Source of the DNA: Clostridia bacterium
GTDB taxonomy: Bacteria > Bacillota > Clostridia > UBA1381
Direction: 5' to 3'
DNA: 63,713 bases
Assembly: GCA_017415105.1 (NCBI GenBank)
Contig: JAFQJD010000027.1
Span: 1 to 63,713 of the forward strand
The notes beneath the pieces are model-generated. The model was not told where the DNA came from. It saw nothing but the letters and a program-made list of their open reading frames with translations, and made no database searches. How positions within the stretch are numbered: the stretch's first letter is position 1; each line of letters opens with the position of its first letter. The translations under genes were made by a program, and so were the position numbers. Shown piece after piece: positions 1 to 63,713 of this stretch.

Positions 1-354
1 AATAATGCCGAAAAATCCTACGTATTGGCAACCTACTGTAATATTAAGATTTTTTACCACGTGTCCCTGACCGTCAAAGTTGCCTTGGAAAGAATTTGTT
101 GAATTACCCATCGGCACCCATTCCTGACCATCATAGTCAATGTCGGCTGTGAGCTTGAAATACTTCGTGTTGTCTGTTCCGTCATTAATCTTTGTTGCCG
201 CATAGGCAAGTTGTTCAGCTGTTGCAATCTCATACGCAGTTTCTGCGGTTAAACCGTCACCGCCTGCATAACCTGTTTCTGCACTTACAGGTACTGCAAC
301 AAATAGTGTTGCGAGCATTGCAAGCACAACAAAAAGACTTGTGATTTTTTTCAT
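1..354 (-). CDS. Secreted protein with GLUG-like repeat, 3' end outside window
   Basis: The reading frame runs from an ATG at 352-354 off the left edge, so 118 N-terminal residues are visible. It begins with a classic signal peptide (MKKITSLFVV, then a hydrophobic core ending at VSAE). The mature part reads EWVPMGNSTNSFQGNFDGQG, the pattern of GLUG/beta-helix repeats common in surface and adhesin-like proteins of clostridia. A GAAAGGA ribosome binding site precedes the start. It is probably exported and anchored or shed, but the anchor and any catalytic domain lie beyond the window. The specific function is unknown. Confidence 0.8.
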   Translation of the reverse strand, partial: MKKITSLFVVLAMLATLFVAVPVSAETGYAGGDGLTAETAYEIATAEQLAYAATKINDGTDNTKYFKLTADIDYDGQEWVPMGNSTNSFQGNFDGQGHVVKNLNITVGCQYVGFFGII

Positions 355-494
355 TTTATCACGTTCCTTTCTTTTTATAAAATTTCACACATTAAGTTTA
401 CACTTTAATTATATCATTTTATCGCATAAAATCAAGAACTTTTATATTATTTTGGAACTTTTAGGTAAAATAACGGAATTTTTGAGAGATTATA

Positions 495-540
495 TTTATA
501 ATTTTCAGCTTTTATTTTTTAAATAGCTGAAAATTATAAA
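495..540. repeat. 16-bp perfect inverted repeat, AT-rich
   Basis: The arms at 495-510 and 525-540 are perfect reverse complements (TTTATAATTTTCAGCT against AGCTGAAAATTATAAA) separated by 14 bases. It lies next to the pnp terminator. It may reinforce termination or act as an mRNA 3'-end stabiliser. No protein explains it. Confidence 0.6.
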
Positions 541-564
541 AAGCAGTGCCGTAGCACTGCTTTT
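539..564 (-). terminator. Rho-independent terminator after pnp
   Basis: A perfect 11-bp stem (AAAAGCAGTGC / GCACTGCTTTT) with a CGTA loop sits 31 bases past the pnp stop codon. On the minus strand the stem runs into TTTTTATAATTTT. It could also work on the other strand. Confidence 0.85.
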
Positions 565-594
565 ATGGTTTGTACTGAAATCGTCAACCCAAAG

Positions 595-2712
595 TTACTG
601 GTTGTTTGAGCAATCCTCTATCTCAAGCATTGCATCCTTTCTTGACAGCGAAATCTTTCCTGTCTTTTCGTCGATTTCCATAACCTTAACGATCATAGTA
701 TCGCCTTCCTTGCAGACATCCTCAACCTTTTCAACTCTCTCTCTGTCAAGCTTTGAGATATGGCAAAGTCCGTCCTTGCCCGGAAGAATTTCAACGAATG
801 CACCGAATGTTGTTATAGTCTTTACAACACCCTTATAGATTCTGCCAAGCTCCGGCTCTTCAACGATTGCCTCGATTGCTTTCTTTGCGGCAATTCCGCT
901 TTTCTGCGTTTCTGCAAAGATATGGATTGTACCATCCTCTTCAATATCAATCTTTGCACCTGTATCAGCAACGATACCCTGAATTACCTTACCGCCCTGA
1001 CCGATAACTTCTCTTATCTTTTCAGGGTCAATCTTTATTGTCATTACCTTCGGAGCATACTCTGAAAGCTCAGGTCTTACCTCAGGTATCGCCTTTAAGA
1101 TTACATCGTCAATGATGTGGTAACGTGCATCTCTTGTCTTGCGGAGTGCTTCCTCGATTACCTCGTAAGGAAGACCGTCGTTCTTTATATCAACCTGGAT
1201 TGATGTGATACCCTTCTTTGTACCTGCTACCTTAAAGTCCATCTCGCCATAGAAGTCCTCAAGTCCCTGAATGTCAACCATAGTAGTGAAGCCTTCATCA
1301 GTTGTTATAAGACCGCATGATATACCTGCAACCGGTGCCTTAATCGGAACACCTGCAGCCATAAGTGCAAGAGTTGAACCGCAGACTGAACCTTGTGAAG
1401 TTGAACCGTTTGATGAAAGAACCTCTGATACGCAACGGATTGCATACGGGAATTCTTCCTCTGACGGAAGTACCGGAACAAGTGACTTTTCAGCCAATGC
1501 ACCGTGACCGATTTCACGTCTGCCGGGGCCTCTTGACGGGCGTGTCTCACCTACTGAATATGACGGGAAGTTGTACTGATGCATATATCTCTTTGTTTCC
1601 TCAAGACCAAGACCGTCAAGACGCTGTGCCTCTGATAACGGTGCAAGAGTTGCAATGGTAAGAACCTGTGTCTGACCTCTTGTAAACATGCCTGAACCGT
1701 GAACTCTTGGCAATACATCAACCTCTGATGCAAGCGGACGGATTTCATCAAGACCTCTGCCATCAACACGTCTGCCCTGATAGAGCCATGCACGAACGAT
1801 TTCCTTCTGCATCTTATACATTATTTCTTCAAGCTCTGTTGCAATGTCGGGATACTCCTCACTCATTGTTTCGATAATTCTGTCAGTAATAACGCCAATT
1901 CTCTCGTCACGAACATTCTTATCATCAGTATCAAGAGCGTGCTCTATATTTGCATATTCAGCTTCCTTGATTTTGTCGTATATCTCGTGGTTAATATCGT
2001 GAGCCTCATATTCCATTTTCGGCTTACCGATTTCTGCCCTGATAGAATTTATGAAGTCGCACATTTCCTTGATTACGCCGTGAGCACACTTAAGTCCCTC
2101 AAGCATAACCTCTTCTTTTACTTCGTTTGCACCAGCCTCGATCATAACGATCTTTTCCTTTGTGCCGGCAACAGTAACGTGCATGATTGATTCCTCACGT
2201 TCTTTTACTGTCGGGTTTATAAGGAAGGTTCCGTCCTCTTTAAGACCAAGCCACACACCTGCGATAGGTCCGTTCCATGGCACGTCCGAAATTGAAAGTG
2301 CAACTGCTGTACCTACCAATGCACAGATACCCGGGTCATTGTCCTGATCATCCGAAAGCACGGTATTAACAACCGATACGTCATTTCTCAAATCCGCAGG
2401 GAAAAGCGGTCTTATCGGACGGTCAATCATACGGCTTGTAAGAATAGCCGCCTCTGTCGGCTTACCCTCACGCTTTGTATATCCGCCCGGAATCTTACCT
2501 ACTGCGTAGAGCTTCTCCTCATAGTCTACTGAAAGTGGGAAGAAATCAACGCCTTCTCTGGGTGTACGTGATGCTGTCACGTTTGTCATTACGGCAGTGT
2601 CACCGCAACGAACTACACAGTGACCGTTTGTCAGCTGTGCCATTTTGCCTGTCTCAACCTTAAGCGGACGTCCGGCAAATGTGGTTTCGAATGTTCTGAA
2701 ATTCTCAAACAT
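595..2712 (-). CDS. pnp: Polyribonucleotide nucleotidyltransferase (PNPase)
   Basis: This is a 705-residue 3'-5' phosphorolytic exoribonuclease that degrades mRNA to nucleoside diphosphates and can add 3' tails. Two RNase PH-like domains are visible (the second contains the GRRVDGRG and RGQTQVL signatures), followed by a KH domain with IREVIGQGG at about residues 565-573 and a C-terminal S1 domain. Length matches the family. I chose the ATG at 2712 (MFENFRTFET) because an AGAAAGGA site sits just upstream; the frame could extend 17 codons further without a good ribosome binding site. It lies downstream of rpsO, the usual bacterial arrangement. Confidence 0.97.
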   Translation of the reverse strand: MFENFRTFETTFAGRPLKVETGKMAQLTNGHCVVRCGDTAVMTNVTASRTPREGVDFFPLSVDYEEKLYAVGKIPGGYTKREGKPTEAAILTSRMIDRPIRPLFPADLRNDVSVVNTVLSDDQDNDPGICALVGTAVALSISDVPWNGPIAGVWLGLKEDGTFLINPTVKEREESIMHVTVAGTKEKIVMIEAGANEVKEEVMLEGLKCAHGVIKEMCDFINSIRAEIGKPKMEYEAHDINHEIYDKIKEAEYANIEHALDTDDKNVRDERIGVITDRIIETMSEEYPDIATELEEIMYKMQKEIVRAWLYQGRRVDGRGLDEIRPLASEVDVLPRVHGSGMFTRGQTQVLTIATLAPLSEAQRLDGLGLEETKRYMHQYNFPSYSVGETRPSRGPGRREIGHGALAEKSLVPVLPSEEEFPYAIRCVSEVLSSNGSTSQGSVCGSTLALMAAGVPIKAPVAGISCGLITTDEGFTTMVDIQGLEDFYGEMDFKVAGTKKGITSIQVDIKNDGLPYEVIEEALRKTRDARYHIIDDVILKAIPEVRPELSEYAPKVMTIKIDPEKIREVIGQGGKVIQGIVADTGAKIDIEEDGTIHIFAETQKSGIAAKKAIEAIVEEPELGRIYKGVVKTITTFGAFVEILPGKDGLCHISKLDRERVEKVEDVCKEGDTMIVKVMEIDEKTGKISLSRKDAMLEIEDCSNNQ

Positions 2713-2839
2713 ATCTCTTTTGTCCTTTCTGTTTATAAAACTTTTTCGGGATATGCTTAGCACATAAATACAAAACCCCAGAACAAGGCTCTCTATTTAT
2801 CTGCTAAGTTACATAATCCCTTGATAAGATATATCAAAA

Positions 2840-2869
2840 CAGGCAAACAGAGCCAAGTCTGTCTGCCTG
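2840..2869 (-). terminator. Hairpin terminator or processing stem between rpsO and pnp
   Basis: CAGGCA-AACAGA pairs with TCTGT-C-TGCCTG around a six-base loop, and on the minus strand the stem is followed by TTTTGATATATC. The U-tract is modest, so partial read-through into pnp or RNase processing is as likely as full termination. Confidence 0.6.
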
Positions 2870-2882
2870 AATGATAACAATA

Positions 2883-3149
2883 TTATTTTCTGAGACCGAG
2901 CTTTGCTACCAGGGCTCTGTATCTTTCAATATCCTGACCCTTAAGGTATGTCATAAGTCTACGTCTCTGACCTACCATCATAAGAAGACCTCTTCTTGAA
3001 TGGTGATCCTTCTTGTGGATATTAAGATGGTCGTTGTTAAGGTGATTGATCTTCTCTGTAAGAAGTGCAATCTGTACCTCCGGCGAACCTGTATCGCCCT
3101 CGTGAGTAGCGAACTCTCTTATTATCTCCTGCTTACGTTCCTTTGTCAT
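2883..3149 (-). CDS. rpsO: 30S ribosomal protein S15
   Basis: An 88-residue protein of the small subunit that binds the central domain of 16S rRNA. The body shows the family hallmarks [11 protein letters not shown] and HSRRGLL, and the length fits. The ATG at 3149 ([10 protein letters not shown]) is preferred over an upstream GTG because AGGAGGTGA sits eight bases before it. It is followed by pnp, as in many bacteria. Confidence 0.97.
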
Positions 3150-3268
3150 CAAAGTCACCTCCTATAATAATAACTATCGCCCTGCTCTGAGAATGCGTTG
3201 GTGAGTCGCTTATCTAAGAACGGGTTCCTCGAAAATTTTCAAATTTAAACCAAATAACAAATATATGA
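3150..3268 (-). promoter_or_regulatory. rpsO leader region, possible S15 autoregulatory RNA
   Basis: About 119 bases separate rpmE from rpsO. The minus-strand RNA has complementary blocks (GAAAATTTTC is self-complementary; AACCCGTTC lies upstream of GAGCAGGGCG) close to a strong AGGAGGTGA. S15 commonly represses its own translation through a leader structure. I see only a plausible fold, not a diagnostic motif. Confidence 0.3.
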
Positions 3269-3475
3269 TTATTTGCCTTCTCTGTTGAAACGCTTGTTGA
3301 ACTTTTCAACTCTACCGCCTGTATCTACAAGCTTCTGCTTACCTGTGAAGAACGGATGACATGCTGAGCAGATTTCGACTGTGATATTCTCAACAGTTGA
3401 GCCTGTCTCAATAACATTACCGCACGCACAAGTGATTGTTGTCTTCTTGTAGTCGGGATGGATATCCTGCTGCAT
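3269..3475 (-). CDS. rpmE: 50S ribosomal protein L31, zinc-binding form
   Basis: A 68-residue large-subunit protein. Cysteines in CACGN and [12 protein letters not shown] mark the zinc-binding (C+) version of L31 rather than the zinc-independent paralogue used under zinc starvation. GGAGG lies six bases upstream of the ATG. It has its own promoter and lies upstream of rpsO. Confidence 0.95.
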
Positions 3476-3529
3476 AGCATTACCTCCTTATATAATTACT
3501 ACGAGTCAAATTCTCGCACACCACTGAAT

Positions 3530-3558
3530 AGTATACCACAGAAAAAACCATTTTGCAA
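3530..3558 (-). promoter_or_regulatory. Sigma-70-type promoter of rpmE
   Basis: On the minus strand TTGCAA (3553-3558) and TATACT (3530-3535) are separated by exactly 17 bases, ending about 55 bases before the rpmE start codon. The remaining intergenic DNA to 3824 is AT-rich and holds only this promoter and the divergent acyl-CoA synthetase promoter. Confidence 0.75.
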
Positions 3559-3766
3559 GCTTTTTTTGAAATTTTCTTATGTTATTTTAGCCAAATTTAT
3601 GCAAATTCTTTCTTCTGAATATGAACACTTTTATTTTCCTTTATTTATTACATTTTTATTATATTGTATCTGTTTTTCAGATTTTATTTCAAATTCACTA
3701 CATTTTTCAAATATTGTACAATTATTTAATACAAAAATATTTTTTGCTAAATATTTACTTTTTTGA

Positions 3767-3795
3767 TTGACTTTACCGTCGCAAAATTGTATAAT
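3767..3795 (+). promoter_or_regulatory. Near-consensus promoter of acyl-CoA synthetase
   Basis: TTGACT (3767-3772) and TATAAT (3790-3795) are 17 bases apart, followed by GGAGGTG at 3814-3820 and the ATG at 3825. This is one of the strongest promoters in the chromosomal part. Confidence 0.85.
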
Positions 3796-3824
3796 GGAAC
3801 TATAAAAAAACACGGAGGTGTAAA

Positions 3825-5675
3825 ATGAATAAGGAAACAAAAAAGGAACGCTTCGAGAGAATCGCAGAAGCAAGAAAAACAAAAATTCTTGATACTGTGA
3901 GATTGCTCGAAAACTGTTCAAACAAATCAAACTATGATTATTCACAAGAAGAAATAAACGGCATTTTTGACGAGTTAAAGACAGCACTTGAAAATGCAAA
4001 AGCAAAATTCACGTCTGATACAAAACAAAAACGAATAGATATGTTCAGACGCTCATTTGAGGCAGAATATACATGGCTTGAAGGTTTTATGCGTAATGTG
4101 CGTAGATACGGCAACCATGAGGCTTTATTTGACCCTCAGAAAAGCAAACGCTGGTCATATACCGAGCTTAACAGAGAAGCAAACAAACTTGCTAACGCAA
4201 TTCTTGACAAGGGTGCTAAAAAAGGTAATGTTGTTATGTTCAGGCTTTGCAACTGTCCGGAGTTTATTTTCACTTATCTTGCCTGTCACAAAACAGGCAC
4301 AGTTGCATGCCCGATAAACACAAGAATTTCCGCAGGCGAAATCGCACAGACAATAGACGATTCCAAACCTGAATTTTTCGTATATCACGCAGAGGAAAAA
4401 GAACTCATCGCACAGGCACTCGCAGATGCAAAGCACGTACCGTCTACACTGATAGCCGTAGAGGACGATACAAAAACAGCTCCAGTTCCCGGAGCATCAC
4501 TTTACGGCGATTTTACAAAATATTCAAAGGACAGCGATCCGGAGCTTAATTGGGAACTGTCAATATACGACGAAACATCAAGACTTTACACCTCCGGTAC
4601 AACCGGCAGACCCAAGGGTGTTTGTCTTACAAGCATCAATGAGGTGTTAAGTTCACACGATGTTATGATACACTTCCCACTCTCGCCCATTGACAAAACA
4701 ATGAACACCACTCCGTGGTTCCACAGAGGCGGACTTCATTCAGGCGGCGTAACACCAACACTTTATGCCGGCGGATGCGTAGTAGTAATGAGAAAATTCG
4801 AGCCTGTTACGGCACTAAAATACATCGAGGACTACAAACTCACATTTGTAACAGGTGTTCCCAACGTCCTTGCATTGCTCACACTCGAACAGGAGAAAAA
4901 CGGATACGACCTCAGTTCGCTCCGGGGCATCGTAACAATGGGTGCACCGCTTGAGCGTGCGGCTTGTATTCAGTATCAGAAGGTTCTTACTCCAAACATA
5001 TTCAACGGATACGGAACAACCGAATCATTCTGGAACACATTCCTTCGTCCGTACGATTTACCCGCAATGGCAGGAACAGCCGGAAGCTCATGTGCAGATG
5101 ATGATGTACGTGTTGTAAAGGTATTTGACGACAGAAAAGCCAATCCCGACGAGCTTGTTGCACAGGATAATACCGAAGTCGGCGAAGTAATCATTAAATC
5201 ACACGCAAAATCAGCATACTTCTACTACGATAACGAACCGGAGTCCGACCGCAAGTTCTCTGACGGATACCTTTACACAAACGACCTTGCAACCTGGGAC
5301 AAGAACCAGTTCATAACAATTGTCGGCAGAAAAGACGATATGATAATCTCAGGCGGCGAAAACATCTACCCGACGCAGATCGAGGAGGTCCTGAACTCAC
5401 ATCCGAAGGTTGCTGATTGTATCGTAACAGCTGCACCCGACAAGGTTCGTGGCGAGCTTGTAACAGCATACGTAGTCAAGGGCGACGATTCACTCACGGT
5501 GGCCGAACTTGAGGAATTCTGCAAAAACAGCCGTATGCTTTCAAACTACAAGCGTCCGAGATACTACAGATTTATCTCAGAAGTACCACTCAATGCAACA
5601 GGCAAAAAGCTTCATTATAAAATGAAAGAAATGGCAAAAGAGGATTTATTGAACGGATTACTTATCCGTGCATAA
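3825..5675 (+). CDS. AMP-dependent acyl-CoA synthetase/ligase
   Basis: A 616-residue member of the ANL superfamily, which activates a carboxylic acid as acyl-AMP and then transfers it to CoA or another thiol. Motifs in order: the phosphate-binding YTSGTTGRPKG near residue 251, GYGTTES near 390, GRKDDMIISGGENIYP near 504 and NATGKKLHYK near the C-terminus with the adenylation lysine. Substrate cannot be read from sequence. The first roughly 90 residues are a charged helical extension not typical of the family. It is alone on the plus strand, with its own promoter and a terminator at 5694. Confidence 0.9.
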   Translation: MNKETKKERFERIAEARKTKILDTVRLLENCSNKSNYDYSQEEINGIFDELKTALENAKAKFTSDTKQKRIDMFRRSFEAEYTWLEGFMRNVRRYGNHEALFDPQKSKRWSYTELNREANKLANAILDKGAKKGNVVMFRLCNCPEFIFTYLACHKTGTVACPINTRISAGEIAQTIDDSKPEFFVYHAEEKELIAQALADAKHVPSTLIAVEDDTKTAPVPGASLYGDFTKYSKDSDPELNWELSIYDETSRLYTSGTTGRPKGVCLTSINEVLSSHDVMIHFPLSPIDKTMNTTPWFHRGGLHSGGVTPTLYAGGCVVVMRKFEPVTALKYIEDYKLTFVTGVPNVLALLTLEQEKNGYDLSSLRGIVTMGAPLERAACIQYQKVLTPNIFNGYGTTESFWNTFLRPYDLPAMAGTAGSSCADDDVRVVKVFDDRKANPDELVAQDNTEVGEVIIKSHAKSAYFYYDNEPESDRKFSDGYLYTNDLATWDKNQFITIVGRKDDMIISGGENIYPTQIEEVLNSHPKVADCIVTAAPDKVRGELVTAYVVKGDDSLTVAELEEFCKNSRMLSNYKRPRYYRFISEVPLNATGKKLHYKMKEMAKEDLLNGLLIRA

Positions 5676-5693
5676 CAATCATGGATAAACACA

Positions 5694-5724
5694 AAATAAG
5701 TGTGTCGTTATGACACACTTATTT
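5694..5724 (+). terminator. Terminator after acyl-CoA synthetase
   Basis: AAATAAGTGTGTC pairs perfectly with GACACACTTATTT across a five-base loop (13-bp stem), followed by TTC. It begins 18 bases past the stop codon and ends 16 bases before the next small reading frame. Confidence 0.8.
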
Positions 5725-5740
5725 TCACGAGGTGAAAGCC

Positions 5741-5908
5741 ATGGAATTTAACTCAACAATAGATTTATTAAAATCTGACCCTAAAGCACAGTCGTATTTC
5801 GACTCGCTGCCCGCAAACGTACAGCAACAGCTCTTAGACAAGTACACGGGTGCAAAGAACGTCGATGAATTACGCGTGTTTGGTGACGATTTAATAACAA
5901 GTATCTAA
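5741..5908 (+). CDS. 55-residue acidic small protein, unknown
   Basis: ATG at 5741 (MEFNSTIDLLKSDPKAQSYF) to TAA at 5906-5908, with CGAGGTG eleven bases upstream. It is a plausible helical, acidic, cytoplasmic microprotein without cysteines or membrane segments. It sits between two strong terminators, so it would need read-through or a promoter hidden in the first hairpin. I do not recognise the family with certainty. Confidence 0.6.
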   Translation: MEFNSTIDLLKSDPKAQSYFDSLPANVQQQLLDKYTGAKNVDELRVFGDDLITSI

Positions 5909-5936
5909 AAAGCGTGCAGACTTATCTGCACGCTTT
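5909..5936. terminator. Bidirectional terminator between convergent genes
   Basis: A perfect 12-bp stem (AAAGCGTGCAGA / TCTGCACGCTTT) with CTTA loop starts directly after the stop of the 55-residue gene and lies 12 bases from the stop of the minus-strand ABC ATPase. Both sides carry T-rich tails. Confidence 0.85.
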
Positions 5937-5948
5937 ATTATACCATTA

Positions 5949-7052
5949 TTATCTGATAGCAAACTCTGTTTCCTTGTCAAAGAAATGAAGTCTGTTAACA
6001 TCAAAGCCAACCTTAACAGTATCCTCAGCCTTTGATGTTGAACGGGCATTTACTCTTGCAGTAAACGGAGCACCCTCAATCTGGAGATAGAGATATGTTT
6101 CAGCACCCATCATTTCTGTTACATCAACATATGCCTCAACTGTTGCATTCGGATATGTAGAAAGGAATGCCTCATCATCATGAATATCTTCAGGTCTGAT
6201 ACCCATAACAACTTCCTTACCAACATAATCAGCAAGTGCACCTGCTTTACCTTCAGGAATAGCAACCTTGTTAGCACCAAATACAGCACAAACGCCCTCG
6301 CCATCCTTCTCAATTGTTACATCAACAAAGTTCATCTGCGGTGAGCCGATGAAGCCAGCAACGAACTGGTTACACGGGTTGTTATAAAGATTGTTCGGTG
6401 AGTCGATCTGCTGAACAACACCGTCCTTCATAACAACAATTCTTGTACCCATTGTCATAGCCTCTGTCTGGTCATGAGTAACGTAGATAAATGTTGTCTT
6501 AAGCTTATTATGAAGCTTCTTGATCTCTGTTCTCATCGCAACACGGAGCTTTGCATCAAGGTTTGAAAGCGGTTCGTCCATAAGGAATACCTTCGGTGAA
6601 CGTACAATCGCACGACCCATAGCAACTCTCTGTCTCTGACCGCCCGAAAGAGCCTTCGGCTTTCTGTCAAGCAAATGCTCAATATCAAGAATCTTTGCAG
6701 CCTCTGTAACACGCTTTTTGATTTCATCCTTCGGAGTCTTGCGAAGCTTCAAAGCGAATGCCATGTTATCAAAAACTGTCATATGCGGATACAAAGCGTA
6801 GCTCTGGAATACCATTGCTATATCTCTGTCCTTCGGAGCAACGTCGTTCATCAACTTGCCGCCTATGTAAAGCTCACCCTCTGAAATTTCCTCAAGACCT
6901 GCAATCATACGAAGTGTTGTTGACTTACCGCAGCCTGAAGGACCAACAAGGATGATAAACTCCTTATCCTCAATGTCGATACAGAAGTCACTAACTGCTG
7001 TTACATTGCCTGAGTATCTTTTGTAGATGTTCTTTAACTGTAAATCTGCCAT
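5949..7052 (-). CDS. Carbohydrate ABC transporter ATP-binding protein (MsmK/UgpC type)
   Basis: A 367-residue ATPase energising sugar or glycerol-phosphate importers on the inner membrane face. Walker A GPSGCGKSTTLRMIAGLEE near residue 38, Q-loop SYALYPHM, signature LSGGQRQRVAMGRAI near 135, Walker B VFLMDEPLSNLD and switch THDQTEAMTMG are all intact. A C-terminal TOBE/regulatory region (GIRPEDI) places it in the MalK group. No permease or binding protein is nearby, so it is probably a shared ATPase serving several transporters, as known for MsmK/MsmX. The start ATG has AGAGAGG upstream. Confidence 0.93.
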   Translation of the reverse strand: MADLQLKNIYKRYSGNVTAVSDFCIDIEDKEFIILVGPSGCGKSTTLRMIAGLEEISEGELYIGGKLMNDVAPKDRDIAMVFQSYALYPHMTVFDNMAFALKLRKTPKDEIKKRVTEAAKILDIEHLLDRKPKALSGGQRQRVAMGRAIVRSPKVFLMDEPLSNLDAKLRVAMRTEIKKLHNKLKTTFIYVTHDQTEAMTMGTRIVVMKDGVVQQIDSPNNLYNNPCNQFVAGFIGSPQMNFVDVTIEKDGEGVCAVFGANKVAIPEGKAGALADYVGKEVVMGIRPEDIHDDEAFLSTYPNATVEAYVDVTEMMGAETYLYLQIEGAPFTARVNARSTSKAEDTVKVGFDVNRLHFFDKETEFAIR

Positions 7053-7328
7053 CTTAATAAAACCTCTCTTTATATAAAATAATATTTTTTTAAACTGAAC
7101 CCGGATTTATAAAAACCTATAATTCAAGTTTTATCGTATATATGATAACATATTTTTTTGCAAATTGTTAGTCTTATAATAACCAAATTTAAAATGATTT
7201 TTTTGTATAAACTCCCCAATGTAAATTTTAACCTATAATTACATCCGTTTTTTGGTTATTTTGCATATATCAATTTTGACCACAAACTCTATTGAATTAT
7301 GATGCAAATTTAACAATATTGCCCTGTC

Positions 7329-8072
7329 CTATTCTTCATCTATAAAAACATAGACATATTTATATCCAAGATTAACAATAGACGAATATTCATCATCCGA
7401 AAGACGCGAATGCAGATATGCTTTTAATCCTTCCTTATCGGACAGATACATCTTCATTTCCTCAATGTCAAGCTTCTTCATAATCGTGGTAAATGTTGAA
7501 AACTCTTCAGACGTCATATTTGCCCGCAGCTTCTCATACGCTGATTTTACAATATCAGGTGTTGCGGTCGGTTCATTCTGTGCTTCTTCGATAATCTTTT
7601 CAGCCTCAACAACGTCCTCCGCCTTTACTCTGTCAGATGTGCGTTCGTCACTGTACTCAACATCAGCTTTACCGTTTTCATCGCCGTCATTAACCTGTAT
7701 TGTTTCAACACCGACCTTATACGAAGCATACTTTGTACTCAAAGAATTTTTCTTTGTATCAAGCGTATCTTCGGACTCGTGCTCGTCAAGAACCTGCTGT
7801 GCATATGCAACATCGTCACGTTTGTACTTATTATACGCACGCACAAAATTTGAATAGGTTGCATCTTCAATTACACCGTTCTCATGCAAATCTGCTGCTT
7901 CTTCGTATAGCTCGTCAAGAATTCTGTCCTGCTTCACATACTCACCTATTTCTTCAACAATAGGCTCTATATATTTCGGTGTTATATAGTATCTGTAAAT
8001 AAGAACACCGCTTATGACAAGAACCGCCACAGTAAGAATCGACGCAATTGCCGCAATATGCCACTTTCTCAT
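7329..8072 (-). CDS. Membrane-anchored alpha-helical protein, unknown
   Basis: 247 residues with a single N-terminal transmembrane segment (about residues 7-29) followed by a long, charged, mostly helical extracytoplasmic part. AAAGGG lies nine bases upstream of the ATG. No catalytic motif is visible. It sits just downstream of the HIT gene on the same strand with a 23-base gap, suggesting cotranscription. The 276 bases between it and the ABC ATPase (7053-7328) are AT-rich and I see no gene there. Confidence 0.75.
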   Translation of the reverse strand: MRKWHIAAIASILTVAVLVISGVLIYRYYITPKYIEPIVEEIGEYVKQDRILDELYEEAADLHENGVIEDATYSNFVRAYNKYKRDDVAYAQQVLDEHESEDTLDTKKNSLSTKYASYKVGVETIQVNDGDENGKADVEYSDERTSDRVKAEDVVEAEKIIEEAQNEPTATPDIVKSAYEKLRANMTSEEFSTFTTIMKKLDIEEMKMYLSDKEGLKAYLHSRLSDDEYSSIVNLGYKYVYVFIDEE

Positions 8073-8095
8073 AATCTAAACCCTTTCAAAAAATA

Positions 8096-8437
8096 TTAGT
8101 ACATTTTACCGCCGACATCTCCGCCCATAAGATGGAAATGTATATGGAACACCGTCTGTCCGGCATCTTTACCACAGTTATTCACTATGCGGTAGCCTGT
8201 TTCTGAAACACCAAGAATCTTTGCAATTTCAGGTATCGCAGTATAAATATCAGCAACTGCCGAACTGTTTTCTGCCGTTATTTCATTCGCCGATGCGATA
8301 TGCGTTTTCGGAACAATAACCACATGCACAGGTGCTTGCGGTGCTATGTCATAAAAAGCATAGACTTTATCATTCTCAAAAACCTTTTTTGACGGTATTT
8401 CACCGTTTATTATTTTACAGAATAAACAATCGTTCAT
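8096..8437 (-). CDS. HIT-family nucleotide hydrolase
   Basis: A 113-residue histidine-triad protein (HINT branch) that hydrolyses phosphoramidate or nucleotide conjugates such as AMP-lysine. The opening DCLFCKI zinc pair and the triad in [10 protein letters not shown] are intact. I chose ATG at 8437 (MNDCLFCKI) because AAAGGA sits seven bases upstream; an upstream in-frame start adds ten residues outside the family alignment. It lies downstream of alaS. Confidence 0.93.
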
Positions 8438-8472
8438 TTTCGTGTCCTTTCTATACACCATAAGCATATATG

Positions 8473-8540
8473 CATCAATAAGCGTTTATGGAGAATGCAT
8501 TTTCATAAGTTTGAGCATTCGTAATAAATACTTATTGATG
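8473..8540. other. Structured spacer between alaS and the HIT gene
   Basis: Nested inverted repeats: an outer pair CATCAATAAG / CTTATTGATG (8473-8482, 8531-8540) and an inner pair GAATGC / GCATTC (8493-8498, 8515-8520). On the alaS transcript this folds into a two-tier hairpin about 70 bases long with no U-tract, so RNA processing or attenuation is more likely than a simple terminator. Confidence 0.5.
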
Positions 8541-8557
8541 TGAGATTATCGCATTTG

Positions 8558-11167
8558 TCAGGCTCCAATTTGAGCTGTTACCACTTCATCAACCTTTGCC
8601 AATGCATCATCTATCTTCATTGCATCAGTGCCGCCGCCCTGAGCCATATCCGGCTTACCGCCGCCACGACCACCACAGATTGCTGTCACTTCTTTTATAA
8701 TGTTACCGCAATGAACACCTGCTTTAACAGCTTCAGGCATTGCCATTGCAACAAATGTTATCTTTCCGTCAGTATTTGTTGAAAGAACAACAACACCGTT
8801 TGTCATCTGTGCTTTGGCAGTATCTGCCATCGTCTTGAGTTCATTAACTTCAATACCATCGATGTGTGCTGTAAGCAAACTTATATCACCTATATGCTTG
8901 ATGCCTGCAAGCATTGACTTTGTACGCATTGCCGCCATCTTTTCGCCCAGATCTGTAAGCTTCTTCTCAAGCTCACGGTACTCACCCATAACAGCTTCTG
9001 CTTTCTGGGCAAGCTCCATAATACGGTTTGTCTTAAGGTTCTGTGCAGTGTCTGCAAGGATTCCCTCATAAGTGTTTATGAGGTTCAATACACCCGCACC
9101 TGTTACGGCCTCAATTCTTCTTACACCCGCCGCAACACCGGTTTCAGATGTAATCTTGAACAGACCACACTCCGATGTATTTGCAAGATGTGTACCGCCG
9201 CAGAATTCAACACTGTAATCACCCATTGATACAACTCGCACAACATCACCGTACTTTTCACCGAACTGTGCTGTTGCACCAAGCTTTTTAGCCTCTTCTA
9301 TCGGAAGCTCCTTTACAACTATCGGCATACACGCAAGAATTGCATTATTAACCTTTGCCTCTGCCTCTTTAATCTGCTCCGTTGTCATAGCCTCAAAGTG
9401 TGAGAAGTCAAATCTTAAATGTGTACTGCTCACCATTGAGCCTGCCTGTGCAACGTGCGCGCCAAGGATTTCTTTTAATGCCTTATGCAAAAGATGTGTT
9501 GCACTGTGGTTACGGCTTATAGCCATTCTGTTTGATTTATCAACTGATAATGTTGCCTTTCCTGTTGTGAGAATACCCGAAACAAGCTCTGCCTCGTGCA
9601 CATACACGCCGTCACCTGTTTTTGTAGTATTTATTACAGATGCAACATTTCCGTTCTGCGAAATCTCACCCATATCTCCTGACTGACCGCCCATTTCTGC
9701 ATAGAACGGTGTTTTGTCAGCAACTATATAGAACTTACCCTCATTTTCCGAAACCGCAAGAATTTCAGCATCACAAGAAAGTTCATCATATCCCACAAAC
9801 TCTGTTGCGGAAATATTCTTAAAATCAAAAACAGTGTCATCAGCCCAGCTTGAACCAACTCCTCTTGTTTCCTTACCTGTAGTCTTCTGTTTTGTCATCG
9901 CCTTATCAAAACCGTCAGTATCAACACCAAGTCCCTGCTCTGCCGCCATTTCAACCGTCAAATCAAGCGGGAAACCGTAAGTGTCGTGAAGCTTGAACGC
10001 ATCCTCGCCCGCAATTTCATTCTTCCCCTGTGCTTTTGCATCCTCGATATATTTAGCAAGAACAACAAGTCCGTTATCTATAGTTGCGTGGAAACGCTCT
10101 TCTTCCTTCTTTACAATAGTTGTTATATACTCGCGTTTTTCCTCAAGCTCAGGATATGCTGACTTTGACGCATCAATAACCGTCTGAACAAGCTCACCAA
10201 GGAACTTGCCGTCAATGTTAAGAAGCTTTCCGTGACGTGCCGCACGGCGAAGCAAACGTCTTAGGACGTAGCCTCTGCCCTCGTTTGACGGAATAACACC
10301 GTCTGAAACCATCATAACAGTTGAACGGATATGGTCTGCTATAACACGGAGTGAAATATCTGTTTTCTCGTCCTGCTTGTACTCCACACCTGCAATCTTT
10401 GATGCGTGCTTTATAACGTCCTGAACAGTGTCAACCTCAAACAAGTTACCTACTCCCTGCATAACAACAGCAAGTCTTTCAAGACCCATACCTGTATCGA
10501 TATTCGGATTGGCAAGCGGATTGTAGTTTCCGTTCTCGTCCTTATCAAACTGTGTGAATACGAGGTTCCATACCTCCATAAATCTGTCACAGTCACAGCC
10601 TACACCACAATCAGGCGAACCGCAGCCATATTCTTCGCCACGGTCAAAGTAAATTTCAGAACACGGACCGCACGGGCCTGTGCCGTGCTCCCAGAAGTTG
10701 TCCTCTTTACCGAGCTTAACTATATGCTTCGGGTCAACACCAACCTCGTTTATCCAGATTTCCTTTGCTTCTTCGTCTTCTTCGTAAACTGAAACCCAGA
10801 GCTTTTCTTCAGGGATTTCCATTACCTTTGTAAAGAACTCCCACGCCCACGCAGTTGCTTCGCGTTTGAAGTAGTCACCAAACGAAAAGTTGCCGAGCAT
10901 CTCAAAGAAAGTACCGTGACGTGCTGTTTTGCCGACACGCTCAATATCCGGTGTTCTGATACATTTCTGGCAAGTTGTAACTCTGCGTCTTGGCGGCTCC
11001 TCTGCAAGTGTGAACCATTTCTTCATTGGTGCCATACCTGAGTTAATCAGAAGCAGACTTGCATCATTTTTCGGTACAAGTGAAAATGAGTTAAGTCGCA
11101 GACATCCCTTCGATTCAAAAAAGCTCAAAAACTTCTCACGAATTTCGTTTACTCCCATATATTTCAT
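8558..11167 (-). CDS. alaS: Alanine--tRNA ligase
   Basis: An 869-residue class II synthetase that charges tRNA-Ala. The N-terminal catalytic core starts MKYMGVNEIREKFLSFFES; motif 2 surroundings (RHGTFFEMLGNFSFGDYF) are intact. The editing domain carries the zinc ligands HSATHLLH and CGGTHLANT, and the C-terminal DHHA1 domain ends with CGGRGGGKPDMAQGGG. Full family length. AAAGGGAA precedes the ATG at 11167. No T-box leader is visible. Confidence 0.97.
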   Translation of the reverse strand: MKYMGVNEIREKFLSFFESKGCLRLNSFSLVPKNDASLLLINSGMAPMKKWFTLAEEPPRRRVTTCQKCIRTPDIERVGKTARHGTFFEMLGNFSFGDYFKREATAWAWEFFTKVMEIPEEKLWVSVYEEDEEAKEIWINEVGVDPKHIVKLGKEDNFWEHGTGPCGPCSEIYFDRGEEYGCGSPDCGVGCDCDRFMEVWNLVFTQFDKDENGNYNPLANPNIDTGMGLERLAVVMQGVGNLFEVDTVQDVIKHASKIAGVEYKQDEKTDISLRVIADHIRSTVMMVSDGVIPSNEGRGYVLRRLLRRAARHGKLLNIDGKFLGELVQTVIDASKSAYPELEEKREYITTIVKKEEERFHATIDNGLVVLAKYIEDAKAQGKNEIAGEDAFKLHDTYGFPLDLTVEMAAEQGLGVDTDGFDKAMTKQKTTGKETRGVGSSWADDTVFDFKNISATEFVGYDELSCDAEILAVSENEGKFYIVADKTPFYAEMGGQSGDMGEISQNGNVASVINTTKTGDGVYVHEAELVSGILTTGKATLSVDKSNRMAISRNHSATHLLHKALKEILGAHVAQAGSMVSSTHLRFDFSHFEAMTTEQIKEAEAKVNNAILACMPIVVKELPIEEAKKLGATAQFGEKYGDVVRVVSMGDYSVEFCGGTHLANTSECGLFKITSETGVAAGVRRIEAVTGAGVLNLINTYEGILADTAQNLKTNRIMELAQKAEAVMGEYRELEKKLTDLGEKMAAMRTKSMLAGIKHIGDISLLTAHIDGIEVNELKTMADTAKAQMTNGVVVLSTNTDGKITFVAMAMPEAVKAGVHCGNIIKEVTAICGGRGGGKPDMAQGGGTDAMKIDDALAKVDEVVTAQIGA

Positions 11168-11219
11168 AGAAAATCATTCCCTTTCTTTATCTGTAAGTAA
11201 TCAAATTAATTCACATTAT

Positions 11220-11249
11220 ATTATACTATAAAACAGCATTATATGTCAA
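11220..11249 (-). promoter_or_regulatory. alaS promoter
   Basis: On the minus strand TTGACA (11244-11249) is followed after 18 bases by TATAAT (11220-11225), about 53 bases before the alaS start. Confidence 0.75.
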
Positions 11250-11262
11250 GTATAAAACACTA

Positions 11263-11288
11263 AAAAATCAGGCTTTCGCCTGATTTTT
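11263..11288 (-). terminator. lysA terminator
   Basis: An 11-bp perfect stem (AAAAATCAGGC / GCCTGATTTTT) with a TTTC loop overlaps the lysA stop codon, with a T-run on the minus strand. It insulates alaS from the lysA operon. Confidence 0.85.
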
Positions 11289-12588
11289 AAAGTATATCAT
11301 TTTTCAGAATATCATCATACGTTTCACGTTTTACTATAACCTTTGCATTACAGCCCGAAACTGCCACCATTGCAGGTCTTGGTATTCTGTTGTAGTTAGA
11401 TGACATAGAATAGTTATAAGCACCCGTTGCAAGAACTGCTAAAATATCGCCGGGCTCCGCAGGCTGAATAGGAGCATTCTCGATTATGAGGTCACCGCTT
11501 TCACAGCACTTGCCTGCAATAGTCGCAACGTCCGTTTTTGCATCGCCTGCCTTATTGGCTATAACTGCAGTATATTCCGCCTCATACATAATGTATCTCG
11601 GGTTATCTGATATGCCACCGTCAATGCTCACATATTTTCTGACATTCTTAATGTCCTTAACCGCACCTACAGTATAAAGAGTGATTCCTGCCGGTGCAGA
11701 TATTGAACGGCCCGGCTCCATAAGAATAAACGGAACGTCAAGACCGTGTTTTTGTGCCGATGCTTTTACCACCTGCGACACGTGCTTTATATACTCGTCA
11801 TACGGCACAGGATCATCCGATTCGACATATCTTATTCCGAATCCGCCGCCGAGATTAAGATTTTTGATACAAAGACCAAGCTTGTTTTTAAGCTCACCTG
11901 CAAAATCCATCATAATCTCTGCTGCCTTACAGAACGGATCAACATCAAATATCTGTGAACCTATATGGCAGTGTAAGCCGTCAGGATTTACATTCGACAT
12001 CTTGTGTGCCGCTTCATAAATCTCAAACGCCTCACCGTTTTCAAGTGCAACGCCGAATTTCGAATCAATCTGTCCGGTCTGTATAAAATCGTGAGTATGA
12101 GCATCAACACCGGGCTTTATACGGAACATTATATTCTGTATAATTCCGTGTTTTTTCGCAATTTCATTCAGACGCTCAAGCTCGTACATATTATCCACGA
12201 TTATGTGTCCTACGCCGTTTGATACTGCCATTTCCAGCTCATCATCGGTTTTGTTGTTGCCGTGGAAATACACCTTATCCATCGGGAAGCCTGTTTTTAT
12301 TGCAGTATAGAGCTCGCCACCCGATACCACATCAGCACCAAGTCCCTCTTGTTTTATTATATTAAATGTATGAAGTGTGCAGAGAGATTTGTTTGCATAC
12401 AAAACCAAACCGTTACCGTCATAGTATTGGTCTATCGCATTCTTGTAAACACGGCAGTTTTTTCTGAATAAATCCTCGTCAAGAACATATAGCGGTGTGC
12501 CAAACTCTTTAGCAAGTTCTACCGTATCAAATCCGCCTATGGCAAGGTGATTATTCTCATTTACTGTCAGGTTTTCTGAAACAAACAT
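11287..12588 (-). CDS. lysA: Diaminopimelate decarboxylase
   Basis: A 433-residue PLP enzyme converting meso-diaminopimelate to L-lysine, the last step of lysine synthesis. The PLP lysine is in LYANKSL (about residue 67). The barrel carries the conserved HCHIGSQI and the glycine-rich LNLGGGFGI, and the C-terminal domain has CCESGD with the substrate-site cysteine. The ATG at 12588 has AAAGGA ten bases upstream; the longer frame would need TTG. It is the last gene of a tig-clpP-clpX-lysA run, 23 bases after clpX. Confidence 0.95.
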   Translation of the reverse strand: MFVSENLTVNENNHLAIGGFDTVELAKEFGTPLYVLDEDLFRKNCRVYKNAIDQYYDGNGLVLYANKSLCTLHTFNIIKQEGLGADVVSGGELYTAIKTGFPMDKVYFHGNNKTDDELEMAVSNGVGHIIVDNMYELERLNEIAKKHGIIQNIMFRIKPGVDAHTHDFIQTGQIDSKFGVALENGEAFEIYEAAHKMSNVNPDGLHCHIGSQIFDVDPFCKAAEIMMDFAGELKNKLGLCIKNLNLGGGFGIRYVESDDPVPYDEYIKHVSQVVKASAQKHGLDVPFILMEPGRSISAPAGITLYTVGAVKDIKNVRKYVSIDGGISDNPRYIMYEAEYTAVIANKAGDAKTDVATIAGKCCESGDLIIENAPIQPAEPGDILAVLATGAYNYSMSSNYNRIPRPAMVAVSGCNAKVIVKRETYDDILKNDIL

Positions 12589-12611
12589 CTCTCTCAATTC
12601 CTTTTACTGCA

Positions 12612-13895
12612 TTATGATGCATTCTCCTCACGTTCAGGAAGTGCCAGTTTTTCCGTCAGTGTTTTCGGATCGTGCTTAATTATAACAGGCGATTTTTTAT
12701 CTGTTATACATTCTTTTGTAATTATAACCTTTGCAATATCGGTGTCTGACGGGGTTTCAAACATAATATCCGTCATACATTCCTCAATTATTCCACGCAA
12801 GCCACGTGCACCGGTGTTTCTCTCTATTGCCTTATCAGCAATCTCCTCAATAGCATCCGGCTCGAACTCAAGCTCAACATCGTCAAAGCCCATAAGTGCC
12901 TTGTACTGTTTAACAAGTGCATTCTTCGGTTTCGTAAGAATTGTGACAAGTGTGTCACGGTCAAGCTTGTCGAGTGTTGCAAACACAGGAAGTCTGCCGA
13001 TAAATTCCGGTATAAGACCGAATTTGAGCAAGTCTTGCGGTGTTATTAGTTTTAAGAGTTCTGAAACATCACGTTCCTTTTTACTTTCAACCTTTGCACC
13101 AAAGCCCATTGCTTTTTTACCGCAACGTGCATCAATAATATTTTCGATACCGTCAAATGCACCACCGCAAATGAACAAAATGTTAGTTGTGTCAATCTGT
13201 ATCATTTCCTGATGCGGATGCTTTCTTCCTCCCTGCGGCGGAACTGATGCAACAGTGCCCTCAAGCATCTTAAGTAACGCCTGCTGAACACCCTCACCAC
13301 TTACGTCACGTGTTATAGACACATTCTCGCTCTTGCGTGCGATTTTATCAATCTCATCGATGTAGATTATACCATGCTCTGCAGCATCAATATCATAATC
13401 AGCCGCCTGAATGAGCTTCAATAGGATATTTTCAACATCCTCGCCCACATATCCGGCTTCTGTTAAAGAAGTCGCATCAGCAATAGCAAACGGTACGTTC
13501 AGGATTTTGGCAAGATTCTGAACAATGAATGTTTTACCGCTTCCTGTCGGACCTATCATAAGTATATTACTTTTCTGAAGCTCAACACCATTTGCATCTG
13601 TTGTATGATTGATACGCTTATAGTGATTGTACACAGCAACAGCAAGTATCTTTTTTGCCTGGTCCTGACCTATTATATAATCGTCAAGAAACTCTTTGAT
13701 TTCACGCGGAGCAGGAGGCTTTACGAGGTAATCAAAGTCCTGTGCCGGCTGTGGAGCTTCTTCCTCCAGTATGTCATAGCAACGTGCAACGCAGTCCATG
13801 CATATGCACGCTCCTACTCCCATTATAAGCGAACCGGTCTCCGATTCCTTACGGCCGCAGAAAGCACAAAAATGCTCGTTTATTTTATCGCTCAT
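12612..13895 (-). CDS. clpX: ATP-dependent Clp protease ATP-binding subunit ClpX
   Basis: A 427-residue AAA+ unfoldase that feeds substrates to ClpP. The N-terminal zinc-binding domain uses C10, C13, C32 and C35 ([14 protein letters not shown]). Walker A GPTGSGKT is near residue 112, the pore loop GYVGED follows, Walker B is [13 protein letters not shown], and sensor 2 lies in [10 protein letters not shown]. It follows clpP directly on the same strand, so the two subunits are probably cotranscribed. Confidence 0.97.
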
Positions 13896-13911
13896 AAATA
13901 CCTCACTTAAG

Positions 13912-14514
13912 TTACTTTCTTTCCGAAGCTGATACTATAACCTCATCTACAAGTCCGTATTCCTTTGCCTCGAGTGCGTCCATAAAGTTGTCACGCTCTG
14001 TATCATTGCATACCTGCTTATAGGTTTTGCCTGTACGCTCTGCAAGAATACGGTTCATTTTCTCTTTTGTCTTTACTAAATGGTCAGTATAAATCTTGAT
14101 ATCAGTTGTCTGACCACTCAGACCACCACCTGAAATAAGTGGCTGGTGTATCATGATTTCACTGCTTGGCAATGCATATCTCTTACCCTTTGCACCTGCG
14201 GCAAGCAGGAACGCACCCATTGAGGCAGCCATACCGATACAGATTGTTGATACATCACACTTGATATAGTTCATAGTATCATATATCGCCATACCTGCTG
14301 TTATTGAGCCGCCGGGGCTGTTGATGTAAAGCTGTATATCCTTATCGGGGTCTTTCGCTTCAAGATACAAAAGCTGCGCAACGATAAGTGACGCTGTTGT
14401 TTCATTAACATCCTCGCCTAAGAATATAATTCTGTCCTCTAAAAGACGTGAATATATATCGTAGCTGCGTTCTCCTCTGTTGTTCTGTTCGATTACATAA
14501 GGCATTGTTGCCAT
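13912..14514 (-). CDS. clpP: ATP-dependent Clp protease proteolytic subunit
   Basis: A 200-residue serine peptidase forming the tetradecameric degradation chamber. The catalytic serine is in GMAASMGA (about residue 98), the histidine in MIHQPL (about 122) and the aspartate in [13 protein letters not shown] lies seven bases before ATG 14514. It sits between tig and clpX, an arrangement common in bacteria. Confidence 0.97.
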
Positions 14515-14592
14515 AGTTATCCCTCCTGTTTTAAAAAATCCCTTGAATGGTTACACGCTTTTATGCATTGCACCAAATTTATCAAAAGTTAA

Positions 14593-15879
14593 TTATTCAA
14601 CAATTGCGTTGTTTGAAAGCATTTCGATAGTCTTTGTGAATACCATATCCTTCTTGATATTCTCCATCTCAGGCTCTGCGATAAGCTCCTTAAGTTTATC
14701 AACTTCCATGTTGTACTTCTTAGCCATATCAACAAGGTTCATTTCAACCTCTTCAGGGCTTACTTCAATACCCTCTGTCTTTGAGATAGCGTCGATTACA
14801 AGGCTTCCGCTAACCTGTGTTTTAGCCTGCTCACGGTATACTTCTCTCATCTGCTCCATTGTCTGACCTGTGTACTGCATGTACATCTCAAGGCTCATAC
14901 CCTGGTATGACATTCTCTGTGCCATATCGTTTATCATGTTGTCAATCTGACCTTCGATCATAGCATCCGGCAAATCGAATTCAGCATTCTCAACAGCCTT
15001 TTCGATAACCTTATTCTGTATCTCAGCCTCTGCCTTTTCCTTAGCTTTTTCTTCAAGCTTTGCTCTTACGTCTGCTTTGTACTCAGCAAGTGTATCAAAC
15101 TCGCTTACCTCGCTTGCGAAATCATCGTCAAGCTCCGGAAGCTCGCGAACCTTTATCTCGTTAACCTTTACCTTGAATACTGCCGGCTTACCCTTAAGCT
15201 CTTCTGCATGGTACTCCTCGGGGAATGTAACGTTAACGTCAACAAGGTCGTCAATGTTTGCACCGATAAGCTGATCCTCAAAGCCGGGGATAAATGTGTT
15301 TGAACCGATTTCAAGCTCGTAGTTCTCACCCTTACCGCCCTCGAACGGTACATCATCAACAAAGCCTTCAAAGTCGATAACAGCTATGTCACCACTTGCA
15401 ACTGCACGGTCATCAACGCTTATAAGTCTTGCATTTCTTGCTCTTACTGCCTCAATGTCCTTGTCAACATCCTCATCTGATACAGTATAGTCAACTTTTT
15501 CCACCTTTATACCCTTGTACTCGCCAAGCTTAACCTCAGGTCTTGTTGTACAAAGAGCTGTAAATACAACTGGCTCGCCGTCCTTGATTTCCTCAACATC
15601 GAACTCCGGACGTGCAACAACATCAAGACCGCTTTCCTTTAAAGCTGCCTCATATGCGTCGGGCAAAACATCATTTAGTGCATCATCATAGAACACTGCC
15701 TTTGTATAGTTCTTTATAACTATAGCCTTAGGAGCCTTACCCTTTCTGAAACCCGGGATATCGAACTTGCTCTTGTTCTTGTTATAAGCTCTGTCGATAG
15801 CCTTTTCAAACTCTTCTGCACTTACCTCAAAAGTAAGCTTTGATAAATTCTTCTCAACTTCTTCACACTTGAATGCCAT
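14593..15879 (-). CDS. tig: Trigger factor
   Basis: A 428-residue ribosome-bound chaperone and peptidyl-prolyl isomerase. The ribosome-docking signature GFRKGKAPK is at about residues 41-49, the FKBP-like domain (IDFEGFVDDVPFEGGKG) in the middle, and a long helical C-terminal domain follows. AGGAGG sits nine bases upstream of the start. Confidence 0.96.
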   Translation of the reverse strand: MAFKCEEVEKNLSKLTFEVSAEEFEKAIDRAYNKNKSKFDIPGFRKGKAPKAIVIKNYTKAVFYDDALNDVLPDAYEAALKESGLDVVARPEFDVEEIKDGEPVVFTALCTTRPEVKLGEYKGIKVEKVDYTVSDEDVDKDIEAVRARNARLISVDDRAVASGDIAVIDFEGFVDDVPFEGGKGENYELEIGSNTFIPGFEDQLIGANIDDLVDVNVTFPEEYHAEELKGKPAVFKVKVNEIKVRELPELDDDFASEVSEFDTLAEYKADVRAKLEEKAKEKAEAEIQNKVIEKAVENAEFDLPDAMIEGQIDNMINDMAQRMSYQGMSLEMYMQYTGQTMEQMREVYREQAKTQVSGSLVIDAISKTEGIEVSPEEVEMNLVDMAKKYNMEVDKLKELIAEPEMENIKKDMVFTKTIEMLSNNAIVE

Positions 15880-15935
15880 GTGATTAGTCCTCCTTTTGTT
15901 TTATGCGATACTTCCGCATTATTAAAATCTGTATA

Positions 15936-15964
15936 ATTATAACACATAACAAAAAAAAATGCAA
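15936..15964 (-). promoter_or_regulatory. tig-clpP-clpX-lysA promoter
   Basis: Minus-strand TTGCAT (15959-15964) and TATAAT (15936-15941) are separated by 17 bases including a run of T. It lies about 57 bases upstream of the tig start. Confidence 0.7.
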
Positions 15965-16032
15965 TTGATTTCACAAATTTTTTATTAAATAACTAACTTT
16001 AACACAAAAACTCACATTAAATAGTACAAAAA

Positions 16033-16068
16033 CACAAAAAAAGAGCTGTTACAAAACTTGCAACAGCT
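16033..16068 (-). terminator. Terminator after the secreted-protein/peptide pair
   Basis: AGCTGTT (16044-16050) pairs with AACAGCT (16062-16068); on the minus strand the stem is followed by CTTTTTTTGTG. It closes the two-gene unit 16083-16960. Confidence 0.8.
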
Positions 16069-16082
16069 TACCTTCTCTGATG

Positions 16083-16277
16083 TTAGTTAAATTTGATGGC
16101 TTCATCGAAACTATAATTTCGTTTTATAGTAGCAGAATTACCACTATTTATACTACTATTTATAAAGTTGTCAATCCCTTGACCGTATGGAGCTGATAAC
16201 GGGAGTGTTTCATTTGCTGATACACATTCCACATCAAATATCGAAATCTTAATTTCAGGCTTTATGTACATTCTCAT
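16083..16277 (-). CDS. 64-residue peptide of unknown role
   Basis: Starts MRMYIKPEIKISIFDVECVS. Its start overlaps the stop of the upstream secreted protein (ATGA), and AGGAGG sits ten bases before it, so it is translationally coupled. The opening K-P-E-I-plus-acidic pattern is shared by many tiny proteins in gut clostridia whose function is not established. It has one cysteine and no signal peptide or membrane segment. The coupling suggests a joint function with the secreted protein. Confidence 0.7.
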   Translation of the reverse strand: MRMYIKPEIKISIFDVECVSANETLPLSAPYGQGIDNFINSSINSGNSATIKRNYSFDEAIKFN

Positions 16278-16960
16278 TGTGCATCAGCCTCCTTTTCTGC
16301 CAAATACAAATTAATACCTTTGTCTTTTTGAGAAATATTATATATTTGTATTCCATAGGCAATGTCAGAATCGCCGGTAAAATTAGTTTCTATCGGTTTA
16401 AGTTCTATATGTCCGTGACAAGTTCCTCCGTCAGCAGAAACAAGGTACACCTTATCAAAAATCTTGCCTGCCTTCGCCGTGAAAACAAAACTCTTTTTGT
16501 AGTAGTCTCCCTCTGTCTTATTAGAAAAGTTTTCATTCTCATGCGACTCCGGCTCATCTGCTACCGTCATCTTATAAGCACGATCAAATGTTACAGCACC
16601 GGATTTTCCGGTTAAAACAAAACTGTCTGTCGAAAAATTTATAACCTTCGTATCGCCATCACTGTTTCCAAATGTAGCTATATATTTGTCTTTTTCAACA
16701 CCATCTTTTAACATAAAGTTCATAACAGAGCCCAAACCACCCGATTGCTGATCAACATAAACAACACCGCTTGCATCTGTAGTTCCGGCTTTTCTTATAA
16801 GAACAGTAGTATATTCTTTGCCATCTACGTCATTATAATCACCAATGTGTACCGAGTTATCTGAACCAAAATATACATCCTGCTCTGATTCTGCCGCAAA
16901 TGTACATATCCCACATAAAACAACAGCACATGCAAACAAGCCTGCCACAACTTTCTTCAT
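16274..16960 (-). CDS. Secreted protein with Ig-like fold pattern, unknown
   Basis: About 228 residues with a signal peptide (MKKVVAGLFACAVVLCG, cleavage near TFAAES). The mature chain is beta-rich; TTVLIRKAGTTDASGVVYVD resembles Ig-like modules of clostridial surface proteins. I chose the second ATG (16960) because GGAGGT is six bases before it, while the first ATG is too close. The prophage gene at 27796 has a similar pattern (VTILMTRADAG followed by a YINQQ strand). No anchor is visible. Confidence 0.75.
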   Translation of the reverse strand: MKKVVAGLFACAVVLCGICTFAAESEQDVYFGSDNSVHIGDYNDVDGKEYTTVLIRKAGTTDASGVVYVDQQSGGLGSVMNFMLKDGVEKDKYIATFGNSDGDTKVINFSTDSFVLTGKSGAVTFDRAYKMTVADEPESHENENFSNKTEGDYYKKSFVFTAKAGKIFDKVYLVSADGGTCHGHIELKPIETNFTGDSDIAYGIQIYNISQKDKGINLYLAEKEADAQ

Positions 16961-17084
16961 TGCCATACCTCCATTTATTGTTATATTTAAAGAGATATTA
17001 CATCAAAACATATCTCTGCTAATCATACACTATTATAAGTATAACACATTCAGATTAAGTTTGCAAGACCTTTTTTTAATTTTT

Positions 17085-17291
17085 TTACTTTTCTGACAAA
17101 TATTTGTTTATAGCATCGATAAGTCCCTGTGCCTCAATACCGTGTACTGCACAAGCCTCTTCAATTGTTTCGCCCTGTGATGCGGGACAGCCTACACAGT
17201 GCATACCTGACGCCATAAGAATTTCAGCAATTCCCATATCAATCATAAGTGCCTCACCTATTAAAGTATCCTTTGTTACTGATTTTGCCAT
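17085..17291 (-). CDS. DUF1858 domain protein
   Basis: 68 residues, MAKSVTKDTLIGEALMID, with GMHCVGCPASQGETIEEAC. This matches the DUF1858 family, small proteins with a CxxC-like pair probably binding metal or taking part in redox or Fe-S processes; the role is unproven. GAGGAG precedes ATG 17291. Its start lies inside the last codons of ftsH, so the two are coupled. Confidence 0.85.
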   Translation of the reverse strand: MAKSVTKDTLIGEALMIDMGIAEILMASGMHCVGCPASQGETIEEACAVHGIEAQGLIDAINKYLSEK

Positions 17292-17295
17292 TCTA

Positions 17296-19104
17296 TTATT
17301 CTCCTCTCTCATTAAAACAAGCTTCAAATTCATCGCCTGTAATTGTTTCCTTTTCCAGCAGAAGCTCTGCGACCTTTTCGAGCACCTCACGGTTCTCGTT
17401 TATTATTTTTTCTGTCGCCTTATACTGCTTCATTATAATGTTTTTAATTTCAGCATCAATTTCTGATGCAGTGTTTTCCGAATACGCCTTTGCGTGACCG
17501 TAATCACGGCCAATAAATACCTCGCCGCCATCATCATATGAAACGGGGCCAATTTTTTCGCTCATTCCATATCGGAGCACCATATCACGTGCAAGTGCTG
17601 TTGCACGTTCAATATCGTTTGATGCACCTGTACTTATATCATCAAGGACAACTGCTTCTGCAACCCTGCCGCCAAGCATTACTATTATTTTGTTAAGCAT
17701 CTCGTTTCTTGATGCATACATTCTGTTGTCAGATTCCGGCTGATACATTGTAAACCCACCGGCTCTGCCTCTTGGTATAATGGAAACTGTCGTTACGCTC
17801 TGTGTGTTATCAACCACACGTGCCACAACCGCATGACCTGCTTCATGATACGCAGTAAGCTTTTTTTCCTCATCCGAAAGCACACGTGAGCGTTTCTCAC
17901 TGCCCATCATAACCTTAAGATTTGCCGCTTCGATGTCCTCGCTCTTTATTTCTTCACGGTCTGCCTTTGCCGCAAGGATTGCCGCCTCGTTAAGAAGATT
18001 TGAAAGCTCTGCTCCTGAATATCCTGTTGTTATTTTTGCGATTTTTGCAAGGTCAACATCATCAGCAAGCGGTTTTCCTTTTGCATGTACCTTAAGAACC
18101 TCTTCTCTGCCCTTTATATCCGGATAGTCAACAACTATCTGTCTGTCAAATCTGCCCGGACGTAGCAACGCCTTATCAAGTATATCAGGACGGTTTGTAG
18201 CTGCAATTATTATAACGCCGTCGTTTTCTGAGAATCCGTCCATCTCAACCAGAAGCTGGTTAAGTGTCTGTTCTCTCTCATCATGACCGCCGCCCATGCC
18301 GGCACCACGTTTTCTTCCGACCGCATCAATTTCGTCAATGAACACTATACAGGGCTTCGCCTTTTTAGCCTGCTCAAAAAGGTCACGCACTCTTGATGCA
18401 CCAACGCCTACATACAGCTCTACAAAATCCGAACCGCTTATTGAGAAAAACGGTACTCCAGCCTCACCTGCAACGGCTTTTGCCAATAGAGTTTTACCGT
18501 TACCGGGTGAGCCTACAAGCAATATTCCTCTCGGGATTTTCGCACCAAGCTTTGTATACTTTTCAGGTGCTTTAAGAAAATCCACCACTTCTTCAAGCTC
18601 TGCTTTTTCCTCATCCGCACCTGCCACGTTTTCAAATGTGATATCCTTCTTATCAACCGCAAGCTTTGCACGGCTCTTTGTGAACCCACCGCCTGCACCC
18701 TTTTTTGTAAATGTGGAAAGGAGTATAAAAAGCAGTATTACAAAAAATACAATCTCAAATGAGCTTAAAAGAGAAAATCTTGGTTCATCATAGGTGACTT
18801 TTATGCCACCTGTTGCTTCCTGCTCAAGAAGCTCCTCACCTATATCCTTATGAAACTGTTCACTGCCGGGTATCTCGGCAACACATTCGGACTCCACGCC
18901 ATTTGAACTGTCGCGTCTTTTTACCTTTGCAGTATCACCGGAAATCTCAATTTCAGATACCTGTTCGGTCTTTATTATATATATAAGCTCCGAATACGGA
19001 ATTTCAACCGGTTTGTCTGCATTACGGTTATAAAACGCAAACACAGCAAGACCAATTGCACATATTATAATCCATACCCCGATATTCTTTGCCATTTTTT
19101 TCAC
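17296..19104 (-). CDS. ftsH: ATP-dependent zinc metalloprotease FtsH
   Basis: A 602-residue membrane AAA+ protease that degrades misfolded membrane proteins and short-lived regulators. Transmembrane segments lie at about residues 8-25 and 112-130. Walker A reads GSPGNGKT (about 196) rather than the usual GPPGTGKT. Walker B is [15 protein letters not shown], the SRH region follows, and the zinc site HEAGH is near 418. The start is GTG with GAGGTG upstream; an ATG three codons in is an alternative. It follows tilS, a common firmicute order. Confidence 0.96.
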
Positions 19105-19138
19105 TCAATCACCTCGTTATAAAAGCACTGTAGAAATT

Positions 19139-19167
19139 ATTGTATCATAATATATACTTAAATTCAA
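19139..19167 (-). promoter_or_regulatory. ftsH promoter overlapping the end of tilS
   Basis: Minus-strand TTGAAT (19162-19167) and TACAAT (19139-19144) are 17 bases apart. The -35 box contains the tilS stop codon, so ftsH can be expressed independently. Confidence 0.7.
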
Positions 19168-20495
19168 TATATAATATTTATTTTTATACCATTTTTGTAA
19201 AATTTAAACCTCTCATCACGTCGGTAACCGATAATCCATGCTATACTATCACCAATACGCAGGATACCGGTACGGCTACGCATATGCTGAGGGATTTTCT
19301 CATTTATCATATATTCCTTCACAGATTTTGAGCCTGTCATCCCTGATGGTACAAATCTGTCACCCTGTCGTCTGTTTGTTACAGTAACACAACCCACTCC
19401 ATCGGGCAACATAAAATACTTTGCACCGTCATTGCATCTTTCATCTGCACGGCACACCTCCACAGTATAACCAAGCTCTGGAATAAAGCACTTCTCGCCC
19501 AATTTAATATCATACGAAAAATCTTCACAGTCCGTCTGTGCATAATCAAAAATAAGTTTTCCGTATTCAATTCTTGCGACAACACCCCTTGCAATATCAC
19601 AGCTTGTACCCGTCCTGCAGGTTTTGCACAGTTTATATACAGCATCGACAACTGATGAAGAAATACCAGCTGTTGTGCATACATTATCCGTCATCGTACG
19701 TATCACACGTCTTGCGATTGCTTTATGGAGCGAAACAATTTCACCGGCATCTGCTGTGTTACCGCTTACAAGTCTGTCATACTCATTACGTGCCATCTTT
19801 TCAAGGAAATCTTCATCGTCACGGATAATTTTCGCATTTGCAGTAACAGTATCACAGAAGTTCGGATTAAATTCCTTTTCTATTTCCGGAATGAGTATAT
19901 TCCTTATTTTGTTTCGTGTGTACACTGTATCAAGGTTGGTTTTGTCCGTTACATAATCAAGCGAGTTGTCCTCGCAGTACTTTTCTATCTCACATCTCGA
20001 AACGTCAAGCAAAGGACGTATGAACCGGTCACGTCTGTACGGAATTCCGCACAAGCCTGCCGTTGCACTTCCACGCATAAAGTTCATAACGATTGTTTCA
20101 GCACTGTCATTTTTGTGATGTGCAGTTGCCGTAACATCAATATTATGAGTTTCCATAAGCTCGGCAAAAAAATCATAGCGGACCTTTCTTCCTGCCATTT
20201 CCTCACTTATGCCCCATTCGCTCGCCAATGCCCGCACGTCCGCGTCCTTCACAAAACACTCTATACCTGACCGACTGCATAACTGCCTTGAAAATTCTGC
20301 ATCTCGTACTGCTTCATCGCCACGCAGTCCGTGATTTACGTGAGCCGCATATACCTTGAAGCCGTGTTTTTGTGAGAGACTGTGCATAATATGAAGCAAT
20401 GCCACACTGTCAGCCCCACCGGAAAGTGCTACCAATACCGAATTGATGGCCAGCATATTATGCTCACGCATTGTATCAAGAACCTTATCTGTCAT
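19164..20495 (-). CDS. tilS: tRNA(Ile)-lysidine synthetase
   Basis: About 443 residues. It converts the wobble cytidine of CAU-anticodon tRNA-Ile2 to lysidine, switching amino-acid identity from Met to Ile. The PP-loop LSGGADSVALL is near the N-terminus and the C-terminal TilS domain (NRRQGDRFVPSGM) is present. I prefer ATG 20495 (MTDKVLDTM) with AGGTGAG upstream. An earlier ATG at 20520-20522 overlaps the dnaB stop as TAATG and has GAGGAGG upstream, so a nine-residue longer form is possible. A CAT tRNA, possibly its substrate, lies at the right edge of the window. Confidence 0.93.
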   Translation of the reverse strand: MTDKVLDTMREHNMLAINSVLVALSGGADSVALLHIMHSLSQKHGFKVYAAHVNHGLRGDEAVRDAEFSRQLCSRSGIECFVKDADVRALASEWGISEEMAGRKVRYDFFAELMETHNIDVTATAHHKNDSAETIVMNFMRGSATAGLCGIPYRRDRFIRPLLDVSRCEIEKYCEDNSLDYVTDKTNLDTVYTRNKIRNILIPEIEKEFNPNFCDTVTANAKIIRDDEDFLEKMARNEYDRLVSGNTADAGEIVSLHKAIARRVIRTMTDNVCTTAGISSSVVDAVYKLCKTCRTGTSCDIARGVVARIEYGKLIFDYAQTDCEDFSYDIKLGEKCFIPELGYTVEVCRADERCNDGAKYFMLPDGVGCVTVTNRRQGDRFVPSGMTGSKSVKEYMINEKIPQHMRSRTGILRIGDSIAWIIGYRRDERFKFYKNGIKINIIY

Positions 20496-20512
20496 ATACT
20501 CACCTATTTCAA

Positions 20513-20533
20513 GAGGAGGCATTATGCCTCCTC
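20513..20533 (-). promoter_or_regulatory. Perfect hairpin over the dnaB stop and tilS start signals
   Basis: GAGGAGGCA and TGCCTCCTC (9 bp) flank the dnaB stop triplet in the loop. The stem holds the GAGGAGG that would serve as a tilS ribosome binding site. No U-tract follows, so it looks like a translational coupling or attenuation element. Confidence 0.6.
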
Positions 20534-21907
20534 GTTTACTTTAAACTCCACATTCAAGAACTTCGTGTATTCACCCTTAAAACCAAGCGGGAATGTGTCA
20601 ACATCACCGCTTCGGTTTTTAGCGATGATACACTCTGCAAGTTCCTTTTCCTCCGGATTCTTGCTGTAGTAATAGTTTCGGAACAAAAACATTACCATAT
20701 CCGCATCCTGTTCAATCGCACCCGATTCACGCAAGTCTGAAAGTATCGGTTTTTTACCCTTCTGACTTTCGCTTTCACGCTTTAGCTGTGACAGTGCAAT
20801 AACAGGTATATCAAGTTCTTTTGCAAGCACCTTCAAAGAACGAGAAATTTCTGATATTTCCTGCTGACGGCTTTCGCTTCTGCCACTGCCCTGCATCAGC
20901 TGAAGGTAGTCAATAACTATCATATCAAGATTTTTCATCTGCTTAAGACGCCTGCATTTTGCACGTATCTGTGACACAGTTATTGATGCAGAATCATCTA
21001 TGTATACGGGTGCTTTTGCAATAGTATCTGCAACATCACATATTTTTTCCCAGTCATCAGGCTCCATTGTGCCTGTGCGTATTCTTCCGTTGCTTACAAG
21101 TGCCTGAGAACATAATATTCTGTTCACTATCTGCTCACGCGGCATTTCAAGGTTAAATATAGCAACAGTCTTGCCGAGATTTATACTTACGTATTCGGCT
21201 ATATTAACTGCAAACGCAGATTTACCCATACCCGGACGTCCTGCAATAATTATAAGCTCACCGCCGTGAAATCCACCGGTACGTTTATTAAGCTCATCAA
21301 AGCCCGTGGGTATACCCGTTATTCCGCCGGCATTCCCTGCATTGCGGGCCATATCGTCATAGCTTGACTGCAAAACCTCACTTATGTGCACAATATCAGT
21401 CTGCTCACGTGATGAGGATATATCAAAAATCATCTGCTCCGAACGCTCGAGAACCTGCGAAACAGTATCCTGCTCGCTGTAAGCCATTTTTGATATTGAT
21501 TCCGCCTGACGTATAAGCATACGAAGTATTGCTTTTTCCCTGATAATATCAGAATAATATTTTACGTTCTGTGTAGTAGGGACACTTACCGACAGTTTTT
21601 TAAGGTAGTCGATACCTCCTGCCGCATCAAGCTTATTTTTTATTTTCAGCTGTTCGGAAATTGTTACGAAGTCAATGGCCTGATTTGCGTTGAACAAATC
21701 CATTACTGCTTCAAATATGAACTTGTTCGCTGAGAAATAAAAATCATCGGGCTTTAAAACCTGTGCCGCCTCTCCGACACTTTCACCGTCTATTAAGGCA
21801 CTGCCAAGCACAGCCTGTTCAGCCTCCATATTAAAAGGCAGATCACGCTCAGTTATTGCCGGTATTGTCGATTCTGTGTCATAAAGGATTTCATTCTCTT
21901 CCATCAT
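20522..21907 (-). CDS. dnaB: Replicative DNA helicase
   Basis: A 461-residue hexameric 5'-3' helicase of the chromosome replication fork. The N-terminal DnaB domain (NMEAEQAVLGS, about residues 26-36) is followed by the RecA-like motor with Walker A GRPGMGKSAFA near residue 222, Walker B MIVIDYLQLM and the arginine-finger region. AAGGAG lies ten bases upstream. No intein is present. It is flanked by rplI and tilS. Confidence 0.97.
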   Translation of the reverse strand: MMEENEILYDTESTIPAITERDLPFNMEAEQAVLGSALIDGESVGEAAQVLKPDDFYFSANKFIFEAVMDLFNANQAIDFVTISEQLKIKNKLDAAGGIDYLKKLSVSVPTTQNVKYYSDIIREKAILRMLIRQAESISKMAYSEQDTVSQVLERSEQMIFDISSSREQTDIVHISEVLQSSYDDMARNAGNAGGITGIPTGFDELNKRTGGFHGGELIIIAGRPGMGKSAFAVNIAEYVSINLGKTVAIFNLEMPREQIVNRILCSQALVSNGRIRTGTMEPDDWEKICDVADTIAKAPVYIDDSASITVSQIRAKCRRLKQMKNLDMIVIDYLQLMQGSGRSESRQQEISEISRSLKVLAKELDIPVIALSQLKRESESQKGKKPILSDLRESGAIEQDADMVMFLFRNYYYSKNPEEKELAECIIAKNRSGDVDTFPLGFKGEYTKFLNVEFKVNEEA

Positions 21908-21929
21908 TACGACCTTGCTCCTTTGTAAA

Positions 21930-22376
21930 TTACTGTTTCTCTACGTTTACTCTCAATGTTCCTGTAATACCTGTGTATAGTTTAACTGTTACTTCTGTAA
22001 CGCCTAATGTCTTTATACCGTCAGGTAAAACAAACTTTTTCTTATCAAGCTTTATATGATACTGATTTGTCAGAGCTTCTGAAACATCCTTTGATGTTAT
22101 TGAACCGAAAAGCTTACCGCTATCGCCTGCTTTTGCCTTGAGATTAACAACAATCTCCTTCATCTGCTCTGCAAGCTTTTTAGCTTCCTCTGTATCTGTC
22201 TTTATTTTATATTCTGCAGACTCCTGCTTTCCTTTCAGGTCGTTAAGATTAGACTTTGTCGCTTCAGTTGCAAGACCTTTTGCAAGCAGAAAATTTCTTG
22301 CGTATCCGTCAGATACATTTACTACCTGTCCCTTCTTACCCTGACCTTTTACATCCTGTGTTAATATAACTTTCAT
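21930..22376 (-). CDS. rplI: 50S ribosomal protein L9
   Basis: A 148-residue protein with the signature [15 protein letters not shown] near the N-terminus and a two-domain layout (RNA-binding N- and C-domains joined by a long helix). It starts two bases after the gdpP stop codon, with AAAGGA inside the gdpP end, so the two are coupled. Confidence 0.97.
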
Positions 22377-22378
22377 TT

Positions 22379-24391
22379 TTATCCTTTCCTTTCATTAAGG
22401 TGTTCCGCTATAGCATTTTTAACTCTTTGTACACCCTCGTCAACGTCAATATCCATAATAGTCGCACCCGCAACCGTCATATGTCCGCCGCCGCCGATGC
22501 TTTCCATTATGAGCTGTACGTTTACTGTTCCGAGCGAGCGTGCACTTATACCGACACCGCCCTCTACAGGGAACACAACAGCAGAGGCCTTAACCTTACG
22601 CAGATTAAGCATCTCATCTGCCGCCTGCGATGCAATAACACGCATATTAGGATGCATTTCATATGTTCTTGATATTGCAAAATCTTCGCCGGATAATTCA
22701 CTCGCCCCGACTATTTCAGCCTTCTTCGTAAATTCGCCAAGTTCGCTGCTGAACATACGTCTAACCGCCACAGTATCAAGTCCCATACGTCTCAAAAACG
22801 ACGCTGCTTCAAAGGTTCTTACACCTGTTTTAAGCATAAAGTTCTTTGTATCCATCAAAATACCCGTATACAGACACTGTGCCTCGACTTTTGTCATTGC
22901 ATTGCCTATATTCATATACTCCAGAAGCTCGGTTACCATCTCACACGCAGACGAAGCATACGGTTCATGATAAACAAGCGAGCACGGAGATATAAATTCA
23001 GTAGAACGTCTGTGATGGTCTATAACAACCACCTTATCCACACGCTCAAGCAAACGTGCAGACGGAAGCATAGACGGACGATGTGTGTCTATAACTATAA
23101 GCAAAGTATCCGCTGTTATCTCCTCGAACACCTCTATTTCATCAACGAACATTCCGTCATATTCCGGCACGTTTCTGACCTCTTCATACATATTTTCAAT
23201 TGCAGGAGATATGCGTTCGTGAATTATATACGGATTTTTACCAAGTTCACGTACCGCACGGGCAAGTCCTACTGCTGCACCAAAACAATCGTAATCAGCA
23301 GATGTGTGACCTGCGAGAATTACGTTATCGCTGTTTTTGATAAGGTCGGTAAGGGCTGTCGCAACAGAACGCGCTTTAACTCTTGTACTGCGTTCGTATT
23401 CAACATTTCTGCCGCCGTAAAATTTAAACTCATTATCGTATTTTATACAAACCTGTCCACCACCGCGGCCAAGTGCAAGATCAAGAGCATGGCGTGCACT
23501 TACTTCATTTTCTGTAATAGAGCCTCCAGTTCCTATACCTATACTTATAGAAATCGGGAACTTTACCTCTTCAGCTATTTTCATCACGTTTTCTATTATA
23601 GAAAAGTTGTCCGCTATGCATTTTTCCATATTCTGATGCTCAAAAGCAACAAAGTACTTGTCCCTGTCAAGTCTTTTGAAAACAGCATTTACAGACTTCG
23701 CCCAGTTCACGATAGAAGTCCTTACTTTTGATGCTGCAATTTCTGCAGTTTCGTCGTCAACCTTTTGCATAAACTCATCAAAGTTGTCTATGTTTACAGT
23801 TGCAATATCAACTCTCTCATTCTCGTACTTTCTGACAAGATTACATTCGCGTGTTATATCCTTAAGATAGAAAAATACCGAATAATGGTCTCCGCTTTCA
23901 TTCGGCTTTATTCTGTCCTTCATAATACGCCAGTTGACAGAATAAATGTTATCACCGATGATTTCCATCGTCTGACGTCCTTCAGGGAACTTCAGAACAT
24001 CCGACCATTTAAGCGAAACAATACACTCCTCAATACTCTCATCAGGGAGTTTCTTGCCAGTGAAAATGTTTTCAAATCTGTCGTTATACCAACGTATAAC
24101 ACCATCAATTGAGCATACAGCCAAAGGCATCGGAACGCTCGTTATCAAGTTTTCAGACATGTCAATATCATCACCGGTTATGTGATGCAGAAACTTAATA
24201 ATATTCTTCTTTCTTGTGCGTGTTACTACCGTTAGATAAACTAATGCTACGATCGCAGGAACTGCACCTACGAAAACAGCAATGTACTTATTCCATACTA
24301 AAGCAATCACTGCGCAAACAAGCAACAGCACCGATGTAGTGATAGCCGCTATAAAATATTTACGCGTAACATTTACGTATGTTCTTTTCAT
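22379..24391 (-). CDS. gdpP: Cyclic-di-AMP phosphodiesterase GdpP
   Basis: A 670-residue membrane enzyme hydrolysing the second messenger c-di-AMP, which controls osmolyte uptake and wall homeostasis. Two transmembrane helices lie at about residues 12-55, then a PAS-like segment, a degenerate GGDEF domain ([18 protein letters not shown]), and a DHH-DHHA1 phosphodiesterase with [13 protein letters not shown] and VVIDHHRR. The C-terminal [11 protein letters not shown] is the DHHA1 signature. It heads gdpP-rplI-dnaB, a firmicute hallmark. Confidence 0.95.
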
Positions 24392-24415
24392 AATGCCTCC
24401 GAATGAGTAAATTTA

Positions 24416-24718
24416 CTACCTTTTACTTATGTATTTTAACAACTCCGACATATCGGCAAACTCAGCTTCAAGCGGATGTGAATTTTCCTCAGCCATTCCA
24501 AGCAAATCACATATCCGTGAATCTACTGTACTGTATGCAATACCAAGATGTCTTGCAAGGATATAATCCATCGCAATAATAGTTGCAACCGAGCTTTCAA
24601 CATTACCGTAGTCAGAAAGCTCATCATAGTCAGCAAGCCGTTTATAGAGATCTGCAACCTCACCGAGAATATCAGATTTGATTTCTTCGATTGCCTTTAA
24701 ATTACTTGCAATGTTCAT
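24416..24718 (-). CDS. MazG-like family protein
   Basis: 100 residues starting MNIASNLKAIEEIKSDILGE, with a helical core (YGNVESSVATIIAMDYILAR) that resembles the small MazG-like proteins found near gdpP/rplI in clostridia. MazG-type folds hydrolyse nucleoside triphosphates, but the usual EExxE metal-binding acidic cluster is not obvious here, so activity is uncertain. It is the first gene of the gdpP run and has its own promoter. Confidence 0.65.
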   Translation of the reverse strand: MNIASNLKAIEEIKSDILGEVADLYKRLADYDELSDYGNVESSVATIIAMDYILARHLGIAYSTVDSRICDLLGMAEENSHPLEAEFADMSELLKYISKR

Positions 24719-24775
24719 GTTATCTCAAACTCCTTTCATTATAAAATGATGAAATTTCAGATACACCCCTATGAT

Positions 24776-24804
24776 ATTTTAACACACAAGCTTCGCAATG
24801 TCAA
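24776..24804 (-). promoter_or_regulatory. Promoter of the MazG-like/gdpP/rplI/dnaB unit
   Basis: Minus-strand TTGACA (24799-24804) and TAAAAT (24776-24781) with exactly 17 bases between, about 58 bases before the MazG-like start. Confidence 0.75.
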
Positions 24805-24858
24805 TAATTAGTTTCATATTAGGAGAAGACAAACAATAAAGATGCAGACATAAAAATA

Positions 24859-24878
24859 AGCTTTGTGAAAACAAAGCT
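24859..24878 (-). terminator. Hairpin terminator, distal of three
   Basis: AGCTTTGT / ACAAAGCT with a GAAA loop (reading +); on the minus strand it runs into TATTTTTATG. It is the last of three stems that would stop transcription from the rRNA/tRNA side. Confidence 0.6.
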
Positions 24879-24970
24879 ACCTTAACTTCTTTCTTATTCA
24901 CTATTACTTATTACTTTCCAAAAATCGACAACCCTTTTAGGGAAAAGTGAAGAGTGAATAGGTAAAAAGT

Positions 24971-25006
24971 AAAATCGACATTCCTCTGTCGAAGAATGTC
25001 GATTTT
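24971..25006 (-). terminator. 13-bp perfect hairpin, probable terminator
   Basis: AAAATCGACATTC (24971-24983) pairs with GAATGTCGATTTT (24994-25006). The minus strand continues ACTTTTTACC. Nearby DNA carries degenerate TTCACT/AGTGAA runs of unknown meaning, also seen near 37620. Confidence 0.6.
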
Positions 25007-25042
25007 CTGGCAAGTCAGAACAATAATGATGCAAAGTGATTT

Positions 25043-25211
25043 GGCTAAATTTTGCAGCAAGCTGCAAAGCGAAATTATTGCTTCGCAATAGCTAAATAAC
25101 TCTTTTGGAGTAGCTAAATTAAATTCGCTTTCAGCGTGCGTAGCACATTTAGCTGCCGCAGGCAATTTAGCTGAGCTTGCTCAATTTAGCTCGCGGAACG
25201 CGAATTTAGCT
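25043..25211. repeat. Array of mini-hairpins separated by AGCTAAAT / ATTTAGCT spacers
   Basis: Short stems with unrelated sequences alternate with an eight-base spacer. Stems include TTTGCAGC-AA-GCTGCAAA, ATTGC-TTC-GCAAT, ACTC/GAGT, GCC-GCA-GGC, GAGC-TT-GCTC and CGCG-GAA-CGCG. The left half has the spacer as GCTAAAT and the right half as ATTTAGC, so the halves can also pair with each other into a branched structure. No reading frame fits. It lies in the 24.7-25.5 kb gene-free stretch just outside attL. Confidence 0.65.
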
Positions 25212-25253
25212 GAAAAAAAGACAGATTTCTTTGTCGAAATCTGTCTTTTTTTC
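25212..25253 (-). terminator. Original terminator of the rRNA/tRNA operon, displaced by the prophage
   Basis: A perfect 18-bp stem (25212-25229 with 25236-25253; core ACAGATTTC / GAAATCTGT) flanked by A7 and T7. It ends one base before the attL core. Before integration it would have followed the CAT tRNA directly. It is now 38 kb away from it. Confidence 0.8.
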
Positions 25254-25270
25254 TGGTGGACCATCTAGGA
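25254..25270. repeat. attL core, 17 bp
   Basis: TGGTGGACCATCTAGGA is identical to 63382-63398, which encodes the CCA end, acceptor strand and part of the T arm of the CAT tRNA. The bases on either side differ between the two copies, which sets the limits. Confidence 0.92.
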
Positions 25271-25396
25271 ATTAAATATAGGGTTTTACGCCGTTTTTTC
25301 ACTTTCGTTCATTCTCCCGAAACGGCTCAACAAAGCCATTTAGCACACACCCTCGTTAAATAGCATACATCGCTTTTCAAGTCGAATTTGAAAAAA

Positions 25397-25415
25397 TCGT
25401 GGATTTTTCGTGGAT
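25397..25415 (+). repeat. Left arm-type direct repeats TCGTGGAT
   Basis: Two copies of TCGTGGAT (25397-25404, 25408-25415) spaced 11 bp, one helical turn. The same pair with the same spacing occurs at the right end of the prophage. Probably integrase arm-binding sites. The rest of 25271-25541 shows no gene. Confidence 0.6.
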
Positions 25416-25541
25416 GAAATTGTTCTTATCAATACTACTATAAAAGAAATATTTTTACCAATCAGAAATGCACTTCGTGGCAATATATTATTTCTACCTA
25501 TAAAATGTCTTTGCTACTAAAGATAAGGAGCAAAGAACACT

Positions 25542-25778
25542 ATGGATTACACAAAAGAATTTGGAAGATATGTCAAAGCCTGCAGAAAGCAAGCAGGAAT
25601 ATCACAAGAGGAGCTTGCCGAAAAGTGCGATATGAGTACACGGCAAATATCTAACATTGAAACCGGCAGATGCGAGCCAAAGCTCACTGCCCTTTCACGG
25701 CTCTGCATCAGCTGCGGAATTGAGTTTGATAAATTCATTAAGGATAACACAATACTTTTTCAACCCAAACTCCTATAG
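25542..25778 (+). CDS. XRE-family HTH regulator
   Basis: 78 residues: MDYTKEFGRYVKACRKQAGI, with a textbook helix-turn-helix (SQEELAEKCDMSTRQISNIE) in the first two thirds. It is almost only a DNA-binding domain, so it probably dimerises through the HTH or needs a partner. AAGGAG precedes the ATG. It is the only intact plus-strand gene at the left end of the prophage, facing the late operon, and could influence excision or lysis genes. Confidence 0.85.
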   Translation: MDYTKEFGRYVKACRKQAGISQEELAEKCDMSTRQISNIETGRCEPKLTALSRLCISCGIEFDKFIKDNTILFQPKLL

Positions 25779-25939
25779 GTCTACAGCTGAAGCTTCTCCG
25801 ACGGAGCAGACATCTTAAACAAAAGGATGTATGTCAGCTTATCGGAGTGCATCGCAACACATTATCGAATTATGAACATAACAAAACCCATATCCCCATA
25901 TCAGTGTTTATAAAACTTATATATTTATACCACATATAA
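25748..25939 (+). pseudogene. Remnant of a second HTH regulator
   Basis: A frame open from 25748 to TAA 25937-25939 encodes LRRSRHLKQKDVCQLIGVHR and NTLSNYEHNKTHIPISVFIK, clearly an XRE-type HTH. It has no ATG, GTG or TTG, and it overlaps the end of the previous XRE gene in another frame. The most likely explanation is a frameshifted second HTH module, or a gene that has lost its start. Confidence 0.6.
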
Positions 25940-25967
25940 AAAGGAAAGAGCAGAAACTCTTTCCTTT
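25940..25967. terminator. Bidirectional terminator at the end of the late operon
   Basis: An 11-bp perfect stem (AAAGGAAAGAG / CTCTTTCCTTT) with a CAGAAA loop, between the plus-strand HTH genes and the endolysin stop at 25974. Both flanks are A/T-rich. Confidence 0.8.
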
Positions 25968-25973
25968 CTTTAT

Positions 25974-27350
25974 TTATTTCCCACACACAGTAAGTGCATT
26001 TGCAATCATTGCCGCCGCCTCAGCTCTTGTTATTGTGTTGTCAGGTTTAAATGTTCCGTCAGGATATCCATTTACCACACCATAATCAACAAGCTTCTGA
26101 ATATGTTTCTCGGCCCAATGACCTTTTATATCTGTCAGGCAATTATCTTTTTCATCTTTCGCTCCCTCCTTTACAGTAACCTCTTCCTTCTTAAGACCAA
26201 AGCCTTCAGCAATCCCTTCTGCAACAGCCACAGCTATTTCCTTTTTCTTCGACTGATAGATTTTCATATCATCAATATCGTCTATGAAACACACCTCAAG
26301 CAGAGCCGAGGATACACCCTGGTTTTTAATACGCTTAATCAAAGACCAGTCATATTTCTTTACGCCCCTGTTCTTAAAACCAAACACAGAAATCTTTTCA
26401 ATAATTTTCTCCTCAACTGTTGTTCCTTTTTCAGCATTTGTGACATAAATCTCTGTACCTTTTGTTGCTCCATCAGATGCTGTTTCAGCCTTTATAGCAT
26501 TAAAATGTACCTCAAGCACATAATCATAAGGTGTTGCATCAAGCTCATAACGATGCTTGTACCAATTCTTTGACATATCTGCAATATCTACTGTTGCATA
26601 TTTTCCAAGCTCCGGTTTTACAAGCTGTACCACTTCTCTTGTAAGGTCTGCTTCTTTGTAACCATTGCCCGTTGCTCCCGGATCACCTTCACCATGACCG
26701 GCAATCAAAAGTATTTTTTTCATTTTCTTTTCACTCTCTTTCTTTATAGGTTCAAAGACTCCGATATTATGTATCCGTCTGTCACCATCAGTAGCAACAG
26801 TACATTCAGGTGTTTTTAATATATACGAACCGCCGCCATCAAGCTTGATTGCGTCTTTTATACCAAGCTCCATAAGCTTATTGTGCATATCATTAAAACC
26901 ACACTTCATACCAACGTAAACAAGATTACCGTTTTTAATTCCGAGGAATCCGTGCCACGTGTCATATACTTCACTGCCGAAATACCCTTCAGATTTAATT
27001 TCTGACATTGTTATCTGTTTGCCGTTAACTGTTATCGGGACACCGCTGACCGCCGCCTGCAAACCAACTATCGTTGTTAAATCATCTGTTTTTGTTATTC
27101 CGCATTTACCGTCTTTAGTTGTATAAATTGTAGTAAGCTTATGCCCGGCTAAATTCAGCCAGGATGCATTTGTTTTTGCGTGAGCAATAATCTTTCCGTC
27201 TGCCGCCAGATTACCGACAGGGATTGTACCGTCACCCTGAGCAAAAAATCCGAGATTGAAATAATTGGTATACTTCAATCCTCTCTTATTGGTATCACAT
27301 GCGACAATTTTAAAGTCGCCCGGTGATATTTCATATACGTACTTACTCAT
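25974..27350 (-). CDS. Phage endolysin: glycosidase-like + amidase + SLH
   Basis: 458 residues in three parts. Residues 1-195 resemble the phosphodiester glycosidase (NAGPA) family, with KLDGGGSYIL. Residues 208-390 are an N-acetylmuramoyl-L-alanine amidase of the amidase_3 type: zinc ligands in IAGHGEGDPGA, GYKEAD and EVHFNA, catalytic glutamate in LLEVCF. Residues 405-455 form one SLH motif (GHWAEKHIQKLVDYGVVNGY), which normally binds pyruvylated wall polymers. It should cut peptidoglycan at lysis after holin action; the SLH part probably targets the host wall. The start ATG overlaps the holin end with GAGGA upstream. Confidence 0.9.
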   Translation of the reverse strand: MSKYVYEISPGDFKIVACDTNKRGLKYTNYFNLGFFAQGDGTIPVGNLAADGKIIAHAKTNASWLNLAGHKLTTIYTTKDGKCGITKTDDLTTIVGLQAAVSGVPITVNGKQITMSEIKSEGYFGSEVYDTWHGFLGIKNGNLVYVGMKCGFNDMHNKLMELGIKDAIKLDGGGSYILKTPECTVATDGDRRIHNIGVFEPIKKESEKKMKKILLIAGHGEGDPGATGNGYKEADLTREVVQLVKPELGKYATVDIADMSKNWYKHRYELDATPYDYVLEVHFNAIKAETASDGATKGTEIYVTNAEKGTTVEEKIIEKISVFGFKNRGVKKYDWSLIKRIKNQGVSSALLEVCFIDDIDDMKIYQSKKKEIAVAVAEGIAEGFGLKKEEVTVKEGAKDEKDNCLTDIKGHWAEKHIQKLVDYGVVNGYPDGTFKPDNTITRAEAAAMIANALTVCGK

Positions 27351-27353
27351 ACT

Positions 27354-27776
27354 CTATTCCTCGTTGCTTTTTTCTTTCAATACATCTATTGCTTTTGTTA
27401 TAACATTTGGTATCGGTAAGCCCATAAGTCCGGCATTCTCAACTATGCTTATAAGCTCATTTGCACAGAACGCTATAATTACAGCATCTTTTATGTAGGT
27501 TGTCCCGATAAGCAAGTCAAGCCTACAGGCAATGAGGACTATCGCCAGAGTGATACCTTTACGGCATATACCCTGCCATCCGATATGACTGTTCAGTCCG
27601 CCTGTATCGCTTTTCGAGCTCTTGTGGAATACTCCGGCAACAATTATGCCTGATGCATAATCAATCGCCATAAAGATTATAAGTGTAGTAAGTGCCGCAT
27701 CCCAGCCACCAAACAGGCTTGATATCGCCGCACCGATTACTCCCAATACTGTACATATGATGTTTTTAAATGTCAT
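27354..27776 (-). CDS. Phage holin (toxin-secretion/lysis family)
   Basis: About 140 residues with hydrophobic segments typical of the phage_holin_4 family (VLGVIGAAISSLFGGWDAA, LTTLIIFMAIDYASGIIVAG). It forms membrane lesions that release the endolysin. ATG 27776 (MTFKNIICTV) has GGAG nine bases upstream; the longer frame would need TTG. It lies directly upstream of the endolysin. Confidence 0.9.
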   Translation of the reverse strand: MTFKNIICTVLGVIGAAISSLFGGWDAALTTLIIFMAIDYASGIIVAGVFHKSSKSDTGGLNSHIGWQGICRKGITLAIVLIACRLDLLIGTTYIKDAVIIAFCANELISIVENAGLMGLPIPNVITKAIDVLKEKSNEE

Positions 27777-27795
27777 TTGTTTCAGCTCCTTTACA

Positions 27796-28443
27796 TTATT
27801 CAAAAATTATGCCATACGGCATATTGTAATACTGCCTGATATACCACATACTCCATTCGCTTTCAGGTATTTCATTATCTGCAGTCAGATATTCCCACGA
27901 AGTGCAATTCTTATCCAATAAATCAAACCACATATCATTTATTCTGTAATACATCTTATTACCGCCGTCTGCAAGTGAGTTGATTATGTTTTCGCTTTCA
28001 TAATAAGGTGAATCCAAATCGTAGGCATCAACGCCGACAACAACTGCATTATTTGATATTTGATATACTGTAGCCGGTATCTGCGGTAATGTTCCGGTTG
28101 CTTTCAGTGTTGTAAACCCTTCAACACTTGAACCGATACGCAATTCATAATCCTCTCTCGCAAATTGTTCATCAATTGGAAATTCAAAGAAAAACACTCC
28201 GTTATTGCCTATCTTCTGCTGATTGATATACATTATGTCATTACCCTGTATATCTGTACCGGCATCCGCTCTTGTCATTAGTATTGTTACTTCATCATCC
28301 GCACTGTAGTTTTCGATAGTCCCCCAGACTTCAACCTGTCCGGTGTTCGTGATTGTAACCTCTTTTATTTCATCCGCCGCTCTGACACCTAACGGAATAC
28401 TCATTAACAAAGAAAATACTGCTAATGTAAATATTCTTCTCAT
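27796..28443 (-). CDS. Secreted Ig-like phage protein, unknown
   Basis: 215 residues with a signal peptide (MRRIFTLAVFSLLMSIPLGV, cleavage near RAADE). Beta-rich; VTILMTRADAGTDIQG resembles Ig-like strands of clostridial surface proteins, including the chromosomal secreted protein at 16274. Its position between fibre and holin is where phages keep lysis or host-altering cargo genes. A virion protein with a Sec signal would be unusual, so a lysogenic-conversion or envelope role is more plausible. Confidence 0.7.
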   Translation of the reverse strand: MRRIFTLAVFSLLMSIPLGVRAADEIKEVTITNTGQVEVWGTIENYSADDEVTILMTRADAGTDIQGNDIMYINQQKIGNNGVFFFEFPIDEQFAREDYELRIGSSVEGFTTLKATGTLPQIPATVYQISNNAVVVGVDAYDLDSPYYESENIINSLADGGNKMYYRINDMWFDLLDKNCTSWEYLTADNEIPESEWSMWYIRQYYNMPYGIIFE

Positions 28444-28823
28444 TATTCAAGCTCCTTTACATATTTTTCCTTTGCGTAAATCTTTATCCGGCCATCTGAT
28501 AAAAACTCTGCTACGCCTGCTTCTTCGCCCTTAACCGTACATTCAAGTGTCAAACGCTCCGGCTCATCAGCAAGCAACGGGTATACCACAAACTCACCGT
28601 TCGGCAATAACTCCTTATCCACATCAAAGTCATTGAATTTTAATGTGCATATATCCGGTGAGAATTCATCCGGCATATCTACCGTTATTACTGCCTTGTA
28701 CCTTTCTTTTTCGATGCTGTATGTACCATATAATTCTGTGCTGTTGTCTGCTGTCAGCACAGCACCTGTTGCAAGTGTACCCGCTATTGCTGCTGCAGCT
28801 ATTGTTTTATTCTTGATATTCAT
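28443..28823 (-). CDS. Exported small phage protein, unknown
   Basis: 126 residues with an N-terminal hydrophobic segment (AAAAIAGTLATGAVLTADNS) that may be a signal or anchor. The rest is beta-rich (YKAVITVDMPDEFSPDICTL). It overlaps the start of the next secreted gene by a base and is surely cotranslated with it. I do not recognise the family. Confidence 0.65.
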   Translation of the reverse strand: MNIKNKTIAAAAIAGTLATGAVLTADNSTELYGTYSIEKERYKAVITVDMPDEFSPDICTLKFNDFDVDKELLPNGEFVVYPLLADEPERLTLECTVKGEEAGVAEFLSDGRIKIYAKEKYVKELE

Positions 28824-28870
28824 AACTTATATCCTCCTCAATTCATTGCACTTTGTAAAATAATCTCTTG

Positions 28871-30355
28871 TTATTTCGGGAATTCCGCACCGATAACTCC
28901 GATATATGTGTGCACAGGACATACAATACTTATACCCGTATCACCGTCCACTGCATCAGCCTTTGTCTTTGTGTATGCCGTATATATGTTATACGGTTTA
29001 AGATTGGTCAAGCTCATATCCTGCGTGTATACAAGGTAGGTCATTCTTTCGCCCGTTATGCCATATTCTTCATGGTCTCTCGTGCTTCCCGTCCAAAGCA
29101 CAAGATGCTTTGCAGTAGCGGATAAAGTGTCGCTTTGACCCTTCGCATTAATCTCTAAACCCTCTCCGCTTGCTAATAATATCAGTGAGTTATCCGGTAT
29201 GTCGGTTAATGTTACCGCTCCGGTAGCACTGCTGTTCAGACGTCCGAAATGCACTCCCACCATCTTCTTTTGTATGTATTCAATTTCATTTTTTTCTGAA
29301 ATTCTTTCATAATCAGAAAAATTTACATACTTAACGCTTCCGTGTTCTGTAACATTCATCTTGCACCGCACTATTTCCTTATCGTTCTGAAAGAAACCTG
29401 CAGTAAGACCCGTCATTACACTGGCTACTGTCACAAAGCTTTCACATATAGGTATAATGTTTTCACTTAACGGACTGCCATCAGCATATATCTGCCAGCC
29501 CGTATATGCTCCGACTATAGGCAGGCTTGTTATTCTTATTTCCTCTGTAAGTCCGTCAAGAACTCTTTCTACAACAGCTTCTTGAAGTGCTCTGTATGCT
29601 TTGTCGGCTTTGGCGTCAACATCTATTTGAAGTTCTGCTATTGCCGTTTCATTCGCAATCGACCTTGAACTTGTATAATCCCATTCAGCGAACGAAGACT
29701 CTAATGATTCTAATTTGCCTTTTGCTTCTTGTGCTAAAACATCTGCACTTGCTGCGACACCTAAAGCATTATCTGCCTGAGCTTTTGCATCGTTAACACT
29801 AACCTTTAGCCACTCTATTTCCGCCTTTTGCTCGGCTGTGGTGTGGATTGCTTCATCAACACAGTGCAGGTTAAATCCGTCACTTGTTTCCTGTGCAATC
29901 ATATAAACAACAGGAATCATAGATAAGTCTGTCTTTTCTTCAGACGTAATATGAACATCTGCATTACTGCTATGAGCATCAAGGTGCTTCTGCACAGCTT
30001 CTGCAGTAGCTGTTGCTATAGCAGAGTTTGAGTATGCGTCTGATGCAGAGTGCCTTGCTGATATTGCTTCATTGATTGCATTTATCGCAACATCCTTTGC
30101 AACCTCGGCTGTATCCTTTGCAGTGTAGGCTATATCAGACGCATTTTCCGCCTCGCTTTTTGCCTGTCCGATTACTGTCTTCACTTCATCAGAAAGCTTT
30201 TCCGGTGTCACACTGCCGTCGGGGTGGTCGAGAACCGGTGCCGTTTTATGATTATTTACCTCGCGCTTAGCAAATGACGCCGCCCAGTTCTTTTGTAAAT
30301 TATCCGCACCGTTAGGTGTGCTATATCCTTCTGTGTTTATATTTATAGAATTCAT
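28871..30355 (-). CDS. Phage tail fibre / receptor-binding protein
   Basis: About 494 residues. The N-terminal part is a helical coiled coil rich in alanine (AKDTAEVAKDVAINAINEAI), and the second half is beta-rich, the layout of trimeric fibres. The N-terminal NSININTEGYSTPNG may be the virion anchor. ATG 30355 with GAGGTG upstream is preferred over a start four codons earlier. It lies between the repeat-bearing 468-residue protein and the exported genes. Confidence 0.75.
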   Translation of the reverse strand: MNSININTEGYSTPNGADNLQKNWAASFAKREVNNHKTAPVLDHPDGSVTPEKLSDEVKTVIGQAKSEAENASDIAYTAKDTAEVAKDVAINAINEAISARHSASDAYSNSAIATATAEAVQKHLDAHSSNADVHITSEEKTDLSMIPVVYMIAQETSDGFNLHCVDEAIHTTAEQKAEIEWLKVSVNDAKAQADNALGVAASADVLAQEAKGKLESLESSFAEWDYTSSRSIANETAIAELQIDVDAKADKAYRALQEAVVERVLDGLTEEIRITSLPIVGAYTGWQIYADGSPLSENIIPICESFVTVASVMTGLTAGFFQNDKEIVRCKMNVTEHGSVKYVNFSDYERISEKNEIEYIQKKMVGVHFGRLNSSATGAVTLTDIPDNSLILLASGEGLEINAKGQSDTLSATAKHLVLWTGSTRDHEEYGITGERMTYLVYTQDMSLTNLKPYNIYTAYTKTKADAVDGDTGISIVCPVHTYIGVIGAEFPK

Positions 30356-30363
30356 AACGCACC

Positions 30364-31770
30364 TCACTTATACGCATCAATAGAGCCTTTAATCTGTCCC
30401 AGAGCATTATGATATGCACTATCATAGGTATACTGATTCTCCGCAGTCCACGGCTTAATGGAATATGTACCGTCAGAATTACGATATTTGGAAAGTCCCG
30501 GGATATACGCCTCATCCTCAAGAGTAAACTCGCCACGTTCTGAAGCAACAGCCATTCTGTAATTAAACGCTGCCTGCTGGTTCGCAATATCAAGCGAGCC
30601 ATATTCATACGAATCTCTTAATAAGTTTCGTTCATAATCACGCCACGTCCATTCCTCATCACGGTTATCAAGCATAGCAGTACGTGAATCATTGTAGCTG
30701 TCACGGTTTGCCTGATACCTTTTATTATAAGCATCATTGGCAGCATAATATAAATCTGCGAACTGATTACGCAGTCTGTCCGTCTCACCGGAATATTCAT
30801 CGTATGCATTCTGTCGCCATTCCATTTCATCTTCCGAAAGTCTGCCAAGATAATTATCCTTTGCTGCCATTGCTTCCGAAAGAACAGCACCGGATGCACC
30901 AGTAACTGATGTATTATTTTCCTCAAGCACACGCCTGTAGGCATCATCTGCCAACTCCATCTGTTGTTCCTTATGCCTCTGCCAGGATTCATCAGTTTCA
31001 GGATTCCAGGAAAACTCTTTTCTGTTCAAAATCCGTGCAAGAGCCGCATCCTGCGGTGTGCCGTATTTTTTATTATGTTCCTCAAGAACACGCTGATTAC
31101 CTGTAATGCCGGAATTGTTTTCAAAACTGCCGATAAGCCTGTCCGCATCCGAACGTGTGATATACGCTGTGCCGTCCTTAACATATACAGGCTTTATTGC
31201 CTGTCCGCCTATAAGAACATTTTCACCGTCCCAGTCTACGATACCGCCGTAATTCTTTGATGTTGCATAATCTCTCGCCGCTACAAGATTGTTTCCTCTG
31301 TTTGCATACGCCTGACGCGCAATTGCATTTATCTCGTCCTCTGTCCCATATGTGGTACCGTCAACATTATACTGTGGCTTTGCAATCCTCTGACCGTCAA
31401 CAGTCACATATCCGTTATCCCATCCGACATCTGTTATGCCTCTGTCATTGAGTCCCTGCCTTATTCCCTGATAACCGTTATTCTTGAGCCAGTCAACAGC
31501 ACCGGCATTGTTAATGCTTTCAGGTGCGTAGGAAACTCCGTCCTCAACAGATGCAGGCTGAACTATCCCCTGCCCTTTATATGTAACACGGCTTCCGTCC
31601 CAGCCTATATCTGCATCATTAAATCCCATATTATTAAGTGCTTGCCGTGATGCCTGATTTCCTACGCTGTTAGTTTTCGGTACTTTTACAGACTCTGCCT
31701 GTACAACATTCGGTGTAGCTGGTGCCTGATTGTCATACGTTTTATTAACTCCGTTTCCAATAGTTACCAT
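30364..31770 (-). CDS. Phage virion-associated protein with triplicate N-terminal repeats
   Basis: 468 residues. The first 200 contain three repeats of about 55 residues with the pattern (A/I)R..L...G..D..WD...V...GQ.I..P..V.DG..Y. The second half is helical and rich in D, N, R and Y (DAYNKRYQANRDSYNDSRTA), suggesting an elongated coiled structure. It is downstream of the large terminase and upstream of the fibre, so a tail-needle, tail-tip or ejection role is likely, but the family is not recognised. Confidence 0.7.
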   Translation of the reverse strand: MVTIGNGVNKTYDNQAPATPNVVQAESVKVPKTNSVGNQASRQALNNMGFNDADIGWDGSRVTYKGQGIVQPASVEDGVSYAPESINNAGAVDWLKNNGYQGIRQGLNDRGITDVGWDNGYVTVDGQRIAKPQYNVDGTTYGTEDEINAIARQAYANRGNNLVAARDYATSKNYGGIVDWDGENVLIGGQAIKPVYVKDGTAYITRSDADRLIGSFENNSGITGNQRVLEEHNKKYGTPQDAALARILNRKEFSWNPETDESWQRHKEQQMELADDAYRRVLEENNTSVTGASGAVLSEAMAAKDNYLGRLSEDEMEWRQNAYDEYSGETDRLRNQFADLYYAANDAYNKRYQANRDSYNDSRTAMLDNRDEEWTWRDYERNLLRDSYEYGSLDIANQQAAFNYRMAVASERGEFTLEDEAYIPGLSKYRNSDGTYSIKPWTAENQYTYDSAYHNALGQIKGSIDAYK

Positions 31771-31784
31771 ATACTCACTCCTTC

Positions 31785-33188
31785 CTACGCAAGCGGATTA
31801 AATTCTGCCTGCGGTTTTTTAATATTTTTCTGCGGTGCAATAGGATTTTCCATAAAGAAATATCGCATTGCATCATAATCGTGATCCTCTTGTGAGGTGT
31901 TTACATCCTCAACATTCTTTGTATCATACACAAGGTTAGGTATAGTTCTTATAAAGTGATTGCAGTTTTTAAACACGTATGCTCTCGGACGTCCGAGCTC
32001 ATCAAATGCAAAACGGTAATGACATTGCATTTTTCCTGAAAGCCGGGCGTGCTTGCCTTTGTTAAAGAAGACGCCGTTCTTTTCCATAATATCAGCAATA
32101 ACACCTTCACGGCCGTGTGACTCATCCCATATAGCAGGGTCAGCAATACCGTAGATATTATTACCCTTCTCAAGCTCATCCTCTATCTTGCGTATTTTCT
32201 GTGCAACAATATCAGGATTCTCTTTTACTCCAACATTCGGTGAATCTTCTTCGCATCCGTAAAGCTGCCTGTACAGATATGCTCTGCCCTCATAATCGAC
32301 AGCCCACCACTGCACAGCATACGGTTTAGAAAATCCCCAGTCAAAACTGCGGTACCGTCTCCAGCCTGAGGGAATATCAAACGGCTCAATAACATGAGTG
32401 TCAAGCTTCGTATTGTATCCGTCAGGATTGTTACGCCACTCTGTAAACACCTGACCGTCGTAGCTGTTCCAGTCACCGTAAAGTAATGCTTTCCTCTTTG
32501 CATCAGGAAGTGTCGCAAGGTTCGCAAGATATCCGGGGTCATTGTCAAGCAGTGCTTTATTATCAAACACTGACGAAGGTATAAACACCCTTGTCCTTTC
32601 AACCTCTATTTCCTTGCCTGCATTGTCTTTAACCTTTGCTTTTACCTTATACGGAACACCCGGCGGTGATGCTGTTACAAAACGGTCCTTTACCCAGCCG
32701 TGACCTATACCGCCGGGGTTGGCAGTTGCACGTATATACACTCGCAAACCCTCACCGTCGGCACGGTTTCGGGATATCATATATTCATATTCCTCAAGTG
32801 TAAAATGAGTAAGCTCATCAAACGCTATATATGAATATGAAAGTCCCTGATAGTTAAGATAACTCAACTGATTCGGCATAGAACCAAAATATATTTTTGC
32901 TCCGCTCGGGAACTGCCAGTAATGCTCAGAGCCGTTATATTTCGCATCAGGATATGCTCCGTTATACATACGTTTGGATTTTATTATAAGCTCACGGCAC
33001 TGCGGATAAGTCTTTCTTAATATCAACGCTCTGTAGTTCGGATTATCTACCTGACGCAGAGCTTCCGCCACAATTGCATCACTCTTTCCGCCGCCGGCAG
33101 CTCCGCCGTATAACGCCTCATCTTCGGGACGGCACATGAAATCCTTTTGCTTCGGTTGCGGTTTCCATATTATATTTACATCACTCAA
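31785..33188 (-). CDS. Terminase large subunit
   Basis: A 467-residue motor and nuclease that packages phage DNA through the portal. Walker A YGGAAGGGKSDAI is near residue 30, Walker B YIAFDEL near 120, and the C-terminal RNase H-like nuclease shows aspartates in FDWGFSKPYA, YGIADPA and DHDYDAMRY. The start is TTG overlapping the upstream stop (TTGA) with GAGGTG eight bases before it; no closer ATG exists. It lies far from the small subunit, which is unusual. Confidence 0.93.
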   Translation of the reverse strand: MSDVNIIWKPQPKQKDFMCRPEDEALYGGAAGGGKSDAIVAEALRQVDNPNYRALILRKTYPQCRELIIKSKRMYNGAYPDAKYNGSEHYWQFPSGAKIYFGSMPNQLSYLNYQGLSYSYIAFDELTHFTLEEYEYMISRNRADGEGLRVYIRATANPGGIGHGWVKDRFVTASPPGVPYKVKAKVKDNAGKEIEVERTRVFIPSSVFDNKALLDNDPGYLANLATLPDAKRKALLYGDWNSYDGQVFTEWRNNPDGYNTKLDTHVIEPFDIPSGWRRYRSFDWGFSKPYAVQWWAVDYEGRAYLYRQLYGCEEDSPNVGVKENPDIVAQKIRKIEDELEKGNNIYGIADPAIWDESHGREGVIADIMEKNGVFFNKGKHARLSGKMQCHYRFAFDELGRPRAYVFKNCNHFIRTIPNLVYDTKNVEDVNTSQEDHDYDAMRYFFMENPIAPQKNIKKPQAEFNPLA

Positions 33189-33478
33189 GACGTTTTCACC
33201 TCAAGAACACCGTTTTCAAACTTTATATAGTTTGTATCATTGCCGACAAAGAAATAATCAGACGAAATATTAACCGTACCGCCACGCACACTACAGCTGT
33301 CAAGATTTATATTGCCTGTAATTTTTTCAGCCGAAACAGATGAAATCTGCTCGTTATCAATACGCCCGAACATTCCTTTAAGCTTACGGTGCAATATAGA
33401 GCACCAGATATGTATTGCCGGAATATCGCGGGAATATTTACCTGTAAGCTTTGGCGGTGTATTTACATCAAATCTCAT
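33185..33478 (-). CDS. Small phage structural protein, unknown
   Basis: About 97 residues, MRFDVNTPPKLTGKYSRDIP, with a C-terminal beta segment (SCSVRGGTVNISSDYFFVGN). GGAG is seven bases before ATG 33478. It is coupled to the tail hub upstream and the large terminase downstream, so probably a short-tail or head-completion component. Confidence 0.65.
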   Translation of the reverse strand: MRFDVNTPPKLTGKYSRDIPAIHIWCSILHRKLKGMFGRIDNEQISSVSAEKITGNINLDSCSVRGGTVNISSDYFFVGNDTNYIKFENGVLEVKTS

Positions 33479-33489
33479 TGAATCACTCC

Positions 33490-35487
33490 TCAATATGTCA
33501 GAAACTTATTCTCTGTGCTTTTCTCTGTAGTCGCTCTCACGCCTGCACTGTTCTTATAATCACGGCCGCCGAATGTCTTATGTGTTTCTATTTCATAGAA
33601 CACTACATTTCCATGTCCCTTTATGCGATACTGATAATTAGAACACATATTCATTCTTATAGGACATCTGAATATCTGCATACCTGTGTCCGTATATGTT
33701 GCGTGCGTTTTAAAAGCTTCATCATCAGCACGTGTTTCAACCTTAAACTCTGCACCCTCGCCCATTTCACAGCGTATCCAAAGCTCTGTAAGACCTTTTT
33801 CATCAAGGGTATTGTCGTGGATTTTTACAGATGTAAAGCTCCAGTCAACAGTTTCTGATACATCACTCTCACCGTCACACTCATATATTATAATCTTATC
33901 TGCAATATACCATTTACCTTTAAATGCAAAGTATCCGGTAACATTCATATCATCAAGTATATGCCATATATTATACTGCATATTGTATGTAAGAAGCTCA
34001 CGCTTTCCGTTATCTGCACGAACCGCACACGCATAATACACATTGTCGTTATAACCGGCAACAGCTGATACATACTTTGTATCGAGCCGTGAAGAGAATA
34101 GCTGTGGTATATTTCCCGACCATATATAAAATCCGTTATATGACAAGAATAATACACCGGATGGAGTTACAGCTATCGACTTCGGGTCAACACATCCTAT
34201 ACCCTGTATCACATATGAATAATAATTTGTGGGACTGTCACCTGCAATTATGGTTATTGATGATTCCTTGAACACAATTAAGTCATTACCGTATTCGCAC
34301 ATACCTGTAACAGTGCCGGCAGTATCAGACGGAATACGAACAGCAAAGCCTTTTACTATATCCTCTGACGAAAACGAAAACAACTCTGTTGCTGATGAGC
34401 CGTATATCTGATTACCGGATGGCGCACTTCCCCATATTCTGCCATTATGTATGGTTATATTATCAAGCACACGTGTACGCTTTTTTATAGTTATGCCACA
34501 ACAGTAAAATCCAGAAGCTGACAGGTCTTTGAATTCCACAACGTCACCATTCTTATTTCTTAAATCGAAGCTTATTCTGCACCTTGCAGTTCCTGTGCCG
34601 TTAACAGTAGAATAACTAAATGCTGTTACCTTTGCAGTACAAATTGCATGCTTATCCACTGTTTCAAGGGATGTTATATTATCCGTATCCACAGTATTAT
34701 TCCTCTCCGCTCCTACACCGGGCTGTGGTGTGATCGCTTTAAAATACGAAGAGCTTGATGTTGAACAATAAAACATCTGACCGCCGTTATCTATGCCATG
34801 TGTCGGAAATCCTTCAATAGTAACCTCGTCACCAATATCAAAAAACCCATCAAACAGATTGTTATCAGCAGACCACGCATAAGATCCATTTGAATCTATT
34901 ACCCTGTAATCCTTATATCTCAAAAAACAATCAGAACACTTTATCACTGTCCCGTCTGGCTTTGTTACAACATAGCTGTTTACAGGACCACTGTCATTCA
35001 TTATGATCTCAATATAATCACCTTTGGTGGTTACTATAAGGTCACGCATCACAGTGCCGCCCTCTTCAAACTCGTCCGTGTCAATGTTATAATAATACAT
35101 CAAAGACGTTTTGTTGACAGAGTTATAGCCGTTTATAATATATACATTACCCTTTTGCTTAATGTCCCACTTCCATTCAGGTGAGAGTGTAAACTTTTCA
35201 GACTTAAGAGTTCCGTTATAATAGAATCCGCCGCCAGATATTCCGGTAAAGCCGGTTATACTCTCAACGTTCGTTGAATCGGGTGCTATAACTGCATTGA
35301 TTTCATCAGGAGCTTTGCACACATACCTCCTCGGTTTTCTCGGAGTTGCACACGGATATTCACGAGCCGACATATTCATCATATCAGAGAACTCGCCTTT
35401 TGATGTTCTGCGTGTTCTGTTAAGACCGTAGAAATTATACGTTGATGTTTTCGTCGGGTCATAATTAGCATATTGTCCGAAATACAT
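33490..35487 (-). CDS. Short-tail hub / DNA stabilisation protein (beta-propeller-like)
   Basis: 665 residues of beta-rich sequence with repeated blade-like segments (DLIVFKESSITIIAGDSPTN, VLFLSYNGFYIWSG, NDNVYYACAVRADNGKRELL). This resembles the packaged-DNA stabilisation/tail-hub proteins of P22-like podoviruses, which plug the portal. It follows the portal gene directly (stop and start overlap). The exact family is inferred. Confidence 0.65.
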   Translation of the reverse strand: MYFGQYANYDPTKTSTYNFYGLNRTRRTSKGEFSDMMNMSAREYPCATPRKPRRYVCKAPDEINAVIAPDSTNVESITGFTGISGGGFYYNGTLKSEKFTLSPEWKWDIKQKGNVYIINGYNSVNKTSLMYYYNIDTDEFEEGGTVMRDLIVTTKGDYIEIIMNDSGPVNSYVVTKPDGTVIKCSDCFLRYKDYRVIDSNGSYAWSADNNLFDGFFDIGDEVTIEGFPTHGIDNGGQMFYCSTSSSSYFKAITPQPGVGAERNNTVDTDNITSLETVDKHAICTAKVTAFSYSTVNGTGTARCRISFDLRNKNGDVVEFKDLSASGFYCCGITIKKRTRVLDNITIHNGRIWGSAPSGNQIYGSSATELFSFSSEDIVKGFAVRIPSDTAGTVTGMCEYGNDLIVFKESSITIIAGDSPTNYYSYVIQGIGCVDPKSIAVTPSGVLFLSYNGFYIWSGNIPQLFSSRLDTKYVSAVAGYNDNVYYACAVRADNGKRELLTYNMQYNIWHILDDMNVTGYFAFKGKWYIADKIIIYECDGESDVSETVDWSFTSVKIHDNTLDEKGLTELWIRCEMGEGAEFKVETRADDEAFKTHATYTDTGMQIFRCPIRMNMCSNYQYRIKGHGNVVFYEIETHKTFGGRDYKNSAGVRATTEKSTENKFLTY

Positions 35488-37283
35488 TATAAGCCTCCCA
35501 TCAAATCAATCGGCACAAGCTCCTCTTCCGGTATTGGGTTCTGCTGCATCATTTCAGAATGATTTAGTTCCGGCATACCGCCGCCGTCCAAAGGTACAGG
35601 TACAAGTTCTTCCTCAGGCATTGCTCCGCCGCCAACCTCAACGGGAACAAGCTCCTCTTCCGCCGCCATAGGTGTACCGGGTGTAGGAGTTGGTGCCGTC
35701 TGTGCGTTATTCTGTTTAAACAGCTCCTGCAAATCAGAAAGTATTTTATCTTTACCGTCAATATTCATATGCTTAAGAACTATCTGCGCAACCTGATTCA
35801 TCTGCGGATTAAACAGTCCCTGCTGCCACAAAGCAAGAAGTGTGCTGTTCTGTGCTTCTCTTGTGAACGGATTCTCTTTCTGTGCAACAACATCTATATC
35901 AAACAACAGCGGTTTCCATTCTAATTCGCCCTGAGCACCAAGCCCGCTTTTCATAAGCAGGTCGTTACTGAATCTGATAAACGTCTTTTTTCCGTATTCG
36001 TCAGTGCTTCGTATTACACGCTCATCATTATAGAACTGCCGTATAAGCTCAATCGCCATAACAATAATACAACGGTATGCCTCATACGAATCGTCCATCA
36101 TAGACCGTGCACGTTTCTCACCAGACTGTTGCAAAAGGTTTATTGCAGTACCGCTCACCACACCGCCCGATGCGTCACCCTGCTGGAAGTCACGGTTTGC
36201 CACAAGCTCCTTGAGCTCGTCCTTTTTGCTTTCACGGTATGTTATATAGTTAGCGTTAACCGCTGTACCGCTGATGGGAAGAATTGCACCGACATCACCC
36301 TCATAATGAACAATACCATGTGCCATATCAAGAAACTCTTTTTCATCAATACCGCCGTTTTTTTTGCTGAAATATCTGACATTCGATGTTTGCATCAGGT
36401 TCTTGGTTATGGCATTATCCATTTTATCAATCTGAATCTGCGTAGTCTTTCCTACATCAAGCATTCCAAAACCGAACGGCGAATGTTCACAAGGATAAAG
36501 TACATCAAATACCACAGGATAAAGACCGTGGTCGTACAACCCGTTCTCATATCCCATACTGTCCTCTGTTGCATATATGACAGTATCATTGCAGAGCTTC
36601 ATCATGTGCAACTTACCGTCAGGCTTTTTATAATAGCAGTCAAGAACAATGCTACGGTCCTTAAGGTCACAGCTCTCAGTTATTGTTTCTATCTTTGCAT
36701 CACCTGTAAACAATCCTGAAAATTCAGGATACGCACGTTTTAAGATATCGTTATCAACCGCCTGTGATATGAAAAGGAAATTACTGTCCTGTATATCACG
36801 AAGATGCATATCCACAAACACATCAAATATATCAATACTCTTAATATCAATATCTCCGCTGATGTCGTTATAGAATACGCCGTAAATAGCTGTGCCGTAT
36901 TTGAGCTTATTCCTTGTATTGTTTTTATAAATCTTTTTAAAACCTATATGGTCAAGCTCACACTCAATAAGCTTTGAAAGCGTTTCTGCGGTCGCTGTGC
37001 CGTCAGGGTCACGTTCAATAATATTAGGTGACGGATAGTTCTCTGATGAGGTTGCACAGGCATTCTCGATTGCAGAGAACAACAACGGCGTTGAGCAGTC
37101 CATTTCTTTTTTTAAATTCTCTGTATTCCGCTCATAAAATTCACGGTAGAATTTATCATTGTCACGGACACGTGTTATAAAGCTTGCCTTATCACTCTCG
37201 TACTTTCGAAATGCCGACAGTGCTTCACTCTTGAACGCATCAGTTATTGCACTCTCGTGCACATATGTAATAGTATTCTCCAT
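35487..37283 (-). CDS. Portal protein
   Basis: 598 residues. It forms the dodecameric ring through which DNA enters and leaves. N-terminal DKFYREFYERNTENLKKEMD, the charged core and the QIQIDKMDNAITKN helix match podovirus portals. The C-terminal 60 residues carry three copies of an EEELVPV motif separated by glycine- and proline-rich linkers, possibly the internal barrel or a tail exposed to the hub. Adjacent to tail hub and capsid genes. Confidence 0.88.
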   Translation of the reverse strand: MENTITYVHESAITDAFKSEALSAFRKYESDKASFITRVRDNDKFYREFYERNTENLKKEMDCSTPLLFSAIENACATSSENYPSPNIIERDPDGTATAETLSKLIECELDHIGFKKIYKNNTRNKLKYGTAIYGVFYNDISGDIDIKSIDIFDVFVDMHLRDIQDSNFLFISQAVDNDILKRAYPEFSGLFTGDAKIETITESCDLKDRSIVLDCYYKKPDGKLHMMKLCNDTVIYATEDSMGYENGLYDHGLYPVVFDVLYPCEHSPFGFGMLDVGKTTQIQIDKMDNAITKNLMQTSNVRYFSKKNGGIDEKEFLDMAHGIVHYEGDVGAILPISGTAVNANYITYRESKKDELKELVANRDFQQGDASGGVVSGTAINLLQQSGEKRARSMMDDSYEAYRCIIVMAIELIRQFYNDERVIRSTDEYGKKTFIRFSNDLLMKSGLGAQGELEWKPLLFDIDVVAQKENPFTREAQNSTLLALWQQGLFNPQMNQVAQIVLKHMNIDGKDKILSDLQELFKQNNAQTAPTPTPGTPMAAEEELVPVEVGGGAMPEEELVPVPLDGGGMPELNHSEMMQQNPIPEEELVPIDLMGGL

Positions 37284-37288
37284 AGCCT

Positions 37289-37540
37289 TTATAACTCGGC
37301 AATAGATGCCTTGCCGCTCTTATACGTTGCCGCCTCAACTGCCCTTTGGATTTTGGCACGCTGTTTCATTGACTGATTTATAACATCCGCAACATTCTTC
37401 GGAACTGTTATTGGTGTATCATACTGTATCTGATATATCTTACCGTTTACTGATACCGTAGTTTCGGTATCGCCCACTGACTCCTTCGGATGCGGTATCA
37501 TTATAGTTACCATTTCTGTTTTCTTTTTAGCCTTTGCCAT
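37289..37540 (-). CDS. Small phage protein between capsid and portal
   Basis: 83 residues, lysine-rich start (MAKAKKKTEMVTIMIPHP) and a C-terminal helix (NVADVINQSMKQRAKIQRAV). ATG 37540 has GGAAG eight bases upstream. Its position suggests a head-decoration, neck or assembly factor. No family recognised. Confidence 0.65.
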   Translation of the reverse strand: MAKAKKKTEMVTIMIPHPKESVGDTETTVSVNGKIYQIQYDTPITVPKNVADVINQSMKQRAKIQRAVEAATYKSGKASIAEL

Positions 37541-37593
37541 TTTAATTACTTCCTTTCCCTGCATTCAAGGTACAAAACATTATGCAATCAATT

Positions 37594-37688
37594 CAAAATG
37601 CACAGCATTTTGTTCCATACCTATTCACTTTTCACTCTTAACTTTTCACTCCTTCTTTAACTACCCTGCGGCAGTACACCGCAGGGTA
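37594..37688 (-). other. Hairpins after the capsid gene
   Basis: Two stems in the 167-base gap downstream of the major capsid gene: TACCCTGCGG / CCGCAGGGTA around 37662-37688 and CAAAATGC / GCATTTTG at 37594-37612. Neither has a strong U-tract. They may protect the abundant capsid mRNA 3' end or cause partial termination before portal. Degenerate TTCACT runs lie between them. Confidence 0.5.
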
Positions 37689-37707
37689 ATTCAAAGGGTT
37701 GGATTAA

Positions 37708-38898
37708 TTATATATCCTCTTTAAGTGACTCAATTCTTACAAGCTTGAGCTGTTCAAGTATCATTGAGAAATGATAACCCTTCCAGCCATATGTGCCACG
37801 CTGGTTAAGCGGGTCTGCAGTACCTGCAGAGCCAAGCTCCTTGTTAATCATTTCAACAGTCTTGTCACCTGATGAACCGAACGCATCCTTACCAAGAATG
37901 ATAGTTGAATAAACAGGCTCACCATTGACACCGCCGTCACCCGGATATATCTTCATATCACGTTCAACAAGCTTGCCTGTAATTTCCTCATTAAGTGTTA
38001 CGCTCGCTTCACCGTTCATACCTGCTGTAGCTGAAGCTATGGTGAACTTGTTGTTGTCAATCCATACTTCCTTGCCGGCAAGTGATGCAACATCACCCGC
38101 CTCAAGAGTTTCTGCAATCTTAATTGTTTTTGCTTCTGCATCAACACTTAAAATTGAAAGCTCGTCATACTTATCTGCAAAAGGTTCACCACGGAACACC
38201 CAAGCATCCGGGTCCTCAATAAATCTTACACCAAACAGTCTGCCGACCTCACCGTCATAAAGCTCTTTAGTGTCGGCATATGTATGAGGCTGACGCCACT
38301 CGGGGTCATTCCATATGTTGTTTACACAATCAGGGTGAATGAATGCGATAAAGTCCTTGCCGTCAGCAGGCTTTACCTTGTTACGCTTAAGGCTTGTTGC
38401 AGCATTACGCACATCCTTAACAGTAAGTCCTTTCGTAAGTGCATCACGGCTTTCAGCCCCGCCTGCATAGTACACGTTAGTACCAGATGCAAGCTCCATT
38501 GCATCAATATGCTCAAATGTCTCAAGCTGGTTCTCGCCAAGCAGATCTGTATAGTTCAGAACCTCCGGAGAGGGCTTGTTCGCAAAGAAATCAAGCTGGT
38601 CAGTGTAGCCTACATAGTTACCGAACTGTCTCGGTTCTGCCTTTATACGTGTAATGTGCACAGCAGAACCTGTCGGTGTAACACCCTCTGTAAGCGGTGT
38701 TGTAGCTTTGGGAAGCGGTGACATCTTATCAAACGCTATGGTCTTTGTCTGACCCTGCGGAATATCAACCTGCTGTGCAAACTGTGTATACTTACGGTTT
38801 GTTTTGTTTCTTTCAAGTACATATCTGTTAAGAACAGATTCCATCATCGGCGACATACCCGTTGATGTGGTTTTGTTTAAATTCAACTTATCTGCCAT
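37708..38898 (-). CDS. Major capsid protein, N4-gp56 family
   Basis: 396 residues. LTEGVTPTGSAVHITRIKAE and FGNYVGYTDQLDFFA are characteristic of the N4-gp56 capsid family (HK97 fold). A beta-rich insertion at about residues 255-325 (KEVWIDNNKFTIASATAG) looks like an accessory surface domain. It is preceded by a scaffold-like gene and followed by a gap with hairpins, as expected for the most highly expressed structural gene. Confidence 0.9.
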   Translation of the reverse strand: MADKLNLNKTTSTGMSPMMESVLNRYVLERNKTNRKYTQFAQQVDIPQGQTKTIAFDKMSPLPKATTPLTEGVTPTGSAVHITRIKAEPRQFGNYVGYTDQLDFFANKPSPEVLNYTDLLGENQLETFEHIDAMELASGTNVYYAGGAESRDALTKGLTVKDVRNAATSLKRNKVKPADGKDFIAFIHPDCVNNIWNDPEWRQPHTYADTKELYDGEVGRLFGVRFIEDPDAWVFRGEPFADKYDELSILSVDAEAKTIKIAETLEAGDVASLAGKEVWIDNNKFTIASATAGMNGEASVTLNEEITGKLVERDMKIYPGDGGVNGEPVYSTIILGKDAFGSSGDKTVEMINKELGSAGTADPLNQRGTYGWKGYHFSMILEQLKLVRIESLKEDI

Positions 38899-38904
38899 TT
38901 TTTA

Positions 38905-39864
38905 TTATCTCCTTCCATTTCGGCATTCTTCAATATACTTTTTAAATTCTGCAGAGGGCAAATTTGCAGGGTTAGAAGCTTGACGGCTTCCCGTTCCGCC
39001 CCCGGGGCTTGCACCGTTCTGCAGGATTGGTTTTCTTGCCGGAGCTTTCGGCGGTGCAGGCTTATTCGTTGCCGCATAAGCCTCAAACACCGTCTTACCA
39101 TCTCCAAGCATTTTCGCAAATACAGGATTCTTTACGGCTTCATTTAAATTAAAGTCAGGATTTATATACTTAATCTGCTCGGCATCACGTTGCCATCCGT
39201 TTATAATCTTCTCCTGTTCTCTTGCCGCCTCGGTTTCTCTCTGCATCCGCTCTCTGTAAAGCTGTGCGTCCCTTGCATCATTCTGTCTCTGTCTGTATTC
39301 TTCGACAGGTATCTCGGCACGCTCTGCCGCCTGTTCCTCAAGGTCTGCAGTCAGCTCCGATAAAGAGTCATGAGAATTGGGATAGTATTCCTTTGCCATA
39401 TGTTCAAGCTTTGAATATTTTGCAGCCTGTTCATTATGCTTACGCATTCTCTGGCGAATGGATGAATTGATACGTTTTCCCACCTCTGCCTCATACTCTT
39501 CTTCGGTATTAAATGTTTTAAACGGTGCTGCAGGAGTTTCTTCCTGCACTACCGTTTCACTCTCTGCACCGGTCTGATTAGCGCTTTCTTCATCTGATGC
39601 AGAGTTGCTATCTGTTTCTTCCTCGGTTACTTCCGCCGCGTCCGGGGTGTAGTCTGATTCTGAAAGATAGCGGGCAAACTCATCACTTGACATATTATCT
39701 ATATCTTCAGGTGTGAGTATGCCTTCCTGAGGATGAACGACTTCCTCAACTGAATTACTGTTCTCGGTCTGAGGGTGAACGACTTCCTCAACTGAATTAC
39801 TGTTCTCGGTCTGAGGGTGAACGACTTCCCCAGTAGTATTACTGTTCAATGTATCGTCAAGCAT
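38905..39864 (-). CDS. Capsid scaffolding protein
   Basis: About 319 residues, acidic N-terminal half, long charged coiled coil in the middle (RQRQNDARDAQLYRERMQRE) and a basic C-terminal helix (LPSAEFKKYIEECRNGRR) that would bind the capsid protein. ATG 39864 (MLDDTLNSNT) has GGAG eight bases upstream; a longer frame overlaps the previous gene. The N-terminus contains a 14-residue tandem repeat (EEVVHPQTENSNSV). No protease motif is visible. Confidence 0.8.
   Translation of the reverse strand: MLDDTLNSNTTGEVVHPQTENSNSVEEVVHPQTENSNSVEEVVHPQEGILTPEDIDNMSSDEFARYLSESDYTPDAAEVTEEETDSNSASDEESANQTGAESETVVQEETPAAPFKTFNTEEEYEAEVGKRINSSIRQRMRKHNEQAAKYSKLEHMAKEYYPNSHDSLSELTADLEEQAAERAEIPVEEYRQRQNDARDAQLYRERMQRETEAAREQEKIINGWQRDAEQIKYINPDFNLNEAVKNPVFAKMLGDGKTVFEAYAATNKPAPPKAPARKPILQNGASPGGGTGSRQASNPANLPSAEFKKYIEECRNGRR
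39735..39829. repeat. 42-bp tandem repeat inside the scaffold gene
   Basis: Two perfect 42-bp units (39735-39776 and 39777-39818) plus 11 bases of a third. They encode EEVVHPQTENSNSV repeated in frame. The near-perfect identity suggests recent expansion by slippage. Confidence 0.85.
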
Positions 39865-39880
39865 TTTCTGCTCTCCTTTC

Positions 39881-40681
39881 TTACCACCAATTTTTAAATT
39901 TACCTTCATCCTTTGCACTGTGTTCGTTTACCCAGTTCTTATATGCTGCCAAACGTGAGTTAAACGCCGTAATATGTTGGTTATATGCCGTCATATCACG
40001 CTGATACATGTTTATCTTTGCAAGTATATAATCAATATACATTCCGTCATACGGTGCATCACACACGGTTTTATCCGTCACATAACGGGTTATCGTGCCT
40101 GTTGTGTCCGTCTCTGCAATTTCAGTGAGAGAACCCGCACCGCATACGAGCTTGTACATATACTCACCGTCTGTATCAAACTCAATATCGAGCAAAGGAA
40201 CATTTGCTATTGTTACATCACCTGCTTTTATTACAAGTGTATCACCGGTTATAAACTCACAGCTTTTGATTTTTATAGTATCTGTTTCTGTATCAATCTG
40301 CATATCACCGTTGTATTTAACAAGCCTTATCGGCTCGTAAGGCACGAGATAGATTACGGTAATATACTCACCTTCGTTTACATCGTTTCCGTTGTTTATA
40401 ACCGCATTTACGTTTATTGCGTTACGCCCGAATGTACGTGCATCCTGTTTCTCAAGGACTTTGTTTTTGTATATGATTTTATCTATATACTCTATAGTTA
40501 CATTTTCGGGCAACAGTATTGTTCCGTCACGTGACACAGGCAACCGTCTTTCACGGTATATCCGCCTGTCCTCGATTGCAAGCATTGATGATACTTCATC
40601 ACACCACAAATATTTTTCTGTCAGGTCGTACTCATTCGGATAATAGCTATCCGCACGCTCTATAGCTTCATTTATGTACAT
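39881..40681 (-). CDS. Head-tail adaptor-like protein
   Basis: 266 residues starting MYINEAIERADSYYPNEYDL. The C-terminal helix MYQRDMTAYNQHITAFNSRL has the Tyr-Gln-Asp / Tyr-Asn spacing of podovirus adaptor (gp4/gp6-like) proteins. The middle is beta-rich and may be an inserted domain. It lies between the giant virion protein and the scaffold. Assignment is inferred from position and C-terminal pattern. Confidence 0.6.
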   Translation of the reverse strand: MYINEAIERADSYYPNEYDLTEKYLWCDEVSSMLAIEDRRIYRERRLPVSRDGTILLPENVTIEYIDKIIYKNKVLEKQDARTFGRNAINVNAVINNGNDVNEGEYITVIYLVPYEPIRLVKYNGDMQIDTETDTIKIKSCEFITGDTLVIKAGDVTIANVPLLDIEFDTDGEYMYKLVCGAGSLTEIAETDTTGTITRYVTDKTVCDAPYDGMYIDYILAKINMYQRDMTAYNQHITAFNSRLAAYKNWVNEHSAKDEGKFKNWW

Positions 40682-40700
40682 TCCAAATCACCCCCTGTCT

Positions 40701-43700
40701 TTAAAATTTCTTACCAAATCTTGAACCGCTACCGCCGAATCTCGGTGTAAACCTGTAGGTATTCTTCTGAACAGGCTGTACGGACGGAGTAAATCGGTAA
40801 CTGCTACCACTGCTGTATCCGCCGCCGTAGCTGTTGTTATAACTCTTCTTTGAATAGTTACGGGAATAACCACTATTACCGCCACCGCTTCCTTTGTATT
40901 CTGAAAGATATTCCTCAACTGATTTACTTTCGGGTTTTGCATCTTCATCTTCCGCCGCCTCGGCTTTCTTTTCCTCTGCCTGCTCACGGTCATACTCATC
41001 AGCACGCCAGCCTGTATCTATAATATTACTGTTTCGTGGAACAAACGGATATGTAAGGTCAACGGGTTCTGTTTCAACCGATGTATCAACAAGAGAACCG
41101 ACATTATCAGGAAGTCTTACCTTGTCAATGTTATAGCCTATCTGGTCTATAACAATACCCTTTTCCTTATCAGTAAGATTTTTAAACTCACCTGTTATAG
41201 AAATCCACTTTTGTTCTATACCGGATGCTAAATCTTCGGAAGAGCGTACAAATGAGTTAATGAGTTGTTGCCTTTGCTCTGCTGTCAAACTACTGCTATA
41301 CTTTCTGCTACTCTTGTCATAGTAGGTTCCATTCCGTATCTTTGATATCATACTGTAATTGTATGCTATCTGCTCACCTTTTTCCTCTTCTGTGTACGGA
41401 ACACGATACCCGGCATCAATTACATCCTCAACCTTAACACCGTCAAGCTTGATATACTTTAACGCATTATCGGTCTTAACAACCTTTGATGCTTTAGCCT
41501 CATTTGATGCGACATACTTATCAATCCGCTTCTGCATCGAACTGTCAGACACACCCTGTTGATGTGACACCCATATTTCTTTTACAAGCTCTGCGGACTC
41601 CTTTGAGATTTCAGCTAATGCAGTTGTCTTTTGCGTGTCTGTCAGATGCTTATAATCATCACTTGTAACAAGCGTATGCATAGCCTTGTATGTCGTCATA
41701 CCCAAGAGGTTTGCATACTTCTCATAGTTCTCATCATCAAGCTTGAAAGAATAAGGCTGTCCGTTCTCAAATTCCCCTGTATTATTCCTGTACGGAGTTT
41801 TAGGAAGTATTTCTTTTAAAAGGTCTTTATTCTTTGCTGTAAGCTTATCAAGCTCATCTGTAACAACATTTGTTTCATACCTTGAAAATATCGCCGGTGA
41901 TAATGCGTTATTCATTATATCCACAAGCTTACCCTTGCCTAACGTATGAACCTCTGCCTCACCCCACAAATCAATCCTTAACGGTACATTCTCACGCAGT
42001 TCTGTAACAGGCATCTTTGAAAGGAACTTGCCGCCAATAACACCAAGCTGTGAATCAGCTCTGTACGGGTCACGGTTATGATCATCAAGTGCATTACCGA
42101 TTGCACGAACAGTTGAAGGCATAAACGACATCGCCGCATCTGCCGCAATTGCTGCCATTCCCTCTTGCGGTGTGTCTGCATACTTCCAGTCATTTATGTA
42201 CCGACGCATACCTGATACCGAAGACATCGCCATAAATTCAGCATATACGCTCTCGCCGGTTGAACTTAATATCTTATCAATAACCGGCTCATCCGTATCA
42301 TCCCCAAACGCTTCTGCTCCGAATGTCATAACACCTGCAGCAGGGCCAAGAAATCCTATCGGCATTATAAGGTCGTCTTTTTGCGGTTCCGTCACACCTC
42401 CGCCTTTAACCAGTCTTTCAAACGCTCCCCAGTTTATCGTCCACTGCGTGTTCATCTTTGCGCGCTCATAATCCTCTTCATCCTCTGCCGGCTCACCGCC
42501 TAAAAGAATTCCGCATTTAAACAGCTGTGCACCAAGCCACCAGCCTACAGGACTTATAAGAGCATTGGCAACACTTAAGAGTGCATCTCTCTTTGCATTC
42601 AATACGCTGTCAGGAAGCGGCAGTCTATCAACTTTGTTGTCTTTAGCCAAAAACTGCTTTGGAATATATTTTATAAAATCTTTATCCTTAGGATTGACAT
42701 TCTTTAATAACTGTGATATACTAATATTAGAACGAGCGAGAGCTTGGGTAACGCTATTATTAGTATTCTCCTGCTTTACGACCTCGTTCTTTTTTATGCC
42801 TTCAAGAGCTATAGCAACATACAACTTGTTAGTTCTATCATTAAATTCTTTTATCTCAAGCTTAACAGGTATAATGTTTTCTCCATCCTCAAAAGCACTG
42901 ACAAGCACATACATTTCTTTGAGAGAGGTATCTACTTTATATCCCTCACCGTTTCTGTTATGCACTTCGATTCCGATTGCCCTGTCAATAACGTCATCAA
43001 AGCAAGAGAACATTTTTGCGAACGCCCTATAATTCCCTTTTTGCTTCTCCTCACTTTCACGCATACCGTTTTTTGTGAATTCAAAGGAAATCTCAACATC
43101 CTCATTCGTATAATCTTTGTATACTCCAAATTCATGACCTATTTTTATAAATAGCTTCTTCCTGTCAGTCTTTGATAATTCAGAAGCATTGTCAATATTT
43201 GTTGACAGCTTTGTCTCTATGTCCCTTACTCTTTCCTCGCTCACTTTAGGGATATTCTTTAAAGTTTTGTTAGCAAGGATTTTATATCTCTCCTCGTCAC
43301 TCATCCCATCTCGAACGTGCTTCTTATCCACACTCTCAAGTGCCTTGACATCTTTATTGTTAGCATACACTTCCTTTGCAAGCTTTCCGCATTTTACTAA
43401 TGCCTTAACTGCTCCGACAGGCGTTACATCAATAACTCTGTCAAGAATATTACCGCTCACAAGCGGATACGGATTGATAAAATCACCTAATCCGAAATCG
43501 TGCGTAAGCTTTCTGCCCTTCAGCTCAATACTTGACCTGTTGGTGTCGGGCAACTCCTTACCTGTACCGATGATATTAAGAGCATCACGTATTCCCACCG
43601 AAACCTGTGCTATTATAGATTCATTCTGAAACGTACGGTAAAGCATCTGTTGCTGTGCATATTCATCATAGCGTTTCTTTATTTTTTCTGTTTCAGAATC

Positions 43701-46700
43701 CTTTAGCCTCTTTTTATCCTTTGGTTTTAAATCAGTTCTTTTATCAATTCTTCTTACAGCATCTTCAATATCGCGAGTCTCAAAATGCTCAAGCCCTGAT
43801 CTCACCTGCTCATATATCGCACCCTTAAAATATTCATCTGTTGCACCAAGAGCATAACCAAGAATCCTCTCACCCATTGCCAATGGTCCGCGCTTAAATG
43901 TACGCTTCTTTGACGGTGTACCAAGTCGCGAGTGGTCGTTATTAAGAATATCAACATTGAGGGCTGTCTCAAGATAAGCCTTCTCGCTTCTTGCCTTACC
44001 TTCTTTATGGCCTGCAAAGGGATTTTCAAAGCCTACTACTCTTTGCCCGCCTTTTCTTGTTGCAAGCCAATCTATTGCCGCCGCCGCATTATTCACAATA
44101 TTCATTCTTGCCGACTCCGCAATGTTGGAAAGCACGTTACGCTTTATAGTTGGTGGATGAATTAACTGCGACTGAAACATTATATTTTTAGCCTTTCGTC
44201 CGGTCGATACATTCTCTGTATCTGCTATCATACCAAACATCTGCGACGTGGCAATCTTTTTAAGCTGTTCGGTATCATTTCCGAAATGCTTCCGTAATAG
44301 TCTGCGAATATTGTTTGTTTCCTTATCACCAAACCCAAGTAACCATTTGAGCATTTTGTTGTCAGGCTCACCTTCTGTTTCGCTCATACTTTTCGTCCTC
44401 AGGTCAAGAGTTTCGCCTACAGGAGTAAATCCTGTTCTGTGCTTTTCACCAAGCTTGTCAAGTCCACGGTACATCATTGAACGCATCTTCTCCATACGTC
44501 TGCCTGTTGCGGTCTTACGGTATCTGCTCGTTATCATTATAATATCCATAAGCTCATCCGCATCCTCTATATCAGGCAACGCATTTGCAAGCTCACGCAT
44601 CAATGTAAATGTCTCACTGTCTGTATGCTTAATACCAAGCTTGTCATAAAGCATATCAACGTGTGATTTATAATGCTCTGCCGCTTCATGGCTTGCATCC
44701 TCACCAAGTGCTTTTTTTATTTCCCACTTACTTGCTTTCGGATTATCAGTTACAATATGCCGTCCCTTCGGATCAAGCTCTCCGTCATCATTAACACGGT
44801 AAGCTCGCACAATATAATCGTTTTGAACACTCCTCTGTCTTATGGCTATCTGGCGTATCTCACGGCGTAGTTTCTTTGCTTCTCGCGAGCACTTTCCTTC
44901 ATTCACCAGCCATTTTTGATACTCTCCTTCTTTCCGAAGCAAGAACGATTCTGATTGTGCCATATAATCTCTCAATGTACGTATGAACGCTCTGTGCTTT
45001 TCAGGGCTTACATCTACTGCTGTCAGATACATTTCTATATCATCTTCACTCATTCCGATTTCACGCATCGTATCACGAGCACCATCTTCTAACAGCTTCT
45101 GTCTCCTTCTGTTTTCAACACGCCAGCCGGCACCGGACATAAACGCAAGAAATTCCTTATCAAGCTTATTCTTTCTATGCAGTTCTTCGTACTCTGCAAT
45201 TTTCCGTTTTGCTTCCTCTTCACCCTTTGCCGCCGCCTCAAGGTCAAGCTGTAAGCGTGTCTTATTATCACTGTCCCTTTTATACTCTGCATCGGTTTCA
45301 TACAAAGCCTTATCAGCCGATTTTCTTTCTTCTGCATCCTTGGTCTGTCTCGCCTCGATTTGCTTTTCTATTTCAGCCCTTTGCGGATGCCGTTCAAGTT
45401 CAAACTGTATACGGTTATTTTCGGTCTTGTTGAGAAATGCAATATTGCCCGCAGGAGTAAGCCTGTACATCAGACTGAACGCCTGAGACAGCTTTCCGGC
45501 TTCTGTCGCTTTTTGTGCTGCAAGTATCAAAACATCCGCCTCAAGCTGTGGTTCACCCAAAGCACCGAATTCACCTACAAGAGCCGCCGCTATTCCCATA
45601 TCATTTTCATTCCATTTTTGTTTTGACGAAAGATATGTGAACGATTCCATTGTACCGTTCATAGCAACATATCGCATACCATAATCGGCTGTATCCTTAT
45701 TATGGGATATTCTGTAGGTCATTTCTCCCATTCGTTCTTTTACTATACTGTCAAACTCTTCCTTTGACCCGACGTTTATTTTATGCAGTTTCTTTGCAGG
45801 ATTACGAAGTGCATAATCATTACCCGGATTACCGTGTGGAAAATATACACCTGTCAGATTAGCTTCACGAACATAAAGCACCATTAATTCATCATGTGCA
45901 GCCTGCCATGCTTCGCTGGTATCTCTTCCGGCTTCAATCTCCGCCTGCATTATTCCACGCAGTTCAAGCTTTCGCTTTCCGATTTTTGACATTGCTATTT
46001 CACGGAGTTCACATATAATAGTGTTTGCAATCTCCGCTTTATCCGTTGGCGATACCTTTAACCTTGTCAGCTCTTCACCAATCACTTCATCGAGCTTGCC
46101 GTTAAAGTCTGTTACGTTGTAATCTTCATCAAGAACAAAATCAAGCATCTGTCGTACAGAACCACCAAGCTTTTTTACACTACCTTCTGTAATTCCCAAG
46201 CCTATACCTCGGAACAGTCCCTCTATATCCTTTCCATACTTTTGGGTATCTGCTTTCTTAACTTCACTGTCTGTTACATTCTTTGCCGTTTGCTCTAAAT
46301 GATAATTCTCAATTATGTCATCCGTGAGCTTATTAACCGCCGCGTTATATTCTGATTCACTTTCAAATTTAAGATGGTTTCCATCCTTGGTTTTTGATTC
46401 ATTAAGAATCGTTTCCGCCGCAGGTCTTAAAGCCTCTCGTATTGCAAAATCATCAGAACCATTCTTCAGCAACCGGTAACCCGAACGTATAGCTCTTTCT
46501 ATATGCAGTGTAAGCATCAAATCAGTATTTGCATAATTCTTTGTTGTCAGCTCTGCCACATAACGCGGTATATCAACGCTTGTTTCTATTATATCTTTTT
46601 CGCTGATACCAAGCCTTCCTTCATATGCTTTAATGGTACGTGCTTGTTTATAGAGATTTGTAAAGTGCTCAACAAAATCAGTTGCAATCATATGGTCAGT

Positions 46701-49700
46701 CTCGCCTTTTTTCTTGCGTACTGCTTTTGCTATTTCCTCACCGCCAAGATATAGTACTTTTCTTCCGTCTGCTATCTCTCCGCTTTCAAACAGTCGCCAC
46801 GATTGGCGTATAAAGTCAGGTAACATTCCGCTGCTCAATACATCAAACGCACTGCCGTAGCCACGTTTACGGTTATATGCATGAAGGTCATCAATCACAT
46901 TACGGCCAAAAACATTCATATCCTGATTGGTTTTCAATCTGAAATGTATATCTGCATCGCTATATGTATCATAGGTATTAGTATCATAATTTTTTATCTT
47001 GACACCGTTTACTAAATCTGATATACTAATATCAGAAGGTACACTCAACCATTGGGAGCCAACTGCATTATTATGCTGTGCTGCCGATAGAGTGTGCCTT
47101 TGTTTTATTGGCAACACTTCAACCCTTAACACATAAAGAGTGTTGGAGTTTGTTTTCTCTCTTGCTGTTATTATAGCTCTATATTCTGCATTATCCATAA
47201 AAAGAGGAGCTACAAAGTGATGGTATTCCTTATATGACGGATTTTGTATTTTATTTTTTTGAGGATTTTTCGAATCTATATATACTGCATTTTCAAACAG
47301 TTCTGGCAACTTTACCATTGCATTCAAGTTTTGAATATATTTATCACTAAACTGATTGAATTTATTATTGGTAGGGTGAATTGCTTTTCGTATAGTATCT
47401 GCATTAACATCCGCACTATACCCTGTAGCTTTATTATGATATGTACCACGTTTTAGATTTTTAACGTTTGTCTTAAGCTGTCCGAGTGCTGTATAATCGT
47501 TCTTTATAACACTAATATAATTTTTTACTGTAGTATATGGAATACGATTATTTATAGTAATATTCTTATTTTTTAAAGAGAATACAACATCACCATCTGT
47601 CTTACCTTTAAACTCCGCACCACGCAATCCCATCAGAGCATTCTCCAGTGTTTTCTCCATCTGAAGAAGCTCACTGTATTCTATCTCAAAACCGGTAGCC
47701 TTATCCTTGAACACCTTACCGTCCTTTGCGTACATCTTTATACGTAAATCACGGATAGCATTATACATCCTGTCATGGAGTGTAGGATTACCCTCAACAC
47801 GTCTTATAAGTCTCTCGTAATCCTCTGCAGTCTTTGGCATTGCATATCGCATAAACTCTGTTGCTACTTCGCTGTCAAGAGTTTCTTCACTTACCGTTCT
47901 TTTTGCATCCTTATACTCTCCTCTTATCCTGTTACGCATAGCAGAATACTGTGCATTCTCTCTTATCCTTTGTGCGTATATACTATATACATCAATTGCT
48001 CCATCCTGCGTTGCATGCACTCCTTCATGGTCAAAGGTTGAATTATAATCATCCTGCAGATTAGTAGAAAGCTTGATTTCGCCTCTTGAATAACTTCCCT
48101 CAAGATCATCGGCAAGCTTACCGTCGTAACTCGTTTTTACACCTGTAAGCCTGCGTGCAGCATCAGACTTCATTGCGAACTTATATTCTTCTGCACGATT
48201 AAGTATATCCTGAGCACCTATTTCGGAGTTCGTAAGTTTCTTGCCGGCTTTAACTTTTTTATCAAGGAGCTTTGCATTCCGTGCCGCCACCGAGTTTTTA
48301 TCATATACAGAGCCTTGACGTATTACCGCATTCTCAACTCCTCCATCAAGTTCAGTACGCAATGCCAACGCTTGCCTCTCTGTCATACCCTTAACAATAT
48401 CTCTTGGAATAGCACTATAATTATTCCGTTTCAGTTCTTTACCACGACGTGTAAAATCTACAGCCGTTGAGATCGTATTAGGTACAGATGCCGTACCACC
48501 AAATATACCGCCCATAACTGCAGAATTAACAACAGGCGTTACATAGGCATCTAAAATTGCTTTTTTATTTGCCTCATCCGCAGTTAACCCATCCTCTGTA
48601 TACTGTTTATATATCGTTGCATATCTGCCCTTGTCATTAAGCAGTGTTGCATCAGCAATATTATCAACAACAGCACGTGTTACCTGTGCACCCATACCTG
48701 ACAGAATAGAGCCGGCAGTGTTGCCTATAATTGTCTTTAAAGTACCGCCTCTCATGCCTTTTGTAAGAGCCTTGCCGATTTTTTCGCCGCCTGATTTTGT
48801 AAACTTTAAATCAACAGCACTCGTTCCGCCGGTAAGCATCGCTGATATATATGCCTCTGTACTCGACAAATCAACACCGTATTGTGCAAGCTCTGTATAT
48901 TTTCTTGCAATGCCTGCACCGCTACCCCATACCTTTTCGCCGCCGGGTAACATACCTTCGCCAATTTCTTCAACAATCTCTATGCCTGCCTCATGCAGTT
49001 TTTTTAAAGCAGGGTTATCTGTGCTGTCTGTTATACCCTGCTCCGCTATACCTAATGCATCTGTCTTAAACGCCGCTTCCTCATCAATAATGTTAACTGC
49101 ATTACGCCCTGCAACCTTGTTTATGGTCTGCTCTGCTCCTGCCATTAATCCCATTATGCCCGAAGCTACTGTCAGTGTCGGTATTGCTATATATCCAATA
49201 GCCGGATTTTTCTTGACTGCTTCGTAAAAACCTTTGTTCGCACTCGCACTTCTTTTTTCCTTCTCGTATTTGTCGTAAGCATCTGTATTTAGATAATATA
49301 AATCTGCTAATATGGCATCATACTTTCCGCGAATATACATGTAATTGTTCAGCTCTTGTTCGCTCATAAACTGTACAGGTGCAAGCCCGTATTCATTAAC
49401 CTCATCTATTCTATGAGCATCATGCTTAGAATTCGCTTCATAATCTTGCATACCCTTAACAACATACGTTTCATCCTCGGTCAGTTCTCCTGTAACATTC
49501 TTTCTGATTTTAACTTCTTTCAATCCACTGTAAAGCTCGTTTAAATCTCTTGTTACACCTTCCTCGTAACCACGTTCTTCAATATCATAAAAGCGTTTTT
49601 TATAGTTTTGCTGATAATACAAACTGTCAGGATTTTTCTTTGCATTCTCTATAGCCTTTTTATCTCGTTCTATATCCGACTTATCAAGCGAATTAAGACG

Positions 49701-50060
49701 TGACACAACGCTTATACTGTCTACGCCTTTACCTGCGTTTTTCACCGTACGAGGCGTAAATCTGCTCTCAAAGCGATTATTTGTGTTTTGCCTATTACTT
49801 CCCTTGTTCTCTCTTGTTGTCGTTTCTAAAAGCGTTCTCGGCTTGAATGGTGCAGGTGTTGTGCTTTTGGTAGTGGTCTTTTTCTCTGTAGTTTTTTTCG
49901 GTGTAATCTTACTGAAGTCAGATGCAGTTGAAAGCCCGTCGTATTTCGACGTGCTTTCTTTCTTTTCCTGCTTCTTCTCTTTTTCTTTTACAGTACCGTT
50001 TATGGTATCTTCAAGAAGTGTTTTTTTCTTATACGGTCCGCCACTGTTCTTCACCATCAT
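40701..50060 (-). CDS. Giant polyvalent-type virion protein (3119 residues)
   Basis: The longest gene in the window. Approximate landmarks: low-complexity S/T/K/P-rich N-terminus containing SRFTPRTV; hydrophobic segment near 285-305; a metallopeptidase-like FDHEGVHATQ (HExxH-type, H678 region); a mixed alpha/beta module at 840-1020 followed by DIHFRLK; a long coiled coil at 1550-1665; a LIHPPTIKRNVLSNIAESA block near 1970 resembling large-polyvalent-protein regions; a second alpha/beta module near 2310-2430; a hydrophobic stretch near 2495-2525; and a Gly/Ser/Tyr-rich tail with two RFTP motifs. This fits polyvalent proteins injected with phage DNA. Its start overlaps the small terminase stop. 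Confidence 0.85.
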   Translation of the reverse strand: MMVKNSGGPYKKKTLLEDTINGTVKEKEKKQEKKESTSKYDGLSTASDFSKITPKKTTEKKTTTKSTTPAPFKPRTLLETTTRENKGSNRQNTNNRFESRFTPRTVKNAGKGVDSISVVSRLNSLDKSDIERDKKAIENAKKNPDSLYYQQNYKKRFYDIEERGYEEGVTRDLNELYSGLKEVKIRKNVTGELTEDETYVVKGMQDYEANSKHDAHRIDEVNEYGLAPVQFMSEQELNNYMYIRGKYDAILADLYYLNTDAYDKYEKEKRSASANKGFYEAVKKNPAIGYIAIPTLTVASGIMGLMAGAEQTINKVAGRNAVNIIDEEAAFKTDALGIAEQGITDSTDNPALKKLHEAGIEIVEEIGEGMLPGGEKVWGSGAGIARKYTELAQYGVDLSSTEAYISAMLTGGTSAVDLKFTKSGGEKIGKALTKGMRGGTLKTIIGNTAGSILSGMGAQVTRAVVDNIADATLLNDKGRYATIYKQYTEDGLTADEANKKAILDAYVTPVVNSAVMGGIFGGTASVPNTISTAVDFTRRGKELKRNNYSAIPRDIVKGMTERQALALRTELDGGVENAVIRQGSVYDKNSVAARNAKLLDKKVKAGKKLTNSEIGAQDILNRAEEYKFAMKSDAARRLTGVKTSYDGKLADDLEGSYSRGEIKLSTNLQDDYNSTFDHEGVHATQDGAIDVYSIYAQRIRENAQYSAMRNRIRGEYKDAKRTVSEETLDSEVATEFMRYAMPKTAEDYERLIRRVEGNPTLHDRMYNAIRDLRIKMYAKDGKVFKDKATGFEIEYSELLQMEKTLENALMGLRGAEFKGKTDGDVVFSLKNKNITINNRIPYTTVKNYISVIKNDYTALGQLKTNVKNLKRGTYHNKATGYSADVNADTIRKAIHPTNNKFNQFSDKYIQNLNAMVKLPELFENAVYIDSKNPQKNKIQNPSYKEYHHFVAPLFMDNAEYRAIITAREKTNSNTLYVLRVEVLPIKQRHTLSAAQHNNAVGSQWLSVPSDISISDLVNGVKIKNYDTNTYDTYSDADIHFRLKTNQDMNVFGRNVIDDLHAYNRKRGYGSAFDVLSSGMLPDFIRQSWRLFESGEIADGRKVLYLGGEEIAKAVRKKKGETDHMIATDFVEHFTNLYKQARTIKAYEGRLGISEKDIIETSVDIPRYVAELTTKNYANTDLMLTLHIERAIRSGYRLLKNGSDDFAIREALRPAAETILNESKTKDGNHLKFESESEYNAAVNKLTDDIIENYHLEQTAKNVTDSEVKKADTQKYGKDIEGLFRGIGLGITEGSVKKLGGSVRQMLDFVLDEDYNVTDFNGKLDEVIGEELTRLKVSPTDKAEIANTIICELREIAMSKIGKRKLELRGIMQAEIEAGRDTSEAWQAAHDELMVLYVREANLTGVYFPHGNPGNDYALRNPAKKLHKINVGSKEEFDSIVKERMGEMTYRISHNKDTADYGMRYVAMNGTMESFTYLSSKQKWNENDMGIAAALVGEFGALGEPQLEADVLILAAQKATEAGKLSQAFSLMYRLTPAGNIAFLNKTENNRIQFELERHPQRAEIEKQIEARQTKDAEERKSADKALYETDAEYKRDSDNKTRLQLDLEAAAKGEEEAKRKIAEYEELHRKNKLDKEFLAFMSGAGWRVENRRRQKLLEDGARDTMREIGMSEDDIEMYLTAVDVSPEKHRAFIRTLRDYMAQSESFLLRKEGEYQKWLVNEGKCSREAKKLRREIRQIAIRQRSVQNDYIVRAYRVNDDGELDPKGRHIVTDNPKASKWEIKKALGEDASHEAAEHYKSHVDMLYDKLGIKHTDSETFTLMRELANALPDIEDADELMDIIMITSRYRKTATGRRMEKMRSMMYRGLDKLGEKHRTGFTPVGETLDLRTKSMSETEGEPDNKMLKWLLGFGDKETNNIRRLLRKHFGNDTEQLKKIATSQMFGMIADTENVSTGRKAKNIMFQSQLIHPPTIKRNVLSNIAESARMNIVNNAAAAIDWLATRKGGQRVVGFENPFAGHKEGKARSEKAYLETALNVDILNNDHSRLGTPSKKRTFKRGPLAMGERILGYALGATDEYFKGAIYEQVRSGLEHFETRDIEDAVRRIDKRTDLKPKDKKRLKDSETEKIKKRYDEYAQQQMLYRTFQNESIIAQVSVGIRDALNIIGTGKELPDTNRSSIELKGRKLTHDFGLGDFINPYPLVSGNILDRVIDVTPVGAVKALVKCGKLAKEVYANNKDVKALESVDKKHVRDGMSDEERYKILANKTLKNIPKVSEERVRDIETKLSTNIDNASELSKTDRKKLFIKIGHEFGVYKDYTNEDVEISFEFTKNGMRESEEKQKGNYRAFAKMFSCFDDVIDRAIGIEVHNRNGEGYKVDTSLKEMYVLVSAFEDGENIIPVKLEIKEFNDRTNKLYVAIALEGIKKNEVVKQENTNNSVTQALARSNISISQLLKNVNPKDKDFIKYIPKQFLAKDNKVDRLPLPDSVLNAKRDALLSVANALISPVGWWLGAQLFKCGILLGGEPAEDEEDYERAKMNTQWTINWGAFERLVKGGGVTEPQKDDLIMPIGFLGPAAGVMTFGAEAFGDDTDEPVIDKILSSTGESVYAEFMAMSSVSGMRRYINDWKYADTPQEGMAAIAADAAMSFMPSTVRAIGNALDDHNRDPYRADSQLGVIGGKFLSKMPVTELRENVPLRIDLWGEAEVHTLGKGKLVDIMNNALSPAIFSRYETNVVTDELDKLTAKNKDLLKEILPKTPYRNNTGEFENGQPYSFKLDDENYEKYANLLGMTTYKAMHTLVTSDDYKHLTDTQKTTALAEISKESAELVKEIWVSHQQGVSDSSMQKRIDKYVASNEAKASKVVKTDNALKYIKLDGVKVEDVIDAGYRVPYTEEEKGEQIAYNYSMISKIRNGTYYDKSSRKYSSSLTAEQRQQLINSFVRSSEDLASGIEQKWISITGEFKNLTDKEKGIVIDQIGYNIDKVRLPDNVGSLVDTSVETEPVDLTYPFVPRNSNIIDTGWRADEYDREQAEEKKAEAAEDEDAKPESKSVEEYLSEYKGSGGGNSGYSRNYSKKSYNNSYGGGYSSGSSYRFTPSVQPVQKNTYRFTPRFGGSGSRFGKKF

Positions 50061-50455
50061 TCCACCTCATCTATAGTATCAGGGAGTATCACAACTCCGC
50101 CCGTTCTCTTATCGCCACTGTCATTCTCTGACTTCTTCGGTTTAACATATCCTGCACGGTCTAACACATCACTTGCAACATCCGCACGTGCTTTGTCGTT
50201 ATCTGATGCATCCATTATCTGTTCCTGTGTATCAAGAGCCTTTGATGCAAGCTGTGATATCCTTGCCTTCTGCACTCGCCTGAAGTCTGCCTCACGCTCC
50301 TCAAGCTCCTTCTTAAACAGCTCATCTTGCATCCAGTAAAAGATTGCTCTTCGTGACACTTTCACAGAATTAGCAATTTCATCAATCGTACCACGACCTG
50401 CGACTAAGTGCTCAATGACTTCTCTATGCCGTTTGTTTAGATTTTTTAGTGCCAC
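50057..50455 (-). CDS. Terminase small subunit
   Basis: About 132 residues. An N-terminal HTH (LNKRHREVIEHLVAGRGTID then EIANSVKVSRRAIFYWM) recognises the packaging site; a helical oligomerisation region follows (LASKALDTQEQIMDASDNDK). The best start is GTG at 50455 with GGAG ten bases upstream; the frame is open further but without a site. It is separated from the large subunit by about 17 kb. Confidence 0.8.
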   Translation of the reverse strand: MALKNLNKRHREVIEHLVAGRGTIDEIANSVKVSRRAIFYWMQDELFKKELEEREADFRRVQKARISQLASKALDTQEQIMDASDNDKARADVASDVLDRAGYVKPKKSENDSGDKRTGGVVILPDTIDEVE

Positions 50456-50523
50456 AAAATTGTTACTCCTTTCCTGAAAAAAAGTGCAAAATAGTGCAAT
50501 TTTCAAAATTATCATTCTTATTT

Positions 50524-50555
50524 CTACCTCACGCACGCACACGCACGTGAGGTAG
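50524..50555 (-). other. Hairpin with ACGC microsatellite in the late-operon leader
   Basis: CTACCTCACG (50524-50533) and CGTGAGGTAG (50546-50555) form a 10-bp stem around a loop made of CACGCA units. It sits about 70 bases before the small terminase start. No U-tract follows, so regulation or antitermination is more likely than termination. Confidence 0.55.
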
Positions 50556-50625
50556 ATGCTTTCTTACTGTTAATTATAAATTAAATCAGGTCGTAAAAAA
50601 AGGACATTTGCGGACATCTTTTTAC

Positions 50626-50798
50626 GCCTGCCCTCTACCTCTGCCTTTTGGCAGTACAGCCTACCATGCCCGATACCTTTGTAAAGAGTTTGCCTCAAAA
50701 ACTTTTTGCACACAAAAACTTTTTGAGTTTGCCACTTGACAAAGGCACCGCACGGGCATGGACTAAAGGCATTGTCGGCGAGAGGGCACGGGGCAGGC
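50626..50798. repeat. Long imperfect inverted repeat upstream of the small terminase
   Basis: Nested complementary blocks: GCCTGCCC (50626) with GGGCAGGC (50791-50798); CCATGCCCG (50664-50672) with CGGGCATGG (50753-50761); CCTTTGT with ACAAAGG; and at the apex a 15-bp arm pair 50694-50708 / 50713-50727 with one mismatch around CACA. It is most of the 485-base gene-free stretch between the small terminase and hicA. Possible roles are packaging site, replication origin, or a structured RNA. Confidence 0.65.
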
Positions 50799-50888
50799 TC
50801 ACTGTGATGCTCGCCAATACTGGTTGTTTTCAGTTGAAGTTATGAAAAAAATACCAAAAAAAAAAATCAAACTTTTTCGAGAAAAAGC

Positions 50889-50917
50889 TTGACAAATACG
50901 TATAAAAGGCGTATAAT
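50889..50917 (+). promoter_or_regulatory. Consensus promoter of hicAB
   Basis: TTGACA (50889-50894), 17-base spacer, TATAAT (50912-50917): a perfect sigma-70 promoter 24 bases before the hicA start. Confidence 0.9.
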
Positions 50918-50940
50918 ATAAGTATAGAAAGGAGCAGATG

Positions 50941-51114
50941 ATGAAAAGAAAAGATTTAATTAAACTGTTTGAAAAGAATGGTTGGTACTATAAACGTTCC
51001 GGCGGTAATCACGATATATACACTAACGGAAAAGATATTGAACCAATCTCAAGGCAACGAGAAATAAAAGAATCAGTAGCAATGGCTATCATAAAACGGC
51101 GAGGGTTTAAATAA
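50941..51114 (+). CDS. hicA: HicA-type mRNA interferase toxin
   Basis: 57 residues, MKRKDLIKLFEKNGWYYKRS followed by GGNHDIY with the catalytic histidine of the HicA dsRBD-like fold. It cleaves mRNA when free of HicB. AGGAG lies six bases upstream of the ATG. It precedes hicB by 44 bases under one promoter, the classic toxin-first arrangement. Confidence 0.93.
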   Translation: MKRKDLIKLFEKNGWYYKRSGGNHDIYTNGKDIEPISRQREIKESVAMAIIKRRGFK

Positions 51115-51158
51115 ATCCCTCGCACGTTTCACAAAATATATTCAGGAGGTATCTAAAA

Positions 51159-51548
51159 ATGAAAAATGTTTATCCCGCTATTTTACGGACAGAATCAGAC
51201 GGTGTTTTTGTTTTTATCCCAGACTTCAACGCCAACACACAAGGTGACACAATCGCAGATGCAATGGAGCAGGCTCGTGATGCAATCGGTATTATGGGAA
51301 TTGATATGGAAGATGATAATAAAGCACTTCCGACACCATCTGATTTGCATTCACTAACAATTAGTTCAGACGAAATCATATCTTTGATTGATATAGATTT
51401 TAAAGAATATCGAAGGAAAAACGAATTACGGACTGTTAAAAAGAATTGCACAATTCCGGGATGGTTAAGTTACGAAGCAGAAAAAGCAAATATAAACTTT
51501 TCAGCCGTACTTCAAAACGCACTAAAAAAAGAATTAAATCTTTCTTAA
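51159..51548 (+). CDS. hicB: HicB-type antitoxin
   Basis: 129 residues. The N-terminal half (VYPAILRTESDGVFVFIPDF and GDTIADAMEQARDAIG) is the partial RNase H-like HicB fold that neutralises HicA. The C-terminal CTIPGWLSYEAEKANINFS is a ribbon-helix-helix-like DNA-binding segment for autoregulation. AGGAGGT lies just before the start. Confidence 0.93.
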   Translation: MKNVYPAILRTESDGVFVFIPDFNANTQGDTIADAMEQARDAIGIMGIDMEDDNKALPTPSDLHSLTISSDEIISLIDIDFKEYRRKNELRTVKKNCTIPGWLSYEAEKANINFSAVLQNALKKELNLS

Positions 51549-51560
51549 CCCACACAAAAC

Positions 51561-51592
51561 GGCAGCGGAACTACTCCGCTGCCGTCTTTTTC
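51561..51592. terminator. Bidirectional terminator between hicB and the ArpU/DUF1492-like gene
   Basis: GGCAGCGGA / TCCGCTGCC with a five-base loop (ACTAC) that contains the minus-strand gene's stop codon. On the plus strand it is followed by GTCTTTTTC. Confidence 0.8.
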
Positions 51593-51876
51593 TTTTCCAA
51601 AAACTCCAACGCACGCCGATGCAGGCGTCTGATTTGCCTCGGTGAGTAGTGCATATGCTCCGCCGTCTCCTCTGTTGTCATTCCGTTTATGTATCTGCAC
51701 ACCAAAACAAGGCGTAACCGATAATCGTCTACGCTAAAAATAAGGTCATCCGCCGCCTTGATTTTTTTATCAAGCCTTTTTATATACGGCGACGACCGCC
51801 CCGCTTTTCCGACACGCTCCGCCCTCTCAAGCTCGCATGCACGCCGACCTTTGAGTATTTCCTTTACGTTCTTCGT
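51571..51876 (-). CDS. ArpU/DUF1492-like late regulator with ACG start
   Basis: A frame closed by TAG at 51571-51573 encodes about 101 residues: KNVKEILKGRRACELERAER, YRLRLVLVCRYINGMTTEET, then the sigma-4-like HTH EHMHYSPRQIRRLHRRALEF. Such proteins activate phage late operons, and it is the last early gene before the late module. No ATG, GTG or TTG is available; the best start is ACG at 51874-51876, seven bases after AAGGGGTG. Either ACG is used or the ATG has been mutated. Confidence 0.7.
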   Translation of the reverse strand, partial: TKNVKEILKGRRACELERAERVGKAGRSSPYIKRLDKKIKAADDLIFSVDDYRLRLVLVCRYINGMTTEETAEHMHYSPRQIRRLHRRALEFLEKKKTAAE

Positions 51877-52627
51877 TTCTCATCACCCCTTCACGCCTTA
51901 TCATAATATATCTTCGATACGGATAGCCGTCATCAGTAAAGCCTGTCCATATACTGCCATTCTTTACATCATACATATATCCGTCAATCTTTCTTGATGA
52001 TACATCACCACGCCAATGGTCCGCTCTTACTCTCTTTATCTTCGGAGCTCTCGGCTTTTTAAGATTTCGTGACTTGCAAATCTTCTTTGCCTTTACTCCC
52101 TTGTGATGTTTTCTGTCTCTCTCTTCTTCCGGAAGCTGATCGTCAAGCTCGCCTTTTGTAAGATAGCTTGCAAGCTGTGACAATTCACCCGAATATGTCT
52201 TTGATATGTATACCGCACCATTCCACAGTTCTATTATTTTACTTACGTCAAACCATTCAGGTATAAGTATGTGATGATGCAGTCCGCCAAGACTTCCCTC
52301 TTCAGTCACACCTATGTAATACAGCTCTTTATATTTACGCTTCAGCTTCTTGAAAAGCTTCTTCAGATTATCGTGAGCCTCATCTATATCCAAAGGTCTC
52401 TCCCCAAGATGATATGATAAGCGTATCCAGTAATCACCCTTCTTAAAATTCTCTAATGCATACAACACTATATTCTGTGCTGACCTTCTTGCATTAACCG
52501 CCGCTTGCTGTTCTGTTGTCTTCTTTGTCTTCGGAGCTCTGACCTTTTCAGAGCTATTAAACTTAAACGTGTGATAATCTTCTACTATTGCTACATTACC
52601 ACCGAACGACATCTTCTCTAAATACAT
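51827..52627 (-). CDS. HUH-type rolling-circle Rep-like protein
   Basis: 266 residues. Motif 1-like YWIRLSYHLGERPLD near residues 85-100, the HUH metal site in GGLHHHILIP near 145, and a tyrosine motif near 170-190 (YSGELSQLASYLTKG) follow the order of rolling-circle replication initiators. It would nick an origin and form a 5'-phosphotyrosine link. The basic C-terminal part (KSRNLKKPRAPKIKRVRADH) may bind DNA. It overlaps the following regulator gene by 50 bases. No other replication enzyme is recognised in the prophage. Confidence 0.75.
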   Translation of the reverse strand: MYLEKMSFGGNVAIVEDYHTFKFNSSEKVRAPKTKKTTEQQAAVNARRSAQNIVLYALENFKKGDYWIRLSYHLGERPLDIDEAHDNLKKLFKKLKRKYKELYYIGVTEEGSLGGLHHHILIPEWFDVSKIIELWNGAVYISKTYSGELSQLASYLTKGELDDQLPEEERDRKHHKGVKAKKICKSRNLKKPRAPKIKRVRADHWRGDVSSRKIDGYMYDVKNGSIWTGFTDDGYPYRRYIMIRREGVMRNEERKGNTQRSACMRA

Positions 52628-52673
52628 ATCTATACCTATCCTTGTTCCTGAATTTAATTAAATAAGCAGGAAT

Positions 52674-52697
52674 AAAAGCCCGCCACTCCGGGCTTTT
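52674..52697 (-). terminator. Internal hairpin upstream of rep
   Basis: AAAAGCCCG / CGGGCTTTT with a six-base loop. On the minus strand it ends TTTTATTCC, so it may attenuate early transcription before rep; it also reads as a stem with ATTTTG on the plus strand. Confidence 0.65.
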
Positions 52698-52728
52698 ATT
52701 TTGTTGTTTCTTTTTATATTATGTAAAC

Positions 52729-53055
52729 TTACACTCTGCCCTTAAATGCCTGCATACAACACGGGCAGAAGTTCACCGGCATATTAACCTCATCTGCCTT
52801 TTCATATATTGCACCTACCTCAGGACCGCAGGACGGGCAGTAATACTTACCGTCCTGTATAACTGTGTGCTGAGGTATAACGCCACCAATTTCCTTACGC
52901 AGGAACCGGAACAGCTCAACCCTGTTCATATCATTTGAGTAGCGTTCCGGATCTCTGCCTTTCCAAAGCTTCTGTGCTCTGTCATTATAGACTTTTATAT
53001 GGCTGTCAAGCTCTATAAGTGCACGCTCAAGTATTGAATGTTCTTCGCTTACCAT
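52729..53055 (-). CDS. Zinc-ribbon phage protein
   Basis: 108 residues with a helical N-terminus (ILERALIELDSHIKVYNDRA) and two CxxC pairs (YYCPSCGPE, NFCPCCMQA) forming a probable zinc ribbon. GGAG lies eight bases before the ATG. An early-operon gene of unknown role; nucleic-acid binding is plausible. Confidence 0.7.
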   Translation of the reverse strand: MVSEEHSILERALIELDSHIKVYNDRAQKLWKGRDPERYSNDMNRVELFRFLRKEIGGVIPQHTVIQDGKYYCPSCGPEVGAIYEKADEVNMPVNFCPCCMQAFKGRV

Positions 53056-53069
53056 TTTCCATTCTCCAT

Positions 53070-53297
53070 TTACATAAGCTCTACGGACGTATAATCAATA
53101 ACATAACCGCACCAGCATTCATTGTCGCTCTTAATCTTAACACGGTATATAATTCTCTCATCCGGCAGCTTCTCCACTTCAATACCGGTGATTTTATACT
53201 CACCCTCAAGCCCGAGCGTATAATGGCGGTGAGGATACTTTATCCTGCACCGTCTGCCTATACTGCCGTAGAACTCTCTTAATTCATTTACCTTCAT
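53070..53297 (-). CDS. Small phage protein, unknown
   Basis: 75 residues, MKVNELREFYGSIGRRCRIK, beta-rich with WCGYVIDY near the C-terminus. Its start overlaps the stop of the 56-residue gene upstream (ATGA), so it is translationally coupled. No family recognised. Confidence 0.65.
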   Translation of the reverse strand: MKVNELREFYGSIGRRCRIKYPHRHYTLGLEGEYKITGIEVEKLPDERIIYRVKIKSDNECWCGYVIDYTSVELM

Positions 53298-53464
53298 AGT
53301 TTCTTCTTATAGAAAGGACAACCCTCACATTTATGTTTATCATCAGCTACGTTATAAAAATCCGACAACGCCTGACACTTCTTTTTAGTTCTGCCATCTG
53401 TCGGCTTTATGTAACCAAAACAATCTGTGTAAATTCCTTCTTGATCTTTTATCTTTCTTGCCAT
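53294..53464 (-). CDS. 56-residue zinc-binding-like phage protein
   Basis: ATG at 53462-53464 overlaps the stop of the DUF3102 gene as TGATG. The sequence MARKIKDQEGIYTDCFGYIK ends with HKCEGCPFYKKKL; four cysteines in all suggest metal binding. It fits exactly between two coupled genes, which supports its reality. Confidence 0.75.
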   Translation of the reverse strand: MARKIKDQEGIYTDCFGYIKPTDGRTKKKCQALSDFYNVADDKHKCEGCPFYKKKL

Positions 53465-54453
53465 CACAGACCGAACTCCCCTCTGTACTTATCAAACATA
53501 GCACTCACCGCCTGCTTGAACCTGCCCTGCATTGCCGCATCATTGATACCCTTGAACGCAGTTATCATTTTATTCATAGTGTCCTGTGCCGTATTGAACT
53601 GTGCCTTAAACTCTGTCACCGCAGGGTCAGCCATAAGCACCTGCTTCTTTAGGTTCTCTATCTCAAGCTTTGCCTTGTCCGCCTCGGCTTCCGCAGTACG
53701 GCGTGCTTCCTCGGCTTTTGAAAGCTTGTCCTTTGTTTTCTTGATAGCTTCCTCAATCTCTTTAGCCTTGCTTTCCGCCGCCGCACTTTCAGCCTCTTTC
53801 TTCAGCTCAAGAAGCTTGTCCTTCGGTATCTCCGGATTCTTTGCAAGGTCCTTGTATTTCTTGACATCTGCCTTTGCCTTATCAAGCTTCGTGTTAAGCT
53901 CTGATATACTTGTTTCCAAACCCTTAACACTAAGCTCCGCTTTCTCTCTTTCCTTATCACTCTCCTCGGCACGTGCAAGTGCTGCGTTCATCCTCTCTTC
54001 CATATCCGCCGCCTGCTCTGCCGCCGCAACCGCCGCATCACGTTCTTTTATAAGCTTGTCAAGCTCACGTGTTGAAAGCTCGGAAACATTGTTCTCTTTC
54101 ACAAACTCCTCAACCTCATCATCCGGCACAGCAAGTAGCTTTAAAGCCTGTGAATAGCTCAAATTCGTAAACGTTTCCGAATTTAATTCCGCCCCGAAAA
54201 GGCTTACCTGCGTGCTTCCGAACTTCTTAAATATCTGCATATGCTTGTTCGCAGTAGACTGCGAGAACTGAACTTCATTCTTAAGCCACTCGCCCCACTC
54301 ACCGTGCGGAAGTATCTCCTTTGCCTCAACTAATCGTCTGCCGATTTCTACTGCATATATAAGCATCATTCTCTGTGCCTGTGCACAGATGTCTTTTATC
54401 TCTGTCGTTACTACAGCTATATCACGCTGCTGTTTTACTACTCCTTTTTCCAT
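53464..54453 (-). CDS. DUF3102 domain protein with long coiled coil
   Basis: 329 residues. The N-terminal 100 (IYAVEIGRRLVEAKEILPHG, GEWGEWLKNEVQFSQSTANK) match the DUF3102 family, common in phages and plasmids and sometimes linked with DNA partition or replication. Residues 125-290 are a continuous coiled coil rich in E, K and A. Start ATG lies inside the end of the PcfJ-like gene with AAGGAG upstream. Confidence 0.82.
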   Translation of the reverse strand: MEKGVVKQQRDIAVVTTEIKDICAQAQRMMLIYAVEIGRRLVEAKEILPHGEWGEWLKNEVQFSQSTANKHMQIFKKFGSTQVSLFGAELNSETFTNLSYSQALKLLAVPDDEVEEFVKENNVSELSTRELDKLIKERDAAVAAAEQAADMEERMNAALARAEESDKEREKAELSVKGLETSISELNTKLDKAKADVKKYKDLAKNPEIPKDKLLELKKEAESAAAESKAKEIEEAIKKTKDKLSKAEEARRTAEAEADKAKLEIENLKKQVLMADPAVTEFKAQFNTAQDTMNKMITAFKGINDAAMQGRFKQAVSAMFDKYRGEFGL

Positions 54454-56146
54454 TCTTCTTTTTCTCCTTCATATTTATTTCTTTGATATGTGCAAGCCAT
54501 TTCTCCACAAATGCCTTTTCTTCTTCCGGCGGATCATAGTTTTTATACCGCCTGTTCTGACGTACACGCATATTCTTTTCATCAAACTCAAGCGTACAAT
54601 ACGAACACTCCGGACTTTCACTGTATCTTACAAAGAATATAGCGGTCTCTCCTCTGGCGTGAGCTCCTGCATATCTTGCAACACAATGATTAAGATTTTT
54701 GCCCTCTGCCACCAATTCACTTTGACATCTCGCCGGCCGGATAATATATCCGTCAGCTTCAAATATATACTTCGATAATGTTTTCATTCGCTTTTCAAAC
54801 TGTTTTAACATTTCCGGAGAATTCTTATATTCCATTCGCTCATTGGATACATCATGTGCACATATAAGGTTCTGCGGGTATCTGATACGCTCATCAGATA
54901 AATTCTCACCGAGCTTTTTCATCATATCCCAATAATCCGTTATATCACTGATATACGGTTGTCGTTGCTGTGGATACTTCTTTAACTGCTTGTTTATGTA
55001 GCGGAGTGTACGCATTACATTCACGTTCTTAAACTTAAACAACCTACTAACGTCATAATATCCGCACAGATTACACAAGTCCACATCTTCAGGCTTGATG
55101 CCGTATTCCTTTGCCTTTTTATAAAATTCAAGGTCGTCAGGCTTCCACCTAAACTTACGTGCAAGTCTGTATTCTTCTTTTGTAAGTCCTAACATTTCAT
55201 TAGGACGCTTTGCTTTCCAGTTAATGCCTTTAATATCATTTACAGATTTCATATTTGAATAGTACGGACTGTCCAGCTTGTCAAGCTTTGCATTTACAAA
55301 GTGTGACATTCCCTGCATCACAAGGTTTTCTACGTTCTTATGCTTGACCCACAGGTTCATATATGACACAGGATATACAATATCCTTGCAATCGTTTATG
55401 TACTTATCAAGCTTGCAGTTCTCGGCAGACGTTCCGATAAGAACATCTTCATCAAACGGATATATATCCGACTTTCCGATTTTACCGAACGAGTCATTAA
55501 ACCGTTCACGCTGATGCCAGTCACTAAACCAGGATATACTGCTCATAAACCTCTGATACCCTGCAAGCTTAACAACCTTTCTGTCCTCTGCCACATACGC
55601 CTCCCACGGGTTACAAAAGACACGTGTCGTACCGTCAGAGTTCAGATGCCGGCATACATACCACGTAACTATTGCAAGCCTGTCACCGACTTCAAGGCTC
55701 CCTTGTGTAAAGGGAGCTGTCAGCGTAGCTGACTGAGGGATTGAATTCCCCACACGGCAAACTGTCATCGGCCAGTGCTCACTCACAGTTTTTGAATATC
55801 GCATTTGCCCGCAATGTATCGCCTCTGCCGATGCTCCGCAATGCGGGCATATGGTAGTCGTGCCGGATATAACATTCTCAACATAGTCACCGACTATATT
55901 TTCAAACCCGAACGGTGCAGGTGCATACACATTCGAACACCCGTCATACTCCGCACGTGGTAGATAATACACTTCTCCGCACGCACTGCATCTGCACTCA
56001 ACCATTTTCTCTTTTCTTTCGGTAAGCGGATCATATACCCATGCGTGCTTATATACTATGTACTCTTTATCAAAGCACCCACGCTCACGCATCCAGGGTA
56101 TAAGCCCCTCTGGCGGTTCCGTTGGAATTAAACTCTCGTAATTCAA
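54422..56146 (-). CDS. PcfJ-like protein, with in-frame palindromic insert
   Basis: 574 residues. N-terminal cysteine pairs (ECRCSACGEVYYLPR, TICPHCGASAEAIHCGQM) look like zinc fingers. The C-terminal domain (LVAEGKNLNHCVARYAGAHA then CSYCTLEFD) is the PcfJ-like signature found on conjugative plasmids and phages; function unproven. Start is TTG (56146) with GGTGG upstream. Residues about 135-152 (SIPQSATLTAPFTQGSLE) are encoded by a mobile palindromic repeat, with the frame intact. Confidence 0.83.
   Translation of the reverse strand: MNYESLIPTEPPEGLIPWMRERGCFDKEYIVYKHAWVYDPLTERKEKMVECRCSACGEVYYLPRAEYDGCSNVYAPAPFGFENIVGDYVENVISGTTTICPHCGASAEAIHCGQMRYSKTVSEHWPMTVCRVGNSIPQSATLTAPFTQGSLEVGDRLAIVTWYVCRHLNSDGTTRVFCNPWEAYVAEDRKVVKLAGYQRFMSSISWFSDWHQRERFNDSFGKIGKSDIYPFDEDVLIGTSAENCKLDKYINDCKDIVYPVSYMNLWVKHKNVENLVMQGMSHFVNAKLDKLDSPYYSNMKSVNDIKGINWKAKRPNEMLGLTKEEYRLARKFRWKPDDLEFYKKAKEYGIKPEDVDLCNLCGYYDVSRLFKFKNVNVMRTLRYINKQLKKYPQQRQPYISDITDYWDMMKKLGENLSDERIRYPQNLICAHDVSNERMEYKNSPEMLKQFEKRMKTLSKYIFEADGYIIRPARCQSELVAEGKNLNHCVARYAGAHARGETAIFFVRYSESPECSYCTLEFDEKNMRVRQNRRYKNYDPPEEEKAFVEKWLAHIKEINMKEKKKNGKRSSKTAA
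55694..55744. repeat. Gut-clostridial palindromic repeat inserted in frame in the PcfJ-like gene
   Basis: Two adjacent hairpins: GCTCCCTT-GTGTA-AAGGGAGC (55697-55717) and GTCAGC-GTA-GCTGAC (55719-55733), followed by TGAGGGATTG. I know near-identical repeats from intergenic DNA of many gut Clostridia. Here the length keeps the reading frame and adds about 17 residues. Confidence 0.75.
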
Positions 56147-56161
56147 CTACACCACCGCCTA

Positions 56162-56497
56162 TCAAAGAAAGTCTGACAAGTCAATGTTCTGTGATGCAGG
56201 GCTTGTCTCCTTGTCGGGTATGCCGTAGAACTCACGGATTATTCCTTCAGCTTCTGCCGGCGATACAAAAGCACTGTTCCCTTTCTGCTCCTTGTGTCGC
56301 TTGTCTGCCAGTGCTTTAATCTTCTTCTCGCATTCTGTAATACTCATTTCCTTTTTCTCAAGGTCCTGCGATACTATTTCCGCCGCCTCGGGCTGTGCTT
56401 TTATAATGTCCTTTAACTGCTCACCGCAGAAGAACACAGCCGTATTCTCCTTGCCCTTCTGCTGCTCTGTGATTTTCTCTATTACTTTATCTAACAT
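56162..56497 (-). CDS. Early phage protein upstream of the PcfJ-like gene
   Basis: About 111 residues, MLDKVIEKITEQQKGKENTA, helical and charged, with CGEQLKDIIKAQPEAAEIVS. ATG 56497 has GGAGGT upstream. This type of protein often travels with PcfJ-like genes; a nuclease-inhibitor, helper or adaptor role cannot be decided from sequence. Confidence 0.7.
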   Translation of the reverse strand: MLDKVIEKITEQQKGKENTAVFFCGEQLKDIIKAQPEAAEIVSQDLEKKEMSITECEKKIKALADKRHKEQKGNSAFVSPAEAEGIIREFYGIPDKETSPASQNIDLSDFL

Positions 56498-56513
56498 TTT
56501 TATACCTCCATGT

Positions 56514-56543
56514 CTTGACAAACGAGGTACACTGTGATATACT
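56514..56543 (+). promoter_or_regulatory. Strong plus-strand promoter of a predicted small RNA
   Basis: TTGACA (56514-56519), 18-base spacer, TATACT (56538-56543), facing opposite to all neighbouring genes. Confidence 0.75.
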
Positions 56544-56549
56544 TTAATT

Positions 56550-56607
56550 GCTTGATTTGGTATGCCACAGCGTACCTTGCGCCCTTCCCAAAGGGTGCTT
56601 TTTTTAT
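56550..56607 (+). ncRNA. Predicted phage small RNA of about 55-60 nt
   Basis: Starts after the promoter at 56514-56543 and ends at a GC-rich hairpin (GCGCCCTT / AAGGGTGC, 56579-56598) followed by T7. It has no plausible reading frame. It is antisense in direction to the early operon, lying between two minus-strand genes. A cis-antisense or trans-acting regulator is possible. Confidence 0.6.
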
Positions 56608-56831
56608 TCCTCGTTTTCTATCCCAAAATCAAAAGCTTTTCCGTCCTCGGTAAGAGTAATCTTTGTAAGCTCACGTATTACATCTGCCTTAATGCGTTCA
56701 AAATCTGCTTTTCCGTATGACATTTCATTTATGCAACACGCCATTCCGAAAGCAATCTCACGGACTGTCATAAACTCCTCACCCGACGCCTTAGTTTTCG
56801 CTTTCTTTCCTTTGATTATTACCTTAATCAT
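56604..56831 (-). CDS. Small phage protein, unknown
   Basis: About 75 residues, MIKVIIKGKKAKTKASGEEF, with a helical middle (MTVREIAFGMACCINEMSYG). ATG 56831 has AAGGTG upstream; a longer frame has no site. No family recognised. Its stop codon lies within the terminator of the opposite-strand small RNA. Confidence 0.65.
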   Translation of the reverse strand: MIKVIIKGKKAKTKASGEEFMTVREIAFGMACCINEMSYGKADFERIKADVIRELTKITLTEDGKAFDFGIENEE

Positions 56832-56842
56832 TTCATTCACCT

Positions 56843-57127
56843 TTACCCTTCTAAAATTCTCTGTGCTTCCTCTGATGCCAACACACCGCACACCTTGCGT
56901 ATCGGCTTTACTGCTTCAACCTTAACCGGCTCTTTGAGAACACTTTTAATTCTATCCTCTTGCATCAGCCTTTGCCCGGCATATTTAACCGAACGCATAA
57001 ATCTTTGCTTGCTTTTTTTCTGCTTCAGATGTTTCCGCCGCACTCGGCGTTCTTCCCACCATAACCCGAACGCAAACCCCGGTATCCATCCAACGCTACA
57101 TATCAATATCCATAACACTTCTTTCAT
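56843..57127 (-). CDS. Small membrane phage protein
   Basis: 94 residues with an N-terminal transmembrane segment (VLWILICSVGWIPGFAFGLW) and a very basic cytoplasmic tail (RRVRRKHLKQKKSKQRFMRS). The start overlaps the upstream stop (ATGA). A membrane-bound effector, for example superinfection exclusion, is possible but unproven. Confidence 0.65.
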   Translation of the reverse strand: MKEVLWILICSVGWIPGFAFGLWWEERRVRRKHLKQKKSKQRFMRSVKYAGQRLMQEDRIKSVLKEPVKVEAVKPIRKVCGVLASEEAQRILEG

Positions 57128-57465
57128 TCTTCCTCACCTCCGTCCATTTTTGCACCGCAGCGAGGGCAGTAGCTTGCCGGCCCTCTTCCTGTGTGTTGCC
57201 ACGGGTCTGACTCTCCGCACACGGAACAATGGAAATATAGAGCATTGCCTATTATTGACCATTCACTTTCCCACTTACCGTGCTTCACTTCCGCAACATC
57301 TGCGGTGGGTATTTGTTCTATAATCTGTTCATATTCGTTATAGCCCTTAAGAATAAGCTTTTTTCTTAACTTGCTGTTTTTGTTCTCACCCTCAAAATCC
57401 GCATATTGACTTTTGTGTTTGTCAATCATAAATTTCAAGAGTGCCTTACTTAAATAGTCAGACAT
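57124..57465 (-). CDS. Phage protein with C-terminal zinc ribbon
   Basis: About 113 residues, MSDYLSKALLKFMIDKHKSQ. The C-terminal CSVCGES and YCPRCGAKMDGG pairs form a zinc ribbon of the kind seen in many small clostridial phage proteins. ATG 57465 overlaps the previous stop as TAATG. Confidence 0.72.
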   Translation of the reverse strand: MSDYLSKALLKFMIDKHKSQYADFEGENKNSKLRKKLILKGYNEYEQIIEQIPTADVAEVKHGKWESEWSIIGNALYFHCSVCGESDPWQHTGRGPASYCPRCGAKMDGGEEE

Positions 57466-57680
57466 TACTCCGCACCGCCTTCCATAAAGTTTACAAACTT
57501 TTCGTAACAATCAGGGCATAAATCAATTCTTTGTCCAAAACTGCTTCTTGACTCTCCAACCGGCCATAGTGTGATTTTTGCTGAATAATTCTTTAAGGCA
57601 TATGTAGGATGATAGCACCCCATAGGATTGACTATATCTTTACTGCACTTATCACAAACAATCTGTGTTTTCTGTGCCAT
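57465..57680 (-). CDS. Small zinc-binding phage protein
   Basis: 71 residues with CDKCSKD near the start and CPDCYEK near the end, probably one zinc site. GAGGTG precedes the ATG. Coupled to the following zinc-ribbon gene. Confidence 0.7.
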   Translation of the reverse strand: MAQKTQIVCDKCSKDIVNPMGCYHPTYALKNYSAKITLWPVGESRSSFGQRIDLCPDCYEKFVNFMEGGAE

Positions 57681-57686
57681 TACACC

Positions 57687-57968
57687 TCACCCTGCAAGAC
57701 CTAACCGCTTCAGATGTTTCCGCCGCTTCTCAAGGTCATCCACATCAATACCCCACACTTGATACGCCACACGAGTGTTCACGGTATGATATTGCATCGT
57801 CTTGACATTCTGATTCACCTGCTCCTGCTTCACAGCTTCCTTATACTTCGCAGCAGTAGAGTTACCTATACTACCAAACAGCTCTCTCATTTCACTGTTC
57901 CCTATTTCCGGATAGCTGTAATAGATACGTAACGCCGTATCAATACTTGTAATCGGTTTTACTTTCAT
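57687..57968 (-). CDS. Small helical phage protein, possibly DNA-binding
   Basis: 93 residues, MKVKPITSIDTALRIYYSYP. NSEMRELFGSIGNSTAAKYK resembles an HTH. AAAGGAG lies before the ATG. Seen in similar early operons; function unknown. Confidence 0.68.
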   Translation of the reverse strand: MKVKPITSIDTALRIYYSYPEIGNSEMRELFGSIGNSTAAKYKEAVKQEQVNQNVKTMQYHTVNTRVAYQVWGIDVDDLEKRRKHLKRLGLAG

Positions 57969-57979
57969 AGCTTACTCCT

Positions 57980-58249
57980 TTACTCTGCTTCAACATCAGC
58001 TAGCATTATCCCTTCCATATGACTTCTCGTTTCAAGTATAGCAATATAGTCAGCCATTGCCTTAAGCTGAATAGTATAAAGCACCCTCGGACACGTAGGT
58101 TTGAAATCAAGTTTGTCATCATCCCAATCTCTTAAAAGCTTTTTAAGCTTCTTATACCTTATAACAGTCTGGTAATACTCCGCACGGAATCTGTCATTGT
58201 ATTCCGCACTCTCCATTAAATCAGTTGTTTCAATCAGTTTCATTTTCAT
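57980..58249 (-). CDS. Small helical phage protein (crAss001_48-like pattern)
   Basis: 89 residues, ending with a helix pair KPTCPRVLYTIQLKAMADYI and AILETRSHMEGIMLADVE. The CP..LL..QL..M..Y..IL..R...E pattern is shared by small phage proteins annotated after crAss001_48; the role is unknown. Start overlaps the upstream gene by 20 bases. Confidence 0.65.
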   Translation of the reverse strand: MKMKLIETTDLMESAEYNDRFRAEYYQTVIRYKKLKKLLRDWDDDKLDFKPTCPRVLYTIQLKAMADYIAILETRSHMEGIMLADVEAE

Positions 58250-58658
58250 TCTCCTTTATCTCTTTCATTTTCTGTTTTGCCTCTTCTTTGGTGAGGAATG
58301 CAATTTTTCCTACATCGTCAAAATCAACTGCATACATCTCATTTTCATCTTTCTTTATTGGTTTGAGCTTAAGTTGACAGAATAGCTCGCCTGCAAAAAA
58401 TCCTATGCACCGAGTTTCCAACGGCTCCTCAATCGGTCCATTGGCAGAGTAAATAATATACACCGTATCCCCCACCTTACAGGGCGGTGCAATTACGCCA
58501 TGCTTTAGTAGGTAGTCTGCTCTGCGTGCATCATAGCAGCTTGCACCCTCCATGTTATATTTGCAGGTGTCGCAGTTTCCGTTACCCGATATTATCGGGC
58601 AGAGCTTTTCGGGGCTTTGTTCAATCTCCTTAAGTAATTTAATCAATCTGTTTAGCAT
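58230..58658 (-). CDS. Cysteine-containing early phage protein
   Basis: 142 residues. N-terminal CDTCKYNMEGASCYDARRAD (CxxC), then a beta-rich SH3-like segment (CKVGDTVYIIYSANGPIEEP) and a lysine-rich C-terminal helix. AAAGGA precedes the ATG. Such proteins occur in many clostridial prophages without known role. Confidence 0.7.
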   Translation of the reverse strand: MLNRLIKLLKEIEQSPEKLCPIISGNGNCDTCKYNMEGASCYDARRADYLLKHGVIAPPCKVGDTVYIIYSANGPIEEPLETRCIGFFAGELFCQLKLKPIKKDENEMYAVDFDDVGKIAFLTKEEAKQKMKEIKENENETD

Positions 58659-58669
58659 AGTTTCTTCCT

Positions 58670-59062
58670 TTAATCAATCATATCCACATTTACAGGTACC
58701 CACATATTAGGATTGAAGTTCAGAGTGTATCTATATTTAGACACTTCATTATTACCGAGGTTTAAATCTTCGATTACATAGGTTACATTATCGCTCAAAC
58801 CGATAAAATGTTTTACATATGTATCGCCATCCTCAACAATTATTTCTAACTGATTATCCATCGTATCAGCTGTTATTGACATCCTGCCGGACATCTGAAA
58901 AAGAACATCACCCTCAATACAATTTATAACCGTAAGCTCTCTTACAACATTAAAGTTATCAGCCTGCTTTGTAAGATTGTGCTCCACTCTATCTGCCTGA
59001 CTGCTGCAACCCGTAAAGGTTACTGTCATAACCATTAACATAATAAATAAAATTTTCTTCAT
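58670..59062 (-). CDS. Beta-sandwich lipoprotein, candidate superinfection exclusion factor
   Basis: About 130 residues with a lipoprotein signal (MKKILFIMLMVMTVTFTGCS; lipobox FTGC). The mature part (ADNFNVVRELTVINCIEGDV, YVIEDLNLGNNEVSKYRYTL) matches the phage beta-sandwich lipoprotein family. Surface lipoproteins near the repressor block DNA injection in some temperate phages. ATG 59062 has AAAGGA upstream. Confidence 0.8.
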   Translation of the reverse strand: MKKILFIMLMVMTVTFTGCSSQADRVEHNLTKQADNFNVVRELTVINCIEGDVLFQMSGRMSITADTMDNQLEIIVEDGDTYVKHFIGLSDNVTYVIEDLNLGNNEVSKYRYTLNFNPNMWVPVNVDMID

Positions 59063-59079
59063 AATAACTCTTCCTTTCC

Positions 59080-59280
59080 TCATGCACTCTTTTCTATAAA
59101 ATCATCAAGCGTACACTCCAACGCCAGTGCGATATTATACGCCAATATCAACGATGGTATTTTTGAACCACGTTCAATCTGAGTAATCATACTGTGCGTT
59201 ACTCCAACCTCATTACCAAGTTCAACTTGTGTTAAACCTTTTTTCTCTCTCATTCGTTTAATCTTATCGCCTACACTCAT
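59080..59280 (-). CDS. XRE-family regulator of the early operon
   Basis: 66 residues, MSVGDKIKRMREKKGLTQVE with a standard HTH (LGNEVGVTHSMITQIERGSK). It is the first gene of the leftward early operon, the Cro-like position, and faces a plus-strand gene across a symmetrical operator (59320-59350). AAGGTGAG precedes the ATG. Confidence 0.88.
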   Translation of the reverse strand: MSVGDKIKRMREKKGLTQVELGNEVGVTHSMITQIERGSKIPSLILAYNIALALECTLDDFIEKSA

Positions 59281-59296
59281 TCTCTCACCTTCTTTC

Positions 59297-59350
59297 TTGA
59301 CTTATTTTTCTTACTGTGATATAATCACCGCAGAAAGCGAGGTGATTATA
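59297..59350 (+). promoter_or_regulatory. Promoter-operator 1, palindrome over -10 and SD
   Basis: TTGACT (59297-59302), 17 bases, TATAAT (59320-59325). TATAATCACC (59320-59329) and GGTGATTATA (59341-59350) form a perfect 10-bp inverted repeat that contains both the -10 box and the ribosome binding site. An inner palindrome GTGAT-ATA-ATCAC (59316-59328) is also present. Confidence 0.8.
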
Positions 59351-59776
59351 TTGAACATGGAAATAACTTTTACAGAATACGAAATTAAAACTCTTTTAAC
59401 TGCTATAGATTACTTTGATATTCTTGATACCTATGAAGTTCCTTACGAGGAATCCGAATGGACAGAAGACCATAAGTATATTGATGAAATAAGTGGTAAG
59501 TTAGAAGATATATCTTACAGTTTAGAAGACTCAGAAACAGTAGTTCTATCAGCAGAACAGATTTCATACTTACTGTCAGCTCTTTATGCTTATAAAAGCA
59601 TCGTTGTAAATAACGTAAAAACCAAGAAGAAATCTAAGTTTAATCAGGCCGAGCAGTTCACGATACAGTCTGATATAAATCAACTATATGATTCTCTTAA
59701 TGCTAATCTATCAGAACTCGACCCTGATTTCTCTGTTTTTCGGTACGACGTTCCGACTGACGCTTCATACGTCTAA
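59351..59776 (+). CDS. Acidic phage protein of the lysogeny region, unknown
   Basis: About 141 residues, very acidic and helical (SEWTEDHKYIDEISGKLEDI). TTG at 59351 lies seven bases after GAGGTG; ATG 59357 is the alternative. It has its own strong promoter and operator 1. The last 74 bases overlap a convergent minus-strand gene. No family recognised. Confidence 0.7.
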   Translation: MNMEITFTEYEIKTLLTAIDYFDILDTYEVPYEESEWTEDHKYIDEISGKLEDISYSLEDSETVVLSAEQISYLLSALYAYKSIVVNNVKTKKKSKFNQAEQFTIQSDINQLYDSLNANLSELDPDFSVFRYDVPTDASYV

Positions 59777-59990
59777 GTTCTTTCGCCCTGCGTCTAAGCT
59801 CCACTGCTTCAGGAGTATTATTCGCAGGGCCTTTAGGTATTTGTATATTTATTTCTCTCGCACCTCTATTGTTTCCTTGATGGTTTGTTTTCGAGGAATT
59901 GAACTCAGGATTATCCGAATCAAACATCAGTTCTTTTCTTTCGATAATTTCCCCATCTATCTCTTCACAAATTATTTTGTATGCTTTCAT
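59703..59990 (-). CDS. Small basic phage protein, tentative
   Basis: 95 residues, MKAYKIICEEIDGEIIERKE then a basic tail (RRRAKELRRMKRQSERRTEK). AAAGGGG lies ten bases before the ATG. It overlaps the end of the plus-strand gene by 74 bases, which lowers confidence in one of the two ends. Confidence 0.55.
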   Translation of the reverse strand: MKAYKIICEEIDGEIIERKELMFDSDNPEFNSSKTNHQGNNRGAREINIQIPKGPANNTPEAVELRRRAKELRRMKRQSERRTEKQRNQGRVLID

Positions 59991-60007
59991 ACATCATATC
60001 CCCTTTC

Positions 60008-60060
60008 TTGACTTGTTTTTCATGCCGTGCTATAATCACCGTAGAGAGGAGGTGATTATA
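60008..60060 (+). promoter_or_regulatory. Promoter-operator 2, same architecture as operator 1
   Basis: TTGACT (60008-60013), 17 bases, TATAAT (60031-60036); TATAATCACC (60031-60040) pairs perfectly with GGTGATTATA (60051-60060). The arms are identical to operator 1 and the spacer length almost so. The ATG begins inside the right arm. Confidence 0.8.
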
Positions 60061-60434
60061 TGCAACAACCAACATTAACAAAAAAACAGTGTGAACTACT
60101 AAAAGCATTTGATAAAAATGATACACTTTCCAAAGCTAAAGTTGATGATTTGATTTCGCAAAATGAATATCTTGAATTTTTATTTTACGAATTAGAAACT
60201 GCCGGCATGATTAAATGGTTTACACCAAAAGATATATCGCAAAAACGTGCCTATTATATAACAGCGTACGGTGCAAAATGTTTAGAGCTTCGTAAAGAAC
60301 ACCGCAATAACCGTATTTTTAATGTGGTTATTAATGCGCTAATATCGACTATAGTGGGAGTTTCAACCGCCCTTTTAGTATCATACCTAACCTTAAAATT
60401 CTTTCCTAATTCAACAGGATTGCCGTGCCTATAA
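60060..60434 (+). CDS. Winged-helix-like protein with C-terminal membrane anchor
   Basis: 124 residues. The N-terminal 80 have a winged-helix pattern (LTKKQCELLKAFDKNDTLSK, ETAGMIKWFTPKDISQKRAY); residues 90-115 form a transmembrane segment (VVINALISTIVGVSTALLVS). GGAGGTG is five bases before the ATG. Driven by operator 2. A membrane-tethered DNA-binding or sensing role is possible. Confidence 0.7.
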   Translation: MQQPTLTKKQCELLKAFDKNDTLSKAKVDDLISQNEYLEFLFYELETAGMIKWFTPKDISQKRAYYITAYGAKCLELRKEHRNNRIFNVVINALISTIVGVSTALLVSYLTLKFFPNSTGLPCL

Positions 60435-60723
60435 GGTACTCCAGAATTATCATTACAATAAATATCGCCAAGGCTACTCCGCAAGCTACAACTACTCGAA
60501 TGATTACGTTTACGACTTTTTCCCACGAGAACCGGAACAGCCTTGGTCTATTTACAATCTTATATGCAAGCAGTTCTGTTTGGTCTATAAGATAATTCAT
60601 ATATTTTTCACTGTTTAATTTCTTATCAATATTCCCTTGCAGATTGTTTTCCTGTACATATTTTAATATCGAAATGTTATCTTTTAATATCGAATAAAAC
60701 CAGTCTTGTTTATTCTTTGACAT
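60406..60723 (-). CDS. Membrane protein of the immunity region
   Basis: About 105 residues. MSKNKQDWFYSILKDNISIL, then a C-terminal transmembrane segment (IIRVVVACGVALAIFIVMII). ATG 60723 has GGAGG nine bases upstream. It is divergent from the repressor gene and has its own operator-bearing promoter, so it is under repressor control. Superinfection exclusion is a possible role. Confidence 0.68.
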   Translation of the reverse strand: MSKNKQDWFYSILKDNISILKYVQENNLQGNIDKKLNSEKYMNYLIDQTELLAYKIVNRPRLFRFSWEKVVNVIIRVVVACGVALAIFIVMIILEYLIGTAILLN

Positions 60724-60777
60724 TGACATTCTCCTCCTTTCGTGATATACTGTAGTTACATTGTTACTACGGTTAAT

Positions 60778-60806
60778 ATTATATCTCACTTCATCTCACT
60801 TGTCAA
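60778..60806 (-). promoter_or_regulatory. Leftward promoter with operators inside the spacer
   Basis: Minus-strand TTGACA (60801-60806) and TATAAT (60778-60783), 17 bases apart. The spacer and its edges hold two direct AAGTGAGAT copies (plus-strand 60783-60791 and 60793-60801), so repressor binding would block RNA polymerase. Confidence 0.8.
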
Positions 60807-60865
60807 TATTATTTCCTCACTTTTTCTCATTTCTTGCATTTTGTACAAATTATGAAATTGTTTTT

Positions 60866-60884
60866 AAGTGAGATTTTGTGAGAT
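60866..60884 (+). promoter_or_regulatory. Second operator pair before the repressor gene
   Basis: AAGTGAGAT (60866-60874) and TTGTGAGAT (60876-60884), same 10-base spacing as the leftward operators, just upstream of the repressor ribosome binding site. This suggests autorepression. Confidence 0.7.
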
Positions 60885-60903
60885 TTGCGAAAGGAGTTTT
60901 AAT

Positions 60904-61269
60904 ATGTTTTGGGAAAATTTTTTAGCCTTGTGTATGAAAGACGGCACATCGCCCAATGCTATTGCAAAAAAGCTTGGTATATCTTCCGGAGCTGTTACAA
61001 AATGGAAAAAAGAAAAATCCATCCCACATAACACTACATTAAAAAAAATAGCAGATTATTTCGGTGTTGCTCCCGAAACACTGCTTAATGACTCCACAAC
61101 AACGCCCACTGGCTCATCACTTGATATAGAACTCTCAACCTTAACAGCAAAGCTTATCAAATCAGATGATGAATGGACAAAACAATTTGTTGTTAAATTT
61201 CTGAAACTCTCACCCGCAAGCAAGGAAATGTTTAAGAGATTGCTTGCAGATATAAGCACTGACTCCTAA
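60904..61269 (+). CDS. Prophage repressor (XRE/CI-like)
   Basis: About 121 residues. HTH at residues 14-45 (GTSPNAIAKKLGISSGAVTK) followed by a helical C-terminal part with no peptidase motif, so it is not a LexA-like self-cleaving repressor. ATG 60904 has AAAGGAG upstream. Operators on both sides and its position next to the integrase module support a lysogeny-maintenance role. Confidence 0.85.
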   Translation: MFWENFLALCMKDGTSPNAIAKKLGISSGAVTKWKKEKSIPHNTTLKKIADYFGVAPETLLNDSTTTPTGSSLDIELSTLTAKLIKSDDEWTKQFVVKFLKLSPASKEMFKRLLADISTDS

Positions 61270-61293
61270 ACACTTCCGCCGCGAGCGTTGACC

Positions 61294-61395
61294 TTAATCA
61301 GTCAACAGGCTTTTTACAAAAGCATAAATCACAGACAGCATATGACTGTCACGGCAGAGCAATACTGCCTTTATAATTTGATACTTTTTCTTCAT
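61294..61395 (-). CDS. 33-residue small phage protein
   Basis: ATG at 61393-61395 preceded by GGAGGT eight bases upstream; MKKKYQIIKAVLLCRDSHML ends IYAFVKSLLTD. The xIYxFVKSL ending occurs in other tiny clostridial phage proteins. The rest of 61270-61544 shows no gene on either strand. Confidence 0.55.
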   Translation of the reverse strand: MKKKYQIIKAVLLCRDSHMLSVIYAFVKSLLTD

Positions 61396-61502
61396 CTTTT
61401 GTACCTCCATAAAACATAAACCAAACGTGAACAACGGTAGAGAAAGTGGTCTTTTCATTATATCACCACAATTTTCAACATAACAAGAAACGCATTTCCT
61501 AT

Positions 61503-61531
61503 TTGCAAATTTATTCCCGAGTGGTTATAAT
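61503..61531 (+). promoter_or_regulatory. Promoter of the RelE-type module
   Basis: TTGCAA (61503-61508), 17 bases, TATAAT (61526-61531), about 22 bases before the toxin start. Confidence 0.75.
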
Positions 61532-61553
61532 ATAAATAGAAAGGATGATACAT

Positions 61554-61814
61554 TTGATAATTCGCTATTCAAAAAAAGCTCTAAAATTCTTAAGTAAACT
61601 TGATAAAAAATCAATTGATAGAATCAGAGAAGCCGTAGCAGGTCTGACCCACACACCGCCCGAAGGTGACATCAAGCCAATGCAAGGCTATGATGATAAC
61701 AGAAAAAGGTTACGTATAGGAAGCTGGCGTATTATATTTAAGAATGTCGATGAAAATAATATTGAAATATTATATGTAATAGATATAGGTAACAGAGGAG
61801 ATATATATAAGTAA
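61554..61814 (+). CDS. RelE/ParE-family toxin
   Basis: About 86 residues. RYSKKALKFLSKLDKKSIDR and NRKRLRIGSWRIIF with the C-terminal basic strand are typical of RelE-like ribosome-dependent mRNases. I chose TTG at 61554, nine bases after GAAAGG; an ATG nine bases upstream abuts the site directly. Toxin precedes the putative antitoxin. Confidence 0.88.
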   Translation: MIIRYSKKALKFLSKLDKKSIDRIREAVAGLTHTPPEGDIKPMQGYDDNRKRLRIGSWRIIFKNVDENNIEILYVIDIGNRGDIYK

Positions 61815-61826
61815 GGAGGAATAGCT

Positions 61827-62048
61827 ATGTCAGAAATAGTAATGAACGCAGCACAGATGATGGAAATGCTGCCTGATAGCGAAAAGAACTTTGCATATGA
61901 GTTTATTAAGAAGCTCGTTCTTGCATGGGACCCTGATTTCACAAAGGTAACACCGGAAGAAGCAGCACAAATAAAGGAAGCCGAAGAAAGCGGATACGTA
62001 AACGAATCCGAAATTGACTGGAATAATCTCAGTAATATGTTTGCATAA
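61827..62048 (+). CDS. Putative antitoxin partner of the RelE-type toxin
   Basis: 73 residues, acidic, MSEIVMNAAQMMEMLPDSEK with a central helix (KNFAYEFIKKLVLAWDPDF) and an acidic tail. AAGGAGG precedes the ATG. Its position 12 bases after the toxin gene and its charge fit an antitoxin. The N-terminal DNA-binding part is atypical. Confidence 0.72.
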   Translation: MSEIVMNAAQMMEMLPDSEKNFAYEFIKKLVLAWDPDFTKVTPEEAAQIKEAEESGYVNESEIDWNNLSNMFA

Positions 62049-62105
62049 AAAAGAAAACTGTTATTATGTTGTACTATATATTCTGAATAATGATTAACAC
62101 CCACC

Positions 62106-62140
62106 AAAGAGAGCAATTGACTTTCGATTGCTCTCTTTTT
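62106..62140 (+). terminator. Terminator after the toxin-antitoxin pair
   Basis: AAAGAGAGCAAT / ATTGCTCTCTTT (12 bp) with a nine-base loop and a T-run, just before the integrase gene. Confidence 0.85.
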
Positions 62141-62169
62141 AAAAGTTTAAATCGAAAGGAGCTGATACA

Positions 62170-63330
62170 ATGCCAATCTATAAAGCAGACGGCAAAAAGA
62201 ACGGTCTGCAAAAATACCGGGTTAAGGTCAATTACACGGACCCGAACACCGGCAAAGCAAAACAAATAGAGCGTACTGCATATGGACTTGAAGAAGCCAA
62301 AGAAACCGAACGCCGTCTCTCACACGAAGTTAAAGAGGTAAAGGAAAGCAACATCACCGTCCAACAGCTCTATGATGAATATTTAGCAGTACAGAAAAAT
62401 GCATTGCGAGAATCAACATTAGACAAAACAAAGCGAACGCTTGAGCTTTATGTTATTCCTCAATTCAGTGCATTGACATTAAAAAAACTTACACTGCAAA
62501 CTTTGCAAAAATGGAAACTCGATATCGAAGAAACTAAAACAACAAAAGACACTCCGCTTTCACTGGAGTATAAAAGAAAAATATTTTCTGTATTCAGAAC
62601 ATTTTTAAATTATGCGGTAAAGATGGAATACATTTCTACAAATCCATTAGTAAAGCTTGGCAACTTCAAAGATGCAAACTCTTTTAAGTCAGATATGGAT
62701 TATTACACATCCGAGGAATTTATAAAGTTCATAAGCACAGCACGAAAATGTGCTGAAGATGCAGAGTCCTCATCAGGTAATATAAGCGAATGGAATTACT
62801 ATGTATTTTTTAATATAGCTTTCTATGCCGGGATGCGAAAGGGAGAAATACACGCCCTTAAATGGACCGACATAAAAGATAATACAATCCACATAACAAG
62901 AAGTGTAGCGCAGAAATTAAAAGGCGAGGACAGAGAAACGCCACCAAAGAACAAAAGTTCTATACGTTCAATACAAATCCCTATACCATTAAAAAAAGTT
63001 TTGGACGAACACTATGCACGCTGTAAGCTTTTGGATGGATTTTCAGATAGCTGGCGTATATGCGGTGGTGAATCTTGTTTAAGAGATAGCACTCTCGACA
63101 AGCGTAACGAAAAATACGCAGAGCTTGCAGGCATAAAAAAAATAAGAATGCACGACTACCGGCATTCTCACGCATCACTATTAGCAAACAACGGAATCAA
63201 TATACAAGAAATAGCAAGACGTTTAGGACATAGCAGTGTTGAAATGACTTGGAATGTGTACTCACATCTATATCCAAAAGAAGAAGAAAGAGCATTAGAA
63301 ATATTAAATAATGTAATATTTCGTGGATAA
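62170..63330 (+). CDS. Tyrosine site-specific integrase
   Basis: 386 residues. N-terminal arm-binding domain (KYRVKVNYTDPNTGKAKQIE), SAM-like core-binding domain, and a catalytic domain with the conserved Arg in GMRKGEIHALKW, HDYRHSHASLLANN (H-x-x-R), GHSSVEMT and the nucleophile tyrosine in NVYSHLYP. It integrates the phage into the CAT tRNA 52 bp away. The stop codon lies inside the first right arm-type repeat. AAAGGAG precedes the ATG. Confidence 0.96.
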   Translation: MPIYKADGKKNGLQKYRVKVNYTDPNTGKAKQIERTAYGLEEAKETERRLSHEVKEVKESNITVQQLYDEYLAVQKNALRESTLDKTKRTLELYVIPQFSALTLKKLTLQTLQKWKLDIEETKTTKDTPLSLEYKRKIFSVFRTFLNYAVKMEYISTNPLVKLGNFKDANSFKSDMDYYTSEEFIKFISTARKCAEDAESSSGNISEWNYYVFFNIAFYAGMRKGEIHALKWTDIKDNTIHITRSVAQKLKGEDRETPPKNKSSIRSIQIPIPLKKVLDEHYARCKLLDGFSDSWRICGGESCLRDSTLDKRNEKYAELAGIKKIRMHDYRHSHASLLANNGINIQEIARRLGHSSVEMTWNVYSHLYPKEEERALEILNNVIFRG

Positions 63331-63339
63331 TTCGTGGAT
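63321..63339 (+). repeat. Right arm-type direct repeats TCGTGGAT
   Basis: Two TCGTGGAT copies (63321-63328, 63332-63339) spaced 11 bp, matching the left pair at 25397-25415. Confidence 0.6.
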
Positions 63340-63343
63340 AAAA

Positions 63344-63377
63344 ATAAATAAACCGCATAACAATGCGGTTTATTTAT
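63344..63377. terminator. Phage-supplied terminator between integrase and tRNA
   Basis: A perfect 15-bp stem (ATAAATAAACCGCAT / ATGCGGTTTATTTAT) with a four-base loop. It can end integrase transcription on the plus strand and rRNA/tRNA transcription on the minus strand, replacing the host terminator displaced to 25212. Confidence 0.85.
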
Positions 63378-63381
63378 CAAA

Positions 63382-63398
63382 TGGTGGACCATCTAGGA
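63382..63398. repeat. attR core, 17 bp
   Basis: Identical to 25254-25270. It spans the CCA end, acceptor strand and part of the T arm of the CAT tRNA, so the tRNA is regenerated intact. Confidence 0.92.
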
Positions 63399-63458
63399 CT
63401 CGAACCTAGGGCCGTCCGGTTATGAGCCGGGAGCTCTAACCAACTGAGCTAATGGTCC
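63382..63458 (-). tRNA. tRNA with CAT anticodon (Met, or more likely Ile2)
   Basis: A 77-nt cloverleaf with encoded CCA; acceptor GGACCAT / ATGGTCC pairs fully. The anticodon loop is CTCATAA. The overall sequence resembles firmicute lysidine-modified tRNA-Ile2 more than elongator tRNA-Met. tilS elsewhere in the window would perform the modification. Its 3' end is the phage attachment site. Confidence 0.88.
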
Positions 63459-63491
63459 ATAAAAACGGCCTGAAAGCCGTTTCATGGATAT

Positions 63492-63566
63492 TGGTGACTC
63501 CAGCGGGAATCGAACCCGCGATACCGCCGTGAAAGGGCGGTGTCTTAACCGCTTGACCATGGAGCC
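63492..63566 (-). tRNA. tRNA-Glu (TTC anticodon)
   Basis: A 75-nt cloverleaf with encoded CCA; acceptor GGCTCCA / TGGAGTC, anticodon loop CTTTCAC, T loop GTTCGATTC. It lies between the 5S rRNA and the CAT tRNA in the same operon. Confidence 0.95.
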
Positions 63567-63580
63567 ATTTTGAGAAATAA

Positions 63581-63697
63581 TCCGGCAGCGTTCTACTCTC
63601 CCGGGCAGTCACCCGCCAAGTACCATCGACGCAATTGAGCTTAACTTCTGTGTTCGGTATGGGAACAGGTGGATCCTCAATGCCATTACCACCGGAT
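63581..63697 (-). rRNA. 5S ribosomal RNA
   Basis: About 117 nt. Conserved blocks CCATACCGAACACAGAAGTT and TGGCGGGTGACTGCCCGGGA are present, and the terminal stem TCCGG / CCGGA closes it. The 23S and 16S genes are expected to the right of the window. Confidence 0.95.
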
Positions 63698-63713
63698 TCT
63701 TTTCTCTCTTCTC

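Follow-up and report, generated by a model that had tools for sequence, protein, structure and literature searches.

A 3119-residue, probably virion-packaged polyvalent protein encoded among the head genes of a P22-like prophage from a gut bacterium

The ejection proteins of phages P22 and T7 (gp16-like) belong to podophages and exit the head together with the DNA, and the virion RNA polymerase of phage N4 is a very large podophage protein. Polyvalent proteins are a class already known (PMC5512222). According to the available text of that article, the N4 polymerase is packaged whole and P1 DdrB is processed before packaging. LPD3 was named there in 2017 without a function; in the literature searched, the terms 'LPD3' and 'polyvalent' appeared together only in this article, the available text of which gives the domain no function.

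The DNA analysed here (the window, 63,713 nucleotides) belongs to the genome of a gut bacterium (G000) and holds a temperate, P22-like short-tailed prophage. An uninterrupted ATG frame on the minus strand (40701..50060) encodes a giant protein of 3119 residues directly after the terminase small subunit gene (TerS; 50057..50542, minus strand, phrog_2538, E 1e-19), as a preliminary description of this DNA had reported, and its ATG overlaps the TerS stop codon by 4 nt. On the minus strand, 19 bases separate the giant's stop codon from the start of the following gene. The same strand carries a 266-aa neighbour (39881..40681, phrog_12105) that also adjoins the head genes of relatives, a 337-aa protein 5' of the capsid gene (38905..39918, phrog_13908), a scaffold by position only, the major capsid protein (37708..38898), the P22-like portal (35487..37283), a separate protein matching the internal virion protein family phrog_511 (33490..35487) and the terminase large subunit (TerL; 31785..33188). 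Three tandem 42-nt repeats (39727-39852) lie close to the start of the 337-aa gene. The giant is thus encoded among virion genes (TerS, capsid, portal, TerL), the context of polyvalent proteins, and an amidase gene is also found among the phage genes around it. Since its start overlaps the TerS stop and the head genes follow on one strand, it is most readily taken for a late gene.

An integrase is encoded on the plus strand (62170..63330). Two exact 17-nt repeats, probable att sites, were located at 25254..25270 and 63382..63398, the latter at the 3' end of a tRNA-Met near the integrase; the longest match in 200 shuffles was 11 nt. The repeats mark the probable ends of a prophage of about 38.1 kb (38,145 bases between repeats), of which the giant occupies 9360 bases (24.5%), the quarter estimated earlier. 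The early region encodes a G2P-type replication protein and a PcfJ-like protein (51827-52627 and 54422-56146), both commoner in plasmids and conjugative elements.

A closer look at the giant revealed several disparate domains in one frame, as in polyvalent proteins. A zincin-type metallopeptidase domain spans residues 651-776 (47733..48110, minus strand) and contains the HExxH-type motif noted before, HEGVH (residues 678-682; 48015..48029, minus strand), followed downstream by Glu731. Of the 12 alignment rows covering the column, 11 keep HExxH and one, G038, has HDxxH; the downstream Glu is present in 13 of 13 rows. The two alpha/beta modules of the preliminary description correspond to an LPD3 domain (LPD3-1; PF18798, residues 867-976; 47133..47462, minus strand), which is the best stretch of a whole-giant Pfam score of 65.2 bits against a gathering cut-off of 27, and to a divergent, inserted LPD3-like module 2 (residues 2247-2469; 42654..43322, minus strand). 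A putative coiled coil was read by eye at about 1565-1640. Hydrophobic segments had also been described; two windows exceed 1.4 on the Kyte-Doolittle scale, a number not above chance, as shuffled copies averaged 2.6.

Around these modules, several segments recur in relatives and form what we call the chassis, all of them on the minus strand here. The N-terminal segment (residues 412-551; 48408..48827) is common to G035, G036, G038, G005 and G006, and segment mid1 (1041-1405; 45846..46940) to G035 and G038, while mid2 (1445-1580; 45321..45728) occurs in 12 of 22 frames including the window's; segment C1 (about 1929-2232; 43365..44276) and the C-terminal chassis C2 (2471-3024; 40989..42650) complete it. 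Pairwise blocks cover window residues 229-1690, 1799-2227 and 2471-3024 with G035, and 228-880, 1245-1595, 1798-2221 and 2594-2999 with G038. Among 70 genomes of the host family, 12 (counting that of the window) gave matches to the giant, many of them partial. The C-terminal chassis profile matched 12 of 391 genomes of the class, four of which (the window's included) supplied profile rows and one of which (G152) is weak, and Pfam detected LPD3 in 24 of the 391 (18 above cut-off, the window's genome included). Judged from the alignments, the peptidase-like domain is itself a chassis part, kept across the giant family.

What the chassis carries varies. In a Pfam scan of 12 relatives (G287 left out), LPD3 scored above cut-off in G035 (just), in G420 (three stretches) and in a second giant of the window's genome, and below it in G154, G127 and G006. 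PBECR5 was found in G069 and G420, ART-PolyVal in G420, MuF_C in G420 and G127, LPD23 with the putative metallopeptidase DUF6782 in G420 and the second frame of G036, ddrB-ParB in G154 and an M23 peptidase in G006; G038, G053, G386 and G243 showed no Pfam domain, save a sub-cut-off MCM6_C in G038. The second giant of the window's genome is a frame of 4100 codons (L089 1270-13569, G000:C22) with LPD38, an SNF2 helicase and an Eco57I methylase besides LPD3. Among eight frames with both peptidase and mid2, six have a recognisable module in between and two (G038, G154) have none. In G053 and G386 a relative of module 2 follows the peptidase, and G018, G094 and G015 have further relatives; in the window the module sits inside the C-terminal chassis, at a site occupied by about 21-23 residues in G035 and G038 and by none in G069. 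At the level of sequence, cargo differs in kind between relatives on a recurring chassis, and the modules are exchangeable. GC content was below that of the own gene in 15 of 18 modules (an author-chosen set); for the window's two LPD3 modules, 3.4% and 7.2% of equal windows within the gene are as low.

Against an annotated phage collection, the N-terminal half matched one record, MT838554, and the C-terminal part and module 2 matched none. The frame in question (MT838554.1, L240, 3-5078; 1692 codons, cut at the record start) comes from a human faecal phage and has a peptidase profile match and three LPD3 matches. The LPD3-1 stretch of the window matches it twice (54% over 228 residues, 58% over 76), which means that this frame repeats the module at least in part. 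A whole-giant peptide-pattern search of the viral_contigs and genome_contigs collections returned no relative, although the whole-genome search found some, and slices with each LPD3 module, or the portal, returned none from viral_contigs. Searching PDB sequences with profiles yielded no credible match.

Both ends of the giant are repetitive. The low-complexity N-terminal tail (49686..50060, minus strand) holds a 12-residue motif at residues 8-19 and 70-81; such a repeat exceeded all 60 shuffles in five of nine frames (window, G035, G038, G036 and G287) and was not above shuffles in G006, the second giant of G000, G154 and G386, and the motif sequence differs in each frame. RFTP occurs at residues 100, 3089 and 3103, at both termini as first described, against 0.009 copies expected from composition; no other copy is encoded in any frame of the window. 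The two copies of the C-terminal tail (40743..40796, minus strand) were equalled in 2 of 60 shuffles of that tail. The tail repeats and RFTP copies may serve as docking or packaging motifs. Cleavage at RFTP-flanked sites, as proposed previously, was rejected: the copies are confined to the tails, not placed between domains, and are absent from the 11 relatives scanned, several of which are cut at contig ends.

We consider it probable that the giant is a polyvalent protein that becomes part of the virion and enters the next host by injection together with the DNA, its chassis carrying LPD3-type cargo and including a peptidase that processes the protein itself. It would be synthesised late, together with the head genes, taken into the particle through its tails or through its chassis, which comprises the tails and their repeated docking-type motifs, the long helical segments and the zincin-type peptidase domain, and enter the host along with the phage DNA. 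The interchangeable cargo, here two LPD3-type modules, would most likely consist of BECR-type RNases or RNA-binding relatives. Because the peptidase belongs to the chassis and not to the cargo, it most likely processes the giant and releases the cargo from it; RNase-type modules would then attack the RNA of the host early in infection, within its first minutes, in takeover or in blunting defence. Of the preliminary interpretation, we retain the polyvalent protein encoded among virion genes, its peptidase-type domain and its exchangeable effector-like modules; the RFTP cleavage is not retained. The several undescribed effector domains it anticipated were half right, the recognisable ones being an already named domain, LPD3, and a second LPD3-like module.

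The nearest solved fold to the LPD3-1 model is the BECR tRNase toxin CdiA-CT Kp342 (6cp9), with 7% identity in the structural alignment, and a profile comparison of LPD3 with PBECR5 and MuF-C, with only two rows on one side, showed no relation. The commonest last-strand residue in LPD3 is His (14 of 25), which is replaced by Leu978 in LPD3-1, so this copy may be inactive. It is possible, though we think it unlikely, that the LPD3 modules are instead NTF2/VirB8-like binding domains (helix plus curved sheet) for assembly or for host proteins and not RNases; this concerns one step only and is compatible with the injected polyvalent protein as a whole.

Each LPD3-type module of the giant is accompanied by a short linker motif, ISISDLV after LPD3-1 (47010..47030, minus strand) and ISISQLL near the end of module 2 (42705..42725, minus strand). 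Of 25 LPD3 copies, 20 are followed by a linker motif (ISISDL-type or I/V-S/P-Q) no more than 75 residues downstream, while random stretches scored 1460 times in 20,000. This is a lead only, since the motif was defined on the same data as its test; the stricter ISISDL-type form alone, within 90 residues, gave 5 of 27 against 221 of 20,000. The linkers are encoded by a DNA repeat (42694-42732 and 46999-47037, 82% alike), which reads in antisense as an extended -10 promoter, TTGACA-17-TATACT (11/12); of the 31 promoter-like sites in the region, where 23.9 were expected, it ranks in the top three. A third copy outside the giant (59297-59335) reads TTGACT-17-TATAAT by eye.

A less probable alternative is that the giant is mainly a structural ejection or assembly protein, an elongated helical conduit or core in which LPD3 and the peptidase are inactive, worn-down passengers. 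It would agree with the model of 1200 C-terminal residues (1795-2994), which is mostly helical with long helices and of poor confidence (mean pLDDT 56.6), so that its structural matches are not interpretable, as well as with Leu978 and with the inactive PBECR domain of the Mu MuF protein described by Iyer et al. (PMC5512222). Tape measures appeared in two BFVD rows (ranks 15 and 17, E 0.007 and 0.013, prob 0.38 and 0.35), and the family libraries searched named no tape measure family. Against passengers in decay, HExxH and the downstream Glu are kept across distant members and the cargo differs in kind among relatives. The separate phrog_511 gene and the related head genes found without the giant would also argue against a general ejection role.

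These related head genes were seen in several sets. In 29 IMG/VR loci with TerL relatives (33-60% identity), no frame of at least 120 residues matched any of eight giant profiles, within flanks of up to 10 kb on often short contigs (six loci reach at least 9.6 kb on both sides). Across 64 named TerL-related loci, the retrieved flanks of four contained frames matching a giant profile; this count is a minimum, as G035 and G036 have giants lying beyond theirs. All 16 host-genus genomes carry the portal, and nine unannotated faecal records of the annotated phage collection match it at 30-34% identity. In the portal tree, 11 copies from 11 genomes grouped as a single clade (100/100) that excludes the prophages with a giant (window, G035, G038 and G036). 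Its groups (G000, G038, G039), (G040, G033) and (G041, G045), and the joining of the last two, recur in the alanyl-tRNA synthetase tree; the placement of G035 differs between the trees, so the agreement is partial.

In longer stretches, 10 loci of this clade (L140-L148, L150), several cut at contig ends, gave no giant-profile match. They contain a compact cluster of TerL, a scaffold-position protein, capsid, portal and a phrog_511-type protein, in G000 also an amidase; there (L140 167-12296, G000:C37) it is flanked by nucleotidyltransferase and GTPase genes. Eight of the 10 loci have TerL divergent from the remaining head genes, and dN/dS was about 0.035-0.17 for seven gene pairs, with synonymous change near saturation in some. 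The cluster is apparently vertically inherited and, from its sequence, a candidate GTA-like element. In gene content it resembles FpGTA I of Faecalibacterium, which is described as making particles (PMC12946183). Tentatively, one head lineage would have two forms in the host genus, temperate phages with an injected chassis-plus-cargo weapon and a vertically inherited GTA-like cluster without it; the same reading, just as tentative when taken jointly, holds that cargo slots swap RNase-type modules with short end motifs, freed by the chassis-fixed zincin. If so, the giant would be a pure infection-warfare module, dispensable for building, filling and emptying the head, and the domesticated form would have lost this module or never possessed it. 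The role of polyvalent proteins can be studied here by natural comparison, since related head genes accompany the giant in the phages and stand without it in the GTA-like cluster, even within a single genome.

That the giant acts from the prophage in the lysogen, in superinfection exclusion or defence, is improbable: captured polyvalent proteins may also act on incoming elements according to Iyer et al. (PMC5512222), yet its position between TerS and the head genes is most simply that of a late gene.

The present analysis adds to the polyvalent class a chassis family, a second module within that chassis, a structural hint on LPD3 and a comparison with a cluster lacking the giant, and makes testable whether a polyvalent-protein peptidase frees cargo and whether LPD3 is an RNase. 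With the phage polyvalent proteins of Iyer et al. (2017, PMC5512222, available text) the giant shares the multi-domain frame, the zincin-type peptidase, LPD3 and the portal/terminase neighbourhood; it differs in its Clostridia-phage chassis family, in cargo placed after the peptidase with a second module inside the C-terminal chassis, and in matching no PHROG (E up to 10) or NCBIfam model. It resembles the N4 virion RNA polymerase, packaged in the virion, in its zincin-type domain (PMC5512222), and unlike it shows no RNA polymerase domain by Pfam (E up to 10). P1 DdrB, a multi-domain head protein thought to be processed by its zincin-type domain (PMC5512222), has the ddrB-ParB domain that Pfam does not find in the giant, although the relative G154 has one. 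Unlike the P22 and T7 ejection proteins, the giant lacks a PHROG match and the prophage has its own phrog_511 protein. Finally, the BECR tRNase toxins, nearest in fold to the LPD3-1 model, differ in delivery, which is by CDI for CdiA-CT and would be by phage for the giant.
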